Source of the DNA: Candidatus Nitrotoga sp. HW29
GTDB taxonomy: Bacteria; Pseudomonadota; Gammaproteobacteria; Burkholderiales; Gallionellaceae
Direction of reading: 5' to 3'
NCBI RefSeq assembly: GCF_924101635.2
Contig: NZ_CAKMAA020000007.1
Coordinates: 1 to 64,000, forward strand
DNA: 64,000 nucleotides
The notes below the pieces were generated by a model. That model was not told the origin of the DNA and made no database searches. It saw only the letters and a program-made list of their open reading frames with translations. The translations under genes were made by a program, and so were the position numbers. Below are positions 1 to 64,000 of the stretch, piece after piece. Numbering within the stretch: position 1 is the first letter of the stretch; every line of letters begins with the position of its first letter.

Positions 1-664
1 ATCAATGTCAATGTTGTATGAAAGAGTTTCCCCCGCGCTCGCGGGGATAGGCCCGCTTCGTCACCCCCTCAATGAAAAGCTTGGAAGTTTCCCCCGCGCT
101 CGCGGGGATAGGCCCGAACACCTAAATCCGCGCCCATATCCTCGCGCGTTTCCCCCGCGCTCGCGGGGATAGGCCCCCAGCGGAATGGGCTGGCAATTTT
201 GACCCCTGGTTTCCCCCGCGCTCGCGGGGATAGGCCCCCTGAAAATCAATGTCAATGTTGTATGAAAGAGTTTCCCCCGCGCTCGCGGGGATAGGCCCGA
301 TCATGCCGACACGGGCAGCGATCGCACCCAGTTTCCCCCGCGCTCGCGGGGATAGGCCCTCATTGGCGGCCATTACTGCAACCTCCGGTCGGTTTCCCCC
401 GCGCTCGCGGGGATAGGCCCTTAAGGCTCGTCTTGTTGAGCTGAATGAAACAGTTTCCCCCGCGCTCGCGGGGATAGGCCCAAATCAAACGGAACGGCAC
501 TGCATTCTGTGCAGTTTCCCCCGCGCTCGCGGGGATAGGCCCATTGGGATCATTTCAATGGTGTACGGGCTAGTGTTTCCCCCGCGCTCGCGGGGATAGG
601 CCCCTCACGCCTGCGACTCTTAGCCCTTCCGAAAAGTTTCCCCCGCGCTCGCGGGAATCAGCAC
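1..664 (+). CRISPR. CRISPR array, type I-E-like repeats, trailer end
   Basis: Eleven 29-base repeats begin at 26, 87, 148, 209, 270, 331, 392, 453, 514, 575 and 636, at an exact 61-base period, giving ten full 32-base spacers. Bases 1-25 are the end of a further spacer, so the array continues left of the window. The repeat (GTTTCCCCCGCG...GGGGATAGGCCC) has the CCCCGCG/CGCGGGG-type hairpin and GATA end of type I-E repeats such as the E. coli one, and the 61-base period also fits I-E. In that orientation the leader is to the left; the right end is the old, trailer end, which agrees with the degenerate last repeat. No cas gene is in the window. Bases 1-25 are identical to bases 245-269, so at least one spacer is present twice. 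Confidence 0.97.
636..664 (+). repeat. Degenerate terminal CRISPR repeat
   Basis: The first 20 bases match the consensus repeat, but the last 9 read GAATCAGCAC-like instead of GATAGGCCC. A decayed last repeat is normal at the leader-distal end and so fixes the array orientation. The stop codon of the neighbouring jetD gene lies only 28 bases further right. Confidence 0.9.
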
Positions 665-692
665 TGCCGTCGCTAATCCAATCAAACTAAAA

Positions 693-1871
693 TTATCGAT
701 TATCTGAGAGCTTTTTTAATGCAGCTTCGAACCATCCGAAGCCGATTCTTTCTTGCTCAAGCCGAATATTTTTACGTATCCGGTTATCACGCAAGTCGTT
801 ATAAAGAGAAAGCTCTTCGAGAGTTAATCTAGGCAAGTCGCGCAGCGTTTGCTTCTCTTCCTCACCCCAGAGCAGTTCGAATTTTAATAAAGTAACTCGA
901 TCCATCAGTAACGATTCCACGTGCGCGAACAGATTGCGAAGTTGATCGAGAATTGCGAATCCGTGTGTATCAATATCACCCCAATAATAAATGCAACAGC
1001 GCGATAGCCAATTGGCGTGTCTAGACATTTCAAATCCGTACCCCGCACCAAAGATTACCAAGCTGTCCTTTAGCGGCGGAAAGGCTAAAAAATTGATCTC
1101 ATTTTCAACAATAAAAACCCGTGAAACCATAGGATTAAGCTGAGCGAAGCTCGCGGCATCAAGAGTGATGTCTTGTACGTGTGCCGATGGAATTTGATCA
1201 GGATCAAGCAAGCGGAAACGAATGCGCAGCGGCTTGTCGCGGAATCCATAGCGCATTGCAAATCCGCTCACACCGGACGCAGTAAAATCAACCGTTTCGG
1301 GATCTAAAACCAGATCAAACAACTCAGTCAGCACGCTACGATGCGCTTCGATAAATTTACTATGAACGCCCGGGATATCGACCTGACGCAGATATACATC
1401 TGGCCTGGGATGAGTCTGAATCCAAACGACAATCTCCAGCAACCGGCTCCAATCATCTGCTAAAGCCAGCGCACGGATCGGACGTTCCGCCAGCCAGCAC
1501 AACAACTTCGGCTGGGACTGTTTTGTTTCCTCTACCAACGCAACAAATCGGGCAGCCTCTTTGCGCTTGGATATGAATATTGCGGCATCATCAAAGCTGT
1601 CAATCCACACCTCGGTTGGAACGGAGTTCATCCCTAAAATGCGGTGCTTAAACTCCCGGGCCACCACCCGACAGTGCGGAACGGCGCGAATTTCTCTGAC
1701 CCAGGCACGAACCTCGTCAAAGCGATCAGCCATCTCAGCCGAAGTGGGACACTTAAGTATCAAACGTCGCGGGAACAGTGATTCTCCTGTAACAAGGCTG
1801 GACAGTATTTCCCCTCGTTCCCATAGCTTTTCCAGCTGGGTACGGAAGTCTCTCGGTCTTGTCCAACTCAT
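693..1871 (-). CDS. jetD: Wadjet protein JetD (DUF3322/DUF2220, TOPRIM nuclease)
   Basis: A 392-residue protein matching the JetD family: an N-terminal DUF3322 region and a C-terminal DUF2220 region with a TOPRIM-like core related to topoisomerase VI subunit A. The acidic residues of the core are visible: VENE around residues 255-258 and WGDID around 298-302. In characterised Wadjet systems JetD is the nuclease that cuts small circular DNA after the JetABC SMC-like motor has extruded it, limiting plasmids. The ATG overlaps the jetC stop codon by 4 bases (ATGA), so the two are translationally coupled. Length is normal and the frame intact. It is the last gene of the operon and ends 28 bases from the CRISPR array. 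Confidence 0.92.
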
Positions 1872-4800
1872 CCCGAAACTCTCGCCTTCTCCGCCCGATA
1901 TTCCTCAATTAAAAGATTGCGCAGCTTGGAGGCACGACCATCTTCGTTTTGGACGAATCCGACACTGGACACAAAAGGCTCGATGATGTGGATCTTCTGC
2001 AAAGGCGTGACAATCAAAAGTTGCAAGTTGAGTTGGGCAAACAAACGCAAGCCATACTGCGCAGACTCGTCAGAGCCTCGTCCGAAAGCTTCGTCGATTA
2101 CCACAAACCGGAAAGAACGAGATCGTATTGCCCCCCATTCAAGACCGAACTGGTAGGCCAAGCTTGCGGCAAGAATGGTGTAAGCCAATTTTTCTTTTTG
2201 TCCGCCCGATTTGCCGCCCGAATCAGAATAATGTTCGTGCTCTTTACCGTCCTCGCGCCACCGTTCACTGGCTGCAAACACGTACCAGTTGCGTACGTCG
2301 GTTACTTTGGCTGCCCAGCGCCGGTCTTGCTCAGAGATTCCCTCACGTCCGCGAAAGCGCTCGATGATAAGCTTTACTTGCAGAAATTTGGCTTCTGAAT
2401 ATTGGTTGTCGTCTGAACCGGTAATTTCCCATTCAGTGCAAGCCCGCAGTTCAGTTTGAAAATCGCGGATGTCGGCATCCGGCGTAGGCTGAGCTTCGAG
2501 CTGTATGTATCGCCCCGTGTTGTAGTCAATCCCCGTTAACGATTCGTTAATGCGCGCAATACGCTCCTTGATCGTTTCTCGCTCGCGCGCCAACTGCGAT
2601 TGAAAGTTGGCAACTTCGTTGATTGTATTTTCGTTCAGCAATTTTTTGAAGCGCGCTTCAAAACGCGGCAAATCATCGGCCTGCAGTACATTGAGCATGG
2701 CGCGGTATTCAAAAACAGCCTCGATGCTGGCATCCACCTCTGAAGTTTCCAATTTGAACGCCTCTTTGTAGGCTGCCATCGCTTGAATGATTTTGTCGCG
2801 CAAACGTTTAAGTTTTGCATCCTCTGCATTGATCTTGGTCTGCAACCATTCACGCAAATCTCGCTCACGGTTATCACAAGATTCAACCGTGAGCTGATGC
2901 TCGCCCAACGCCTCGTCACGGATCGCATCAAGGCGCTCAAAACGCGCCGAGTGAGCTGCATAGGCCGGTTCATCAAGTATTGCTTGCGTTTGCATCCGCA
3001 ATGCTTCGGTATCTATTTTTTTCTGCTCTGCTTTGGATCGTTTATCTCTGTATTCTTCAAGCTGCCCTTCCGTAGCTATCAATGTTGCCTCACCCGCACT
3101 CAACCGCTCTGCCAGTTGTTTGAGCACATCTGAAGTCGATTCCAGCCTGTGCTTCTCATCGGTTAACGCCGCCACCTCCAGTACAAGGGGCCGCCAGTCA
3201 ATTTCACGATAATCAGTAAACTCCTCCAGCTTCACAAGCACCGTAATAAACGCTTGAAGCTCTCTACGAGTTGATTCAATCTTGCCAATAAGGCTACCCA
3301 CCTTGCCCAGATGTTTCTCCAAGCTTCTGACTTTAGCTTCGAGCGCAGCGATCTTGGCTGCGTTGGTCCAGCCCAGCACGTAACGACTACGATCATCCAA
3401 TCGATGGCGGTCGTCTTTTTCATGCCGTTCACCCCCTACCTTAATTTGTCCTGCACGCGTGATAGCCCGCGTCTCGCGGCGAAATTGCTCTTGAGTGACG
3501 CAACAGGCCACATCAAAACGATGTACCAATTCACGTTCCAACCAATCATAGAAAGCAGAATCAGGCTTAATTGCCAACTTGCGCGCCAAAGAATCACGAT
3601 GCAGGCCAGGCAATTCACTCCGCGAATGCTGACGCACACGAAAATAAACCAAACGGCCTTTCAATTGCGTTTTATCAACCCACTCAGCGACCGCTGCATA
3701 GCGTTCATCCGGCACCAGCAAAGACAAGCCGAAACTGCGCAATAACCGTTCGGCCGCGCCTTCCCAGTCACGCTCGTCTTCATGTACCTGGAGCAACTCG
3801 CCGGCAAAGGGCATCTCCTCTTCAGACAAGTTGAGTGCTTTACATAAGGCTGTCCGCATGATCACTTGTTCCGACGAAATGTTGCTGCGGCGCGCTTTCA
3901 GGCTGTTGATCTCAGCGGTCAACGCATCATGCTCTTGTTTACCTTGACGCAAAATCACGCTGTGTTCAGTTAAATTGTTTTGCAAACTGGCATCTCGCGT
4001 CCGCGTGGCTTCAGCCGATGCAATAAATCGTTGTCTTTGCCGCAAAAACTCGTCCTCATCCTGTGCGGGACTTTCAGCAACGGCGCGCACCAGCTCAACA
4101 TAACGCTGCGCCTTACGTTCACGCACCTCGCGCTCCTGCTCTTTCTTGCTGATCTCAATCGTCAACCGTTCCAGACGGTCCCCCCCGTTATCAGCAATGT
4201 TGCGTTTGAGCTCAGCCACTTCGACGCGTTGTGCATCACGTTGTGCTTCAGCACGTTTAACGTGGGTGTCTTGTCGTGTCCATTCCTCCAGTAAATTAGC
4301 TGCGCGTTTTTCCAACAAGCCAAGTTTTAATCCAGCGAAGTAGGAACTGAGCGCATCGCGGCAAGCGCGAAATTCATCAACCAGGGCAACCAGCGATGCA
4401 TGACGATCTCCGTCTGCAACCAACGGGGCAAGCATCTCGACTTGCCGCTTGGCTTTCAGTACGGCCTCGTGTGCACGGTTAAGATCATCAAAGTGGCCAA
4501 TCAAAGCGCTGATACGCGGTGCAACATCAAACGGCTCCAGCATGTGGCTGCGCACAAAATCAGTAAGGTTACCCACCGATTTCATCGACACGGTTTGGTG
4601 AAATAACTCCAGTGCCTGTTCGTTTTCAATGCCAAAGCGACGCCGAAACCATGCCCCGTAGGAAGGAAAGCTGTCGCATATTTCCGCGCCCATTCCTCTC
4701 AATTTCTTTCTAAGCTGAACGATGTCCGAACCAAAATGTACAAAATCAGTCGTAATCGACAACGCCCGTTCTGCACAGACAAAGAAGCGGGCAGGCTGTG

Positions 4801-5242
4801 CTTGGGCATCCTTCATCCAAAATACCTGTGCCAGCGTCACCGTTTGGTCATAGCCCGCGTTATGAAAGACACCCAAAATCACCGAATAATTATTGTGATC
4901 GCGCAGTGCCACAGGCTTGGCCGTTCCACTCACCTCATTGCGTTCGGACTTGTAGTGCCCCAGCACATAAGAGCGCAGCGTGCGTTCCTTGTTATCAGCA
5001 CCGGCAGCCTTGTTGTAAGCGATACGATGCGCCGGAACCAGCAGTGTAGTAACGGCATCGACCAGCGTTGATTTCCCCGAGCCAATGTCGCCCGTGAGTA
5101 AGGCATTTTTTCCGTCGAGGTTCAGCGTCCATACCCGCGCATCGAAAGTGCCCCAGTTGAACACTTCCAAACAGTGCAAGCGGAATCCGGATAGCGCATC
5201 GTCGCTAACAAAATCCAGCCCCAATGTTTGCATCTCAGCCAT
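1868..5242 (-). CDS. jetC: Wadjet SMC-like ATPase JetC
   Basis: About 1,124 residues when started at the ATG at 5242. An AGGTGA ribosome-binding site lies about 8 bases upstream, and this start overlaps the end of jetB by 8 bases. Walker A is GDIGSGKS (about residues 51-58); long charged coiled coils fill the middle; near the C-terminus are an ABC signature ([11 protein letters not shown]) and a Walker B ([10 protein letters not shown]). This is the MukB-like motor of type I Wadjet, which with JetA and JetB extrudes circular DNA loops and presents them to JetD. The frame is open throughout. A longer reading from 5308 exists but would run further into jetB and lacks the ribosome-binding site. 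Confidence 0.93.
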
Positions 5243-5880
5243 CGGAATCACCTGCTGAAGTTGCATTGATCTGGCCCTGATACGCTGACAGGCGGGTATC
5301 AAAATCACTCAGCCACTGCGCATCTACAAAAGCTTTGATGATGCGACGCACCTCAAATGCGATAGGTTGTCCTGCGCCAGTTTTAAGCTTGCGCAAAAAT
5401 CCCAACTCGACAATCTTGTTGAGATGCGTCTCGATCTGATCGATCAGCTTCGCCTCGTTACTGCTGTCGGGTAAAAACACGCGAACCAGCTCGACGAGTT
5501 GATCACGAGTCAATACGAGGCGTGTGTCACCCCCACTTGCATCGAACTCGGCCAACTTCTTGCGTAACAATGCCAGCAACAAGCTCACCGGAAAAGTCAG
5601 CGGACGGCGCGCTACCAGTCGCGGTAACTTGGCAATACCTTCGTCTTCACTGTCTTTGCGAGCTCGCAAAAATGCATACCCTTCTGACTCATCCAGCACC
5701 AATTCCAGACCCAACACGGTCACGTAATCACGCACGCGAGCTTGCAGATTAAGCAAGGCATTCCAAAGACTCTTCCCCTTCTTGATAGATCACGCCTTTG
5801 AGCAAAGTGATGATCAAGACTGATAACTCATTCGTTGCAGCGTTATTTTCTGGATTAAGTGCTTGCTCTGTCATGCTCAT
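5235..5880 (-). pseudogene. jetB: Wadjet subunit JetB (DUF4194), interrupted by a frameshift
   Basis: JetB is the MukE-like subunit of the Wadjet SMC complex. The gene is read in two frames. The first begins with ATG at 5880, overlapping the jetA stop by 4 bases (ATGA), and encodes about 38 residues ending [13 protein letters not shown] before running into TAA at 5749-5751. The rest, starting [15 protein letters not shown] and typical of DUF4194 ([17 protein letters not shown]), continues in another frame from about 5765 to the stop at 5235. Joining them needs a one-base skip, or two missing bases, around 5763-5769; the joined protein would be about 214 residues, normal for JetB. No recognised slippery site is visible. 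Either the gene is broken, or there is a sequencing error; internal initiation at TTG 5756 would lack the N-terminus. Confidence 0.85.
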
Positions 5881-7331
5881 CTCACAAAAATCACGCGTGG
5901 CAAACGTGCCCGTTTCACTTGTTCTTGCCCATCTGATTTTTCTCTGCACCAGGAAATTTCATCGGTCACCTCTTCATCCACCACGGCCTTGAAAGTGTCA
6001 CCCACAAGCTGGAGGTAGGCCACCAGTTCTGCCAGTCCGCGTTGTAGCGGCTGCATTTCACACAGCTCACGCAACGTGACTTGCGAACGATCCTGCAAAG
6101 CATGTCGGATATGTCTAACCAGCTGCGCCTTATCGATAACGACTTGTGAGTACAAAGCTCCTGCATCTATTTCAACATCCCCCTCTTCCAGCACAATATC
6201 GGCGATTTGTGGTTTGATGGAAGGGGTGTGGAGTGGTCGTTCCATCGGTAACTCGATATCAGCAGCCGTATCTGCAATGCCCATCATTACACCTGACGGC
6301 TGAGATTCGCGCACTGCCAACGCTTTAGTTTCAATACCGTGCAGAATGTCCATGATGCGGCGGTTTTCCAACCAGGCCTGGTCATCCAGAAAACGCCGCA
6401 ACTGTTGCGAAAGTTGGGCGACGGTACGCTGTGTATGTTCTCCCGCCTCCAACCAATCATAATGTACACGACGTGTTCGACTGTCAGGCTTGAGTTCAAT
6501 GACAGGTGGCAAGGCCAACACGCGCTCGAGCAATTCCGACAACTCCTCCTGCCGTCGACTGGACATCAAAAAATCCCAGAATGCGCGAAAGCTGCGCCCC
6601 TGATCCGAGTCGGAAATTGTATCCCGTTCGCCCATGATTTCCTCCAGTAGCGCTCCCTTTGAGCCTTGCCACAGTGCGATGCGCTCCCGCACGCGCCGAT
6701 CCAAACCACGAAAGTTATGCTCTACCTCACGAAAATCGCTCAGCAGCTCCCGCGCCAATTGCGTGAATTGCTGAAAGCGGTCTTTTAATGCGGTGTTATC
6801 TAACAGCGGAATATCACCCGATAATATTTGCTCGATTTCCCTATCAATTTCATCACGCCGTTTGTGTAATTCAGCAACACGCGTTTGAGGATCGGATTCA
6901 GATCCTTCACTCATCTGCTTAAGCAACTCGAACAGCGTCAGCAAGCGGGACTCAGTGCCAACAAAGCTGCGCTGGGTGAGCGTTGCAAGCCAGGTAATCG
7001 CTTTTTCGGTCGGTGGGGAAAGATCGAAATGCGGTTCATCCGAACCTTGGACATAGAATTTGCGTAACCACCCCTTCTCAGTGCTCGCCCAGTCGTTAAG
7101 GTATTCAAGTGCAGACTTGGGAAAAGCATCTGAGCCCAGGCTCTCGCGCAAGGCAAACAGTTCGTCTTCGAGTGATTCTGCCAAATCCGCTTGCGCCATA
7201 ACGCGCACATTCGGCACGATAAACACTCGCTGCAAAAAACTCGCTACCAGCGGTGCATGATCCGAGCGCAACAAACGCCACGCTGGATGGCTTTGGCGCA
7301 ATAGATCAAGCGTGGCAAAGTCGAAATTCAT
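5877..7331 (-). CDS. jetA: Wadjet kleisin-like subunit JetA (DUF3375)
   Basis: A 484-residue DUF3375 protein, the MukF-like kleisin of type I Wadjet, that bridges the JetC heads and binds JetB. The N-terminus (LDLLRQSHPAWRLLRSDHAP...) and the central helical region with a conserved FWDFL-type segment match the family, and the length is standard. It is the first gene of the jetA-jetB-jetC-jetD operon; its stop overlaps the jetB start. The start codon lies 20 bases downstream of the end of a degenerate mod/res fragment, so the promoter must lie in or upstream of that remnant, or the operon is read together with the DUF2130-ATPase-DUF4276 genes. Confidence 0.93.
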   Translation of the reverse strand: MNFDFATLDLLRQSHPAWRLLRSDHAPLVASFLQRVFIVPNVRVMAQADLAESLEDELFALRESLGSDAFPKSALEYLNDWASTEKGWLRKFYVQGSDEPHFDLSPPTEKAITWLATLTQRSFVGTESRLLTLFELLKQMSEGSESDPQTRVAELHKRRDEIDREIEQILSGDIPLLDNTALKDRFQQFTQLARELLSDFREVEHNFRGLDRRVRERIALWQGSKGALLEEIMGERDTISDSDQGRSFRAFWDFLMSSRRQEELSELLERVLALPPVIELKPDSRTRRVHYDWLEAGEHTQRTVAQLSQQLRRFLDDQAWLENRRIMDILHGIETKALAVRESQPSGVMMGIADTAADIELPMERPLHTPSIKPQIADIVLEEGDVEIDAGALYSQVVIDKAQLVRHIRHALQDRSQVTLRELCEMQPLQRGLAELVAYLQLVGDTFKAVVDEEVTDEISWCREKSDGQEQVKRARLPRVIFVR

Positions 7332-7350
7332 TGAAAATACAATTCACGGT

Positions 7351-7645
7351 TTAAGCAATTGCCGTTATACATACGGCATCATCAACTTCGCATGTCCTGA
7401 TAGCATCCAAACTGCCCGCCAATCTACCCAGCATCATATTCACCGCAATCGCAATATGCGGAATCAACACATACCGCCAAGGCTTACCACCATTGGCTGC
7501 TGCGTAGTCGAAGCATTCTTGCACCACTTGATTGCCGCTCCTTTCTTGGCTAGAACAATGGCATCTTCCATCTGATTACTGCCCTTTGGCTCCAGCTTAG
7601 GCCGGTTCTCCTTGCCAATCCAGGTGAGTTCAAATTTTTGTTCAT
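7351..7645 (-). pseudogene. Remnant of a type III restriction-modification locus (mod start joined to res end)
   Basis: Read on the minus strand, about 20 codons (FELTWIGKENRPKLEP) match the usual N-terminus of type III-like adenine methyltransferases (Mod). They run straight into a segment resembling the C-terminus of the partner helicase/endonuclease (Res): KGAAIKWCKNAS then, after a one-base frame change near 7507, DYAAANGGKPWRYVLIPH and a stop at 7351-7353. The start is also out of frame by one base in an A-run. The simplest reading is a large internal deletion that removed most of mod and res, followed by frameshifts. It is non-coding as it stands. It sits between the DUF4276 gene and jetA on the same strand, and a direct repeat of GCAGCCATGAA occurs at its upstream edge. 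Confidence 0.75.
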
Positions 7646-7690
7646 GGCTGCACTGATTTCATGGCTGCCTTGGGTCGTTGCTTGATAGCT

Positions 7691-8347
7691 TCATGCTGCA
7701 AGCTGTTCAAGACGCAACAACCAATTATTGAAGTGCGAGCAAGCCTGTCGCAGTGGGTCAAGACCAATTTCCGCCGCGATCAGCGGACCATGAAATGTCT
7801 TTTTATATTCCGGCATCAATCGCTTAATACGTTTAGACGGAGCGGTTTGCGGGCTATCATTGATATGCTCGGGCGTTTCGTGGGCTTGCGCAATAGCTAC
7901 CAAAGCATCAACCGTCCCTTGCGAATCCGTCCAGGAAGAAAATGCCTCCGGCTTCACAAACAGCAGCGCTTCAAATTCATAAACCATCAAATAGGGAATA
8001 AAATTAAGTTCGTTGATATCCTCGGCAAGCCAGGTTTCCAGAAAAATAGCTTTCTGTTCGCCTGTCCCATTGGCAGGAAAGCCAGCCGCGCTCTTGCCGG
8101 GGAAATCGCCCGGCAATCCATACAGATCAAACAGGGTTGAAACGCTGGCGTGACGATCCTGCTTACACAATCGACTTAACTGGGGTTTTATCTTGCCATA
8201 GCCAGTTACGCCACCTTTATGGCCCGGGCTGGTACGCACAATGATTGGCGTGATGAATAGCCCATTTCTGGCATAGTGCGGCGCGAGCAATTCTCTTACG
8301 AAGGTTTCTTCCGTCTGCCCTTCCACCAGCAAATACATGCGACTCAT
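7691..8347 (-). CDS. DUF4276 family protein, TOPRIM-like putative nuclease
   Basis: About 218 residues from the ATG at 8347, which overlaps the upstream ATPase stop by 4 bases (ATGA). The start LLVEGQTEE (Glu at about residue 9) and the later LFDLYGLPGDFP (Asp at about 74) are the pattern expected of a TOPRIM-like fold, as in the nuclease partners of OLD-type ATPases. This suggests a DNA- or RNA-cleaving effector partnered with the ATPase. DUF4276 proteins commonly follow AAA ATPase genes. The substrate is unknown. It is the last gene of the three-gene cassette; 45 bases further down begins the mod/res remnant. Confidence 0.85.
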   Translation of the reverse strand: MSRMYLLVEGQTEETFVRELLAPHYARNGLFITPIIVRTSPGHKGGVTGYGKIKPQLSRLCKQDRHASVSTLFDLYGLPGDFPGKSAAGFPANGTGEQKAIFLETWLAEDINELNFIPYLMVYEFEALLFVKPEAFSSWTDSQGTVDALVAIAQAHETPEHINDSPQTAPSKRIKRLMPEYKKTFHGPLIAAEIGLDPLRQACSHFNNWLLRLEQLAA

Positions 8348-9444
8348 CGCGCCGGTCTCCCGCCTAGTAGATTTTTCTTCCACAATTCGCCAAGGCTGTA
8401 ATCATTCAGCCATTCGGCAAGAATAGCGTTATCGGGACGTTTGAAGATGGATGCGCCATTCTCCTTATCCACCACAATCAGGTCATCTGCATCGAATTCG
8501 TTCACCAGCTCGACCGATTGTGTAGAGGCAATCAGTTGATGTTTTTCGGCGGCCGATTTCATCAACGCACCGAGAACAACAATAGCGTAAGGGTGCAAAC
8601 CCAACTCCGGCTCATCAATCAAGATAGCCGCAGGCATGAACTGCTCGGGTTGCAGCAGCACTGTGGCCAGACAGATAAAGCGGAGCGTACCGTCCGAAAG
8701 CGCACTGGCAGAGAAAGGTACGTCTTGACCGGCTTCGGTCCATTCAAGTTGAATTTTTTCCTTGTTATCTACCGTTGGACGCAAATGAAAATCGCCGAAG
8801 AACGGTGCGACTAACTGTATTGATTTGACGATGCGCAGGTAATGCGCTTCATGATGGTTCTTCAGACGAAAAAGAAATGCTGCCAGATTACGTGCGTCGG
8901 CACGCAGATATTCATTGTCATTTATCCCGTGAATCTGCTTGACCGTAGCACTGTCACTGGTGTCATGAAAGTGGTAGACACGCCAACTGCGCATGGGTGG
9001 AACAACGTATTCATAGATACGGGTTTTCTCTTTTTGCCCTTCCAGATAGGATTCGAAATGTCCAGAATGCGGTCCCCAATCACCATGTACGTTCCACCAC
9101 AAACACTCGCGAGAAAACATCATCCGGTTATCTTGAGTGGGCCTCAGGCTAAATTTGTACCCGTTGTTACCAAAATAAAGTTCGGCACTCAGTTCTTCTG
9201 TTTTTTTCCTACTGAAGTGCATCATGGCATCAGGACCACCAGACGTTCCAACAGCTGACTGCAACTGCTGATCCAGAACCTTGCCAATGAGCTTGAAAAA
9301 ACCAATGAAATTCGATTTTCCCGCACCGTTAGCGCCAATCAAAATATTGAGCTTGCCTAATTCAATCTCGCACGACGCAATTGACTTGTAGCCGTGCAAT
9401 ATCAGTCTGGAAAGCTGGTTTGAATCGTTTACTTTTTTAATCAT
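8344..9444 (-). CDS. AAA family ATPase (AAA_21/OLD or RloA-like)
   Basis: A 366-residue ABC-type ATPase without a long coiled coil. Walker A is GANGAGKS (about 37-44), the signature region is ASALSDGTLRF, Walker B is AAILIDEPELGLHP, and an IASTQS switch follows. This is the split architecture in which the ATPase and its TOPRIM partner are separate genes, as in several phage-defence systems. The ATG at 9444 is preferred over an in-frame start at 9597 because it overlaps the DUF2130 stop by 4 bases and places Walker A at the usual position. It is flanked on both sides by putative nuclease genes; the likely role is sensing and gating of one or both. Confidence 0.88.
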   Translation of the reverse strand: MIKKVNDSNQLSRLILHGYKSIASCEIELGKLNILIGANGAGKSNFIGFFKLIGKVLDQQLQSAVGTSGGPDAMMHFSRKKTEELSAELYFGNNGYKFSLRPTQDNRMMFSRECLWWNVHGDWGPHSGHFESYLEGQKEKTRIYEYVVPPMRSWRVYHFHDTSDSATVKQIHGINDNEYLRADARNLAAFLFRLKNHHEAHYLRIVKSIQLVAPFFGDFHLRPTVDNKEKIQLEWTEAGQDVPFSASALSDGTLRFICLATVLLQPEQFMPAAILIDEPELGLHPYAIVVLGALMKSAAEKHQLIASTQSVELVNEFDADDLIVVDKENGASIFKRPDNAILAEWLNDYSLGELWKKNLLGGRPAR

Positions 9445-10733
9445 AATGAATCTCTTGAACAGGTTCCATCTACCAATGCTGTCAATTCTAACCCATCTAT
9501 TTCCTGCAACGACTTCCCCGCAATTCCCTGCAAGTCTCCATACATACCCACCGTCGCCCCCATCACTCGCATAATCTGTTCTTCTCGCTTGGCCCATTGC
9601 TTCATGATGACTTTTCTTTCCTTGTCAAGGTCTTCCTGCATGGTGGAAAAGGCTTCAACGATGGCTTCAACGCGCTGGCGGAAACGCGGACCAGTGAGGT
9701 ATTGGTAGACCATCTCGGTCTTGGTCTGTTGACCTTCGGTGGACTGCCGCGCAAGGGCAAGCTCCAGCAATGATTGGCGCAGAATCATCGCTACCGGCAA
9801 TGCAGCGCGAGGATGTGTTACCCAGACGCCGTCTACCATTTCAAAAGTTTCAACACCTTTCGGCAATATCTGACTCACGATCACGGCGATTTCTGCCTTG
9901 GCGGTGCGTTGGTCTCCGCGAAGCTTTACCAGCCAAGCATCGCTCCAGTTTTTGGTGCGCTTGAATTCCCACAAAATGGTGCCGCCGGAGTGGCCGCCTG
10001 CGCCGACTACACGATGCAGGACATCCCCGCCCAATTCCCCCTTGGGTACTGGCTCAATACCATCGAAAGGAAATTTAATGCGCAACAGATTTTCAAGCTC
10101 CAGTTCCTGAACTTCGCCCTGCAATTGTTGTGATCCTTGCTCAGCCCGGCGCTTGAGGTCTTCAATCTGTTTCTGCATCGCGGCAATGGTCTGCTCCTTT
10201 TCCATTACCTTGAGCTTCTGTTCGTCCTCCGCTTCTTTTTTGGCTTGCGTACGGACGTCAGTCAATCCGTCTTGTACCCGCTTTGCTACCGTGAGTTCCA
10301 ATTCGCGCTTGGCATCATCGAGCTCACGCTGTTTCTTGATGAGTTCGGCTTGTGCCTGCTGTGCCTCGGCCAGTTTTTCATTGTTTGTTTTTAGCACTTC
10401 TTGCAATTCGAAAAGTTCACGTGCCTTATTATTCATTTCGACGGCACTGGCAAGTTTAGCTTTCCTGGATTCCTCAGCAATAACGCGAGAGCGTTCCGTT
10501 TTTAACTGTGTTGCAACTTGATCGGCCACCTGATCGTCGAGTTTGCGCTTGTCTTCTGCAAGCTGTTTTTCCTTGTCGTGCATCGCCTGTTCGCGCTGTG
10601 CGATGTCATTGTCCTTCTGCGCCAATTGTTGCTCAAATTGCTTACGTGTCGCCGCGATCAGAGGTGCTGCCAGTGATTCGGTGAGTTTGATCTCAGTCTT
10701 GCAGCTTGGACAGGTGATAGTAGGTTCGGTCAT
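9441..10733 (-). CDS. DUF2130 coiled-coil protein with a PD-(D/E)XK-like motif
   Basis: A 430-residue protein. The N-terminus has a CPSC pair (half of a zinc-ribbon-like motif) and residues 30-210 form a long charged coiled coil. The C-terminal half is a DUF2130 domain. There, D237 in GGDVLH and the WEFKRT motif (E256, K258) reproduce the D-x18-E-x-K spacing of PD-(D/E)XK nucleases; that it is catalytic is my inference. The ribosome-binding site (GAAAGGG) is well placed before the ATG at 10733. It leads the operon and overlaps the ATPase gene by 4 bases. DUF2130 proteins also occur alone, so the link with the ATPase and DUF4276 genes rests on the gene coupling. Confidence 0.87.
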   Translation of the reverse strand: MTEPTITCPSCKTEIKLTESLAAPLIAATRKQFEQQLAQKDNDIAQREQAMHDKEKQLAEDKRKLDDQVADQVATQLKTERSRVIAEESRKAKLASAVEMNNKARELFELQEVLKTNNEKLAEAQQAQAELIKKQRELDDAKRELELTVAKRVQDGLTDVRTQAKKEAEDEQKLKVMEKEQTIAAMQKQIEDLKRRAEQGSQQLQGEVQELELENLLRIKFPFDGIEPVPKGELGGDVLHRVVGAGGHSGGTILWEFKRTKNWSDAWLVKLRGDQRTAKAEIAVIVSQILPKGVETFEMVDGVWVTHPRAALPVAMILRQSLLELALARQSTEGQQTKTEMVYQYLTGPRFRQRVEAIVEAFSTMQEDLDKERKVIMKQWAKREEQIMRVMGATVGMYGDLQGIAGKSLQEIDGLELTALVDGTCSRDSL

Positions 10734-10789
10734 GCTTCGCCCTTTCTGGGTTTGTTCGTCATTTTGTCAATAAACCGCCTACCTCATGG

Positions 10790-10927
10790 TCAACCGGATT
10801 CAGCGATAGCACACACAGTCAGTGCCGATGGAACATCCAGTACCGTCAATTCAACCGCTACATTCTTACGCTGATCAGGCGTCAGGTACCGCAACGCGGC
10901 AGTACTTGTCAACTCCAACCTTCTCAT
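10790..10927 (-). CDS. Small hypothetical protein
   Basis: Not recognised. A 45-residue frame starts at ATG 10927 behind a strong ribosome-binding site (AGAGGAGA, 5 bases spacing), encoding MRRLELTSTAALRYL...VCAIAESG. It stops 56 bases before the DUF2130 gene on the same strand, so it could be the first gene of that operon. The sequence is acidic-to-neutral with no membrane segment or cysteine pair. It could also be a fragment of a longer lost gene; only the ribosome-binding site and position support it. Confidence 0.35.
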   Translation of the reverse strand: MRRLELTSTAALRYLTPDQRKNVAVELTVLDVPSALTVCAIAESG

Positions 10928-11338
10928 GCTGTCTCCTCTATGAACCGGTACACACGTACCGTGACATATAGTATGCACGTCATAGTGGCTCATCAGATGA
11001 GCTACCCATATAGTTTACAAACACCGCCAATGAAAGAGTACAGAAAAACCAAATTTAATTTACTTGGCGTATAAACAGTCATCAGTCGACATCGATGAGG
11101 TTAAAAAACTCTAAAACGTTAGCTAGTAATAACAATCGTACTTCCAAAAATGCTGAAATTTGAATGCTTTTTAAAAAATTAGAGCGCGGATTCAAGTTAA
11201 AAAAACATCATTATATGTACGTTATTGTCGTTATTAATCTTGATTAAATATGTACAATCACATAATGAATACTTAAATATTCAATACCCATAAACACATT
11301 CATTTAAATCGATTTATTTAAAATAAAGGATATTTTTT
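10928..11338. other. Intergenic, AT-rich, between defence island and Cache gene
   Basis: About 410 bases with no supported gene. Base composition drops sharply to AT-rich from about 11,040 onward, marking the edge of the defence island. A ribosome-binding site (AAAGGA) stands before the gene at 11,339. No confident promoter was assigned. Confidence 0.6.
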
Positions 11339-11821
11339 ATGAAAAAAACAATTTTGTTTCTAACAACATTACTGTTTATGACCACTGCAAGTGCAGATAA
11401 CGCCAGAAAAACAGTGGATGAACTCAAAACAAAATTTATAAAAATGGGCGAACCCAGGATAGAAGGAGCAGAAAAATCTGGAAATATAATGGCTCCAGTC
11501 ATTTATTTCGGCAAACAAAAAATTAACAATACTTTTGATGTTGTTGATGAAATTAAAAAGACGTCGGGTGCTTACGCTACTGTTTTTGTTAAAGATGGCG
11601 TGGAATTTATTCGCGTGAGTACGAATGTACTAACACCTAAAGGAGTTCGCGGGATTGGTACTAAACTGGCTCATAACAATGCCTATAGCGCAGCGATAAA
11701 GGGGGAAGTATATTGCGGTGATATCGATATTTTAGGTAACTCTTTCTACACTTGTTATGACCCTATTAAAGATAAAGGAGGTAACACTATCGGTATCTAT
11801 CTTATTGGATTTAAAAAATAA
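11339..11821 (+). CDS. Secreted single Cache-domain protein
   Basis: A 160-residue protein with a clear signal peptide (MKKTILFLTTLLFMTTASA). The rest matches the extracellular Cache3/Cache2-type sensor domain usually found in methyl-accepting chemotaxis proteins: KINNTFDVVDEIKKTSGAYATVFVKDGVEFIRVSTN followed downstream by YDPIKDKGGNTIGIYLIGFKK, here quoted in parts. It lacks the transmembrane anchor, HAMP and signalling domains. It therefore probably acts as a soluble periplasmic ligand-binding protein. Codon use is AT-rich, like its surroundings and unlike the nearby operons. A pair of cysteines (YCGD...FYTCYD) could form a disulfide. The ligand is unknown. Confidence 0.8.
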   Translation: MKKTILFLTTLLFMTTASADNARKTVDELKTKFIKMGEPRIEGAEKSGNIMAPVIYFGKQKINNTFDVVDEIKKTSGAYATVFVKDGVEFIRVSTNVLTPKGVRGIGTKLAHNNAYSAAIKGEVYCGDIDILGNSFYTCYDPIKDKGGNTIGIYLIGFKK

Positions 11822-12628
11822 TTATGAAGTTTAGACGCTGTTAAAATCCAGAGTACACCCAAACCAAGTATATGCACGATTGTGTATCTTCTTGGGTAAA
11901 ATGCTTTCTAAAAAGAAACAACAATTGAACATTGCTCATTCACTTAAATTTAAACTACGGTATAATTTTGGCCGCAATATAAGCACTTCCAACCAAAACA
12001 AAAAATAATTCAATCCATTTGGACTGTTCTATAACTTTATTACTATATCGTACCAATCATGTTGGTTAGACTTGCCCATGACTCTTATCGTAAATAGTCG
12101 TACTTAATGTACTTTAAATATTACATTGCTTAATATCTGATACAGATGCTCCTCACTCGTAATATGTCAAATTACACGACAAGGCCTTAACTGGTGACTG
12201 ATTTTCCAGACTATACAAATGAACGAATCTCAATAAATCTCATCCCAACACTTCAATTAACCTAGACACCGAATTTAAAAATTTCATCAGGTTTATTTTT
12301 AAAGACTATCGAAACAAAAAAATCTATGCCAACCGCATGTTTTCGAATAGTCATAGGCTAAGGGTTACGTTAAACGGAAGAAAATAACAGGGCTGTGAAG
12401 GACTGATACTAAGCTATAGCGAGCTTTTTAAGCATTACTAACAGACCACCCAATTTTCTGCTTTTAATACACATAACACACTAATTATTAATAATAATTA
12501 GTTGATAAATATCAATTATCAGACCTCTTAAAGTCATCCATCTACTACGAGCGAAATTCAACAAACGACAAAAAATGAACTAGCAAAAACTATAACCAGT
12601 TAAAATAACCATATTAAAAAGGAAATAT
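11822..12628. other. Long AT-rich intergenic region upstream of purE
   Basis: About 800 bases with no reading frame resembling a known protein on either strand. A near-palindrome around 12,480-12,505 (CTAATTATTAATAATAATTAG) and an inverted pair TTGATA-AA-TATCAA just after it are visible and could be binding sites for the purE promoter, but nothing proves this. No tRNA-like cloverleaf was seen. Confidence 0.5.
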
Positions 12629-13123
12629 ATGAACAAACCACTAATCTCCATCTTGATGGGCAGTTCAAATGATTGGGAAGTCATGCAGCAGGCCGCACGT
12701 CCGTTGCATGACTTCGGCGTAGCCTACGATGCACGCGTAATCTCCGCACACCGTTCACCTGAATTATTGCTAAGCTATGTTCAAGAAATGAGTGAACGAG
12801 GTGTAAAGTGCTTCATCGCCGGAGCAGGTGGTGCGGCGCATTTGGCTGGTGTCATTGCCGGACAAACTACTCTACCAGTACTGGGCGTACCCATTCCATC
12901 CAAATACCTCAAAGGAATGGATTCACTACTGTCCATCGTACAAATGCCCAAGGGTATTCCGGTGGCCACATTTGCTATCGGCGAGGCAGGTGCAGCGAAT
13001 GCTGGCCTGTTCGCAATAGCCATGTTAGCACTTAACGATACAGAATTGGCCAAGCGCCTCAGCGCATACCGCAAACAACAGGCCGAAGCAATTGCTACGA
13101 TCAAGCTGCCATCACTAAGCTAA
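12629..13123 (+). CDS. purE: N5-carboxyaminoimidazole ribonucleotide mutase PurE
   Basis: A 164-residue class I PurE that converts N5-CAIR to CAIR in purine synthesis. The phosphate-binding start ILMGSSNDWEVM, the SAHRSPE segment and the GAGGAAHLAGV loop are all present, and the length is usual. The ATG follows an AAGGA ribosome-binding site. purC starts 12 bases after its stop, so the two form an operon. The partner purK is not in the window. Confidence 0.95.
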   Translation: MNKPLISILMGSSNDWEVMQQAARPLHDFGVAYDARVISAHRSPELLLSYVQEMSERGVKCFIAGAGGAAHLAGVIAGQTTLPVLGVPIPSKYLKGMDSLLSIVQMPKGIPVATFAIGEAGAANAGLFAIAMLALNDTELAKRLSAYRKQQAEAIATIKLPSLS

Positions 13124-13135
13124 AAGGAAAATCCT

Positions 13136-14023
13136 ATGTCTTCCGTATTACTTGAATCCAATTTAACCAGCTTGCCATTATTACATCGGGGCAAAGTACG
13201 TGACATTTATGAAGTAGATGATGACCACCTGCTCATTGTGCAAACTGATCGCCTGTCTGCGTTTGATGTGATTTTACCGACTCCAGTACCAGGGAAAGGA
13301 CAGGTACTCACCACCCTGTCCAATTTCTGGTTTAGCAAGCTTAATCACGTTCTCCCTAATCACCTTACCGGTATCAAGCCAGAATCCTTAGTTAAAACTG
13401 ATGAAGAACGCGCGCAACTGGCTGGTCGGGCCTTCGTAGTAAAACGCTTGCGGCCCGTGCCCATTGAAGCCATCGTGCGCGGCTATCTGGCCGGTTCCGC
13501 TTGGAAGGAATATCAAAAGACGGGCATGGTATGCGGCATTAAATTACCTGCCGATTTACAGGAAGCACAAAAATTGTCACAACCCTTATTCACACCTTCA
13601 ACCAAGGCACCCGCAGGCGAACACGATGAAAACATCTCTTTTGATCAAGCCGTGAAATTGCTGGGTGTACCGCGTACTAATGCAGTACGTCATGCCGCCT
13701 TGTCGCTGTATACCCAGGCAGCGGAATATGCGGCTACCCGCGGAATCATCATTGCTGACACCAAATTTGAATTTGGTGTGGACTCATCAGGAAAAATGTA
13801 TTTAATCGATGAAGCGCTTACGCCCGATTCTTCACGGTTCTGGCCAACCGATCAATACATAGTGGGTAGCAACCCACCTAGCTTCGATAAACAGTTCGTA
13901 CGTGACTGGTTGGAGGCTTCTGGCTGGAATAAACAATCTCCAGCACCGAAAGTTCCTGCCGACGTAATCCAAAAGACTGCGGAAAAATATAACGAAGCCG
14001 GGCGACTGTTGATGGACGTATAA
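13136..14023 (+). CDS. purC: Phosphoribosylaminoimidazole-succinocarboxamide synthase PurC
   Basis: SAICAR synthase, 295 residues, the longer form common in betaproteobacteria. It joins aspartate to CAIR using ATP. The N-terminal [12 protein letters not shown] nucleotide-binding motif, [16 protein letters not shown], and EFGVD...[13 protein letters not shown] are all recognisable. A ribosome-binding site (AAAAGGAAA) precedes the ATG. It follows purE directly and is probably co-transcribed with it. Confidence 0.95.
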
Positions 14024-14053
14024 ACACTTCTTCAGTAATTGACATTTGTACAG

Positions 14054-14084
14054 CGCTAGAGTTTGATGAACGCAATCTCTAGCG
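14054..14084 (+). terminator. Inverted repeat after purC, possible terminator
   Basis: CGCTAGAG (14054-14061) and CTCTAGCG (14077-14084) form a perfect 8-base stem with a 15-base loop, 30 bases after the purC stop. There is no U-run, so it is at best a weak or factor-assisted terminator. A second small palindrome, TCCTTGA-TAA-TCAAGGA, lies at 14178-14194, upstream of the psiE-like gene, and looks more like an operator. Confidence 0.35.
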
Positions 14085-14281
14085 TGAACCAGTGGTAGCC
14101 ATCCCTATATCTAGGGTCTACCTACGCTTATCAATATAATTAATATTTTCTATGCAAGTTATATTAATAACGATTGATCCTTGATAATCAAGGACAATAA
14201 AAACGGTAAGCTCACCTTCCACTGCTGCATCCCTATACCCAGAAAATAAATACATATTTATATTATTAAGGTACTAACGGA

Positions 14282-14719
14282 TTGAAAAAAACTGCCATTA
14301 AAAGATTCAACCAACGACTTCTTTCTTTGGTCGAGCATATCGGCTTACTAGTCATCGCCATTGCCACAGTATTCGCCATGGCGAGCGAGACCATGATTAT
14401 GGTACGAGCGGTACAAGTAACGCTGACTGATCTGTTACTGCTCTTTCTCTATTTAGAAGTACTTGCCATGGTTGGGCTATATTACAACTCAGGCAAACTA
14501 CCGGTGCGCTTCCCGCTTTATATCGGTATGGTGGCACTTGCGCGTTACCTGATCTTGGACATGAAAGCCATGGATGACTGGCGTATGCTCGCGGTAACTG
14601 GCTCTATCCTGATGCTAACGCTAGCAGTGTTTCTGATTCGCTTTGGTCATGTACGTTATCCCTATTCGGACGATGAATCATCAACGGAACCACGACAAAT
14701 CGACCGAGTACAGGATTGA
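14282..14719 (+). CDS. PsiE-family phosphate-starvation-inducible membrane protein
   Basis: A 145-residue inner-membrane protein with four predicted hydrophobic segments and the PsiE hallmarks: TDLLLLFLYLEVLAM, then YNSGKLPVRFPLYIGMVALARYLILD, quoted in pieces, and an acidic soluble tail. The biochemical role of the family is unknown; in E. coli psiE is induced by phosphate starvation. The start is TTG at 14282 behind a weak AAGG site. The gene ends 18 bases before the Sua5 gene and may share its transcript. Confidence 0.8.
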   Translation: MKKTAIKRFNQRLLSLVEHIGLLVIAIATVFAMASETMIMVRAVQVTLTDLLLLFLYLEVLAMVGLYYNSGKLPVRFPLYIGMVALARYLILDMKAMDDWRMLAVTGSILMLTLAVFLIRFGHVRYPYSDDESSTEPRQIDRVQD

Positions 14720-14737
14720 AAACCAGACACTGCCACA

Positions 14738-15730
14738 GTGAATCCCTATACTATCCCGAATGACCAAATACAAGCTGCCGCAGTATTACTGCGGTCAGGT
14801 GAAACTGTGGCTTTTCCCACAGAGACTGTCTACGGCTTGGGGGCAGATGCCTCTAATCCGCTTGCCGTACAAAAGATTTTTGAGATCAAAGGTCGACCAC
14901 TCTACCATCCGCTGATCGTTCATATTGCCACAACCGCCCAACTGTCAACTTGGGCGCAAAATATCCCCGACGACGCATGGCGACTAGCAACTGCATTTTG
15001 GCCGGGGCCACTAACTTTGATCCTGCAACGCTCCAGTAAAGTGCCAAATGAGGTTACCGGAGGACAAGATACCGTAGGCCTACGTGTACCAGACCACCCT
15101 ATCGCGACCGCCCTGTTGCATGCATTCGACGGCGGAATTGCAGCCCCCTCAGCCAATCGTTTTGGACAGGTCAGTCCAACCACAGCACAACACGTGCATG
15201 ACAAATTGGGATCTAAGGTGGGCATGCTTCTGGATGGAGGTCCATGCCGTATCGGTGTGGAATCCACCATCGTTAGCTTAACGCATAGCCAATCTGTGTT
15301 ATTGCGGCCCGGAGGGCTTTCTATCGAAGCTATTGAAAACACAATTAATAAGAAGGTCTTGCTAACTCAAGCGGCTACTCCCAAGGTTCGGGCTTCCGGC
15401 ACCCTGGATTCACACTATGCCCCCACAACGCCAATTGAAATCCATCCGGCAGACGAATTATGGCATCGCGCACATCAATTGGCTAAACTGGGCTATAAAG
15501 TAGCAGTTCTTAAAATAAGTGATGGAAGCAAGTACATAAACAGCAGTGGGATCAAATGCTTTCAGATGCCGCTACTGGCTGATGAGTATGGGCACGACCT
15601 TTATGCAACACTGCATCGTATTGATCACATCAATTTCGATCGCCTTTTAGCTGAGACACCACCCGCAACGCAAGAGTGGATTGCAATCAATGACAGATTA
15701 CGACGCGCCGCTCACTCAGGACACAGCTAA
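14738..15730 (+). CDS. L-threonylcarbamoyladenylate synthase (Sua5/TsaC type)
   Basis: A 330-residue Sua5-type enzyme that makes threonylcarbamoyl-AMP from threonine, bicarbonate and ATP for the t6A modification of tRNA position 37. The YrdC domain (about 1-200) shows the TETVYGLG and KGRP motifs and SANRFG. The C-terminal Sua5 domain (about 225-325) follows a linker, with the SPG/ASGTLDSHYAP segment typical of the long form. Start is GTG at 14738. It lies close behind the PsiE-family gene, and nothing else in the neighbourhood relates to tRNA modification. Confidence 0.92.
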   Translation: MNPYTIPNDQIQAAAVLLRSGETVAFPTETVYGLGADASNPLAVQKIFEIKGRPLYHPLIVHIATTAQLSTWAQNIPDDAWRLATAFWPGPLTLILQRSSKVPNEVTGGQDTVGLRVPDHPIATALLHAFDGGIAAPSANRFGQVSPTTAQHVHDKLGSKVGMLLDGGPCRIGVESTIVSLTHSQSVLLRPGGLSIEAIENTINKKVLLTQAATPKVRASGTLDSHYAPTTPIEIHPADELWHRAHQLAKLGYKVAVLKISDGSKYINSSGIKCFQMPLLADEYGHDLYATLHRIDHINFDRLLAETPPATQEWIAINDRLRRAAHSGHS

Positions 15731-15950
15731 TAAGACGAATACGCGGCAAAAGAACATCAACGAGGCAACAAAAACATTAAGCAGCTTTACAGCGAAACTC
15801 ACGGCTCCCACGTATTTTGAGAAAATACTCGAAAAGGACAGATACCATTACCCTTGATAATCCGCTTTAAGTTTTTTCAGCTATTTGATTCATGTTACTT
15901 ATTAAAAAGTACTTTTCAGAGTTGGGCTATTGAGGAACTCAACTTTAGTT

Positions 15951-17591
15951 TTACAGTCCCATTATCTTATTATCAATAATCATGTTGTTACCAGATGGGC
16001 TTTTATCATAATGGTCTTTCAATATGACAAAATCTTCATGCTTCTTTAAACTCTCTTTCCCATAAAGATCATAAATTTCAACAGCAATATTATGATTTGG
16101 AGCGGTCACTAAAAAGTCATCAATTGTTTCAATAATGTCGTGGTCAATAAATTGAGATTTACTGGCATCGATAGTGAGCGTGCTGTTTGGCTTAATATGT
16201 GAAAGCAGTTTTCTCAATAAAGACTTATTCAAAAATACAACGTCTTTGTTAAGCGTTAATATATAAAATGATTTATCTTGAGTCAAAGTAATGGCAGCAC
16301 GGTAATTAGCCTTAATAACAAAAAATAAACCAACTACCACTCCAATTGACATTCCTATTAATAGATCAGTTGTTAAAATCGCTGTTATTGTGATAACAAA
16401 AGGCACTAATTGACTCCATCCTTTGCGATAGAAATCCACAAACAAGGCTGGCTTAGCCAACTTAAACCCAGTATGCAACAAAATAGCGGCCAAACAACCC
16501 AGTGGAACATAGTTTATGTATTTCGCGAAGAACATCACGCTCAGCAATATACATAAACCGTGAATAAAACAGGATAAAGGAGTTTTGCCACCCGCATTAA
16601 TATTGCCTGAACTACGCACAATGACCGCAGTGATTGGCAGCCCTCCGATTAATCCGCTAAGAATATTGCCAACACCTTGTGCTTTCAGCTCCCTGTTAGT
16701 TGGGGAAGTACGTTTTAAGGGATCCAGTTTATCCACTGCCTCAAGACTTAATAATGTTTCAAGGCTACCGATGATAGCGAGCGTTGCTGCAATAAGATAA
16801 ACCTGCGGATTAGTCCAAAAACTATAATCTGGAAATATAAAATTATCCAAAAATTCGCCGATATTATTTGAGACAGGAACCTTCACTAAGTGAATTGCAC
16901 TGACAGACCAATCCGGTGCCCATCGTTCAGCAGCTAAATTATAGAGAACGCCCCATATTACAGCGACCAATGGACCAGGAATTAGTTTAAAAAATTTCTG
17001 GTTCTTAAACCATGGTCTTTCCCAGATTATTAATATAAGCAGGGCAACCATGCATATCAGTACAACGCCCTGTGAAATAGAGCTAAATGCATCTAATATC
17101 GGAAAGAAAAATTCATGTACATCTTCATGCGTATAGGCCTCAGGCCCTCCAAAATGCTCGTTGTAACCAGTCGCATGAGGAATCTGTTTAATTATAAGAA
17201 TCAATCCAATAGCAGCTAGCATCCCTTTGATAACAGAGGAAGGAAAAAAAGCTCCGATCACGCCTGCTTTGAGAAAGCCTGCTATCAATTGCATCATACC
17301 TGCAATGATCACTGCAACTAAAAATCCCTGAAAGCTACCTAATGTTTCGATCGCATTATAAACAATCACTGTTAATCCGGCCGCAGGCCCAGAGACACTA
17401 AGTTGTGAACCACTTAACCAAGCAACAACCAAACCACCAACCATTCCTGCTATCAACCCTGCGAATAAAGGTGCGCCAGATGCCAGAGCTATACCAAGAC
17501 ATAGCGGTAAAGCCACTAAAAAAACTACGATACCCGCAGGCAAATCATCTTTTAGATGTCTAAAATAATACTGCATAGGGTGCTGGGTCAT
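15951..17591 (-). CDS. SulP-family anion transporter, probably bicarbonate
   Basis: A 546-residue inner-membrane protein with the SulP fold (DLPAGIVVFLVALPLCLGIALASG at the start, quoted in part, then about 11-13 hydrophobic segments) and a C-terminal STAS domain (about 430-520) with LTIDASKSQFIDHD. The family moves sulfate, bicarbonate or other anions, usually with sodium. A beta-carbonic anhydrase gene lies 160 bases upstream on the same strand, so bicarbonate is the best substrate guess, for inorganic-carbon supply or pH control. The gene is more AT-rich than its housekeeping neighbours. Confidence 0.87.
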   Translation of the reverse strand: MTQHPMQYYFRHLKDDLPAGIVVFLVALPLCLGIALASGAPLFAGLIAGMVGGLVVAWLSGSQLSVSGPAAGLTVIVYNAIETLGSFQGFLVAVIIAGMMQLIAGFLKAGVIGAFFPSSVIKGMLAAIGLILIIKQIPHATGYNEHFGGPEAYTHEDVHEFFFPILDAFSSISQGVVLICMVALLILIIWERPWFKNQKFFKLIPGPLVAVIWGVLYNLAAERWAPDWSVSAIHLVKVPVSNNIGEFLDNFIFPDYSFWTNPQVYLIAATLAIIGSLETLLSLEAVDKLDPLKRTSPTNRELKAQGVGNILSGLIGGLPITAVIVRSSGNINAGGKTPLSCFIHGLCILLSVMFFAKYINYVPLGCLAAILLHTGFKLAKPALFVDFYRKGWSQLVPFVITITAILTTDLLIGMSIGVVVGLFFVIKANYRAAITLTQDKSFYILTLNKDVVFLNKSLLRKLLSHIKPNSTLTIDASKSQFIDHDIIETIDDFLVTAPNHNIAVEIYDLYGKESLKKHEDFVILKDHYDKSPSGNNMIIDNKIMGL

Positions 17592-17750
17592 TTTTCCACC
17601 TCCATATTGATGGCATTATGTTACGGTATATTTAACAATAATATGAGGTTATGGTGACACTTTTTATGAAAAATTTATCTATCACAATCAAGACTATTTG
17701 AGCAAAAACATAAATAAACGCTAAAAGCTTAGCTTATTTCACTATATTTA

Positions 17751-18377
17751 TTATTGATAAAACTCAATACTTCCAGTCTGAATTTCGTACATGCCGCCTA
17801 CAATAGCTATTTCGTTGTTGTTCTGCATTTCACGCAAAATTTCACTCCGGTGTTTAATGTTAGCAATCATCAAGTGCACATTAGCCACTGCAACTTTTTC
17901 CACAAACTCTGAATTCTTGGAGTTCCGCTCTGTTGTTGGCTCGCGAACACTTGCCACTGCTGGCTTGAGTTTAGCAATTAGCGCGGTAAGATTACCCAGC
18001 CTGACATCATCACACGCACCTTTGATGGCGCCGCAACGGCTGTGACCTAGTACAACAACAATTTTTGCACCGCCAATTTTGCAAGCAAACTCCATACTAC
18101 CTAAAATGTCTTCATTTATAACATTTCCCGCAACTCGAATACTGACAAGATCTCCTAAACCTTGATCGAAAATAAGTTCAGCTGATGCGCGCGAATCGAT
18201 ACAACTCAAAACAACGGCAAATGGACATTGCCTATCTGAGGTTTCATTCAATTGTTGTAACACATTACGGCTGATCTTAAGGTTATTCACAAAGCGCGCA
18301 TTACCATCTTTTAGAGCTTTTAATGCCATTTCCGGCGTAAGCAGATCACAGATATCAGAGGTCATCAAATTTCTCAC
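17751..18377 (-). CDS. Beta-class carbonic anhydrase
   Basis: A 208-residue enzyme interconverting CO2 and bicarbonate. The zinc ligands are visible in CIDSR and HSRC, with the conserved SCIDSRASAELIFDQGLGD and RVAGN segments in between. A second possible start, ATG at 18365, gives MTSDIC. It sits upstream of the SulP transporter in the same direction, and the pair probably works as a unit supplying bicarbonate. No carboxysome or RubisCO gene is in the window to confirm an autotrophic role. Confidence 0.93.
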   Translation of the reverse strand: MRNLMTSDICDLLTPEMALKALKDGNARFVNNLKISRNVLQQLNETSDRQCPFAVVLSCIDSRASAELIFDQGLGDLVSIRVAGNVINEDILGSMEFACKIGGAKIVVVLGHSRCGAIKGACDDVRLGNLTALIAKLKPAVASVREPTTERNSKNSEFVEKVAVANVHLMIANIKHRSEILREMQNNNEIAIVGGMYEIQTGSIEFYQ

Positions 18378-18419
18378 AAAAAATTACAAATTTTTTAAAA
18401 CATCTAAAGTAAATACTAA

Positions 18420-18614
18420 AACCTTTTTGACTCGAAAAAGACACAATCGACCTTGGACAAATTCCGTGAATTGCTCAGTTCAATTCCGCCAGAGCCACGC
18501 AAAACCTTCATCTACGACTCAAAAGCGCAAGATGCGCAAATACACTCACTGACTAATAAACTAAAGCACTTACTGCTCACGCAACCCGTGACAAAACGTT
18601 TGAACGATTATTAA
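18420..18614 (+). other. Possible protein-coding relic in the gap
   Basis: A stop-free stretch of 64 codons without an ATG, ending in TAA at 18612. It reads as plausible protein (LDKFRELLSSIPPEPRKTF...), is richer in GC than the rest of the 18,378-18,778 gap, and further plausible coding text follows the stop. I do not recognise it. It may be the remnant of a lost gene. The rest of the 400-base gap shows nothing. Confidence 0.2.
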
Positions 18615-18778
18615 CAAACTGCTCTGCGCCAACATGTTTCCAAGGGGCAGACTTGCGGATTCATATATAAAAACAACTGAACGGTTCATACAACTGTTTG
18701 GATCTTAAAACGCGTCCGAAAAAACCTCAGATTTCCATCGTCGGTAGTGTTTTACAAATTACTACTCAATATTAATTT

Positions 18779-19228
18779 TTAATTCGGTCTCAAAACCAAT
18801 ACATCACAGGGTGATAATTTTAAAAGGCGATCCACAAAAGAGCTAAGAAAAAGCCCAGAAAAACCTCTCTTATTTCTTGTCGCTGCTACGATCATACCTG
18901 CATTAATTTCTTTAGCATACTCAGCCAGTCGATCAGCTGGAGACTGCGCAAATAGCACTTCAAAATGAGCTTTTTTAAATGCACGTTCAGGCATCATTTC
19001 TTTTGCTTTATTTTTAATGAAACCTAGCATTTGTTGTTTCATATTTTCAACCGTTATCTTGTCAGGAATTTCCTCAAAACTCATCTCACTAACACTAATC
19101 TCTTTCTTGATCACATGAACGAAGTAAACTTCTCTTTTAGTCCAGCCGTACTCATGTCCCCACCTTGAAATACTTGGCATAAATTCTTCTTCGGTTGGCA
19201 TAGCAATAACTATCTTTTGTGGATTCAT
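18779..19228 (-). CDS. Universal stress protein (UspA family)
   Basis: A 149-residue single-domain Usp protein. The start (PQKIVIAMPTEEEF) forms the first strand; the C-terminus carries the ATP-binding-like loop GMIVAATRNKRG...FVDRLLKLSPCDVLVLRP. The N-terminal sequence is unusual for the family in that the common DGS/D motif is replaced by PTEEEF. It stands alone, with 400 bases upstream of the carbonic anhydrase start side and 740 bases on the other side. Function beyond stress survival cannot be read from the sequence. Confidence 0.8.
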   Translation of the reverse strand: MNPQKIVIAMPTEEEFMPSISRWGHEYGWTKREVYFVHVIKKEISVSEMSFEEIPDKITVENMKQQMLGFIKNKAKEMMPERAFKKAHFEVLFAQSPADRLAEYAKEINAGMIVAATRNKRGFSGLFLSSFVDRLLKLSPCDVLVLRPN

Positions 19229-19972
19229 TATTAACCTCTAGAGTAAATGTAAATCTTCATTTATGACACTAATCTACAGCAAGTCAATCAGTCAAGACAT
19301 AATGGATCGAATTTTTAAGAGGATAGCCAGTCAATACGCGTAGAAGGATATCGCCGTCTCATTTGCATTGCTAGTCATACTCCATTTTTATTCGCTAAAA
19401 TTAACGTTTCAATGTAATGAGTGCCATAGCTAGCCTAGCTGAGGCTACATATATTGTCGTTTTTAGTATATCGATATATTTAGTAATTACCTGATAGCCT
19501 AGATATAGATTTTGTAACGATGCGATAGCACAGGAACCTAAACTTCTTAAAATGTTAGCCGCTAATAAATTTATCCGAACACCATTGCATTCCACTGCAA
19601 ACAACAAAAAAACTGACCCATCACACAAAACAGATCGCTACCAAGCAACAATAAAGTAGGTTACCAAAATAATAAATCCTCACTGTTTCGCCGCCATTAT
19701 GAATCATTAGATTAGATTAGATTAGATTATCTAAGGGCAATACAATTTCGCTCGATGAAACACAATGCAACAAGAATTTCACTACAAACTTGCACATTAC
19801 CAAATGCCAAGCTAGAGGAAATTTTCCACCTTATTCTACTTATCATCCCGATTGAATTTCACTGATAATTCAAATTAGAAGCAATAAATTGTAATGGTAA
19901 AAACATACTACTAAACAAATTAAAAAACATAGAATTAAACTTACTGTTAATTAAAATCAGACAAAACCTAAA
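19229..19972. other. Intergenic region upstream of the cellulose genes
   Basis: About 740 AT-rich bases between the stress-protein gene and bcsB, which diverge. No supported gene. It must hold the bcsB promoter. A pentamer repeat (ATTAG four times plus ATTA) lies at 19706-19729. Confidence 0.55.
19706..19729 (+). repeat. Short tandem repeat (ATTAG)4
   Basis: Four perfect ATTAG units followed by ATTA, about 245 bases upstream of the bcsB start. Such tracts can change length by slippage. Its distance from the gene means any effect would be on a promoter and not on the reading frame. Confidence 0.85.
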
Positions 19973-22255
19973 ATGAAAGTTTCTGTGATTGCCAACCTCA
20001 ACCAATCTTTAGTGCTGTTCGCAGCCCTTTGTTTAAGCTTCTCGTCTCTTTCATGGACCGCACAAACAGATCCATCTGTCCTTGTGCCAAAGACAGAAAC
20101 CCCAACAATCCCCAGCCGCCAGTCAGTATTAACCATGAAGGACATCGGCGCTTCCCGCCCAATCGAGTTGAAAGGCGTAAACAGCAACGCTTATCTTTCT
20201 TTGGGTGTGCGGCTGGATGAGGTCGTCACTAAAGCCAAGCTGCATCTAAACTACACGCTATCTCCCGCACTGCTACCTACTATCTCACATCTCAAGATAT
20301 ATCTGAACGATGAAGTATTGGCCACGTTACCAGTGACCAAAGAAAGTCCGACTGGCCCACAAAAACTTGATGTTGATCTTGATCCGCGTTTCTTTACTGA
20401 CTATAACAAACTGCACTTACAATTCATCGGTCATTACACCAATGATTGCGAATTCCCTCTCCACACCAGCTTATGGGCTAACATCAGTAACATGAGCACG
20501 CTGGAAATAAATTTGCAATCTATCGCTCTGCGCAACGATCTTGCTCTGCTACCAGCACCCTTCTTCGATCAACGGGACAATCGCTTACTTAACTTGCCTT
20601 TCATATTTGCCACCCAACCCTCGCTAAATTCACTACGAGCAGCGGGCGGCATCGCCTCTTGGTTTGGTGCTTTGGCAAGCTATCGTGGTGCCCGCTTCCC
20701 AGCCTATTTGAATCGTCTACCAGAACGCTATGGAGTAGTTTTCGCAACCAATGACGAACGACCAGAATTTCTCGCTAAATACCCCAAAGTGGACGCGCCG
20801 ACCATCTCTCTGATGCAACACCCGGAAAATCCCACAGGCAAGCTACTCCTCATCCTTGGTCGTAATGCTGCTGACCTGCAGCTAGCCGCAGATGCCTTGG
20901 TTTTGGGCAAAGCTGTCATGACTGGCACTTCAATTACCGTTAAGACACTGGAATATCCACCGCGCCGTGTCGCTTACGATGCGCCTAACTGGCTGCAATC
21001 AGGCCGTCCCATACCATTAGGCCAACTCGTCAATAGCCCCGTCGACCTACAACGCCAAGGTCAGCCTCTCGAACCAATTCTCATCAATGCCCGCTTGCCA
21101 GCCGATCTATTTACTTGGGAAGTGAAGGGAGTACCGATTGACCTCAAATACCGTTACATGCCACCGGCAGAACAAGGTGATGCCAATCTGAAAATTGAAA
21201 TAAATGACCAATTTATCGAAGCAATACCGCTACTATCCGGTGCAGGAACCCGAGAAAAAAATCGTCTGATACTGCCTCTTTTGGATGATGGTTCCTTACG
21301 GGAGCAAAACGGAGTGGTGATTCCCGCTTTCCACTTGGGCAGCAATAACCAGCTACAGTTTTCGTTTTCCATTCCTTCCAGTGACAATGGTCGTTGTAAA
21401 TCTTCACCCCAAGGAAACATGCATGCGGCAATCGATCCAGATTCAACTTTAGATCTAAGCCATTTATATCACTATGCAGCGATGCCAAATTTGGCATTTT
21501 TTGCTAATAGTGGATTTCCATTCACCAAGTACGCCGACCTCGCCGAGACCGCGATCATCATCCCCGACCAGCCTAACACTTTTGACATGGAAGCGATGTT
21601 CGCTTTACTGGGCCAGATGGGCCGTTCCACCGGAATTCCCGCTCTGCACTTTAAACTCCTACAAACAAAATCAGTACAAGATGCAAAAAATCTAGATCTG
21701 CTGGTGATTGCCAGCGGTGCCAACAAGGATCTTCTCGCGACTTGGGGAAAATCCCTTCCGGCCCTTCTGGAAGCAGGAAGTCGCACCTTTACGCCTTTAG
21801 GCAAAGCCATGGATATGGCTTATGAATGGTTCGGACTAAGTGACAATAAAACATCCAAATCTGGAGAAGGCACCATACTTCTAGGCTCCGGACCTTTGGC
21901 TGCCCTCATCGGTTTTGAATCACCACTCAGCCCGTCACGTAGTGTCATCGCCCTTACTTCCAATACCCCCGCAGCTTTGACCTCAGCTCTTGATGCCCTG
22001 AATGATGGTGGGAAAGTTCAATACATCCGTGGTGACCTCGCTTTAATGCGTGGCGAAAGTGTCGAGAGCTTTCGCGTTAATAATGTGTATTACATAGGCG
22101 AATTACCATGGTGGCGCTGGATATGGTTCCACTTGAATCACCATCCACTGCTCCTAACTATTATCGGCGTCGCTATCGGTCTTTTTATTGCCCTGCTTGC
22201 CTTTGGTGCCCTGCGTAATCTGGCTAGCAAACGACTCAGCCAGCACAAGAAATAA
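19973..22255 (+). CDS. bcsB: Cellulose synthase periplasmic subunit BcsB
   Basis: A 760-residue BcsB: signal peptide at the N-terminus (NLNQSLVLFAALCLSFSS), two carbohydrate-binding/flavodoxin-like modules in the periplasm and a single C-terminal membrane helix (LLLTIIGVAIGLFIALLAF). BcsB docks on BcsA and guides the nascent glucan through the periplasm. The GAFDQRDN-like region, seen here as PAPFFDQRDN, and the terminal WWRWIWFHLNHHP amphipathic helix are typical. It is the first gene of the rightward bcsB-bcsZ-bcsC unit; bcsA is not upstream of it as in most genomes but on the opposite strand 7 kb away. No good ribosome-binding site is visible. Confidence 0.92.
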   Translation: MKVSVIANLNQSLVLFAALCLSFSSLSWTAQTDPSVLVPKTETPTIPSRQSVLTMKDIGASRPIELKGVNSNAYLSLGVRLDEVVTKAKLHLNYTLSPALLPTISHLKIYLNDEVLATLPVTKESPTGPQKLDVDLDPRFFTDYNKLHLQFIGHYTNDCEFPLHTSLWANISNMSTLEINLQSIALRNDLALLPAPFFDQRDNRLLNLPFIFATQPSLNSLRAAGGIASWFGALASYRGARFPAYLNRLPERYGVVFATNDERPEFLAKYPKVDAPTISLMQHPENPTGKLLLILGRNAADLQLAADALVLGKAVMTGTSITVKTLEYPPRRVAYDAPNWLQSGRPIPLGQLVNSPVDLQRQGQPLEPILINARLPADLFTWEVKGVPIDLKYRYMPPAEQGDANLKIEINDQFIEAIPLLSGAGTREKNRLILPLLDDGSLREQNGVVIPAFHLGSNNQLQFSFSIPSSDNGRCKSSPQGNMHAAIDPDSTLDLSHLYHYAAMPNLAFFANSGFPFTKYADLAETAIIIPDQPNTFDMEAMFALLGQMGRSTGIPALHFKLLQTKSVQDAKNLDLLVIASGANKDLLATWGKSLPALLEAGSRTFTPLGKAMDMAYEWFGLSDNKTSKSGEGTILLGSGPLAALIGFESPLSPSRSVIALTSNTPAALTSALDALNDGGKVQYIRGDLALMRGESVESFRVNNVYYIGELPWWRWIWFHLNHHPLLLTIIGVAIGLFIALLAFGALRNLASKRLSQHKK

Positions 22256-22265
22256 GCAACCAGCA

Positions 22266-23477
22266 ATGAAATACTTATTCGTGGATACCAAGCGCAAAGC
22301 AAATATTTTTCTGTATTGGGGATACCAAGTTCTTACTACGTTCTGCTTCTGCTTGGGAACTGCGCAGGCAGCAGCAGCCGAGCCCACTTGCCTGACAGAC
22401 TGGCCTGCTTGGCAAAATTTCAAGTCAGAATTCATTAGCGAGGGCGGGCGGGTAGTGGATGGTAGCACCCCTCGTAAACAGACCGTGTCAGAAGGACAGG
22501 CCTATGCGCTATTTTTCGCCTTGGTAGCCAACGATCGCAAAGCCTTTGACAAAATCCTGCGATGGACCGAAAACAACCTGGCAAATGGTGACCTGACCAG
22601 CCATCTACCCGCTTGGCTATGGGGTCGAAAAGATGATGGTAGCTGGGGGGTGTTGGACAGTAATCCGGCATCTGATGCCGATCTGTGGATAGTCTATGCA
22701 TTAGGCGAAGCTGGCCGACTCTGGGGCGAACGCCGCTTCGTTGCGCTTTCATCACTGTTGGCCAGCCGTATCTTGCGCGAGGAAACCGCAGACCTGCCTG
22801 GTCTAGGCCCCACTCTACTACCTGCACCGCGCGGCTTCCAAACAGGAGTAAAAACTTGGCGTCTCAATCCCAGCTACCTGCCCATGCAGCTAATGGACTG
22901 GCTAAGCAGTCGGAGTTCTGATTCTACTTGGCAGCGAATCTCAGAATCCTCCCAGCGAATCCTTTTGGAATCGGCCCCGAATGGATTCTCGCCTGACTGG
23001 ACGGTCTATCAGGACAGCAAAGGATTTCGGATAGACAGCACAGGAAAAGAAAAAGGCACCGGCGGTTATAATGCCATTCGGGTCTATCTGTGGGCCGGTA
23101 TGCTTGCCCCCGACGCGTCTGCCCGACCACGACTTCTCACTGCTTTTTCCCCCATGGCCAGCTTTGTCATGCGCCACGGCTATCCACCAGAGTCCGTCAA
23201 TATAATCACGGGTGAAGCCAATGGCCCTGGGCCATCAGGATTTTCCTCCGCACTACTACCTTTCCTGGCCGCCCGGGAAGATAGCGCTGCCCTGCAGGCA
23301 CAACGCGATCGTCTGACAGCTCGTCCACCTCGGCCGGATGCCTACTATGAACAAGCGCTTTCCCTCTTCGCCTATGGCTGGATGGACGGACACTATCGTT
23401 TCGCAACAAATGGCAGCCTGCTGCCCTCTTGGCAAAAACCATGCGGCTCCGCCTCCTCCCGCTTACCTTCGCACTGA
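22266..23477 (+). CDS. bcsZ: Periplasmic endo-1,4-beta-glucanase BcsZ (GH8)
   Basis: A 403-residue family 8 glycoside hydrolase, the cellulase found in cellulose-synthesis operons, where it trims or edits the chain. The signal-peptide-like N-terminus ends AQAAAAEP. The acidic catalytic segments SEGQAYALFFALVAND and ASDADLWIVYAL and the GRKDDGSWGV motif are present. The ATG at 22266 is 10 bases after the bcsB stop; an upstream in-frame start at 22188 would lie inside bcsB and spoil the signal peptide. The 3' end overlaps bcsC by 37 bases. Confidence 0.9.
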   Translation: MKYLFVDTKRKANIFLYWGYQVLTTFCFCLGTAQAAAAEPTCLTDWPAWQNFKSEFISEGGRVVDGSTPRKQTVSEGQAYALFFALVANDRKAFDKILRWTENNLANGDLTSHLPAWLWGRKDDGSWGVLDSNPASDADLWIVYALGEAGRLWGERRFVALSSLLASRILREETADLPGLGPTLLPAPRGFQTGVKTWRLNPSYLPMQLMDWLSSRSSDSTWQRISESSQRILLESAPNGFSPDWTVYQDSKGFRIDSTGKEKGTGGYNAIRVYLWAGMLAPDASARPRLLTAFSPMASFVMRHGYPPESVNIITGEANGPGPSGFSSALLPFLAAREDSAALQAQRDRLTARPPRPDAYYEQALSLFAYGWMDGHYRFATNGSLLPSWQKPCGSASSRLPSH

Positions 23478-26400
23478 CTCTGGCTGGGTTGCTAAATATT
23501 CCAACCCTTGCCCGTTCAGAAAATAGTGCAAGTGCCGACCTGCTGCGCAGCGCTCACATGTGGGAAGCCAAGGATCGCCCGGACTTGGCGCGTGTCATGC
23601 TGGAAAAATTACTGACCATCGAATCTACTCCAGAAGTACTGTTTATGCTGGGAAGCCTTGAGCTACGGTCAGGAAATATAAAACTTGCCGGAGAATATTT
23701 GCGTCGCTTGGAACAGCGTTATCCTCAACACGCCAATACTCTAGGCCTGCGCAGCTTGTATCGGGTTAACACCACTGAAAAACAGACTCTGGCAAACGCA
23801 CGCCTAATGGCCAGAGCAGGCAATACCAAAGAAGCTGCCAAAATCATGCGCCGGTTATTTTCAGAAGCGCCTCCTCCGGGTGAACTTGGACTTGAATATT
23901 ACCAACTCGTGAGTAACACCGCCGCAGATCAGCAAACAGCAAAATCCGCTCTCAACAAGCTTTACCGGGAAACAGGAGAAGCACGCTACCGTCTTGCCTG
24001 GCTTAAGTTGCAAAATAATCAGCGCAACAAACAGGACATACTGCAAGGTTATGAATCCTTAGCCGCCGCACCCGACATTAACCGACAAAAATTACGCGAA
24101 AACTGGTGGGCAGCCATAAAGCGTCTCGAGACAGCACCCGCAACCTTACCCTGGGTTCGTCGCTATCTAAAAGAATTTCCGAATGATCAGAATGCCATCG
24201 AATATCTGGCAGAATTACAACAAATGCATGAGAAAGCGTTGCGTATCGCCAACGACCCTGCGGTACGTGCTCGCCAAAGTGGGATCGCCTTTCTGGAACG
24301 CGAACAACTGGAAGACGCCCAGCGTGAGTTGCAAAAATCGCTATCAAAGCGCCCTAAAGATCCCCAAGTACTGGGTAGCATGGGCTTGCTTCGCTTGCGC
24401 CAGGGACATCACGAAGAGGCTAAAAGCTGGTTTCAGCGCGCAGCCAAGGCCGAACCGGGCAGCAAAAAATGGGCTGATCTGATCCGTACTGCAACTTTCT
24501 GGGGACAAATAAAACAGGCCGAGGCGCTACTCGAAGCCGGAAAACTGACTGAAGCACAGCAATCTGCACGACAAGCGCTGAATATCGACCCCAATAATGC
24601 TGATGGGCTTGCCCTATTGGGCAATATTCTCACTCGTGGCCAAAATCTGGCCGTTGCCGAACAACTCTACCGTGAGGCACTCAAACGGGATGCGAGCAAT
24701 ACCTCGGCTATGCGCGGTCTACTGGCACTACTCTCCCGTGGCGAACGTCGCGATGAAGCCCAAGCGTTAATTGCCACCTTCCGCCAGAATAACCCCAAGG
24801 AAGCCAATCGATTCAACGAAAATCAAGCTAGCCTGTTACGTGATGAAGCCGATGCATTCATCAGCGCTCGCCGTCCCAGCCACGCCATGCTGGCATTGGA
24901 AACCGCTGTACAACTCGCCCCTCGTGATGCCTGGGTTCGCCATGATCTGGCAAATTTATATGAAAGTCTGGGCTTGCAGATCCTCAGTCGCCGTGTCATG
25001 GCAGAGGGTATCGCACTGGTTCCGAACGACCCCGCCATGAACTACGCCTATGCTTTGGTACTGGCTGCCCAGGAGCGGGAAATAGAAGCACTGCAGCGCT
25101 TGGCCCGTATTCCCCCGTCAGCACGTTCCAGCGCCATGAATGAACTGGAAACACGCGCCTGGATCAAATTGCGCATCCGTCAGGCTACAAAATTCCAGGC
25201 TAGCGGCAGGAAAGACGAAGCAATCCGAATGCTACTGCTTGCCGAACAACATACCGCAGACAACAATCCGAATGCAATCGAACAAGTGTCGGAAGGCTGG
25301 TTTAGCCTGGAGCAACCGGCTCGCGGCCTCGCCCTGATGAAACGGCGCTTGATTGACGCGAAATCAGCAACGATGGACAGCCAGCTTTATTACGCCTCAC
25401 TACTCAATCGGGCCAAACAAGATGACACACTGAGCACTTTCCTGCCGGAACTACAGCAACGTCCCGACTGGAATGACAAACAACGCGAAACGATGCTGAC
25501 GATTGAAACTGACCTTACTGTCCGACAAATCGAACAGCTGCTACAGCGTGGCCAAATAACTCAAGCTCGAACTCTCGCTGCCCGAGCGGTCGTTACAGGG
25601 CGAGCAGGCGACATTTCGACGCTGAAAGCACAAGCCCGCCTGCTGCTGGAGGCTAACGACTGGAAAGCTGCCCTGCCGATTTTACAGGCGATATTAGATA
25701 AGCACCCAGACGACTTGGAGTCACGTCTGAATCTCGCACAAGCTCACGCTCAGGCAGGGGAAAAACAGGCTGCTCAGCGGGTGATTGATCAACTACTGCC
25801 TCAATTGCATGAGAATGATGTGGACACGAAGCTGTCCATTATCCGGTTGGAAACCCGCCTTGAAAATATGGATCGCGCTAGACAAATAGCGACCAAACTC
25901 TTGGCCAGCAACCCCGATAATCCGGATGTTCTGATTCAGGCAGGTCTTATCGAGCGCAGTGACCGACAGTACCCTGCTGCCTTGGCTTATTTCCGCCAAG
26001 CGCTGATCTTAGAGAGACGCACTCCGGGCGCGGCGACAACCGTCGAATCAATCCCGCTACTCGAGCGGGATCTCAAACATCCAGCAATCGATCTAGCACC
26101 ACAACCCGATTACGCCATAGGGTATCCCAATACAATTAAGAATACAGACAGCGCTGACAAACAAAAATCCGCGGCCGATATCCCGTTCACCTCATCCATA
26201 CCACAGCTAACCAATACAACTTTAATTCGCCCCCTCACCAGGGCAGAAGAGGAAATTACTCGTATTGAGGCCAGACGAGATCCCCGCATTGAAATAGGGT
26301 TCGAAAAGCTCACCAGAAAGTCTTCAAATGGTACATCCACCTACCACGGAACGGAAATTCCAATAGTCGGGTGGTGGCCAGTGGGCTACGATGGGCACGG

Positions 26401-27403
26401 TTTTGTCCACTTGGATCAGGTCAGTGTCGATGCAGGCCAGCTCTCCCAAGATGAAGCCCCTCTCTTCGGCAAATTGGGCGTAAGACCTTCTTCACTTCCC
26501 TTTCCAATCGCGCAAAAAGTAAATGGCACCTCAGTAGGTGTGGGCTATGAAGGTGATGCATTACGCTGGGATTTGGGCATGGTCGGTATCGATTTTCCAG
26601 TTCAGAATATGGTCGGAGGCATACGCAAAGCCTGGGAAGTAAACAAAGTGGACTACGCCCTTGAGATTTTCCGTCGCCCGCAAACGAACAGCCTGCTTTC
26701 CTATGCCGGTACGCGCGACCCCGCTACAGGTGAAATCTGGGGGGGGGTCACCTATACCGGAATTGGCGGTCGAGTCGCCCACACTTTTGGCCAGTTTAAT
26801 ACCTTCGCCAGCGCTGAGTATGGCCTATTACGAGGCAAAAATGTTCTTGATAACAATCGTCTGGCTTTACGTACCGGCATCGATAAGGATGTACTACGCC
26901 AGCCAAACATGTGGGTCAATCTTGGACTAACGCTAACTTACTGGCGCTACAAGGAAAACGAGTCTTTCTATACTTTTGGTCATGGTGGGTACTACAGCCC
27001 GCAAACCTACACTTCAGTGAATCTGCCGGTAGAATGGTCAGGCCGCAGCGGGAAGTTTTCCTATTTTGCGCGAGGTTCAGCCTCCTACGCGTGGACCAAT
27101 GAGAAACGTATGCCTTATTACCCAACAAACAGTATCTTACAGAGCGATGCTGTCAATAGCGGCAATAGCATCGACCCTGGGTTTTATTCGGGGGGGGACG
27201 GCGGTGGAAAAGGCTATGCTCTAAGATTGGCAGCCGAATATCAGGTTACGCCCCATCTGGCCATTGGTGGATACCACAATGTAGATCGCACAGCTTTTTA
27301 TACGCCAAACTTAACTTTCGTCTATCTGCGCTACCTGTTTAAGGCTCATTCAGAATTAGTACGCTTCCCGCCGATAACGGCTAGACCTTACTCCCGCTTC
27401 TAA
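23441..27403 (+). CDS. bcsC: Cellulose export protein BcsC (TPR plus outer-membrane barrel)
   Basis: About 1,320 residues. A signal peptide (MRLRLLPLTFALTLAGLL) is followed by many TPR repeats through roughly residue 880, which line the periplasmic route, a short linker, and a C-terminal BCSC beta-barrel (about 960-1,320) ending in PYSRF, the aromatic C-terminus expected of an outer-membrane protein. It carries cellulose across the outer membrane. ATG 23441 is preferred over TTG 23429 because the signal peptide begins there. Its stop lies 6 bases from the stop of convergent bcsG. Confidence 0.92.
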   Translation: MRLRLLPLTFALTLAGLLNIPTLARSENSASADLLRSAHMWEAKDRPDLARVMLEKLLTIESTPEVLFMLGSLELRSGNIKLAGEYLRRLEQRYPQHANTLGLRSLYRVNTTEKQTLANARLMARAGNTKEAAKIMRRLFSEAPPPGELGLEYYQLVSNTAADQQTAKSALNKLYRETGEARYRLAWLKLQNNQRNKQDILQGYESLAAAPDINRQKLRENWWAAIKRLETAPATLPWVRRYLKEFPNDQNAIEYLAELQQMHEKALRIANDPAVRARQSGIAFLEREQLEDAQRELQKSLSKRPKDPQVLGSMGLLRLRQGHHEEAKSWFQRAAKAEPGSKKWADLIRTATFWGQIKQAEALLEAGKLTEAQQSARQALNIDPNNADGLALLGNILTRGQNLAVAEQLYREALKRDASNTSAMRGLLALLSRGERRDEAQALIATFRQNNPKEANRFNENQASLLRDEADAFISARRPSHAMLALETAVQLAPRDAWVRHDLANLYESLGLQILSRRVMAEGIALVPNDPAMNYAYALVLAAQEREIEALQRLARIPPSARSSAMNELETRAWIKLRIRQATKFQASGRKDEAIRMLLLAEQHTADNNPNAIEQVSEGWFSLEQPARGLALMKRRLIDAKSATMDSQLYYASLLNRAKQDDTLSTFLPELQQRPDWNDKQRETMLTIETDLTVRQIEQLLQRGQITQARTLAARAVVTGRAGDISTLKAQARLLLEANDWKAALPILQAILDKHPDDLESRLNLAQAHAQAGEKQAAQRVIDQLLPQLHENDVDTKLSIIRLETRLENMDRARQIATKLLASNPDNPDVLIQAGLIERSDRQYPAALAYFRQALILERRTPGAATTVESIPLLERDLKHPAIDLAPQPDYAIGYPNTIKNTDSADKQKSAADIPFTSSIPQLTNTTLIRPLTRAEEEITRIEARRDPRIEIGFEKLTRKSSNGTSTYHGTEIPIVGWWPVGYDGHGFVHLDQVSVDAGQLSQDEAPLFGKLGVRPSSLPFPIAQKVNGTSVGVGYEGDALRWDLGMVGIDFPVQNMVGGIRKAWEVNKVDYALEIFRRPQTNSLLSYAGTRDPATGEIWGGVTYTGIGGRVAHTFGQFNTFASAEYGLLRGKNVLDNNRLALRTGIDKDVLRQPNMWVNLGLTLTYWRYKENESFYTFGHGGYYSPQTYTSVNLPVEWSGRSGKFSYFARGSASYAWTNEKRMPYYPTNSILQSDAVNSGNSIDPGFYSGGDGGGKGYALRLAAEYQVTPHLAIGGYHNVDRTAFYTPNLTFVYLRYLFKAHSELVRFPPITARPYSRF

Positions 27404-27409
27404 TTCTAA

Positions 27410-28981
27410 TCATAACCCAGGCTGATAATCGATCCATGTGCCTTCAGAGCGCATCAGGTAACCGTTGTCACGTTCAATCACAACGATATCCTCATTTTCA
27501 CTCACAAAAGGGGTACCCGGCAGATTTTTTACCCGTTCTGTAAGCGGTTTGCCACCCGTTCCGGCAAAAGGACTGTCCGCGATGAAGTCGGCAAGGAGTG
27601 TACTAATGGCAAAGTAACTCACTGACTTATCTACCTGCAAGGGTTGATGTGGCACATTCTCGGATTTACCCTTGAAGCCTACCAGTTTGATGGCGGCGGG
27701 CACCAGTGTGATCTTGGGATTGGGAATTTCACGCATACCGGAAATCTGTATCTTGTCACCCCGCAAAGCAGCACCGTGTTCCGGCACTAGAATCACTACC
27801 ACGGGTCTTCCTTGCCCCTCTAGAAAAGTAATAAAGCGATCAAAATCTGACATCAATTTATCCAGCCGCGGTTTGAAAGTTTCCAGACTGGAACGTGACT
27901 TAACTCCAGCAACACGATTCCCATCATGCAAGGCAATGGTATTGTAGTACAAGGCTCGAGGCCGGGCTGACGGCGGCTGGCGTGCCCACCACCCCGAAAG
28001 TAACGGGAAATCCTCATAAATAGGAGTATCGTCAAAACTGTGCATCACTACGGGGGCAAAGCGATTGTCATCCAGTTTTACCCCGATACCCGATGACTCT
28101 TGTACCATATCTGCAAACTGGTCGAAGTGCCCATCATGGTTAAGCAGGCCTCGCACTTCAAAGCCGGCAGCCTCAAAATTACGGAAAAGGTTGCATTGGG
28201 TCGTGTCCGGTTCATACAGCTTGCGATGCGGAAGCTGACCGCAATTACTGTGAAACAAACGTAAAGCACCTGGACCACTGTAGCTGGCGGCAGTATTAAA
28301 ACGACGAAACACAACGTCAAAATGATTTAACAGTGTTGAATTATTTTCGCCCACATAATCCATATCGTCCCATGAAAGAGAACAGACATGCAGGAACACC
28401 ACATCAAAAGGCGCGGCAGAATCTGCAATAGACGGAAAGCTCACCCGTTTGCCATGTTCAACGGCGTAAAAAGTTTCCAATTGGGCAGTCGGCTCTTGCT
28501 TGGGCAAAGCCGTGATGTTTCCATTCGCTAACGTCGTCGGATGAGGCGCGGCAACAACCGAGACCGCATTACTACCCTGCAGATTAGAAAAGGGCACACT
28601 CAGGATGCCAAGAAAAGCCAACGTAGCAAAACGTAGACGGCGACGTAACAGCAAATAAACTACCAGCAGGAGACCCATAACAGCAATCACCCAGATATTC
28701 ACAAAGCGGCCCAGGAGTTCAAGCAAGTAATCACTACCAAACCCTGCCAGAGCTTGTTTCTGGGAAAGCACCCGTGAAATCGGTGGCAACCAGGAATCAT
28801 GGTATAACAAGGCCAACCCCGTCGGAATGGCCAGCATCGCACGAACCAGGCGGTACCGGGGAGACGCCAGAGGCAGCGCAAGTACCATAGCGAAGGCTAG
28901 ATTTGGAAGCCAGTGAAAGCCAATAAACCCGCTATAAAACAAGCCCAACTTGGCAATAAAATAAATACTCCAGTAACCCAT
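27410..28981 (-). CDS. bcsG: Cellulose phosphoethanolamine transferase BcsG
   Basis: A 523-residue protein with five hydrophobic segments at the N-terminus and a periplasmic alkaline-phosphatase-like domain (from about 190). BcsG transfers phosphoethanolamine from phosphatidylethanolamine to the 6-OH of glucose units in cellulose. The catalytic segment around SYSGPGALRLFHSNCGQ (nucleophile Ser in the usual position) and the metal-site motifs DDTPIYEDFPLLSGWW and PEHGAALRGDK are visible. Its presence with bcsE and bcsF indicates a pEtN-cellulose maker. It is the last gene of the leftward bcs operon, 38 bases after bcsA. Confidence 0.92.
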   Translation of the reverse strand: MGYWSIYFIAKLGLFYSGFIGFHWLPNLAFAMVLALPLASPRYRLVRAMLAIPTGLALLYHDSWLPPISRVLSQKQALAGFGSDYLLELLGRFVNIWVIAVMGLLLVVYLLLRRRLRFATLAFLGILSVPFSNLQGSNAVSVVAAPHPTTLANGNITALPKQEPTAQLETFYAVEHGKRVSFPSIADSAAPFDVVFLHVCSLSWDDMDYVGENNSTLLNHFDVVFRRFNTAASYSGPGALRLFHSNCGQLPHRKLYEPDTTQCNLFRNFEAAGFEVRGLLNHDGHFDQFADMVQESSGIGVKLDDNRFAPVVMHSFDDTPIYEDFPLLSGWWARQPPSARPRALYYNTIALHDGNRVAGVKSRSSLETFKPRLDKLMSDFDRFITFLEGQGRPVVVILVPEHGAALRGDKIQISGMREIPNPKITLVPAAIKLVGFKGKSENVPHQPLQVDKSVSYFAISTLLADFIADSPFAGTGGKPLTERVKNLPGTPFVSENEDIVVIERDNGYLMRSEGTWIDYQPGL

Positions 28982-29019
28982 GAGTGCTATCGCCCCCTAA
29001 ATTTAACGACTTGCAACCA

Positions 29020-31584
29020 TTAAATCATTTGTCTCCCAAGCCAACCTCGAACTGACTGACGCTGTCTTGCCAAACCTTTACTCAAATTACGCCACAGACT
29101 ACGATAACCCTTGAATCCGAAGATGGCGATTTCTTTGAAACTCTGTAGTGGGCGATCCACGTCTTGCCCGTCCGACCAATTGCGCCAAGCATCGGCCCGG
29201 GCAAAAGTACACTGAACCAAATTTGCTTCCTGCTCGATGCTCAAATTATCGAACTGAACGCCGAGCTTGTTGCCATGACTGGCAATTACCCTTGCAGGAA
29301 AGGCGAACTCCACTTCACCATACCAAAGTGAAACCCAAACCCGTTCTTGTACCGGCAAGGCAAATTCGCGATCGAGTAACAGACCAAGTCCAGTCATGGA
29401 ATAGTCTTCTGTACGACACATTTTTGTACTCCCATCCATAAAATGCAATGCAACAGGCAAGTTGGAAGTCACTCGGTGAGATACGCGCACCTGCCTGGCT
29501 TCAGTTGCTACGCCAATAGCTGCGCCCAATATCAGAAGGTTATAGGCTGTCCAGGCCAGATTGAGCAACACGGTTCCCATCTCAAACGTGTTCCAGAAAA
29601 AAAACCGCCCCAGACCGATGGTCAATCCGACAATATTAAGGGCAGCTAGCACAATATATGGCTTGGAAATAGTCCAGTCGAAGAAGGAGTGCTCAATCAA
29701 GCCGCCTTTAGCTGTAACATTGAATTTTCCGGCTTTCGGATTAAAGATAGCAACAGCTGTAGGCAGGATGATGTACCAGGCCAAAACGGATTCATATACC
29801 TCGGCCCAAAACGAGTGCCGATGTGTCCCCTGAATGTGTGCATTAGCCAAATTGGCCTGCAACATATGCGGCAGCACGTAAAGGGCAAGCATAGCGGCCG
29901 CCGCACTGATTATATGAACTTCAAAATAAAGATAGGTCAGAGGGGCCGTCAGAAAAATAAGACGCGGAATGCCGTAGAAAAAATGCAGCATCGCGTTACT
30001 GTAACAAATGCGTTGAAAGAAACTCAACCCCTTACCCAGAAATGGATTATCGATTCTGAAAATCTGCGCCATACCCCGCGCCCAGCGAATACGCTGCCCA
30101 ATGTGGCTGGAGAGGCTTTCGGTAGCCAGCCCTGCTGCCAGGGGAATATTAATATAAGCAGTGGTATAGCCAAGTCGATGGAGTTTAAGGGCGGTGTGGG
30201 CATCTTCGGTCACCGTTTCCACGGCGACCCCCCCTACCTCTTCGAGTGGTCCCCGACGTATCACCGCACAAGAACCACAGAAAAAAGTGGCATTCCAGAA
30301 ATCGTTACCGTCCTGGATCAAGCCATAGAACAATGCCCCCTCGTTAGGAACACGGCGGAAAGTACCGAGGTTGCGCTCAAAAGTGTCGGGAGAAAAAAAG
30401 TGATGAGGCGTCTGCAGCATGGCGCAACGCTTATCTTTGAAAAACCAGCCCATTGTAGACCGCAGAAAGGAATTGGTAGGTAGATGGTCGCAATCAAAAA
30501 TGGCCACGTATTCACCGTGGGTCAATTTTAGCGCATGGTTCAGATTACCCGCCTTGGCATGAGCGTTATCGGGTCGAATAATGTAACCCACGCCGGCTTC
30601 CTTGGCAAAGCGGCGAAACTCATCCCGTCGTCCATCGTCAAGAATATAAATATTGAGCTTATCACTGGGCCAGTCTATCCCCTTGGCTGCAAGAACCGTC
30701 GGCTCCAACACCTTAAGCGGTTCGTTGTAGGTAGGAATAAAGACATCAACACTGGGCCACAGGGAAGTATCCAATGGCAGGCTCAAGGTTTGCCGTTTAA
30801 GCGGCCAGGCATTCTGGATGTAGCCAAGCAGAAGTACCAGCCAAGTGTATATCTCAGCAAGCAGTAAACCAATGGCAAGAAAAGTCTCCCAGCCGGAATC
30901 CAGCGGGATGGTCTGGGTCAATCGCCACCAGCCATAACGACATGAAGCGAGCACTGAAAGAGCGATCAATATCAGAGCGGGCAGATTACCGGGAATACGC
31001 CGCACAAATAAGGCAACTCCCCACAAGATAATAAGGAATAAAAACTGTCCAAACCAGGTAAAGGGAGTAGTGACTATCAGCCAAAAAAAGAATGTTGAAA
31101 ATAAAACCAATACCCACAATAACCAAGGCTTTTTAAAAGACGAAGTCTCCAGCCAGCCTTCCAAGCGATGACCAACAGCCTCGTGGTCCACTGCCGGCAG
31201 AAAAGAAAGTAGCTGCTGCCAAAGCCAACTCAGGGCTCGCACGCCTGCCAGTACCATCCACTCGACTGATAAAAACAATAGACCGATCGTGTTAACCGTC
31301 AACGTTAAAAAGGTACGCCAAACGGAGGTTTCAGTGCGTGCGGCGTTGCCCGGAGGGATAATAAATAAATATAACAACCACTGCCAGACATTACGCTTGT
31401 CAATCACACCCAGTTTTTCAGCTAGCCAGTCCAGCGGGTCAGAGCGCGTATCAACCTGTGGATGAGTCAATTCAGTCAGTTCATCAGCATTCGGCAACCA
31501 GAACAGTCGTTTCAGCCATAGACTTGGTTGATCTGGTCGAAACACACCCAGATGACGAGCAACCCAGAGGACAATCGGGCGCAT
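29020..31584 (-). CDS. bcsA: Cellulose synthase catalytic subunit BcsA (UDP-forming)
   Basis: About 854 residues. Inner-membrane GT2 synthase adding glucose from UDP-glucose to the growing chain. The catalytic set is complete: DDG (about 316), DCDH (about 364), FFCGS acceptor loop (about 434), TED (about 459) and QRIRW (about 497). A C-terminal PilZ domain carries RVSHR (RxxxR) and DYSMTG (DxSxxG), so it should be activated by cyclic di-GMP. The ATG at 31584 overlaps the bcsQ stop by one base (TGATG); the TTG three bases upstream is less likely. It is separated from its partner bcsB. Confidence 0.95.
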   Translation of the reverse strand: MRPIVLWVARHLGVFRPDQPSLWLKRLFWLPNADELTELTHPQVDTRSDPLDWLAEKLGVIDKRNVWQWLLYLFIIPPGNAARTETSVWRTFLTLTVNTIGLLFLSVEWMVLAGVRALSWLWQQLLSFLPAVDHEAVGHRLEGWLETSSFKKPWLLWVLVLFSTFFFWLIVTTPFTWFGQFLFLIILWGVALFVRRIPGNLPALILIALSVLASCRYGWWRLTQTIPLDSGWETFLAIGLLLAEIYTWLVLLLGYIQNAWPLKRQTLSLPLDTSLWPSVDVFIPTYNEPLKVLEPTVLAAKGIDWPSDKLNIYILDDGRRDEFRRFAKEAGVGYIIRPDNAHAKAGNLNHALKLTHGEYVAIFDCDHLPTNSFLRSTMGWFFKDKRCAMLQTPHHFFSPDTFERNLGTFRRVPNEGALFYGLIQDGNDFWNATFFCGSCAVIRRGPLEEVGGVAVETVTEDAHTALKLHRLGYTTAYINIPLAAGLATESLSSHIGQRIRWARGMAQIFRIDNPFLGKGLSFFQRICYSNAMLHFFYGIPRLIFLTAPLTYLYFEVHIISAAAAMLALYVLPHMLQANLANAHIQGTHRHSFWAEVYESVLAWYIILPTAVAIFNPKAGKFNVTAKGGLIEHSFFDWTISKPYIVLAALNIVGLTIGLGRFFFWNTFEMGTVLLNLAWTAYNLLILGAAIGVATEARQVRVSHRVTSNLPVALHFMDGSTKMCRTEDYSMTGLGLLLDREFALPVQERVWVSLWYGEVEFAFPARVIASHGNKLGVQFDNLSIEQEANLVQCTFARADAWRNWSDGQDVDRPLQSFKEIAIFGFKGYRSLWRNLSKGLARQRQSVRGWLGRQMI

Positions 31585-32357
31585 CAAACTTGCACCCTTC
31601 CGTCGAGGCTGCTTGCAGGCCCGACAAGCAGCCAGTTGAGCAAGCCGTTCAAATCATGAGCGACCAAAGAATCCGGGCTTAAGCTCTGTAAGTTCATTGA
31701 ATTTGCAACAGCACGGGGAATCGCTTCATCTCGATGCACCGGATAAGGAAAGAGTCGCATTTGTAAAGTTGACCGAAATCGTGCCAATAGATCGCTCTGC
31801 ACTGCCCGGGTGCTATCCAAACCATTTACCACATAGATGAGCTGACTCTCTGGAGCGCACCGGGATAGCGTCGTTTCCACCGCTGGTAGCAAAGCCAGGG
31901 AACGAACATCTGGCGCCAGCACAGCAAGCACCAGATCTGCTGCAACCATGGCCTGGCGTACAAAAGGAGAGGGTAACCGAGGCGTATCCATTAATAGAAA
32001 AGCCCCTGACGGATAATCAATCTGAGCGATACATTTCTTGAGCCACTCGGGTTCTGCACGCAGGTGTTGCTCAAAAGTGACCAAGCTAGCTTCATTAGCC
32101 CGGCCAAATGGCAAACAAACCACTTCGTTTGAATTGACAAGCGCACTCTTGCCAAATTCTTTTCCTGTTAAAAAATCTGGCAGCAGCCCGCCTAGGCTAG
32201 CTTCATCACTACCAAGCAACGTGGATAATAGATTTTGAGGATCGAAATCCAAAGCCAGGGCCGCAATTTCACGCTGGGCTAGCAAGGTGGCCAAACTAGC
32301 CGTCAGGGTGGATCGTCCTACCCCGCCTGCAGCTGAAACAATGGCAATTTTGAACAT
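31584..32357 (-). CDS. bcsQ: Cellulose biosynthesis MinD/ParA-like ATPase BcsQ
   Basis: A 257-residue SIMIBI ATPase. The deviant Walker A is SAAGGVGRSTL at about residues 8-18, Walker A' is LDFDPQN, and the switch segment is LLMDTPRLP. In enterobacteria BcsQ with BcsR and BcsE helps place and activate the synthase at the pole or membrane. No bcsR is found here; the small gene before bcsQ resembles bcsF instead. The start is 3 bases after the bcsF stop, with bcsA overlapping its end. Confidence 0.88.
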   Translation of the reverse strand: MFKIAIVSAAGGVGRSTLTASLATLLAQREIAALALDFDPQNLLSTLLGSDEASLGGLLPDFLTGKEFGKSALVNSNEVVCLPFGRANEASLVTFEQHLRAEPEWLKKCIAQIDYPSGAFLLMDTPRLPSPFVRQAMVAADLVLAVLAPDVRSLALLPAVETTLSRCAPESQLIYVVNGLDSTRAVQSDLLARFRSTLQMRLFPYPVHRDEAIPRAVANSMNLQSLSPDSLVAHDLNGLLNWLLVGPASSLDGRVQV

Positions 32358-32360
32358 ATA

Positions 32361-32534
32361 TCAGTCCCTCGCACCGGGCACCCGTTCGGTATGACCTGGC
32401 TTATAGGGCACGATGCAACGCAAATGCCAACGCAAGAACAGGCGCCGTAGCAGCCGGTACTTCAGTACATAATAGGCAACTGCAGCTAACAGTACGCCTG
32501 AGAGGAGGGACAATATAAAGTTTTTAAGCATCAT
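32361..32534 (-). CDS. bcsF: Small membrane protein BcsF
   Basis: A 57-residue frame found by translating the bcsE-bcsQ gap. It starts ATG at 32534, sharing one base with the bcsE stop (TGATG), and stops 3 bases before bcsQ. One N-terminal membrane helix (FILSLLSGVLLAAVAYYVL) is followed by an arginine-rich segment (KYRLLRRLFLRWHLR) and a short tail, which is the BcsF layout. BcsF binds BcsE and recruits it and BcsG to the membrane. The call rests on topology, size and position between bcsE and the synthase genes, and not on strong sequence conservation. Confidence 0.75.
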   Translation of the reverse strand: MMLKNFILSLLSGVLLAAVAYYVLKYRLLRRLFLRWHLRCIVPYKPGHTERVPGARD

Positions 32535-34339
32535 CAAAGAATTTGTTCAAACGAAGTAGAAAGCATGTCCGTCGTTGCACGCCGCGGCAAAGGAGAAGGT
32601 CGCATGGTACGGTGCTTGTCCACTGGGCATGTCAACTTAACCTCAGTGATTTCAACCGATGAAGACGGAGAAATTTGTCTCACTTGCTTTCGGAGGCCAG
32701 TTGTTGCGGTCGAACGCTTGGCTCTGTCTTCCAGAATCGGCAAATCGGCTTGCAGGACTAATGAATAATCGAACATAGGCGAGTTTTCGTTGCTTCGCCG
32801 CAACTGACCTACAGATTCCAAAATCAACTCTGGTGTCGGCTCAATAATATGGGAAGAAAACAGCTCCGTTACCGGCACGGAAAAAAGACGATCGAGAGTC
32901 GAATCTACATCCGACTCTCGGCAAGCAAACAAAAACAAATAAATACTATTCTGATCGGCGGTAAAAATATCGCCGAGCCTTCGCGCATGGCAAGCCTGAA
33001 GCGCATCCAGTTGTGCTACCCTGGACAGAATTGGAAGACGTACCAGACTATGACTCAGATCAATACGTTCGGAACGTTTGAGCATTGCCTCCACTTCGCG
33101 ACAAAAAGTGAACGGCGATAGGTAACCCGCAATCCGATTCGGCTCAGCGGCCTGCACAGCAAGAAGATATTCATTCTCAACCGGGCGGCTGAATACCTGG
33201 TCAGAGATATCATTTATAACTTGCACTACACGAGAAAATGGAATTTCCTTGTACACCATCAAGTTGATCCCCAAACGAAAAAGCATCAACTCGTTGTTGT
33301 AACGAAGCTTATTGGTAGTTTCTCGTACAACAATTTTCAGGGAACGGGGATGGGACGAGCGCATGCGATGGACAAATCGCGATAGCGCTTCAAACTCCTG
33401 GTCACCATCCGCATGCAACAGGATAGTAGCAGCCACCGCACTATCACAGGCCACTTCCATATCAGACAGATCACTTACTACCGTCCATTCTGCGGGCACA
33501 CCTTTAACACCCGCCACGGTAGCTGCTGTCGCGATGACTCGTCTCTGATCAGGCGCATAAAAAACCACCTGTTCTCCGGCATCTATTTCAACACCATCCA
33601 CACTCAAAGACTTATCCTGTACGGGCAATTTCAAGCCAAACTGCCGATGCACACTTTTATCCTGTCCCGCCCACCGTTCAACCGTTAACAAACCAGCTCC
33701 GCAATCCGCATCCAATACAGCGAGATTGGGCACCAATTCCGGCAAAGTTCGCAGCAATGGCAAAAAACCACGAGCCCCTTTAATATCTTTGATTATTAGC
33801 AAAATAGGCGCATGATGATCTGCAGCCCATGCCTTCCAGGCTTGCCACTGTTTGACAAATAGATCCTGGTTCTGCCAATCAAAAATCGCCTGGCCCTCCT
33901 GAACCAGCAAAGTGTGTTGTGCTGTCACGCCGCAAACACCAATCTCATCAAAAAAACGATTAACACCCAATCGTCTGATGATCTCGACACAATCATCGGT
34001 CACACGAAAAAAAATAAGTGCTCCAGAATTGTCTGGACCGGAAGTATCGAGACTACGGGCGAACTGATCCATAAATTTCCGGCCTGTCTCTCCCGATGCC
34101 AAGATAGACAACGGCCCTGCCTGTCTGAAATTGCGTGCTGACGAAAGTGCACAACACTGCCCCAGCACCTCGTCCCGCACCAACAAAACGCTTACCAAAC
34201 CAGCGCCGCACAGGCCTACATCGGCAGGTAACCCAGACACTCCCAAGTGGGTCTGATCAATCGCGTCTTTCCTCAAAGTACTATCTTTACGCAATAAACG
34301 CATGATCGAAGACACGAATCGCCCGAACATATTCATCAT
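32534..34339 (-). CDS. bcsE: Cyclic-di-GMP-binding cellulose regulator BcsE
   Basis: About 601 residues with a degenerate receiver/REC-like middle and a C-terminal GIL domain. BcsE binds cyclic di-GMP and boosts the synthase. The GIL-type segment VRETTNKLRYNNELMLFR lies near residue 350; where E. coli BcsE has an RxxD motif, this protein appears to read RYNN, so ligand binding by this site may differ (my alignment by eye). Start: the ATG at 34339 overlaps the dgkA TAA by one base and has GAGG just upstream; a start at 34354 is possible. The protein is followed immediately by bcsF. Confidence 0.8.
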   Translation of the reverse strand: MMNMFGRFVSSIMRLLRKDSTLRKDAIDQTHLGVSGLPADVGLCGAGLVSVLLVRDEVLGQCCALSSARNFRQAGPLSILASGETGRKFMDQFARSLDTSGPDNSGALIFFRVTDDCVEIIRRLGVNRFFDEIGVCGVTAQHTLLVQEGQAIFDWQNQDLFVKQWQAWKAWAADHHAPILLIIKDIKGARGFLPLLRTLPELVPNLAVLDADCGAGLLTVERWAGQDKSVHRQFGLKLPVQDKSLSVDGVEIDAGEQVVFYAPDQRRVIATAATVAGVKGVPAEWTVVSDLSDMEVACDSAVAATILLHADGDQEFEALSRFVHRMRSSHPRSLKIVVRETTNKLRYNNELMLFRLGINLMVYKEIPFSRVVQVINDISDQVFSRPVENEYLLAVQAAEPNRIAGYLSPFTFCREVEAMLKRSERIDLSHSLVRLPILSRVAQLDALQACHARRLGDIFTADQNSIYLFLFACRESDVDSTLDRLFSVPVTELFSSHIIEPTPELILESVGQLRRSNENSPMFDYSLVLQADLPILEDRAKRSTATTGLRKQVRQISPSSSVEITEVKLTCPVDKHRTMRPSPLPRRATTDMLSTSFEQIL

Positions 34340-34731
34340 TACCTCAAGGGCCATAAAATCATGGCCCAAATCAAAATGGCGTTCATCAGTGCCAACAAAA
34401 CAGCAGCGCTACCCATGTCCTTTGCTTTCTTGGCCAATGGATGGATATCCAGTGATATCCGATCCACGACAGCTTCAATGGACGAGTTGATCATTTCCAC
34501 CATTAACACCAGCATAACGCTCGCCACCAACAGCACCCGCTGAGTCACGTCCACCGGCACCATGAAGGCCACCGGCACAAGAACAATGGCGAAAATAGCT
34601 TCCTGACGAAAAGCGGACTCATCTCGCCATGCGAGAAATAATCCAGACAGCGAATAACGCAGGGCATTCACCAATCGACGCAACCCGGAAGTTTTGTGGG
34701 GATTCGCATTTGTCATGTTTACAAATTTCAC
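34339..34731 (-). CDS. dgkA: Diacylglycerol kinase DgkA
   Basis: A 130-residue prokaryotic-type DAG kinase with three membrane helices. Family segments are clear: FRQE in the first part, the EMINSSIEAVVDRIS motif with its catalytic glutamates, and KKAKDMGSAAV. It recycles diacylglycerol to phosphatidic acid. It leads the leftward bcs operon and overlaps bcsE by one base. The link makes sense, because phosphoethanolamine transfer by BcsG from phosphatidylethanolamine releases diacylglycerol, which this enzyme would remove. Confidence 0.93.
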   Translation of the reverse strand: MKFVNMTNANPHKTSGLRRLVNALRYSLSGLFLAWRDESAFRQEAIFAIVLVPVAFMVPVDVTQRVLLVASVMLVLMVEMINSSIEAVVDRISLDIHPLAKKAKDMGSAAVLLALMNAILIWAMILWPLR

Positions 34732-35226
34732 GCTACCGATTCAACTTCGAAGTAAAACACTCGATAGTCTAATACATCGTTTTTAATAGAATGATTATTT
34801 CCTCATTAATCCCAAGATAGAACCCGCTCACGATGAGGTCACAAATAACACCAAGACCGTACTGCATATGTACAGGAAATTGAATTTTAATGAATTTATT
34901 AACCACACACTCAATCTGACCAACATTTATCCCTATCATTAAGCACTGTCAATTAAGCATTGACAAACGATTAAGGGAAACATAACCAATTACACGAACA
35001 CCACCCAGTTAAATTTTGCCTATGTCATACCGACCATATTTCTTGAGTATTTGATCTACCGTCGTTTCCTTAAATCATCGGCTAATTTAATCAAAGCTTG
35101 AGACAACATCTAGCGTAGACCACCCAACAAATTGGTCGAAATCCTGGGTAGGCTTTGCTTCTCAAGCCCAAATATTGCTGAAAAATATACAGAAACATGG
35201 TGAATTTTTATTCGATGAATAAAGCA

Positions 35227-35302
35227 CCCCGCAGCAAGCTACGGGGTATTAACTACGCTTTTCAAGCCGCTGGCTTTCAACCAGCCTTCGCTCCAAGGAG
35301 CG
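35227..35302 (+). repeat. Cluster of three hairpins, mobile-element-end-like
   Basis: Three consecutive hairpins: CCCCG...CGGGG (35227-35246, inner AGC/GCT pairing with one mismatch), GCTGG...CCAGC (35269-35285) and CGCTCC-AA-GGAGCG (35289-35302), followed by GGGAATTGAACCC. They are far richer in GC than the surrounding DNA. Such imperfect hairpin ends resemble those of IS200/IS605-type elements or their non-autonomous derivatives. No transposase is attached, so it would be a solitary remnant or a small non-autonomous element. Confidence 0.45.
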
Positions 35303-35401
35303 GGGAATTGAACCCGTAGAGATTAAAGATATTTAAAAAAACAGAAACCGCACAAAAAATGATATGCCATTTCCTAATTGCTTGAATCATACTATTTATC
35401 A

Positions 35402-35420
35402 TACAATGATAATCATTCTC
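35402..35420 (+). promoter_or_regulatory. Fur box upstream of the FecI-type sigma gene
   Basis: The 19 bases contain AATGATAATCATT, identical to the 13-base core of the E. coli Fur consensus (GATAATGATAATCATTATC); mismatches are confined to the flanks. It ends 27 bases before the sigma-factor ATG, overlapping the probable promoter. Iron-loaded Fur should therefore repress the sigma-regulator-receptor unit. Confidence 0.85.
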
Positions 35421-35447
35421 ATAAAAATCTGAAACAATCCAGTACTC

Positions 35448-35954
35448 ATGACAACGGCAGATACTATGTCTCATGAAATTGAATCACTCTACAGTAGTCA
35501 TCATAGTTGGCTCTGCGGGTGGCTACGCAAAAAACTGGGCGCACACTGTGACGCGGTTGATTTTGCACACGACACTTTTCTGCGTATTCTTACTTCACGC
35601 GACCTATTTTGTATCCGCGAGCCGCGCGCTTATCTCGCCACGGTCGCAGGCGGATTAGTCGCACATCATTATCGCCGGCGCGCCATTGAAAAAGCCTATC
35701 TGGATGCACTGACCAACTTGCCAGAGCCGGAAACGCCTTCTCCGGAATATAGCGCTATTTTGTTGGAAACATTGATTGAAATTGATCAATTACTCGACAA
35801 TTTGCCCCTGAAAGCACGTCGAGCGTTCTTGCTGGCGCAACTCGAAGGTTTGACTTATGCGGAAATTGCTCAGCAATTGGGTGTATCCGTCAGCATGGTC
35901 AAACAATATATGTTGCGAGCTACACACCAGTGCTATTTTTCGCGCTCGCTCTAA
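35448..35954 (+). CDS. FecI-type ECF sigma factor
   Basis: A 168-residue ECF sigma-70 protein of the iron-starvation (FecI) group. Region 2 is seen in DAVDFAHDTFLRIL with PRAYLATVAGGLVAHHYRRR, and region 4 in ARRAFLLAQLEGLTYAEIAQQLGVSVSMVKQYM, quoted as the helix-turn-helix area near residues 118-150. It directs transcription of the neighbouring receptor when that receptor senses its siderophore. ATG at 35448, or 35466, are both possible. It lies 27 bases after the Fur box and 4 bases before the FecR-type gene. Confidence 0.9.
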   Translation: MTTADTMSHEIESLYSSHHSWLCGWLRKKLGAHCDAVDFAHDTFLRILTSRDLFCIREPRAYLATVAGGLVAHHYRRRAIEKAYLDALTNLPEPETPSPEYSAILLETLIEIDQLLDNLPLKARRAFLLAQLEGLTYAEIAQQLGVSVSMVKQYMLRATHQCYFSRSL

Positions 35955-35958
35955 GGCC

Positions 35959-36984
35959 ATGGCCAGCAAGAATACGATTAGTTCTGCTGCTATGCTTAAA
36001 CAAGCCCCTGCTTTTGCGGAGGATGGATTACCATTCAATACTCATGTTGCCCAACAGGCTTCAGAATGGCTAGTCTTGCTAATTTCCGGTACTGCCACCG
36101 ATGAAGATCGCCATGCCTGGGAACAGTGGCGCAACGCCGACCCAGAGCATGGTCGTGCTTGGCGTCACATTGAAAATATCAATCAACGTCTTCACGGCAT
36201 ACCAACTGATATTGTCCTCAAAACTTTAGCTCCCAATGCCCTGCGAAATCGCCGTCGCTTTATTAAGGCACTCACTGTAGTGCTCTTGGCCAGTGGAACA
36301 GGATTGCTCGTCCGACAGGAAACACCCTGGCGTGCATGGACTGCCGACTATCGAACCGGTACCGGTGAACAGCGCAAGCTTACGCTAATAGACGGCACAC
36401 TCATTGTGCTCAATACCACTAGCGCCATTGATGTCGATTACAGCGACACGTTAAGATTAATACAGCTGCGCACTGGTGAAATGTTTATTACCACTGCTCA
36501 GGATAAGCCAACGGCAACATTGATGCGACCTTTCGTTGTTGAAACCGCAGAAGGTACGGTACGTGCGCTCGGCACGCGTTTCGTTATCCGGCAAGAAGAC
36601 GACCGCAGCCATGTGGCCGTATATGAAGGCGCGGTTGAAATTACACCTTTTGATGCCCGCGATCAAAAGATCGTCGTGCCCGCCGGACAAGCACTCAGCT
36701 TTACCCGTCACACCAGGGATACCTTTTTACCAGCCGATGAAAATGCTATCGCCTGGACCGACGGCATGATCGTCGCCGAAAAAATACGCTTGGGCGACTT
36801 TATCGACAGCCTGCGCCGTTATCGAAATGGATATCTGATCTGCGATCCGGCAGCGGCGAATCTGCTCGTTTCCGGCGTTTTTCCATTGAAAGATACGGAC
36901 AGTGTCTTGGCATCGCTCACTGATTCGCTGCCAGTCAGCATCCATTATCGAACCCGATTCTGGGCGACCGTAGTACACAAGTGA
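35959..36984 (+). CDS. FecR-type anti-sigma/sigma regulator
   Basis: About 341 residues starting at ATG 35959. An N-terminal DUF4880-like cytoplasmic segment (ASEWLVLLISGTATDEDRHAWEQW), one membrane helix (about 100-116), then a periplasmic FecR domain (GEQRKLTLIDGTLIVLNTTSAIDVDY) and the secretin/TonB short-domain contact region. It passes the signal from the receptor's STN domain to the sigma factor. A reading frame beginning at 35857 is extended into the sigma gene and is not used. The receptor gene follows after 132 bases. Confidence 0.88.
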   Translation: MASKNTISSAAMLKQAPAFAEDGLPFNTHVAQQASEWLVLLISGTATDEDRHAWEQWRNADPEHGRAWRHIENINQRLHGIPTDIVLKTLAPNALRNRRRFIKALTVVLLASGTGLLVRQETPWRAWTADYRTGTGEQRKLTLIDGTLIVLNTTSAIDVDYSDTLRLIQLRTGEMFITTAQDKPTATLMRPFVVETAEGTVRALGTRFVIRQEDDRSHVAVYEGAVEITPFDARDQKIVVPAGQALSFTRHTRDTFLPADENAIAWTDGMIVAEKIRLGDFIDSLRRYRNGYLICDPAAANLLVSGVFPLKDTDSVLASLTDSLPVSIHYRTRFWATVVHK

Positions 36985-37116
36985 CAAAACCCTCTCATAA
37001 AAATTATTTTAAATAATTACTGTCCTTTTTTCCATTTCAAGTGGCCTACCAAATAAGTCACTGCCAACAGCAGTGCACACATTCGTACCACTTACAAAAT
37101 TTGGACAGAGGAAACA

Positions 37117-39630
37117 ATGGGAATCCGGAAAAATCGCAGCAAGCAATCCAATCGTCGTGTCGGAAACATAGCAATATTGACGCTCACACAATGTTCACAC
37201 GCTATTCATACTATGTTTTATGGCTTGGCGACATTAGCCAGTATGACGGTGGCAGCACCCTTTGCCTATGCAGCGGATACTGCACAGATCCAGACGACAC
37301 TCAAACACTATGATGTTCCTGCCGGATCGCTTGCTACCCGTTTGAATGACCTCGCCCGGGCAGCAGGTGTGCTGTTGTCGTTCGACCCCGCACTCGCGGA
37401 AGGCAAACGTACTAATGGAATATCAGGTAACTATGCGCTTCCCGATGCATTTGCAAGACTATTGGCCGGTTCGAATGTTGAAGCGGTTGCAATTTCAGGT
37501 GATCGGTACACCCTGAAAACCTTATCTGTTGTTCCGCTCCAACGGGGAGCTGAACCAAATGCAACGACATTACCCGAGGTTAGAGTATCAGCGACACCAG
37601 GTATTAAAGAGTCGGCCCATGGCCCGCTAATAGGGTATGTTGCCAAACGTAGCACTACTGCAACCAAGACCGACACCCCGATTATCGAAATACCGCAATC
37701 AATCTCCATTATTACCCGTGACGAACTCGACGATCGCGGCGTTCAAGGAATGACCGAAGCATTACGATATGTACCTGGCGTAGTGGTCGACAATTTTGGA
37801 TACGAACCCAGAGGCTTCGAATATATCCTTATGCGTGGCTTCAATGGAACCAATTCAGCCAATTTCCGGGACAGCTTGCACCAGCTAACCGAAGGACTAT
37901 GGTACTCGTCTTTTCTGAGTGAACCCTATGGCGTTGAGCGAATCGAAGTTATGCGCGGCCCAAGCTCCATTATGTTTGGCAAGGGTGATGCAGGCGGAGT
38001 GGTGAATCGTGTCAGCAAGCTTCCCAGCCGGGATGCCATGCGTGAAATCGAAGTCCGAGTCGGCAATTTTAACCGCAAACAAATTAATGCTGACGTGGGT
38101 GGGGCAATCAATGAGGACGGAACACTGCTTTATCGCATTGTGGGAATGGGGCTGGATACCAACACGCAAGTAAAATACGCTAGTGGAGAGCGTCCTTCCC
38201 TTGAGCGACAGTATCTGGCTCCTTCCTTGACATGGCAACCTTCAGCCGACACGTCAATTACCCTGCTTGCGGATGTGCTAAAAAATACGACCGGAGCCTC
38301 TCCTTTTTATCTGGTTGCCCCCAATGGAGTCTTAACCCGCACGATGGCCGCTGATCCGAGCTTTGTACAATATAAACAGGATCAGGGTTCTATTGGCTAC
38401 AAAGTCGAACATCATTTCAATGATATTTGGACGATCCGGCAAAATTTTCGTCACGCGCAAACGAGTGTCAAGGTAAGAGAGGTTAATGCAGTTGATTTCC
38501 TTGAAGACGGTCAGACACTACTCCGCTCCACGACATATACTAAAGAACGGGTTAAACAGACGCTTGTTGACACCCAGTTACAGGCTAAGTTACGTACTGG
38601 AATGGCAGAGCACACCATGCTGTTTGGATTCGACGCTAACCGTGCCGATCTGACACTCCACGCACTTATTGGTGATACCCCCCCTACTCTGAACGTATTT
38701 TCCCCTGTCTACAATCAGGTAATACCCGAGCCTGACATATTGGCTGCGAATGGTAAACAAAGGGTCCAGCAGCTTGGTTTCTACCTTCAGGATCAGGTCA
38801 AATTTAATCAACGCTGGATTCTTACTTTGGGTGGACGTCAGGATAGGGTCAAAACTGTACATAACGATGTCCCGCAGGGCATCGCAGAAGCATCGACACA
38901 AAATGCATTTAGCGGTCGCGCGGGGTTAACCTACCTTGCGTCCGATGGCTGGGCACCTTACATAAGCTACGCAGAATCTTTCGTACCTCAAGTTGCTTCA
39001 ACATTTGACGGGAGACTTCTTGATCCAAGTCGCGGCAGGCAATATGAAATTGGCGTTAAATATCAGCCGCAAAATAGTAACAGTCTATATACAGCCGCCA
39101 TATTTGACCTGACCAAAACGAATGTCGCAACGCCAGATTTGAACCCTGAGCATCTGGTGCTAAATCCTTTTGCCAGCATTCAAACGGGGGCAATTCGATC
39201 ACGCGGACTTGAACTGGAAGCAAGAACGGAACTTACCCGTAACCTGAATGCTATCGGGGCCTTCACTTACAACGATGTTGAAGTAACCAAGAGCAATGAT
39301 ATTGATTTAGGTAAAGTTCCACCGCGGGTACCTAAAACAACGGCCTCACTCTGGCTGGACTACAAGCCATCCGGACCAGCTTGGCAGGGATTTGGTTTCG
39401 GCAGCGGCGTTCGATATACCGATAGTCGCTTTAACGACCCGACCAATACCTCGTCCTTACCTTCGTTTACTTTGTTTGATGCGGGAGTTCGCTACGAATC
39501 AGGCCATTGGCGCTATGCCCTGAATGCCGCCAATCTGTTCAACAAAGAATACACCTCTACAAAAAATACCTTTACTCATTTCCTGGGCACACAGAGAACT
39601 GTGATCGCTAGCGTGAAGTACCGGTGGTAA
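37117..39630 (+). CDS. TonB-dependent siderophore receptor with STN signalling domain
   Basis: An 837-residue outer-membrane receptor. After a signal peptide (ending AAPFAYA near residue 52), an STN domain (about 60-125) contacts FecR; a plug domain (about 190-300; IPQSISIITRDELDDRG, IEVMRGPSSIMFGKGDAGGVVNRVSK) and a 22-strand barrel follow, ending in KYRW with the terminal aromatic residue. The sequence is of the ferric-hydroxamate/ferrioxamine-type siderophore group (FhuE/FoxA-like), but the ligand cannot be fixed. Ribosome-binding site AGAGGA precedes the ATG. With the upstream pair it forms a cell-surface signalling unit. Confidence 0.92.
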   Translation: MGIRKNRSKQSNRRVGNIAILTLTQCSHAIHTMFYGLATLASMTVAAPFAYAADTAQIQTTLKHYDVPAGSLATRLNDLARAAGVLLSFDPALAEGKRTNGISGNYALPDAFARLLAGSNVEAVAISGDRYTLKTLSVVPLQRGAEPNATTLPEVRVSATPGIKESAHGPLIGYVAKRSTTATKTDTPIIEIPQSISIITRDELDDRGVQGMTEALRYVPGVVVDNFGYEPRGFEYILMRGFNGTNSANFRDSLHQLTEGLWYSSFLSEPYGVERIEVMRGPSSIMFGKGDAGGVVNRVSKLPSRDAMREIEVRVGNFNRKQINADVGGAINEDGTLLYRIVGMGLDTNTQVKYASGERPSLERQYLAPSLTWQPSADTSITLLADVLKNTTGASPFYLVAPNGVLTRTMAADPSFVQYKQDQGSIGYKVEHHFNDIWTIRQNFRHAQTSVKVREVNAVDFLEDGQTLLRSTTYTKERVKQTLVDTQLQAKLRTGMAEHTMLFGFDANRADLTLHALIGDTPPTLNVFSPVYNQVIPEPDILAANGKQRVQQLGFYLQDQVKFNQRWILTLGGRQDRVKTVHNDVPQGIAEASTQNAFSGRAGLTYLASDGWAPYISYAESFVPQVASTFDGRLLDPSRGRQYEIGVKYQPQNSNSLYTAAIFDLTKTNVATPDLNPEHLVLNPFASIQTGAIRSRGLELEARTELTRNLNAIGAFTYNDVEVTKSNDIDLGKVPPRVPKTTASLWLDYKPSGPAWQGFGFGSGVRYTDSRFNDPTNTSSLPSFTLFDAGVRYESGHWRYALNAANLFNKEYTSTKNTFTHFLGTQRTVIASVKYRW

Positions 39631-39657
39631 TTCAACCCGTTCTCGAAAAGGAAAAAC

Positions 39658-39689
39658 AAAGAGTTTCATAGGCTGTTCAGAAACTCTTT
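39658..39689 (+). terminator. Hairpin between receptor and PepSY genes
   Basis: AAAGAGTTTC (39658-39667) and GAAACTCTTT (39680-39689) form a perfect 10-base stem with a 12-base loop, 28 bases after the receptor stop. The A-rich left and T-rich right sides make it symmetrical, so it could be a weak terminator or a processing/stability element that sets the receptor apart from the downstream gene. Confidence 0.5.
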
Positions 39690-39718
39690 AGTTGATCTTT
39701 GAATATTAGGAATATCGT

Positions 39719-41041
39719 ATGCGCTCAGTCTTCGTTCATTTACATCGCTGGCTCGGCCTGATTATTGCCGGTTTTTTATTTATTTCCGGTATTACTGGCG
39801 CAATCATCTCCTGGGATCATGAACTTGACGAGTTACTTAATCCGCACCTCACCGAGGTACAAAGTCGGGGGCCCGTAATCCCTCCACTGGAAATAATCAA
39901 ACGCATTGAGGCCGCCAATCCTCATGCGTGGATTACTTTCATTCCTCTATTAACACAAGATGGCGAATCAGCAACCTTTGGAATTTCCCCGCGCATAAAC
40001 CCCAACACCGGACAAGCGTATGAACTTGGGTACAACCAAATATTTGTAGACCCGATCACAGGGTTGGAATTGGGGAAACGTGAATGGGGAGCAGTGTCAT
40101 TATCACGCGAAAATTTAATATCTTTTCTATACAAATTACATTACAGCCTGCATATCCCGGAAATATGGGGCATAGACAGATGGGGCATTTGGCTGTTGGG
40201 AATCATCGCCATGATGTGGGCGCTGGATTGTTTTTTTGGATTTTACTTAACATTGCCATTGCGGCGACGTCAGCGCTTTCCTGAAACGAATGCGCTACAC
40301 AATGGAGCCATTCCCAACGCCTATTTGCAACTGAAGTTATCAACACAAAGAACAGAGCACACCTGGTGGGAAAGATGGCTCCCAGCATGGCAAGTGCGCT
40401 GGAAAAACGGAATATATAAACGCAATTTCGATCTGCATCGGGCAACGAGCTTATGGACTTGGGCGTTGCTCTTTATCATGGCCTTTACCGCGTTTTCATT
40501 AAACCTGAACCGTGAAGTGTTTTTCCCCGTTATGTCGCTCGTATCGAATGTAACCCCCAACCCCTTTGATCTACGGGTACCGAGGGATAAGCACCACCCA
40601 ATTATTCCCAAGGTTAATTACGAATCAATACTTGCCAAAGCGCACGCAGAATCCGCGCGTAGAGGCTGGAAAGAACCGGCTGGCAGCATATTCTATGCAG
40701 AAGATTATGGCATCTATGAAGTCGCTTTTTTCTATCCGGGTGATGACCACGGGGCAGCAGGAGTTGGCCCGGCAAATCTTTACTTTGATGCAGAAGATGG
40801 ACGCTATTTAGGTGATAGAAAACCTTGGGAGGGTTCAGTAGCGGATATCTTTATGCAGATGCAATTTCCACTGCACTCTGGTCGCATTCTTGGTCTACCA
40901 GGACGCATCCTTATCTCCCTCATGGGATTAGCCGTAGCGATGCTCTCCGTAACGGGCGTTTATATATGGTGGAAAAAACATCGCGGTCGTGCGGTTCTTA
41001 CTAAACGCACGCGTCAAATACCCAATACTGTGGCCACGTAA
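39719..41041 (+). CDS. PepSY-associated transmembrane protein (PiuB-like)
   Basis: A 440-residue inner-membrane protein with four membrane helices and PepSY-TM features: the start HLHRWLGLIIAGFLFISGITGAIISWDHELDELLNP, given here only in part as WLGLIIAGFLFISGITGAI, HYSLHIPEIWGIDRWGIW with conserved histidines, the LHSGRILGLPGRILISLMGL region and a basic end (WWKKHRGRA). Such proteins accompany TonB receptors and are thought to help release or reduce iron from siderophores. It follows the receptor in the same direction, with an AGGA ribosome-binding site. Confidence 0.88.
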   Translation: MRSVFVHLHRWLGLIIAGFLFISGITGAIISWDHELDELLNPHLTEVQSRGPVIPPLEIIKRIEAANPHAWITFIPLLTQDGESATFGISPRINPNTGQAYELGYNQIFVDPITGLELGKREWGAVSLSRENLISFLYKLHYSLHIPEIWGIDRWGIWLLGIIAMMWALDCFFGFYLTLPLRRRQRFPETNALHNGAIPNAYLQLKLSTQRTEHTWWERWLPAWQVRWKNGIYKRNFDLHRATSLWTWALLFIMAFTAFSLNLNREVFFPVMSLVSNVTPNPFDLRVPRDKHHPIIPKVNYESILAKAHAESARRGWKEPAGSIFYAEDYGIYEVAFFYPGDDHGAAGVGPANLYFDAEDGRYLGDRKPWEGSVADIFMQMQFPLHSGRILGLPGRILISLMGLAVAMLSVTGVYIWWKKHRGRAVLTKRTRQIPNTVAT

Positions 41042-41257
41042 TAATTATGCAGCCTTACAAAAATCCATGAGCGAACAAAGACACCTCTTCAAATCAGTAG
41101 AAATAGATCAAAGCAATCAACGGCCATTTTTACAAGTGAATCAAATGTGATTCTGCCCTCGAAGATAGATCACAGCAATTTTTTATCACATACCCGACAT
41201 ATTTCAACTAAACAGACGGCAGCTTTATCGCAGCCTATTAGTTGTTAGGCCGGGCAC

Positions 41258-43444
41258 GTGAAGTCGTGTTTATTTATATCACCGGTTCTGCGCGTCTGGA
41301 TTGTTCGTACCCTGACCACCGGATTACTATTCGGTTCTCCTCTAGCATTAGCAGCCACCGCTAATCTCTCAAGTCCAACTGTGATTCGTATTACATCGGC
41401 TCCGGTAATCGATGGTGTACTCGATGATCTGGCCTGGAAGCAAGCAATCCCCATAAGTAACTTCATACAAATTCAACCCACTCACGGTACAACTCCTACC
41501 CGCCGTACTGAAATTCAAATGGTTCATAATGGTCGCATGCTCTTCGTTGCTATTCGTGCTTATGACACTGCTCCCACAGAGATCGTCGCACGCCAGATGC
41601 TGCGTGATGCCGATGGCATTAAGTACGACGATCACATTGCCCTTGTTTTTGATCCGGAAGGTCGCGGACGTAACGGTTTTGTTTTCCGTGTCAATGCCAA
41701 TGGTGCACGGCTTGATAGCCTGGTTTATGACGGTGTGGAAGAACGTAGTGACTGGGATGCTATCTGGAACGCTGAAGCCCGTATCGACGATGCCGGATGG
41801 AGCGCAGAACTGTCTATTCCCTTGTCAGCAGTCGGTGCAGCTAATAGTGACACCCCTTGGAAGTTTAATGCTGAGCGCTGGATCGCTCGTGCCAGTGAAA
41901 AAGTACGCTTATATGGCATTTCAGCAGATAAATACCTCACCTCTCTGGGTGATGCCAAAGATCTGAATGGTATTAAACCCGACTCGACTGGTCTCGGCGT
42001 ACGCATAAAACCATCCATACGGCTCAATGCAAATAGCTCCGAAAAGACTGATGCCAAGTATGAATTTAATTTGGAACCCGGGTTGGAAGTATTTTATCAA
42101 GGACGCAGTAACCTCTCTGCCGCATTCGCTTATAACCTGAATTTTGGCGAGGCGGAAGCGGACGATCGCATCGTTAATCTGACTCGCTTTCCTCTCTTTC
42201 GACCAGAAAGACGCGAATTTTTCTTGAGGGACTCGGGCCGTTTCAGCTTTGGCGGCTTATCAGAAACAGCAATCCCCTTCTTTTCTCGTCGAATTGGTAT
42301 TAACTCACAAGGCATCGTTTCGAACCTGGATTTTGGCGCAAAAGTCGCCGGCACTGTGGCAGGCCTGGATTTCGGAGTGCTTAGCACACGCGTGGAAAAA
42401 GGCGAAGCAGAACGGGCAGCCCAAGTCGGAGTCATGCGAGTAACCGGTGCGTTATCGGAAAAAACTCGAATGGGTATGATCGCAACACAAGGTAATCCTG
42501 AAGGCACCAGCGGTAGCTACCTTGTAGGCTCGGATTTTCAATACCGCAATACCAGTCTTCCCGGTGATCGTACCCTTGATGCCTTTGCCTGGATGCAGAA
42601 ATCCGGTAATCCCGGGCTAGGTACAGGTCAAGCATTTGGTGGCAGTATCAATTATCCCAATATCGGATTGTCCGGCAATGCAAACTGGCAATACATTGAC
42701 GCAGGTTTTCTGCCCGCGCTAGGCTTCATAACCGAATCGGGTGTCAATCGTACTGGAGGCGAAATCGGCTGGTGGACACGCACCCCAAAGGGAGGGGATA
42801 TTGTCCCGGCACTAGATTGGCAAACCCGCCATAAACTCGATGGGACGGAAAGTTCAGTGCTACTCAATCCGGAGCTCTACATTGCAAATGCGGCCGAAGA
42901 TTTCATCTTTCCTGAGTTTTTCATACAAAGTGATCGGCTCGCTGCTCCATTCCACATACTGCCCGGCGTTGTTATTCCGGCTGGAAGCTATCGCTGGAAT
43001 TACTTCTCGCTTGAAGCGGGCTCTTCGCCGTCTCGACCTTTTTCAATGACAGCCTATGCTCGGATTGGAGGTTACTATGATGGCCGACGTAATGATCAAT
43101 CTATAAACACAATTTGGAACGTCAATAAACACTGGGGGCTACGTAGTGGCTTGGAGCGTAGTGACATCGACTTACCGACAGGAAGCTTCGTTGTACACAC
43201 TGCAAAGATACGATTAAATCATGCCGCATCGAATCGATTTTCGGAGAGCCTCACATTTCAGTGGGACAATGTATCCAAACAACTTGGCGCCATCGCTCGC
43301 GTGCATTGGATCATTGTGCCCGGACGCGAAGTGTTTCTTGCTGCCAACTACTTGGCGGCAGCGAGTAGCGCGACTGATGAGCCCAAACAAATGCCATCAC
43401 AGACATCAGTGACGCTTAAATTAGTGTGGAACTGGGAACGATAA
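41258..43444 (+). CDS. CBM9-like plus DUF5916 outer-membrane protein
   Basis: A 728-residue secreted protein. A signal peptide (ends ALAATA) leads into a carbohydrate-binding family 9-like domain (about 45-215; VIDGVLDDLAWKQA, FVAIRAYDTAPTEIVA-like text, VFDPEGRGRNGFVF) and a DUF5916 beta-barrel (about 250-728) with FRPERREFFLRDSGRFSF. The final residues VWNWER are not the usual aromatic end. The function of DUF5916 proteins is unknown; binding or uptake of glycans or glycoconjugates has been suggested from the CBM9 part. Start is GTG at 41258. It follows the iron genes after 216 bases and may be a separate unit. Confidence 0.82.
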   Translation: MKSCLFISPVLRVWIVRTLTTGLLFGSPLALAATANLSSPTVIRITSAPVIDGVLDDLAWKQAIPISNFIQIQPTHGTTPTRRTEIQMVHNGRMLFVAIRAYDTAPTEIVARQMLRDADGIKYDDHIALVFDPEGRGRNGFVFRVNANGARLDSLVYDGVEERSDWDAIWNAEARIDDAGWSAELSIPLSAVGAANSDTPWKFNAERWIARASEKVRLYGISADKYLTSLGDAKDLNGIKPDSTGLGVRIKPSIRLNANSSEKTDAKYEFNLEPGLEVFYQGRSNLSAAFAYNLNFGEAEADDRIVNLTRFPLFRPERREFFLRDSGRFSFGGLSETAIPFFSRRIGINSQGIVSNLDFGAKVAGTVAGLDFGVLSTRVEKGEAERAAQVGVMRVTGALSEKTRMGMIATQGNPEGTSGSYLVGSDFQYRNTSLPGDRTLDAFAWMQKSGNPGLGTGQAFGGSINYPNIGLSGNANWQYIDAGFLPALGFITESGVNRTGGEIGWWTRTPKGGDIVPALDWQTRHKLDGTESSVLLNPELYIANAAEDFIFPEFFIQSDRLAAPFHILPGVVIPAGSYRWNYFSLEAGSSPSRPFSMTAYARIGGYYDGRRNDQSINTIWNVNKHWGLRSGLERSDIDLPTGSFVVHTAKIRLNHAASNRFSESLTFQWDNVSKQLGAIARVHWIIVPGREVFLAANYLAAASSATDEPKQMPSQTSVTLKLVWNWER

Positions 43445-43514
43445 TCGAATGGCAAGATTACCTCCAATCGCCAAGGGCGAGAGATCTGGACTATTCGGGA
43501 ATACTCAAACAGCG

Positions 43515-44591
43515 CTACCGCCTTTCTGTATACCAAAGCATGCCCGTCGCCAGTAACAGAAACAATAGTGGCATCGCCACAGCGCTCAGCAAGGGTTGCC
43601 ACTCATTAAGCGCGCCCAAATTGGTAAATAGCTTACCCACAAAGTGAAAAGCGAGCCCCAATATAATACCCAAGAATATTTTGGCGCTAACTCCGCCTTC
43701 GCGCCGCTGGTGCGCAGCAAAAGGCAAGGCCAATAGCATCATCACCAGTACTGCAAATGGATAGACCAGCTTATTCCACATAGCAATTTCATAAGACACG
43801 GTCTTCTGATGGTTGTCGCGCAGGTGCTCGATGTATTGGTAAAGATTCAATATCGACATCTGCCCCGGCCCCACCAGTATCGCCCTCAGAATACCCAAAT
43901 TAAGCGCCGAGCGCCATTCCATGCTGGCCTGATGGTTGACTGTTGTACCCTGTGTATTGAAAAGGGTTTGCGTCACCTCTTCCAGTTGCCAACGATTCTT
44001 TTCCACATAAGCAGCACGTTTTGCTGCAGTAATAGCACGCAGATGGTAACTCTCATCAAATTCATAAATGCTGATATTTAATAGGGTGGTATCTGGCAGC
44101 ACGTTTTTTATGTTTACAAAACTGCGTTCATCCTTAGCCCACACACCCGAACGAAATTCTCTCAGCGACACTTCTGCATTTTGGGCTTTAAGCCTTAATT
44201 CCTGCGCCATGCGTTCACTAAGAGGAGCAATCATTTCACCGCACAGATAAGTCAACAGAACAAGCGGCAGCCCTATCTTGAACAACGCTATGACCATTTG
44301 CCGCAGTGAAACGCCAGAAGAACGGTAGACAGTCAATTCCGAATTAGCAGCCATCTGTGTCAGCGCAAAAATTGCGCCTATCAGTACTGCTACTGGAAAC
44401 AACTCATAGATTCGGCCCGGCACTGTCAGCAACACAAACAGCAACGCATAGCCTAGGTGATAATTGCCGCTGCCCAGTACATTCAGTTCATGTATCAGAT
44501 CAAAAAAGGAAAACAACATCAGCAAGGCAGTGAAAATCAGCGCGATGCTGGCGTATATCTCACGCGCCAGACAACGGGTCAACAGCCTCAT
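43515..44591 (-). CDS. lptG: LPS export permease LptG
   Basis: A 358-residue inner-membrane protein of the YjgP/YjgQ family, partner of LptF in the LptB2FG ATP-driven machine that extracts LPS from the inner membrane. Six membrane helices flank a periplasmic beta-jellyroll domain (about 130-260). The start segment LTRCLAREIYASIALIF and the AANSELTVYRSSGVSLRQM cytoplasmic coupling helix are typical. The ATG at 44591 overlaps the lptF stop by 4 bases; a GTG three codons earlier is less likely. Confidence 0.93.
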   Translation of the reverse strand: MRLLTRCLAREIYASIALIFTALLMLFSFFDLIHELNVLGSGNYHLGYALLFVLLTVPGRIYELFPVAVLIGAIFALTQMAANSELTVYRSSGVSLRQMVIALFKIGLPLVLLTYLCGEMIAPLSERMAQELRLKAQNAEVSLREFRSGVWAKDERSFVNIKNVLPDTTLLNISIYEFDESYHLRAITAAKRAAYVEKNRWQLEEVTQTLFNTQGTTVNHQASMEWRSALNLGILRAILVGPGQMSILNLYQYIEHLRDNHQKTVSYEIAMWNKLVYPFAVLVMMLLALPFAAHQRREGGVSAKIFLGIILGLAFHFVGKLFTNLGALNEWQPLLSAVAMPLLFLLLATGMLWYTERR

Positions 44592-45754
44592 CGCGCCCAC
44601 CGCCGCACGGAAAACACCAACAAACGACGATAGAACAGTAATACCATCAACATCAACATCAACACATGAATACCCCAGAAACCAATAACTGGACCCAATT
44701 TCCCCTGCCCAACCAATGTATTCGTAACGCTGATCAGATTGTTATAAAGCATGTAAAGTACTATCGCCATGATGAGATTGAGCGAACGTCCCGCGCGGGG
44801 ATTAACGAAACTCAACGGGATTGCCAACAAAGACAAGATCAGCGCGGCAAGTGGAAAACTCAGCCGCCGTTCCAGTTCGGATATATTTCCGCTGTTAAGA
44901 TTTTGTAGTAATTGTAACGTGGGTAATGAATCGGCAGGAACAGGTCGCTGCTTCGCCTCCACTGCCTTAATGCGCACCGCATAGCGCTCAAATTCAACGA
45001 TCTTGAAATCAAGTTGCCCGGGTGCCCCCTCATAACGCGTGCCATTCAGTAATACCAGAAAACGATCACCGTTAGGGGCAGTTTCCTGCATCCCCTGCTT
45101 AGCCACCATGGTGCCCATCTTGCCGTGCTGCAACGATTGTACAAAAATATTGCCAACTCGATTTTGGCCCACATCCACGTTTTCGATAAAGAACACACGA
45201 TCAGCCTGCTTGGATTCGCGAAATGTTCCGGGCGATGCTGCAGTTACGTCATCGCGGCTATCCAGTCTGCGCTTTAATTCTTCCACTTGAGACATCGCCC
45301 AAGGCGACAACACCAGGCTTAACAGTGCAATCAGGCACACCACCGGCAGCGCATACCACATGACCGGACGTATCCAACGTGTCAGTCCTATCCCTGAACT
45401 GAACCACACCACCATTTCGTTGTCACGGTAACTACGCGTCAGCGTTAACAGCACCGACAGGAATAAACTTATAGAAAGCAGAGCCGGCAGATAATTCAAG
45501 GCGCTAAAGCCCAACAATGCCAACACGCCGTCCACCGCTAAAGAACCGCTAACGGATTGACCTAACAAACGAACCAACTGAGTGAATACAACAATACCGA
45601 GTAGAATGGCAAATACCAATAACCCCATGCCAGCGGACTCGCGCACTAGCTCACGATGAAAAATACTGACACGCAATAACTTAAAGCGTGACGGTTTTGA
45701 CTTTTGCTTTGGAATCTGCAGATAATCCGGCACTTTGTGTAAAACAAAAATCAT
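44588..45754 (-). CDS. lptF: LPS export permease LptF
   Basis: About 388 residues from ATG 45754. Homologue of LptG with the same fold; the text IFHRELVRESAGMGLLVFAI and the coupling helix SYRDNEMVVWFSSGIGL are characteristic, as is GRSLNLIMAIVLYMLYNNL near the end. The true start is doubtful: the ATG gives about 30 extra residues and has no ribosome-binding site, so a TTG near 45676 is an alternative. If 45754 is right, only 13 bases separate it from the divergent pepA start. It is the first gene of the lptF-lptG pair. Confidence 0.88.
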   Translation of the reverse strand: MIFVLHKVPDYLQIPKQKSKPSRFKLLRVSIFHRELVRESAGMGLLVFAILLGIVVFTQLVRLLGQSVSGSLAVDGVLALLGFSALNYLPALLSISLFLSVLLTLTRSYRDNEMVVWFSSGIGLTRWIRPVMWYALPVVCLIALLSLVLSPWAMSQVEELKRRLDSRDDVTAASPGTFRESKQADRVFFIENVDVGQNRVGNIFVQSLQHGKMGTMVAKQGMQETAPNGDRFLVLLNGTRYEGAPGQLDFKIVEFERYAVRIKAVEAKQRPVPADSLPTLQLLQNLNSGNISELERRLSFPLAALILSLLAIPLSFVNPRAGRSLNLIMAIVLYMLYNNLISVTNTLVGQGKLGPVIGFWGIHVLMLMLMVLLFYRRLLVFSVRRWAR

Positions 45755-45767
45755 TAAGGAGAGACAA

Positions 45768-47267
45768 GTGGAATTTAGCATAAAACTGGGCAACCCGGAA
45801 AAACAGCGTTGTGGTTGCGTGGTAGTCGGTGTATTTGAGGGCGGCAAACTATCGGACGCAGCACAAATGCTGAACCAAGCAGCCAAAAATACGCTCAGCG
45901 ATATCATCGCGCGCGGCGACATGAGTGGCAAAATGGCTACCACGCTGCTGCTGCACAATGTGCCCAATATTCCGAGCGAACGGGTACTGCTAGTCGGGCT
46001 GGGCAAACGTGAGGAGTTTGCTGCACGCCAATATCTCAACAGTATCCGTGCCGCAATGCGCACACTATTTACCACCGGCGCCAAGGATGCCGTGCTCTAT
46101 TTCGCTGACTTGCCAGTGGCAGGCCGCGATAGCGCTTGGTGTATCAGCCAGGCAGTATTTGCCGCATTCGAGACGACTTACCGTTTTAACCAGCTTAAAA
46201 GCAAAGCAGAAAAAAATAAAAGAGCTTCATGCAAAATTCAGTTTGGCTTGCTGTCCGGCAAATCAACCGCCCCTCAGAATGCAGCGCTCAAACAGGCCGC
46301 AGCAATCGGACAAGGGATGAAACTGACCAAGGACTTAGGCAATCTGCCAGGTAATATATGCACCCCAAGCTATCTGGCACGACAAGCAGTCGCTTTAGCC
46401 AAGGCACATAAATCCCTCAAAGTTACCGTGCTGGAAGAAAAAGACATGCACAAACTTGGTATGGGTTCGCTCTTGTCTGTCACCCGGGGCAGCGATGAAC
46501 CCGCCAAGCTGATTACCTTGGAATATCGCGGAACCGATAAAAAACAAAAACCCATCGTACTGGTTGGCAAAGGCGTTACATTTGACTCTGGTGGCATCTC
46601 GCTCAAACCGGGTGCCGAGATGGACGAAATGAAATATGACATGTGCGGCGCAGCCAGCGTGTTAGGTACATTACAAGCCATTGCTGAAATTGGACTCGAG
46701 CTAAATGTAGTCGGCATTATTCCCACCTGTGAGAACATGCCCAGCGGTTCTGCCACAAAACCGGGCGACATCGTCACCAGCATGTCCGGGCAAACCATCG
46801 AAATTCTAAATACCGACGCAGAAGGTCGGCTCATTCTGTGCGATGCATTAACCTATGCGGCCAAATTTGAACCAACCACCGTAGTTGACATAGCCACCCT
46901 TACCGGCGCCTGCGTCATTGCTTTAGGCCATGTTGCCAGCGGACTGTATAGCAATCAGGATACCCTGGCACAAGAGCTGCTGACAGCAAGCGAACAAACC
47001 TGTGACCGTGCCTGGCACATGCCGCTGTGGGATGAATATCAACCGCAACTGGATAGCAATTTCGCCGACATCCAGAACATCGGTGGACGCGCAGGCGGCA
47101 GCATCACCGCCGCCTGCTTCCTGTCACGCTTTACCCAAAACTATCGCTGGGCGCATTTGGATATCGCCGGTACCGCCTGGAAATCAGGCAAGGAAAAAGG
47201 CGCCACCGGACGTCCTGTACCGCTACTGACACAGTATTTGATCAATTGTGTCGAAGCCGATAATTAA
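45768..47267 (+). CDS. pepA: Leucyl aminopeptidase PepA
   Basis: A 499-residue M17 metallopeptidase removing N-terminal residues from peptides; E. coli PepA also binds DNA. The two-metal catalytic centre is visible in GKGVTFDSGGISLKPGAEM-type text (LVGKGVTFDSGGISLKP), the DMCGAASVLG segment and the family signature NTDAEGRL. The GTG at 45768 is chosen because AAGGAG lies 7 bases before it; a longer frame from 45735 has no such site. It is divergent from lptF, as is common in betaproteobacteria. Confidence 0.94.
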   Translation: MEFSIKLGNPEKQRCGCVVVGVFEGGKLSDAAQMLNQAAKNTLSDIIARGDMSGKMATTLLLHNVPNIPSERVLLVGLGKREEFAARQYLNSIRAAMRTLFTTGAKDAVLYFADLPVAGRDSAWCISQAVFAAFETTYRFNQLKSKAEKNKRASCKIQFGLLSGKSTAPQNAALKQAAAIGQGMKLTKDLGNLPGNICTPSYLARQAVALAKAHKSLKVTVLEEKDMHKLGMGSLLSVTRGSDEPAKLITLEYRGTDKKQKPIVLVGKGVTFDSGGISLKPGAEMDEMKYDMCGAASVLGTLQAIAEIGLELNVVGIIPTCENMPSGSATKPGDIVTSMSGQTIEILNTDAEGRLILCDALTYAAKFEPTTVVDIATLTGACVIALGHVASGLYSNQDTLAQELLTASEQTCDRAWHMPLWDEYQPQLDSNFADIQNIGGRAGGSITAACFLSRFTQNYRWAHLDIAGTAWKSGKEKGATGRPVPLLTQYLINCVEADN

Positions 47268-47414
47268 TTAGGCTCACAACTGTTTTGGTCAAAGTGAAAA
47301 TTCAGGTAACAGCGTATGGCAATCCCTGTTCTACAGAGCAGGAACTACCGTACGCCCACCCAATAACCATAAATAATTACTTTAAACCATCACGATCGCT
47401 CGTAAATCCATTAA

Positions 47415-47846
47415 ATGACCAAGGTTGATTTTTATACCGGTGTGGATGACAAACTGCGCACTGCCTGCCACCTTAGCCACAAAGCCATGCAAAACGGACT
47501 GCGTGTGCTACTGCATACCCCGGACGCAAGCACTGCTGAAGCGTTGGACAAACTATTGTGGCAGTACCCCGTTACTGCCTTTATACCGCACTGCTACAGC
47601 GACGAACCAGCCGCCGCTGAGATGCAGGTCGTGATAGATCATCACGGCGAAACTTTTCCACACAATGAAGTTTTGATCAGTTTGCATACCGTTTGTTTGC
47701 CATTTTTCAGTCGTTTCGAACGCGTACTTGAAATCGTCAGCCAAAATACAGAAGATGCACGCTTGGGCCGTGAACGCTTCAGCTTCTATCGAGACCGCGG
47801 CTATGAAATGCGCCACTTCGACCTGAGTAAACAACTCGAACATTGA
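47415..47846 (+). CDS. holC: DNA polymerase III chi subunit HolC
   Basis: A 143-residue HolC that links the clamp loader to SSB. Family features: an N-terminal VDFYTGVDDKLRTACHL, the AEALDKLLW helix, and FIPHCYSD. It sits in the conserved pepA-holC-valS order of betaproteobacteria. No strong ribosome-binding site is visible before the ATG. Confidence 0.9.
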   Translation: MTKVDFYTGVDDKLRTACHLSHKAMQNGLRVLLHTPDASTAEALDKLLWQYPVTAFIPHCYSDEPAAAEMQVVIDHHGETFPHNEVLISLHTVCLPFFSRFERVLEIVSQNTEDARLGRERFSFYRDRGYEMRHFDLSKQLEH

Positions 47847-47935
47847 GCATAAAGGCATCTTTAAAAATCCAGACTTGAGCGCATTGATCACACAGCAGCC
47901 CTCAAGAAATTTATTGTAAATTTTTATAGACACCC

Positions 47936-50900
47936 ATGAGCTATCCACCCGAACAGTTAAATGAATTAAGCAACATTCCCGTACTTACAGATGTAGTGGA
48001 TGCCGACTCCCTGGAAATTCCCACCTTGACAGAAATCGTGGCTGAAGAACCTTCGGCTCTCCCAGCAGAAAATAAAAAAGAAAATACAGAAACAAATACA
48101 GAATTTACTACCTTATCTGACGCACAATACCGGCATCTCGCAACACAAATTGCACCGCAGCTGGAAACACTACTACGCGCGAAACTTGCGCCACAATTTG
48201 ATGCGCTATGGCAAGAGGCTTGGCACCAGGCCAAATCAAATCTGCCCGAATTGATTCAGGCGCACATTTCCACACCGCCCGTACCCGCTCCATCCGCTAT
48301 AATTACGCCCCTTCTCACTGTACCCGACAGAATTAAATTAAATACTATCAACATGGAACTCACAAAAAGCTTTGAACCGCAAGCAATTGAAGCGCGCTGG
48401 TATCCCATATGGGAAAGCGCGGGTTACTTCCAGGCTAAATTAGAGAGCGACAAGCCCGCTTACGCCATCATGCTGCCGCCACCCAATGTGACCGGCACTT
48501 TGCACATGGGACATGCCTTCCAGGACACGCTTATGGACGCGCTCACCCGTTATCACCGCATGCGTGGAGACAACACGCTATGGCAGCCGGGTACGGACCA
48601 TGCCGGAATTGCCACACAAATCGTGGTGGAACGCCAGTTGGATGCACAAAAAATTAAACGTCACGATCTTGGCCGTGAAAAATTCATTGAGCGCGTGTGG
48701 AAATGGAAGGAGGAATCCGGTTCTACCATCACTCACCAAATGCGCCGCCTCGGCGCCTCATGTGATTGGTCGCGGGAGCGCTTCACCATGGACGAGGGTC
48801 TGTCCGAAGCCGTCACCGAAGTATTCGTCAAGCTCTACGAGCAAGGTTTAATCTATCGCGGTAAGCGATTGGTCAACTGGGATCCGGTGCTGGGTACCGC
48901 AGTATCTGATCTGGAAGTCGTCGCGCAGGAAGAAGACGGCTTCATGTGGCATATCGCTTATCCGCTGGAAGCCGGTGTGGGCGCTTTAATTGTCGCCACC
49001 ACACGCCCTGAAACGCTGCTCGGCGACGTAGCGGTAGCGGTTCATCCGGAAGATGCACGCTACAAGCATCTGATCGGCAAACGCCTGCAACTGCCACTGT
49101 GCAATCGTACTATCCCCATCATTGCCGATGAATATGTGGACCCGGCTTTCGGCACTGGCTGCGTAAAAATCACGCCCGCGCACGATTTCAACGACTACAT
49201 CGTGGGGCAGCGCCATAACCTTACCCCGATCAACATATTCACGCTGGATGCAAAAATCAACGAATATGCACCCGTCATCTATCAAGGGCTGGATCGTTTC
49301 GATGCGCGCAAAAAAATCCTTTCCGACCTGTCCGCACAAAATCTGCTTGTAGACACCAAACCGCACAAGCTGATGGTGCCCCGCGGGGACCGCAGCCATG
49401 CAGTAATTGAACCGATGCTGACCGACCAGTGGTTCATGAAAATGGAAGGTTTGGCACAACGCGGGCTACAAGCGGTGGCGGATGGCGAAATTAAATTCGT
49501 GCCGGAAAACTGGACCAACACCTACAACCAGTGGTTAAACAACATTCAAGACTGGTGCATCTCGCGCCAACTGTGGTGGGGACATCGCATCCCGGCATGG
49601 CATGACGAACAAGGCAATATATTTGTCGCTCGCAATGAAGAAGACGCCCGCAAGCAAGCAGGAAATTCTAAATTACGCCAGGACAAGGACGTGCTCGACA
49701 CCTGGTTCTCGTCCGCATTGTGGCCGTTCTCAACACTGGGCTGGCCTCACTACACCAAAGAACTCAAGACGTTTCTACCGACCTCGGTACTGGTTACCGG
49801 CTTCGACATCATCTTCTTCTGGGTGGCGCGCATGGTGATGATGACGCTGCACTTCACCGACAAAGTGCCATTCCGCGAAGTGTATGTACATGGCCTGATC
49901 CGCGACGCGGAGGGACAAAAAATGAGCAAATCCAAGGGAAACGTGCTGGATCCGCTGGATCTCATTGATGGTATCTCACTGGAAGACTTGGTGGCCAAGC
50001 GCACGCAAAATCTGATGAACCCCAGGCAGGCAGAAAGTATCGAAAAACAGACACGCAAACATTTCCCGGACGGCATCCCGGCCTTCGGTACAGATGCCAT
50101 GCGCTTCACCTTCGCCAGCCTTGCTTCGCATGGACGCGACATCAAATTCGATCTGCAACGCTGTGAAGGTTACCGCAATTTTTGTAACAAGCTATGGAAT
50201 GCCACGCGCTTTGTACTCATGAATTGCGAAGGTCAGGATATCGGGCTGGACGAATCGTTGCCGGTTAAATTCAGCGCGGCAGACAGATGGTTGATCGGTC
50301 GTTTGCAACACGCTGAAACTGAAATGGCGGACCATTTTGACCATTACCGTTTCGACATGGCGGCGCGCACGCTGCACGAATTGGTGTGGGACACGTATTG
50401 TGATTGGTATCTGGAATTAGCCAAGGTACAACTCAGCCCTCAATTTAGCAGCGCCCTTTCAGCGGAAGAAGTCGCCTTAAAAATCGCACGGCATCGTGCC
50501 ACGCGGCGCACCCTGGTGCGTGTACTGGAAACCATACTGCGTCTGGCACACCCTATCATCCCATTCATCACTGAAGAGCTGTGGCAGAAAGTTGCGCCGC
50601 TGGCCGGAAAACAAGGTGACAGCATCATGCTACAGCCCTATCCGCAAGCCAATCCCAAATTGATTGACCCAACTGCCTTGCAACAAATCAACCTGCTACA
50701 GGAAATGGTCACCGCCTGTCGTAAGCTACGCAGCGAAATGAATTTGTCTCCCGCACAACGAGTACCACTGATTATGAGCGGCGATACCACCATCCTGCAC
50801 GGCTTTGCGCCTTACCTGCAAGCGTTGGGAAAATTAAGTGGCGTGAGCCTGGTGGATGATCTGCCTAACACCGATGCGCCAATCGCCATCGTCGGTAATT

Positions 50901-51127
50901 TCAAGTTGATGCTGGAAATTGAAATTGACGTAGACGCAGAATGTGAGCGCTTGGACAAGGAGATAGCTCGTCTTGCGGGCGAAATCACCAAGGCGCAAAG
51001 CAAGCTGGGTAATGCCAGTTTCGTTTTACGCGCACCACCGCAGGTGGTGGACCAAGAACGCAGGCGTATGGACGATTTCAACATTACGTTGCTCCAGTTA
51101 CAAGCACAGCTGGACAAACTGGGTTAA
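47936..51127 (+). CDS. valS: Valyl-tRNA synthetase with an in-frame N-terminal extra domain
   Basis: The frame encodes 1,063 residues. From residue 140 (ATG at 48353, [18 protein letters not shown]) it is a complete class I valyl-tRNA synthetase: the HIGH motif as HMGH in GTLHMGHAF, the editing CP1 domain, KMSKS in [11 protein letters not shown], an anticodon-binding domain and the C-terminal coiled coil. The first 139 residues ([19 protein letters not shown], then a glutamine-rich helix) resemble the small separate protein (DUF2486-like) that precedes valS in many betaproteobacteria. There is no stop between them and no ribosome-binding site before 48353, so the two genes appear fused. Translation of ValS alone from 48353 remains possible. 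Confidence 0.93.
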
Positions 51128-51366
51128 ATCTGTCGACGACGCAAGTAGAATACGAACTCATCACCTTGCTGTGCAGCAGACAACAAATCATTCCCGGTTT
51201 GTTTACAAAAATCGGTGAAGTCATCCGGTGATTTTTTGTCTGTTGCAACCACTTTCAATATTTGCCCGCTTTGCATCTGCGACAACATTTTTTTGGTTCG
51301 CAGAATGGGCAAAGGGCAGCTCAACTGACGGGCGTCCAATTCGACATCGAATTCCATTGTACTCAT
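51124..51366 (-). CDS. TusA-family sulfurtransferase/SirA-like protein
   Basis: An 80-residue protein with the family motif [17 protein letters not shown], whose CPxP cysteine carries the sulfur in TusA proteins, then a Sulfur-relay fold ending YLRRRQI. It may deliver sulfur to tRNA or molybdenum-cofactor pathways. The ATG at 51366 is preferred over 51396 because the domain begins there. Its stop overlaps the valS stop on the other strand (TTAA), leaving no room for separate terminators. Confidence 0.88.
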
Positions 51367-51515
51367 CCTATGGGTAACGCACTTGCTTGCGTCCAATTAA
51401 TAGCGCCGCTTTGCAGCTTATGCGCTTCAGCAAAACTTAGCACTGTGGCGAAACTCGAAGTATTTGCTGCATTCTCGTCTCTTTGAACCTGCAATTCTGT
51501 CTTGTTAATATTCAT
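51363..51515 (-). CDS. Possible small leader-like ORF before the TusA gene
   Basis: Not recognised. About 50 residues from ATG 51515 (MNINKTELQVQRDENAANTS...), stopping in an ATGA overlap with the TusA-family start, as coupled genes do. There is no ribosome-binding site before it. It could be a real small protein or chance. Confidence 0.25.
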   Translation of the reverse strand: MNINKTELQVQRDENAANTSSFATVLSFAEAHKLQSGAINWTQASALPIG

Positions 51516-51743
51516 ATCGTTATAGTTGATTACTTTTTCAGTAATTAAGCGGACTATCATGATCATCAAGATAGTATAAAGGCAATAACAGGAGTAGCAA
51601 CGACCAGCATTTACAACTTTCCCCCTACCTGTACTTATTATACTTTGCTAATCAGTAAACACAGGTATCCTCGCCTGAATGCCACTTTAAAATCATGCGC
51701 TCCAGGCTTGGGAACCACCGGACAAAGCGGGTATCATATTGTC

Positions 51744-53165
51744 ATGAAAAATTTGCTGTACATAGTGCTTTATGCATGGTCAATGCTGTGCCGCGCTGAA
51801 GGTCTGCCCGATTTAGGCGACGTATCGCAGGAGGCGATGACACCGCAACAAGAGCGAAAAATCGGCGAGCAGAGCATGTTTGAAATTCGCTCCGATAAAG
51901 ACTACCTTGATGATGCTGAAGTCAACGATTATCTAAATCAACTTGGATACCAGCTGGTTTCCAACAGCAACGAACCATGGCAGACGTTTGAATTCTTTGC
52001 CATCAACGACAACAGCATCAACGCTTTCGCGCTGCCCGGCGGTTTCATTGGCGTAAATACCGGGCTGATGCTCATGGCACAAAGCGAATCCGAACTCGCC
52101 TCAGTACTGGGCCACGAAATCGCTCACGTCACCCAGCATCACCTGGCACGTATGGTAGCCGGCCAAAAAATCGACTCAGTGGCTGCCATAGCTGCGCTTG
52201 CAGTAGCTATCCTGGCAGCGCGCAGCAACCCGCAAACCTCACAGGCGGCCATCGTCGGAATGCAGGCTAGCTCCATCCAACGGCAATTGAACTTTACCCG
52301 TGTTCATGAACAAGAAGCGGATCGCATCGGCCTCACCACACTGCAAAAAGCTGGCTTCGATCCGCACGCCATGCCCATCTTCTTCGAACGCTTACAAAAA
52401 TCCACACGCCTGCTGGACAACAACATGCCTTCTTACCTGCGCACCCATCCAATCACCAGCGACCGTATCGCCGATGTCGCCAACCGCGTGCAGCAGACTC
52501 CCTATCGCCTGGTTGCGGACAGCCTCAGCTTCCAGTTGGTGCGCGCCAAACTGCGGGTCATACAAAAGAGCTCTCAGGAAACGGTAAACTTCTTTAAAAG
52601 TGCAATTGGCGAACAAAAACATGGCAATCAGACAGCCCAGCGTTACGGCCTGGTACTGGCATTGCTGCGCACTGGCCAAGTCACACGGGCCACGCAAGAA
52701 TTCGCCCCTTTACAGACACTGATATCCCAAAATCCGATGATCGCGACGCTGGCCGGACAAATCAGGCGTAAAGACAAAAACAGCACAAATGACATTGAAT
52801 TCTACCGTAATGCCACACAAAATTTTCCCCAGCACCGGGCGCTAGCCTATGACTATATCGAACTGCTGCTGGAAGCCAATCGTTTTGAAGACGCGCTCAA
52901 ACTGCTCAACGAACAAATTATCACTCACCCAAATGACCTGCGTCTGTATGAGCTACAGGCCCGCAATTACGCCGCATTGGGTAAACGACAAGAAGAGCAC
53001 CACGCGCTGGCCTACACTAACATTCTGCGCGGTAACTTGATTAATGCAATTGAACAACTGGAATTAGCCAAAGGAGCGGGCACTGATTTTCACGAATTAT
53101 CGATCATTGAAAGCGAACTGAAACAGTTCAAGGAGATCGCGGCGACACGTGCAAAGAAGAATTGA
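51744..53165 (+). CDS. M48 metalloprotease with TPR tail (BepA/YfgC-like)
   Basis: About 473 residues. A signal peptide (MKNLLYIVLYAWSMLCRAEG) is followed by a zinc protease domain with HEIAH (HExxH) and HEQEADRIGL supplying the third ligand, and by TPR-like repeats (about 300-460). BepA proteins are periplasmic chaperone-proteases for outer-membrane protein assembly, notably LptD. The ATG at 51744 gives a proper signal peptide; the longer frame from 51645 does not. It stands alone with intact domains; the role in LptD quality control is by homology. Confidence 0.9.
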   Translation: MKNLLYIVLYAWSMLCRAEGLPDLGDVSQEAMTPQQERKIGEQSMFEIRSDKDYLDDAEVNDYLNQLGYQLVSNSNEPWQTFEFFAINDNSINAFALPGGFIGVNTGLMLMAQSESELASVLGHEIAHVTQHHLARMVAGQKIDSVAAIAALAVAILAARSNPQTSQAAIVGMQASSIQRQLNFTRVHEQEADRIGLTTLQKAGFDPHAMPIFFERLQKSTRLLDNNMPSYLRTHPITSDRIADVANRVQQTPYRLVADSLSFQLVRAKLRVIQKSSQETVNFFKSAIGEQKHGNQTAQRYGLVLALLRTGQVTRATQEFAPLQTLISQNPMIATLAGQIRRKDKNSTNDIEFYRNATQNFPQHRALAYDYIELLLEANRFEDALKLLNEQIITHPNDLRLYELQARNYAALGKRQEEHHALAYTNILRGNLINAIEQLELAKGAGTDFHELSIIESELKQFKEIAATRAKKN

Positions 53166-53236
53166 TATGTTTTTCTTATCCAACATTTATACAATCATAA
53201 AAATAAATTTCATATTTCAGCCTGAAATTCCATTAC

Positions 53237-54877
53237 TTACGGTGAAACCTTCTCATGTTGTTGCCGATTCAATGCCACGATGATGCAAGCTTGCTTCAAT
53301 CCCAGCTGACAGCTTTTTTCCATTTGCTGTATCGCCCCGGTCATGTTGTGTAAATTTTTTAAAACGAAGCTTTTTCCGTAATAAGCACTGGCATTTTTAG
53401 GATTGCCAGCAATCACTTTATCAAACTCTGCCAGCGCTTCCGGATACCGTCCTGAATTTGAATACGCAGAAGCCAACGCAATATTGACCTCAGGGTAGGT
53501 TGAATTAATTGCCAGCGATTTTTGGTAATCCGCAATGGCCGCATCCCAATTTTTAACCGCAGCCAAAGCTTGGGCGCGATTAAAATAGGTACGATGAGCA
53601 CCGAGGCGATCTTCCCCATGCAGCAAACCCACCGCGTCATTCCATAGACGGTATTTATCCGCAAACACCCATAATCGATCCCATGCCAGCGGCACGAGTA
53701 ACAAAACCGCTAATGCACCCACCAGCATAATTTTTCGACTGGGAAGCGAACTAAGTACTAATGGCAATAACAACATATAGCCAGGCAACCATAAATAACT
53801 ACGATACAGTACAAAAATTTCCTGAACGCGTATGCTTGAAAATTCCGCCATGAAGTAACACCACGGATACAATAAAGCCAATCCGAATAAAGCGGCACGC
53901 CCACCGCGAAACAAAGAAACCAGCGCAAATGCGCCATAGGCAACAAAACCAACCAGGCCGACCCAGCTTGTCCACTCTTTCCAGGTGAGGATAAAGGGTT
54001 CACGCATATCTATCGACATCCACGCGGGATTGGGCACAAGCATTAACAAGCAGTATTTAAAAAAAAGCCCTGCCTGCGTCAACACACTCAACAAATGCAA
54101 CGATGAAGTTCCCTGAAGCAGCGCTTGTTCTCCAAACAATGCCGCCGCATCCTTCTCATAGGGCACACCAAATATACCTTTGATACGCAACACCACCAAC
54201 AGCCCAACCAATGCGAACCCTAGCCAAGTTGCTAACAAAACGCGGGACGAAAGTTTATTTTGGGCACGAATCGCCCATGTCAAAGGTAACAATATGGCGG
54301 GAGCCATCAAGCTATGTTCTTTGCTGAATAGCGCCAAAAAATATGCCAGGACTGCTAGCGCCATATAGCGTTTATCACCTTCCAGCAGACCACATAAATA
54401 GGCCAATTGCATTACCAATGTGAACAATGTCGCCATCAAAATGCTGCGCTGTATCAAATAGCCTACGCCATATACCGCTAGAGGGTGGCATGCGAATATT
54501 AGCGCGCCCAACCACGCGCCCCAATTTGCGATATTTTCTTTGCTCATGTCAGTGATAAACAGCTTGATCCACATCCGCAACACCAACAATAGCAACAGCA
54601 CATTCATACCATGCAGCAATAAATTCTGTATGCGAAAAACAGGGGTGGCCTCACCGAAAAAAACCCACGTTACACCAAATGTCGTATAGGGGAACCAGCG
54701 TAAATCTAAACGAAACAGTGTATTGGCGTAATGATCTATCGCTGTATCAAAAAACGCAAAATCATCAAATATCAAAGGGTTATTAAAAAAAGGGGCATAC
54801 ACCACAATAACCATCAGCGCCAAAGACAGCGCTTTTATTCGGTCAAGCGGGTAAATAAATTTAGAAAAAAAACTCAT
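53237..54877 (-). CDS. Polytopic membrane protein with C-terminal TPR, possible pilin glycosyltransferase
   Basis: About 546 residues: roughly a dozen membrane helices in a GT-C-like pattern, then about three TPR units (from about 440). The early loop NNPLIFDDFAFFD carries an acidic pair of the kind found in the first periplasmic loop of GT-C enzymes, and HPLAVYGVGYLIQRS follows. Its position just downstream of the pilin gene suggests an O-oligosaccharyl or monosaccharide transferase acting on pilin (TfpW/PglL-like), but this is inference. ATG 54877 is chosen over an upstream start at 54910 that would fall inside the terminator. Confidence 0.7.
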   Translation of the reverse strand: MSFFSKFIYPLDRIKALSLALMVIVVYAPFFNNPLIFDDFAFFDTAIDHYANTLFRLDLRWFPYTTFGVTWVFFGEATPVFRIQNLLLHGMNVLLLLLVLRMWIKLFITDMSKENIANWGAWLGALIFACHPLAVYGVGYLIQRSILMATLFTLVMQLAYLCGLLEGDKRYMALAVLAYFLALFSKEHSLMAPAILLPLTWAIRAQNKLSSRVLLATWLGFALVGLLVVLRIKGIFGVPYEKDAAALFGEQALLQGTSSLHLLSVLTQAGLFFKYCLLMLVPNPAWMSIDMREPFILTWKEWTSWVGLVGFVAYGAFALVSLFRGGRAALFGLALLYPWCYFMAEFSSIRVQEIFVLYRSYLWLPGYMLLLPLVLSSLPSRKIMLVGALAVLLLVPLAWDRLWVFADKYRLWNDAVGLLHGEDRLGAHRTYFNRAQALAAVKNWDAAIADYQKSLAINSTYPEVNIALASAYSNSGRYPEALAEFDKVIAGNPKNASAYYGKSFVLKNLHNMTGAIQQMEKSCQLGLKQACIIVALNRQQHEKVSP

Positions 54878-54908
54878 CAAACACACCAATATAATATCAG
54901 CCACATAC

Positions 54909-54940
54909 AAAAAACCCGCGATCCATTACAGAACGCGGGT
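54909..54940 (-). terminator. Rho-independent terminator of the pilin gene
   Basis: ACCCGCG (54914-54920) and CGCGGGT (54934-54940) form a GC-rich stem with a 13-base loop, and on the minus strand a run of T follows (54909-54914). It sits about 65 bases after the pilin stop and just before the TPR membrane protein start, so it would end most pilin transcripts. Confidence 0.85.
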
Positions 54941-55004
54941 CTTCAGGAAATCATCAATTCTACAAATGACAATATTGATTCGAAGAAAAGCTTTTTATTT
55001 CATA

Positions 55005-55454
55005 CTACTTCCACTTGGAAATGGTGCTCAACAAAACTGGGTCTGTACTAGTTGAAGTGACTCCCCAAGTTATAGCCGACGCTCCTGGTGTTGGAAGCCA
55101 AGTGACGCTCGTTGCATCGATTCCACCCTTAATACAATTAGTACAAAGATTAGCTACGATAGCGCCAGTTGCAGCCGTCACAGAATAACTTGCAACCTCT
55201 GTTGTTGCTGTTGGCGCGGCGCTAAGCCCCAAGGAAGTCCAGTTATCAGTAGTCAGAGCAGCGGCAGTACCATTCTCCTGGATAAACATAGCAACCGCCA
55301 TTTTAAGCGGATCCACAGCGGTCGCGACTTTAGAAAGTTTGGCTTTAACTACATAATCCTGATAGGCAGGAATCGCTACCGCAGCCAAAATACCGATAAT
55401 CGCAACCACGATCATCAATTCAATCAGGGTAAAACCTTTTTGCATTTGTTTCAT
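55005..55454 (-). CDS. Major type IV pilin (PilA/PilE type)
   Basis: A 149-residue prepilin. The leader MKQMQKG is cleaved before [20 protein letters not shown], the hallmark N-methylated helix with Glu5. Mature length is about 142 residues. A close cysteine pair (NLCTNC) could form the disulfide loop. Polymerises into the pilus fibre used for twitching and attachment. The ATG at 55454 has GAAGGAG upstream; the longer frame from 55568 is a false extension. A sigma-54 promoter precedes it and a strong terminator follows. Confidence 0.95.
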
Positions 55455-55510
55455 AATTGATACTCCTTCAAGTGTTAAAAATTTGGTACACGGGGTGTGC
55501 GGTTTACTAT

Positions 55511-55527
55511 AAGCAGTATTCATGCCA
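55511..55527 (-). promoter_or_regulatory. Sigma-54 promoter of the pilin gene
   Basis: Reading the minus strand, TGGCA (55523-55527) and TGCTT (55511-55515) give GG-N10-GC spacing as in the -24/-12 consensus (TGGCAC-N5-TTGCA). Transcription would start about 55,500, leaving a leader of about 45 bases. Pilin genes are commonly driven by RpoN with PilR; pilR is not in the window. Confidence 0.75.
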
Positions 55528-55790
55528 GAAAAAATTTCTTCAAGCATTACCGCCTGGACCGGGTTCACGCAACAATTCAGAGATGCTTTTTAAACTTCAC
55601 ATTGAAGAGAACAGCTGATTTACGTCAGGAAAGTGACGGTTTTTGTCACTCTGGTTTTCGCATAAGGCAGAATAAAAATAGATAATGCTCTGGAGATTTA
55701 CTTCTTCTGAGAGAGATTGAAAAAAGTAAATCCATTCATCCTTCGGGAAATTCAGGACGAACGGATTTATTCCTTCTGTGTGTGCGGGAG

Positions 55791-58220
55791 TTACTTCATG
55801 CAGACGACACGCACCTGATGCATATCGGTGATGCCGGATAATACCTTTTCAATACCATCTTGCTTCAGGGTGCGCATGCCGTCATTGAGTGCATTAGCAA
55901 ACATTTCCGCGACGCGAGCGTGTTCTTGAATATTCTTTTTTATCAGGTCGGTACCCACCATCAACTCATGCAAACCTACCCGTCCGCGATAACCGGTGCC
56001 GGAGCAATAATCACAGCCTACCGGTTCATATAACGTGAATTTCCCCGTTTCATCGGCAAACAGCTTGACCCATTCGGCGTACAGTGCCTTGTAAGCAGCA
56101 TTGGCATCTTGTTTCCAGGACGCGCAATTCATAAGCTCCGTCGCATATTCAACAAGTAATAATTTGAGTTCATCTTGAGTGGCGGTATGGGGTTTCTTGC
56201 ACTTCTTGCATAAACGTTTGGCTAAACGCTGCGCCAGAACGCCTAGCAGAGCATCGGAAAAATTAAACGGATCCATACCCATATCCAATAATCGCACGAC
56301 GGATTCCGGCGCGCTGTTAGTGTGCAGGGTGGCAAACACCAAATGGCCGGTAAGAGAAGCTTCGATACCAATAGAAACCGTTTCCTTATCGCGCATTTCG
56401 CCTACCATAATCACGTCCGGGTCGGCGCGCAAAAAAGCCCTCATGATGGTAGCGAAATCCATACCGGCCTTCTTGTTGATTTGCACCTGACGCAGGCCTT
56501 TCTGCGTAATTTCTACCGGATCCTCTGCCGTCCATATTTTGGTCTCGGGCTTATTAATATGGCCAAGCACAGAATGCAAAGTGGTTGTTTTACCGGATCC
56601 AGTTGGTCCGCATACAAAAAACAGGCCGTAGGGTTTGCTGACGACCGCCTTCAGGGTTTCAAGATTTCGAGCCGACAAGTCTAGTTCATTAAGTTTTATC
56701 GGCTCTCCATTAGCCAAAATACGCATCACGATATCTTCCATGCCGCCCTGAGAAGGAATAGTGGCGACGCGCAGCTCAATATCCAGAGGCGCATATTTAT
56801 TGAACTTGATCTTGCCGTCCTGGGGTTTGCGCTTCTCTGAAATATCAAGGTCGCACATGATCTTAATACGCGTAACCAGCGCACTCCGAAAAGATGAGGG
56901 GACTTCGATATAAGGGAGTAGAGAACCATCCTTGCGCAAACGAATCACGGTTTTGCCCTTGCCCGGCGCGGGTTCGACATGAATGTCGGAAGCACCCATT
57001 TTGTGGGCATCCATGATAATCTTATTCACCAGTTTGACTAGTTCATTGTCTGCCGCCGCACTGACGTCCTCCTGATAAACCTCATCAAGCTCTTCTTCAT
57101 CCCCTCCCATGGCGGTAAGCATCTCATCCATTGAGGTACCGTCCATTTCCAAGCTGCCGAACATACCACTGGTGCCACCTCCACCAAAGAACAAGTTGAG
57201 GGTTGCATTAAATTCGCGCTGCGAGCAAACCCGGTAAACCAGTCGACTCCTCGGAAAAACATTGTTTACCACGCGTGAGGTTTGAATCCACTCTGGATCA
57301 GTAGTCAGAATTACCAAGCCTTCCGTCACCTCATCTATCGGAACCCATTGGCTACTTTCTACATATTCCCGTTTCAGTTTTTTAAGTAATTCGGTTGGTT
57401 TGATACGATCAGGGCTGAAGGGTTCATAGGGCACTCCGAAAAAGAGTGCAAGTGCTTTACCAAGAGCCGCCGGTTTAACCTGAAATTCATCAAGCAGCTC
57501 ATCCTCGATGTCAACATTTTTACGTCGCGCTGTAGATACAGCCAGATCCAATTCGTCGGCAGACAACACCGCGTCATAAACCAAATGATCGTACTTGGTT
57601 TTAGCAGTAGGTTGCTGCTGACTCTGGCGTAGCGCCACCGCCAAGTTCTGTGCCAGTTCTAATATCCCATCTACTAACATTCTCGAAAAAGGTTGATCGG
57701 CCTTATTATTAAGAACCTGGATGACACCGGCCAAGTCCTTGCTCTCGGGATCAAGTATGGGTACCACAAGAGCTTGCTTGGTACGATAGCCCGTGCGCTT
57801 ATCCACGTCTTGCAGAAAGCGCAGGCTGGAACTATGCGAAGCTAATTCTTTTTCGTCATACACATCCGTGATGTTTAGTACTTTTTTGTGTAGCGTCACA
57901 TACCCAACAAGACTTTGCTCAGTAACACGTAATTTGAGATCCTTGAATGAGTTAGCCCCCGTCTTTATTTTTGAAATCAGCGTGGCCTTGTCTTTATCCA
58001 GTGAATAAATAGTGAGACGATCAGCGTTGAATATCGTACATATATCCTTGCTAACCCCCAGCATAATTTCGTCGAAATTGTATGCAGTATTGATCTTGCT
58101 GATGACGTGATCATGAATGTTACTTATGATCTGATTAAGATTTTTCGTGAACACCAGTTGCGCCTCAATCTGGCTAGCATTGGCCCGGCGCTCCCGCTGT
58201 ATTATTGGTGCATTATCCAT
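55791..58220 (-). CDS. PilB-like type IV pilus/secretion ATPase with N-terminal GAF domain
   Basis: About 809 residues from ATG 58220 (ribosome-binding site AGGGAG). An N-terminal GAF domain (about 30-205) is followed by an MshEN/T2SE N-domain (about 215-370) and the GspE-type ATPase: Walker A GPTGSGKTT, the Asp box AEDPVEITQKG, Walker B DPDVIMVGEMRD, and a CxxC...CDYCSG zinc module near the end. The GAF domain is a small-molecule or redox/light-type sensor not found in standard PilB, so this ATPase may be gated by a ligand. It is the nearest ATPase to the pilin gene, separated by 336 bases. Confidence 0.88.
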   Translation of the reverse strand: MDNAPIIQRERRANASQIEAQLVFTKNLNQIISNIHDHVISKINTAYNFDEIMLGVSKDICTIFNADRLTIYSLDKDKATLISKIKTGANSFKDLKLRVTEQSLVGYVTLHKKVLNITDVYDEKELASHSSSLRFLQDVDKRTGYRTKQALVVPILDPESKDLAGVIQVLNNKADQPFSRMLVDGILELAQNLAVALRQSQQQPTAKTKYDHLVYDAVLSADELDLAVSTARRKNVDIEDELLDEFQVKPAALGKALALFFGVPYEPFSPDRIKPTELLKKLKREYVESSQWVPIDEVTEGLVILTTDPEWIQTSRVVNNVFPRSRLVYRVCSQREFNATLNLFFGGGGTSGMFGSLEMDGTSMDEMLTAMGGDEEELDEVYQEDVSAAADNELVKLVNKIIMDAHKMGASDIHVEPAPGKGKTVIRLRKDGSLLPYIEVPSSFRSALVTRIKIMCDLDISEKRKPQDGKIKFNKYAPLDIELRVATIPSQGGMEDIVMRILANGEPIKLNELDLSARNLETLKAVVSKPYGLFFVCGPTGSGKTTTLHSVLGHINKPETKIWTAEDPVEITQKGLRQVQINKKAGMDFATIMRAFLRADPDVIMVGEMRDKETVSIGIEASLTGHLVFATLHTNSAPESVVRLLDMGMDPFNFSDALLGVLAQRLAKRLCKKCKKPHTATQDELKLLLVEYATELMNCASWKQDANAAYKALYAEWVKLFADETGKFTLYEPVGCDYCSGTGYRGRVGLHELMVGTDLIKKNIQEHARVAEMFANALNDGMRTLKQDGIEKVLSGITDMHQVRVVCMK

Positions 58221-58399
58221 CCACTTCTCCCTGATCACTCCAAGTGTGACTTGCCATATGGTGAGATTGCATAACTTTGTTACTTGCTATCCGGATAGCG
58301 GCATTTGGCGAAAATTCTCCATGCGATTTTGAAACAAAGATGGGTTATGCCACCTAGTATTTAAGGTTGTGGTGTTCCGGAATGGAAAACGATACAACT

Positions 58400-58573
58400 T
58401 TATTTATTGTTTTTGCGGAGATAGAAGCTGAACGTTTGATCTTTTTGAAACACCCACCAGTGTGAATCTATGCAAGAAGCATTCACTGATTTCTTGCATG
58501 GTGTGGCACACAGCGCCCATCCTTTTCTGAATTGAAAAAAGCGGCTTCGATCTACTGCGTAAAACTCACTCAT
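58400..58573 (-). CDS. Possible small protein between FHA and PilB-like genes
   Basis: Not recognised. 57 residues from ATG 58573 behind GAAGG (6-7 bases), starting MSEFYAVDRSRFFQFRK and ending FYLRKNNK, with two cysteines in CATPCKK. It begins 9 bases after the FHA stop, as an operon gene would. The remaining part of the 58,239-58,581 gap, up to the PilB-like gene, shows nothing else. Confidence 0.35.
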   Translation of the reverse strand: MSEFYAVDRSRFFQFRKGWALCATPCKKSVNASCIDSHWWVFQKDQTFSFYLRKNNK

Positions 58574-58581
58574 ACAGGCCT

Positions 58582-59382
58582 TCAAATTTTGAGATAGAAC
58601 TCCATTTTGATCCCCGCCAACTCAATAATGTCATGCTCATTCAGCTGGCACGGTTGATCGTCCAGCGGCTTACCATTAAGATTGGGGTAGCTTGCCCCTT
58701 CCACATAAGTAATGAAATAACCACGCGGACGACGCGTAAATACAACGACCTGCAAGCCGGACTTCCCTACCGTAGTCAGATTCTTCACTAGTTCAAGTTC
58801 TTTTCCTGCATTAGGTCCGGTTAATATCTGTATTACACCTATTGCTTGCTGCAAATCAGGCATTTTCTGGGCGGGGGGTACAAGAGCCGGCTGCGGCTGC
58901 AATAATGTAACAACCTCAGCCTGTCGCAACTCAGATGTTCTCTCAGCAGGTGTTAATGGGGTTTGCTCCTTGGATTTTAATTTCCCTGATATTTCATGCG
59001 GCTCGGCTTTTACCGGAGGGGCAGATGCAATACGGGAAGACGCACGAAATACCATTGTTTTCTCGAAGTCTGCCGCAGTAGATTGGCTTTTCTGATCATT
59101 TACATATTTAAGCTTATATTTACTAATTTCAATTACATCATTACTTTGCAAAAAATGTTTTTTAATTGCAGTACCATTTACTAAAATTCCATTGGTACTA
59201 TCCAAATCTTCCAAAAAAGAATCATTCAGTATGGTCACTACCGCTGCATGCTCGCCGCTAACTGCAAGATTATCAATAACGATCTCATTGTGCGGCTTGC
59301 GCCCTATCGTCATACGCTCTTTGTCCAGAACATATTCCTGCAACACTCCACCATCCATGCTTAATATCAGTTTCGCCGCCAT
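58582..59382 (-). CDS. FHA-domain protein
   Basis: A 266-residue cytoplasmic protein with two FHA-like regions. The first (about 20-95) is canonical for phosphothreonine binding: GRKPHNEI, SGEHAAV, and DSTNGILVNG. The second (about 190-266) has TVGKSG and NLNGKPL but lacks the full set, so it is probably degenerate. The middle is proline-rich. It follows the PP2C phosphatase by 17 bases and precedes the pilus ATPase, suggesting it reads Ser/Thr phosphorylation for the pilus machinery. Some FHA-only proteins are scaffolds. Confidence 0.88.
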   Translation of the reverse strand: MAAKLILSMDGGVLQEYVLDKERMTIGRKPHNEIVIDNLAVSGEHAAVVTILNDSFLEDLDSTNGILVNGTAIKKHFLQSNDVIEISKYKLKYVNDQKSQSTAADFEKTMVFRASSRIASAPPVKAEPHEISGKLKSKEQTPLTPAERTSELRQAEVVTLLQPQPALVPPAQKMPDLQQAIGVIQILTGPNAGKELELVKNLTTVGKSGLQVVVFTRRPRGYFITYVEGASYPNLNGKPLDDQPCQLNEHDIIELAGIKMEFYLKI

Positions 59383-59399
59383 ATTATCAATCCCCGTAT

Positions 59400-60233
59400 T
59401 TAATTCTTGAACCAGGACAGTATTTTTGCGAGCCAGCCACGTTGCACGGCAAACTCACCATTAACCTTAATAAGTATTACCGATACATTATCCCGCCCGC
59501 CATTATCGTTTGCCATTTCAATCAATTGTTTCGCTGCCAATTTTAGATTGGCTCGCAGCATGTGCACCGTGTCTCTGATCTCATCGTCTTCGATCATGTC
59601 GTTCAAGCCGTCTGAGCATATTAAATAAATATCGCCCACTTGCACCGCATGAATTTGAATTTCCACCTCGACGGCTGGATCAACGCCAACCGCGCGCGTA
59701 ATCAAATTTTTATTTTTGGATAGTCGCGCATCTTTGGGACTTAGCAAACCTCTGTCAATTTGCTCCTGCAACAGTGAATGGTCACGAGTAATAGGCTCCA
59801 ATATTTCACCACGCAATCGATACATCCGCGAATCGCCGACGTGAGCAACTGCTAAACGGTTATCGTAAAACAGCCCGGCTACTACCGTGGTACCCATACC
59901 AGCGTATTGCGGCTGGCTTTGCGACGAATGATAGATAGAGGCATTGGCTTTTCGCACTTTTTCGCGTAACAGTGCCACACCGACATCTTCACTGCCTTCA
60001 CCTCTATCTTCAGGACGCATGCTTTCCAAGCTATGCTTTATTTCGGTCGTTATCAGAGAAACTGTAATGCCGCTCGCAATTTCACCAGCATTATGCCCAC
60101 CCATACCGTCCGCCAGCACCACTAATCCACACGACGCTTCATAAGCCACGCTATCTTCATTGTGCGAACGCGCAACACCCGGGTGAGTCTGACTAACGAT
60201 TTCTAGCGCCTGTTCAATATCCATATTGGGCAT
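59400..60233 (-). CDS. PP2C-family Ser/Thr protein phosphatase
   Basis: A 277-residue PPM/PP2C phosphatase needing Mn or Mg. Motifs: SHNEDSVAYE, LADGMGGHNAGEIASG, GDSRMYRLRG, ITRDHSLLQEQ, ICSDGLNDMI and GGRDNVSVI. It removes phosphate from Ser/Thr residues and forms a pair with the FHA gene (17 bases apart). The kinase encoded divergently 514 bases away is the obvious antagonist. Starts at ATG 60233 or 60224. Confidence 0.93.
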   Translation of the reverse strand: MPNMDIEQALEIVSQTHPGVARSHNEDSVAYEASCGLVVLADGMGGHNAGEIASGITVSLITTEIKHSLESMRPEDRGEGSEDVGVALLREKVRKANASIYHSSQSQPQYAGMGTTVVAGLFYDNRLAVAHVGDSRMYRLRGEILEPITRDHSLLQEQIDRGLLSPKDARLSKNKNLITRAVGVDPAVEVEIQIHAVQVGDIYLICSDGLNDMIEDDEIRDTVHMLRANLKLAAKQLIEMANDNGGRDNVSVILIKVNGEFAVQRGWLAKILSWFKN

Positions 60234-60747
60234 CTCTATACATTCAAAGCTCCAAGTTTTCTAGATCATCATTTTCTTAGCGTACCATTTTTTACAGCAC
60301 ACGCGTACCAATGGTGCATTGGAATACTGCCGAACCTCTACGCAAAATCAACGTAACAACATGTTACTGCACACCCCACAAATAAAATAAAAACACTATG
60401 TGAGATCAAAGCAGGTAATCAACTTTCGCCACTCGCAAAAAACTCATCGGCTCATCTGTTAACAAATTAATGACGAATAGGCTTTTAGCAGGATATTTTT
60501 TATTCATCTTATTTTTTGTTCATTTTGGGATCACATTGAGCTAAGAAAGATACAAAGTCGAACTAAAGTTTTTCAAAAATCATCCGCTATTTTAAATAGC
60601 AGCGGCTAATTGTAGCCTGCGCGTATAAAGCAAATCGAAGCGACATTGTCCTGATCATCCAAGCATAAAAATGCAAGCCATGAGTCCAGTTATCAAAAAT
60701 TTTGAGCGTTTCTTTATCCACAGAATTTTATATGTCGGTGTGGAAAA
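60234..60747. other. Divergent intergenic region, PP2C / cyclase-kinase
   Basis: About 510 bases with no supported gene and the two divergent promoters of the signalling genes. No well-matched promoter elements could be assigned by eye. Confidence 0.5.
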
Positions 60748-62514
60748 ATGATTACATCATCAGAAATAGGCCGTATCACATTTCCCGTTTCCGGGCACTT
60801 GAAGCAGGCTAAAACCATACAAAAGTTAATTGCCGAGGATATCACCGAATATGCGCCGACCCGCGATAATTCATTGCAATATAAAACGAATGAGTGCATC
60901 AATACCAAATTGCACCATAGTGAACTACCCAGCGGCAATGCTGTAATTCCTGCGGCCCAGAGCACGGTAAATGGCTCCGTGCTCTTCGTCGATATTCGTA
61001 ACTTTACTATGTTCGCCGACCAACTCCATGCTGGGGAAGTAGTTGAATTTTTGAATACATTTTTTGAACAAGCGTATGAGCCAGTGCGCCAGCAGTGTGG
61101 ATGGGTAGTAAGATTCCTCGGCGATGGAATGGTAGCAATGTTTGAGCCGAAAGCAGAACAACCCGATGATCACGCCGAACGTGCACTTAAAGTGGCACTC
61201 CTGATAGTGCTCGCCGCCGACTCCTTCCGTAATTGGATCGCGCAGCGCTTCCCCGAACGGAAATTCCCTCAATTCGCAGTCGGTATCGGCATACATTCGG
61301 GCGAAGTGATGATATGCCAGATGGGCGGTGGCACCGTAATCGAAACCACCATAATCGGTGATACGGTAAACATTGCTGCTCGCCTGCAATTAATGACCAA
61401 GACTCTCGGTTGGAGCATAGCGACGAGCCGCTCCTGCGCAAATATAGCCGGAGACCGTTTTCAACTTGGCCGTGATAGCACGGTAACAATGAAGGGGGGA
61501 GCGGTACAAATTCAAGCCATAGAAATTGCGGGGCTTAATCCGTGTACCTCAACCAATTGTAATGATAGTTTTTTCTACGATAAGCTGAATCAGTCTTTAG
61601 CTGTGAATACGGCAATATTCGAGTTGGCACGAGAGCAAACCGACTCGATACAAAACCATTATTCGAGCGCCGGAAGCGCGCTTGAGACAGCTCCTCAAGA
61701 TCAACCAATCGAACTGGAAGGCTATCGCTTACTGCGCAAGCTGGGACAAGGCGGAATGTCTGAAGTTTTTCTCGCAGAAAATCTTACCACGCACACTCAA
61801 CAAGTTCTAAAACTTGTTCCAACGACAGCCATTGACATTGATAACGACGATACATTACAACGTTTTTTACATGAGTTCGCACTTATCTCGCAGATTAATC
61901 ATCCTAACGTCGCACGCATCTATAAACAGGGTTTCACTTCGACCCACGCTTATATCTCTATGGAGTTTTTTCCCGGTGGAGATTTACGGCACCTGATCTC
62001 GGAGCAGCCCACCCCGCAAATCGCAATTGCCTCGTTGCTTCAGATCATGGGTGGACTCTCCGCCATCCATGCACTGGGCATCATTCATTGCGATATGAAA
62101 CCCGACAATGTAATGATCCGCAGAGACGGCTCACTCGCACTTGCCGATTTCGGAATTGCCGAGCATTCCGACGTCAGCAAGTTATCTACCCGCCCCGGTG
62201 AGATTATGGGTTCACCATCCTATCTTGCGCCCGAGCAGGCGTTAGGTCTGCCTGTCGATGAACGGACGGATCTGTATAGCATGGGCGCCATGTTTTACGA
62301 AATGCTGACCGGACGGCCGCCATACAATGGAAACTCCGTGCAGGCAATTCTTTACCAACACGTCAACCTTCCGGTACCTGTATTACCCGTGGGTCTTGAG
62401 CGCTTTCAACCCATCCTGAATCGCATGATGGCCAAATCGGCCGCCGCACGCTTTGAAAGCGCCGACGCAGTCGTCGAATACGTGATTTCCTCCGGCTTGA
62501 TCGGAAATCTATGA
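60748..62514 (+). CDS. Class III nucleotide cyclase fused to Ser/Thr protein kinase
   Basis: A 588-residue cytoplasmic protein. Residues about 75-260 form a class III cyclase domain: LFVDIRNFT (metal D82), FLGDGMVAMF (metal D126), GIGIHSGEVM, and IIGDTVNIAARL (D205, N208, R212). At the usual purine-selecting lysine before the second metal Asp (KFIGD type) this protein has R122. Residues about 320-588 form a Hanks-type kinase: GQGGMSEVF loop, K355, HCDMKPDN (D449, N454), DFG (467-469) and APE. The HRD arginine is cysteine, so it is a non-RD kinase, and no membrane helix or PASTA repeat is seen. It is followed with overlap by two response regulators. Confidence 0.92.
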   Translation: MITSSEIGRITFPVSGHLKQAKTIQKLIAEDITEYAPTRDNSLQYKTNECINTKLHHSELPSGNAVIPAAQSTVNGSVLFVDIRNFTMFADQLHAGEVVEFLNTFFEQAYEPVRQQCGWVVRFLGDGMVAMFEPKAEQPDDHAERALKVALLIVLAADSFRNWIAQRFPERKFPQFAVGIGIHSGEVMICQMGGGTVIETTIIGDTVNIAARLQLMTKTLGWSIATSRSCANIAGDRFQLGRDSTVTMKGGAVQIQAIEIAGLNPCTSTNCNDSFFYDKLNQSLAVNTAIFELAREQTDSIQNHYSSAGSALETAPQDQPIELEGYRLLRKLGQGGMSEVFLAENLTTHTQQVLKLVPTTAIDIDNDDTLQRFLHEFALISQINHPNVARIYKQGFTSTHAYISMEFFPGGDLRHLISEQPTPQIAIASLLQIMGGLSAIHALGIIHCDMKPDNVMIRRDGSLALADFGIAEHSDVSKLSTRPGEIMGSPSYLAPEQALGLPVDERTDLYSMGAMFYEMLTGRPPYNGNSVQAILYQHVNLPVPVLPVGLERFQPILNRMMAKSAAARFESADAVVEYVISSGLIGNL

Positions 62515-63461
62515 TGATCGAAGCATTCACATCCATGCCCCCAGCAAAATCCCAATACACCATAGATGTCCACGGCTTTAGCCAGACCGAACGGATTATC
62601 TTGAAGAGTATTTTCAACTTATCCGCGCGTCGTGCGCCTAAGTTTGTCGAGTTTATGCCGGCAGTGGATTCAACGATGGGTTCAGCACCGGACGTTTTTC
62701 TCGTGGATGCTGAAGACGCAAGTGCGATAGCAGATTTTCGTCAAAAAAATGCCAGTAACGCTCGGCCTGCAATCCTGATTGGTGACACCGATCACGGTAT
62801 TGCGTGCACAACAACTTTGTCACGACCTTTGCAATGGACAAAACTGTTCAAAGCATTCGATCTCGCAGTAGGAATTAACCTACCCAACCAAGCACCTAAA
62901 CTAGAGCCTGCAATTCGTATAACAGCCCCCTACGAAAAAACCCAACCGATAATCGCAATATCCGCCCTGCGTCCATCGGTGTCTCCAATAACTCCACCAC
63001 AAATATCAGATACAGCGGCACAGAAATTAGCCTCAGCAAATCACAACTTGGCGAATAACATGGCCTCCGCGTCCCCGCCGGATCGCCCATTTAATTGGGT
63101 TTTAGTCTGCGACGACAATATGACTGTGCGTGAATTCATGCGCATCAAGCTCGCGCCATTTGGTTTCAATGTCGATTACGCCGAAACAGGAGAACAGGCA
63201 GTTGGACTCACCGGTACCAAACACTACACCTGTGTCTTTCTCGATGTTGTAATGCCAGGAATCAATGGTTATCAGGTTTGCAAACTTATCAAGTCCAAGA
63301 AAGGCGCCGCAAAAACTGCGGTGGTGATGCTTTCAAGTAAAGATTCAACTTTTGACAAGATCCGAGGCACTATGTCTGGTTGCGATACTTACCTCACAAA
63401 ACCGGTCAACGAAAACCGCCTTTTGGAAGTAATCAGCAAATACCTGCCAACGAATGCCTGA
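62511..63461 (+). CDS. Response regulator with degenerate N-terminal half (PilG-like)
   Basis: A 316-residue protein. The C-terminal receiver domain (about 195-315) is complete: acidic pair DD (201-202), phospho-acceptor D245 in FLDVVMPG, S275 and K297 in LTKPV. The first 130 residues look like a decayed second receiver, and a proline-rich linker joins them. It has no output domain, so it probably works by protein contact, like PilG or PilH. The ATG overlaps the cyclase-kinase stop by 4 bases (ATGA), implying translational coupling. Confidence 0.87.
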   Translation: MMIEAFTSMPPAKSQYTIDVHGFSQTERIILKSIFNLSARRAPKFVEFMPAVDSTMGSAPDVFLVDAEDASAIADFRQKNASNARPAILIGDTDHGIACTTTLSRPLQWTKLFKAFDLAVGINLPNQAPKLEPAIRITAPYEKTQPIIAISALRPSVSPITPPQISDTAAQKLASANHNLANNMASASPPDRPFNWVLVCDDNMTVREFMRIKLAPFGFNVDYAETGEQAVGLTGTKHYTCVFLDVVMPGINGYQVCKLIKSKKGAAKTAVVMLSSKDSTFDKIRGTMSGCDTYLTKPVNENRLLEVISKYLPTNA

Positions 63462-63511
63462 TCCGATCACATTACATTTTGCTCAATCCAATTATTTAAG
63501 GAGTAACAACC

Positions 63512-63874
63512 ATGACCATCAAAAAAGTTCTTTGCGTCGACGATTCGTATACTGATCTTGTCAATATTCAAACAATCGTAATCGGCACAGGCCGCTTTGT
63601 CGTCACCGCCGCTAACGGCAAGGATGCGATCGAGAAGACCAAATCCGAAAAACCGGATCTGATTTTTATGGATGTAAACATGCCGGATATGGATGGCTTT
63701 GCCGCTACCCGCGCTTTAAAAAAAGATCCCGCAACCAAGGACATTCCGGTCGTATTTGTAACCAGCAAGGACCAAAAAGCAGACAAAATGTGGGGGCAAA
63801 TGCAAGGAGGAAGCGGATATGTCGTCAAACCCTATACATCCGATGATATTGTCAGGCTCATCAACACATTATGA
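63512..63874 (+). CDS. Single-domain response regulator (PilH/CheY-like)
   Basis: A 120-residue receiver: DD (10-11), phospho-acceptor D54 in FMDVNMPD, and a KP pair near residue 103 (VVKPY). The VTSKDQKADKMWGQMQGG stretch resembles PilH of type IV pilus chemosensory systems. It follows the larger regulator by 50 bases with an AAGGAG ribosome-binding site. The next gene probably belongs to the same chemosensory cluster. Confidence 0.9.
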   Translation: MTIKKVLCVDDSYTDLVNIQTIVIGTGRFVVTAANGKDAIEKTKSEKPDLIFMDVNMPDMDGFAATRALKKDPATKDIPVVFVTSKDQKADKMWGQMQGGSGYVVKPYTSDDIVRLINTL

Positions 63875-63931
63875 CTACTCTGTTCACACATTGGAATGTC
63901 TTCTTGTTGACCCATTCTGTACCAGACAGCC

Positions 63932-64000
63932 ATGCAAAACGAAATCAATTCTGCTGATTCGCTGCTAGCGCCGAGCGTGGCATTGCACCCGGCACGCACG
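63932..64000 (+). CDS. Truncated gene running off the window
   Basis: An open frame from ATG 63932 to the last base (23 codons, MQNEINSADSLLAPSVALHP...), 57 bases after the PilH-like gene and on the same strand. In Pil-Chp clusters the next gene is often a CheW-like PilI or PilJ, but too little is present to identify it. Confidence 0.5.
   Translation, partial: MQNEINSADSLLAPSVALHPART

Follow-up and report, generated by a model that had tools for sequence, protein, structure and literature searches.

The Locus and the Fusion Protein

The window analyzed here, that is the whole stretch of 64 kb covering contig positions 1-64000 in the 2.99-Mb draft genome of Candidatus Nitrotoga sp. HW29, closes within an apparent operon whose first gene joins a class III nucleotide cyclase to a Hanks-type Ser/Thr kinase (table 1). 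This gene, called CYC-KIN hereafter, is a single open reading frame of 588 codons with no internal stop codon, and the arrangement proposed in an earlier note made from the sequence, with the cyclase placed before a complete kinase, is borne out by the frame itself, by Pfam and by 11 full-length orthologues of the genus. Pfam finds Guanylate_cyc (PF00211) at residues 71-250 (E 1.9e-14; 54.1 bits against a cut-off of 21.9) and Pkinase (PF00069) at residues 326-539 (E 9.2e-43; 147 bits), and each is the only match to its model in the HW29 genome. PDB cyclases match the first region by sequence with E values down to 4.5e-17; a PDB structure search with the AlphaFold model of the fusion returned kinases only, among the 50 matches listed, which leaves sequence matches as the basis for assigning the cyclase fold. 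The N-terminal block of the same model has a mean pLDDT under 40. The protein had been described as soluble, and indeed no membrane span is evident in it, the highest 19-residue Kyte-Doolittle mean (1.75) falling within the kinase, at residue 425.

Table 1. Features of the CYC-KIN locus, in window coordinates (those beyond 64000 lie past the window end)
Feature	Position	Strand	Basis or remark
CYC-KIN, class III cyclase-Ser/Thr kinase fusion, 588 aa	60748..62514	+	ORF, Pfam, 11 full-length genus orthologues including its own
CYC-KIN N-terminus, 70 residues	60748..60957	+	Low model confidence, fast-evolving; occupies the receiver position of most relatives
CYC-KIN class III cyclase domain, residues 71-255	60958..61512	+	Pfam and PDB sequence matches
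Cyclase residue codons	D82 60991, R122 61111, D126 61123, N208 61369, R212 61381	+	
CYC-KIN linker, residues 256-320, predicted long helix 271-303	61513..61707	+	AlphaFold model
CYC-KIN Hanks-type kinase domain, residues 321-575	61708..62472	+	Pfam, structure search
Kinase motifs	K355 at 61810, HCD (447-449) at 62086, DFG (467-469) at 62146	+	
PilG-like response regulator	62511..63461	+	C-terminal receiver; N-terminal domain with a receiver-like order of secondary structure
PilH-like single receiver protein	63512..63874	+	Pfam
CheW	63932..64000 in window, ends 64489	+	Domain search past window
MCP with HAMP	64530-66848		Downstream in operon
CheA with Hpt and receiver	66907-69942		Downstream in operon
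Two more CheW-like proteins	69939-70388, 70327-70827		First slightly below Pfam cut-off
Stp1-type PP2C Ser/Thr phosphatase, divergent	59400..60233	-	NF033484 242.8 bits, cut-off 230
FHA-domain protein (phosphothreonine reader)	58582..59382	-	PF00498 E 3.7e-17
PilB/GspE-like ATPase, N-terminal GAF and MshEN	55791..58238	-	Under curated PilB and GspE cut-offs
Type IV pilin-like protein	55005..55568	-	PF07963 N_methyl E 5.9e-10, PF00114 Pilin E 1.2e-8

Alignment confirmed the residues that the note had listed, namely the metal-binding aspartates D82 and D126, the transition-state pair N208/R212, and K355, D449 and the HCD motif of the kinase; T201 of the cyclase is present too. The set that defines Hanks kinases (K355, D449, N454 and D467) is complete on a PF00069 fold with DFG, and K355, E376, D449, K451, N454 and DFG do not vary across the 11 full-length Nitrotoga orthologues. 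Two replacements singled out previously hold throughout these 11 proteins. Residue 122 is Arg, against the purine-binding Lys of 11 canonical relatives and of the best-matching solved cyclases (five alignments, one photoactivated cyclase family), and the kinase reads HCD in place of the RD motif, a subclass feature, against HRD in the remaining 34 of the 45 homologues aligned. A GT to GS change in the kinase accompanies them, again in 11/11.

Reading 16 kb past the window end (L046) showed that CYC-KIN is followed by genes for PilG-like and PilH-like proteins, CheW, a methyl-accepting chemotaxis protein (MCP), CheA carrying Hpt and receiver domains, and two further CheW-like proteins. The start of the PilG-like gene overlaps the stop of CYC-KIN by 4 bases, as it does in the eight named records considered below. 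The predicted strand and helix order of the N-terminal half of this regulator is receiver-like, the aligner rows having spanned only residues 191-316; a domain resembling it sits fused behind the cyclase-kinase of another genome (G238, L138; E 1e-20). The gene content is that of Pil-Chp systems, a single operon close to pilus genes comprising two CheY-like receivers, CheW, MCP and a receiver-bearing CheA. None of the operon proteins matches a PilJ- or ChpA-specific model of Pfam or NCBIfam, and the MCP yielded neither a Pfam PilJ domain nor a match to a PilJ structure, its PDB matches being general chemoreceptors. We consequently use only the label Pil-Chp-like, on the basis of gene order and of the adjoining pilin and PilB-like genes. 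The PilB-like ATPase scores 460.8 against a PilB equivalog cut-off of 675.65 and is possibly a special, nucleotide-regulated form of PilB.

Elsewhere in the HW29 genome there is a protein of 161 amino acids with a single cNMP-binding domain (L119; G000:C28, match 1755-2012) and a GE...PRKA cassette (GECAGTRAFVDRVPRKA), a candidate receptor should the cyclase be active.

Distribution in Candidatus Nitrotoga

Within Candidatus Nitrotoga, CYC-KIN is a fixed gene: it occurs in 12 of the 19 genus genomes, full-length in 11 of them (HW29 included), and the full-length orthologues are 75-90% identical. A search with the protein found 15 named loci, of which eight, from seven Candidatus Nitrotoga and one Betaproteobacteria MAG, match the fusion along its full or almost full length (75-86% identity) and seven match the kinase only; the named records probably come from some of the assemblies that supplied the genus orthologues. 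The order from CYC-KIN to CheA, together with the divergent PP2C, FHA and PilB-like genes, is found, within the stretch lengths, in G103 as well as in all eight named records. The pilin gene comes next in 7 of these 9 loci, the stretch of G103 stopping short and another locus (L032) giving no match in the 1.1 kb examined. An orthologue of the ChpA-like CheA is present in the same 12/19 genomes as CYC-KIN, and both are absent in the other seven, three of which are under 85% complete; because the two genes share an operon, their co-occurrence counts as one piece of evidence and not as several.

The twelfth genome (G111, listed as 100% complete) has no PF00211 match and retains the operon with the kinase half of the gene at a contig end. 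Just 5' of this half (G111:C38, L061) the DNA ceases to match the linker, and judged by eye the sequence at this break looks like the beginning of a transposase gene on the opposite strand; the missing cyclase half could merely be unassembled. Seven Nitrotoga genomes contain a second class III cyclase, in open frames of 427-467 aa (e.g., G099:C23:114470-114946), which HW29 does not have.

Relatives Outside the Genus

To survey relatives, 399 genomes evenly drawn at the level of the order, together with 369 of the class and 279 of the phylum, were searched at E 1e-60, with at most three or four candidates scored per genome, so that the following counts of fusions are lower bounds. In the order, 36/399 genomes match and at least 19 have the fusion over both domains, at least 15 of them outside the family. 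Matches in the class (34/369) and in the phylum (2/279) include, among the candidates scored, no fusion besides that of the window's own genome. Since it is found in 11 genus orthologues, in eight named records and in at least 15 genomes of the order outside the family, the fusion is real, and neither a product of chance nor of assembly.

A receiver precedes the cyclase in 14 of 16 fusions outside the family (two of which belong to G289), one of the others being cut by a contig end and one having none. Of 10 homologues scanned with Pfam, 6 likewise showed a receiver, those without it being a member with a dead cyclase, G238, the kinase-only G399 and a Nitrotoga orthologue. On these two counts, receiver-cyclase-kinase is the usual architecture outside the family, and Nitrotoga lacks the receiver. 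No relic of it was recovered 5' of CYC-KIN, since four receiver N-termini, compared by tblastn with the DNA preceding the gene at six loci, gave matches at chance level only (best E 0.35). Histidine kinases account for all five large neighbours of receiver-cyclase-kinase genes that were scanned, these having been picked by size or receiver matches.

In four relatives (G009, G514, G213 and G328) the fusion is followed by a two-domain regulator of the PilG-like kind, and the gene order of Nitrotoga is shared by another genus of the family (G009, where the contig ends near CheW) and by another family (G514, with the whole operon). In G399 a kinase without cyclase match holds the same place in a like operon. 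A kinase-PilG fusion noted in G370 proved to be an over-extended ORF call, the genes being separate. The closest relatives on the tree, those of family f3 (support 98/92), adjoin hybrid histidine kinases outside such operons; the association with the operon may thus have arisen more than once. The receiver in most relatives, the operon past the window end and the active-site decay described next were all beyond the view of the earlier note.

Probable Decay of the Cyclase Site and Conservation of the Kinase

The tree and motif tables comprise 45 homologues, with two Gallionellaceae fusions (G127 and G129) left out and checked separately and G111 standing outside the set. K355, D449, N454 and D467 of the kinase are intact in 45/45. 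Among the 41 proteins counted as having the cyclase domain, D82, D126, N208 and R212 are kept in 22, one of which (the contig-cut G289a) was judged by the three residues other than D82, and broken in 19, including G328 and G238, in neither of which Pfam finds a cyclase. The claim that kinase activity is linked with cyclic nucleotide production or nucleotide binding is partly supported: the linkage stands insofar as the two domains are kept together in several families, and these figures do not support it insofar as both were taken to be outputs. By parsimony, the broken sites require at least six changes on the kinase tree, an approximate figure as long branches meet; parsimony cannot separate gain from loss, and we infer that the direction was loss.

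Broken sites occur in Nitrotoga itself. The metal aspartates and the N/R pair, all present in HW29, are incomplete in G109, which has D126H in the only PF00211 protein of its genome, and in G099, which has R212H and also one of the second class III cyclases; residue G125 is altered in the orthologues of G104 and G110. The same residue letters recur in the named records of Nitrotoga BS, LAW, M5 and the LakeFargette MAG, probably the same assemblies. Thirteen other fusions of the Gallionellaceae have gone further, both metal aspartates, the Asn and the Arg being lost, and G127 and G129 show the same motifs. The neighbours inspected in this group, which we take from their sequences to be RadC- and EF-Tu-like, are uninformative on a partner.

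Selection was estimated as the median of pairwise NG86 dN/dS values, from pairs that are not independent, and amounts in Nitrotoga to 0.452 for the N-terminus, 0.178 for the cyclase, 0.300 for the linker and 0.082 for the kinase, the lowest value in the protein; the cyclase thus evolves at about twice the rate of the kinase. When positions invariant in the 11 canonical relatives were compared, counting as changed those that differ in at least one Nitrotoga, the excess of loss in the cyclase (13/37) over the kinase (10/57) was not significant (p 0.084). In the dead-cyclase group of Gallionellaceae the corresponding figures are 22/37 and 16/57 (p 0.005). Yet the 13 dead cyclases have a mean identity of 74.2%, against 74.6% for their kinases, and a dN/dS of 0.156 (66 of 78 pairs usable), against 0.139 (58 of 78). 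Since its identity and dN/dS are near those of its kinase, the dead domain is under selection, and most simply would be a working regulatory domain.

Evolution and Possible Function of the Fusion

These observations raise a question: Why should a cyclase be so often deprived of its catalytic residues and still be maintained in front of an intact kinase? The explanation that we favor, with moderate confidence, is that CYC-KIN is the kinase of a chemosensory operon, within a Pil-Chp-like pathway steering type IV pili, and that its cyclase domain is turning from an enzyme into a regulator. The ancestor would have been a receiver-cyclase-kinase response regulator driven by histidine kinases, in which a CyaB-like cyclase was joined to the kinase beneath the receiver. 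Nitrotoga would then have dropped the receiver and, as this domain is absent, the signal would arrive in trans, presumably from the CheA-type kinase to the translationally coupled PilG-like regulator and from this to CYC-KIN. The kinase would be the main output, acting perhaps on pilus or chemosensory proteins, with the divergent PP2C erasing the mark and the FHA protein reading it, beside the PilB-like ATPase. The cyclase domain would constitute an N-terminal regulatory and dimerizing part, coupled to the kinase via the helical segment of the linker; it might pair two chains and perhaps bind ATP or GTP so as to set kinase activity. Loss of catalysis would be advanced to different degrees, site residues having disappeared in some species and, in HW29, the purine Lys only. 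Arg122 had been read as a hint of altered base specificity; it seems rather to mark an early stage of relaxation.

Several facts run counter to this picture. The cyclase of the window keeps D82, D126, T201, N208 and R212 and is under purifying selection, as an active enzyme would be, and the kinase has unusual changes of its own, HRD to HCD and GT to GS. Catalysis by the cyclase of HW29, with both metal aspartates and the N/R pair in place, accordingly stays on the list of candidate activities. A bifunctional enzyme, in which the cyclase still makes cAMP under the chemosensory operon in the manner of CyaB and the kinase is either a second output or regulated by turnover at the cyclase site, seems to us possible, if on the unlikely side. 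Besides its residues and the selection upon it, this option can draw on CYC-KIN being the sole PF00211 match of the genome, on the small cNMP-binding protein with its cyclic-nucleotide-like cassette, and on the precedent of PilG and CyaB in Pseudomonas aeruginosa, as described in the available parts of two papers (PMC12632253, PMC3019171). It is hard to reconcile with the K122R replacement in all 11 orthologues, with the loss of D126 or R212 in two sister species and the failure to find the domain in a third, and with two CRP/FNR-type regulators which, among five PF00027 matches, lack a cAMP cassette when judged by eye.

The cyclase might, on the other hand, be a mere passenger eroding after receiver loss, while the kinase works without it. 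The twofold faster evolution of the Nitrotoga cyclase would fit, as would the cyclase-less kinase half of G111 and the kinase-only version in the like operon of G399; this option is improbable all the same, given a dN/dS of 0.178, far under 1, and dead cyclases in other Gallionellaceae that are conserved as well as their kinases. Least credible of all is a pseudokinase forming a scaffold with the cyclase, to which the HCD and GS changes might point, for non-RD kinases are often active, the catalytic residues of this one are invariant in 11 orthologues, its dN/dS is the lowest in the protein, and genes for PP2C and FHA proteins adjoin it.

There is also a broader proposal, which we put forward tentatively: in a bacterial family of receiver/cyclase/kinase proteins, the class III cyclase domain would have repeatedly become a conserved, dead, nucleotide-sensing and dimerizing regulator of an active Ser/Thr kinase, and in Nitrotoga a chemotaxis-type histidine phosphorelay would be coupled directly to the Ser/Thr phosphorylation of the type IV pilus machinery. 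The relatives form a natural series, from receiver-cyclase-kinase through absence of the receiver, K122R and loss of metal or Arg residues to proteins in which the domain is not found, with the kinase intact throughout, along which an enzyme domain could be watched becoming a regulatory domain. In this widespread group of nitrite oxidizers, a Ser/Thr kinase, a phosphatase and an FHA reader adjoin pilus genes and a chemosensory operon, so that any link of histidine phosphorelay with cyclic nucleotide and Ser/Thr phosphorylation can be tested within a single locus.

Comparison with Known Systems

In receptor guanylyl cyclases, an inactive kinase-homology domain regulates an active cyclase within a single chain. 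CYC-KIN resembles them in that a single polypeptide holds both folds, that of a kinase and that of a class III cyclase, one of which, on our reading, regulates the other; it lies outside that class, having the reverse domain order and no evident transmembrane stretch. On the same reading the roles are mirrored, an intact kinase standing behind an often-broken cyclase, and the family would be, if the proposal is true, the mirror image of these receptors. The TOMM kinase/cyclase fusion (TIGR03903) similarly unites the two functions in one bacterial protein, but CYC-KIN reaches only 132.8 bits against its cut-off of 705.75, with the kinase matching positions 2-242 of 1267.

In P. aeruginosa, according to the available parts of the reports, PilG activates the adenylate cyclase CyaB, the cAMP of which acts through Vfr (PMC12632253), and the Chp system is linked to cAMP with CyaB as a separate membrane enzyme (PMC3019171). 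The likeness lies in the association of a class III cyclase with PilG- and PilH-like receivers, CheW, MCP and CheA; the cyclase of Nitrotoga differs in lying inside the operon, in showing no evident membrane span, and in sharing one protein with a Ser/Thr kinase. Retention of a cNMP cyclase domain without catalysis has a parallel in vWA-MoxR conflict systems, where such inactive domains have been proposed to be nucleotide binders or dominant-negative regulators; there the cyclase is fused to the vWA component, and the sections available describe no such kinase-plus-cyclase chain (PMC7159879). Chains that combine the kinase and cyclase folds are known already, as are cNMP cyclase domains of conflict systems that lack activity. 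Among the matches listed in a search of mostly open full texts, which makes for a weak negative, none dealt with receiver-cyclase-kinase proteins or with an intact Ser/Thr kinase fused to a class III cyclase that is dead. Six terms covering motility, pili, chemotaxis, kinases and cyclases are absent from PMC6050957, and the available portion of PMC2447327 contained nothing relevant.

Apart from the CYC-KIN locus, the window contains at 29020-34369 (minus strand) open frames resembling a cellulose synthase cluster. We take these frames to be BcsA-, BcsQ- and BcsE-like. Genes that are presumably for a sigma factor, FecR, a TonB receptor and a PepSY-like protein lie at 35448-41041, with a second pair of receptor and PepSY-like genes about 30 kb away, past the window end (L046, 11519-15662).
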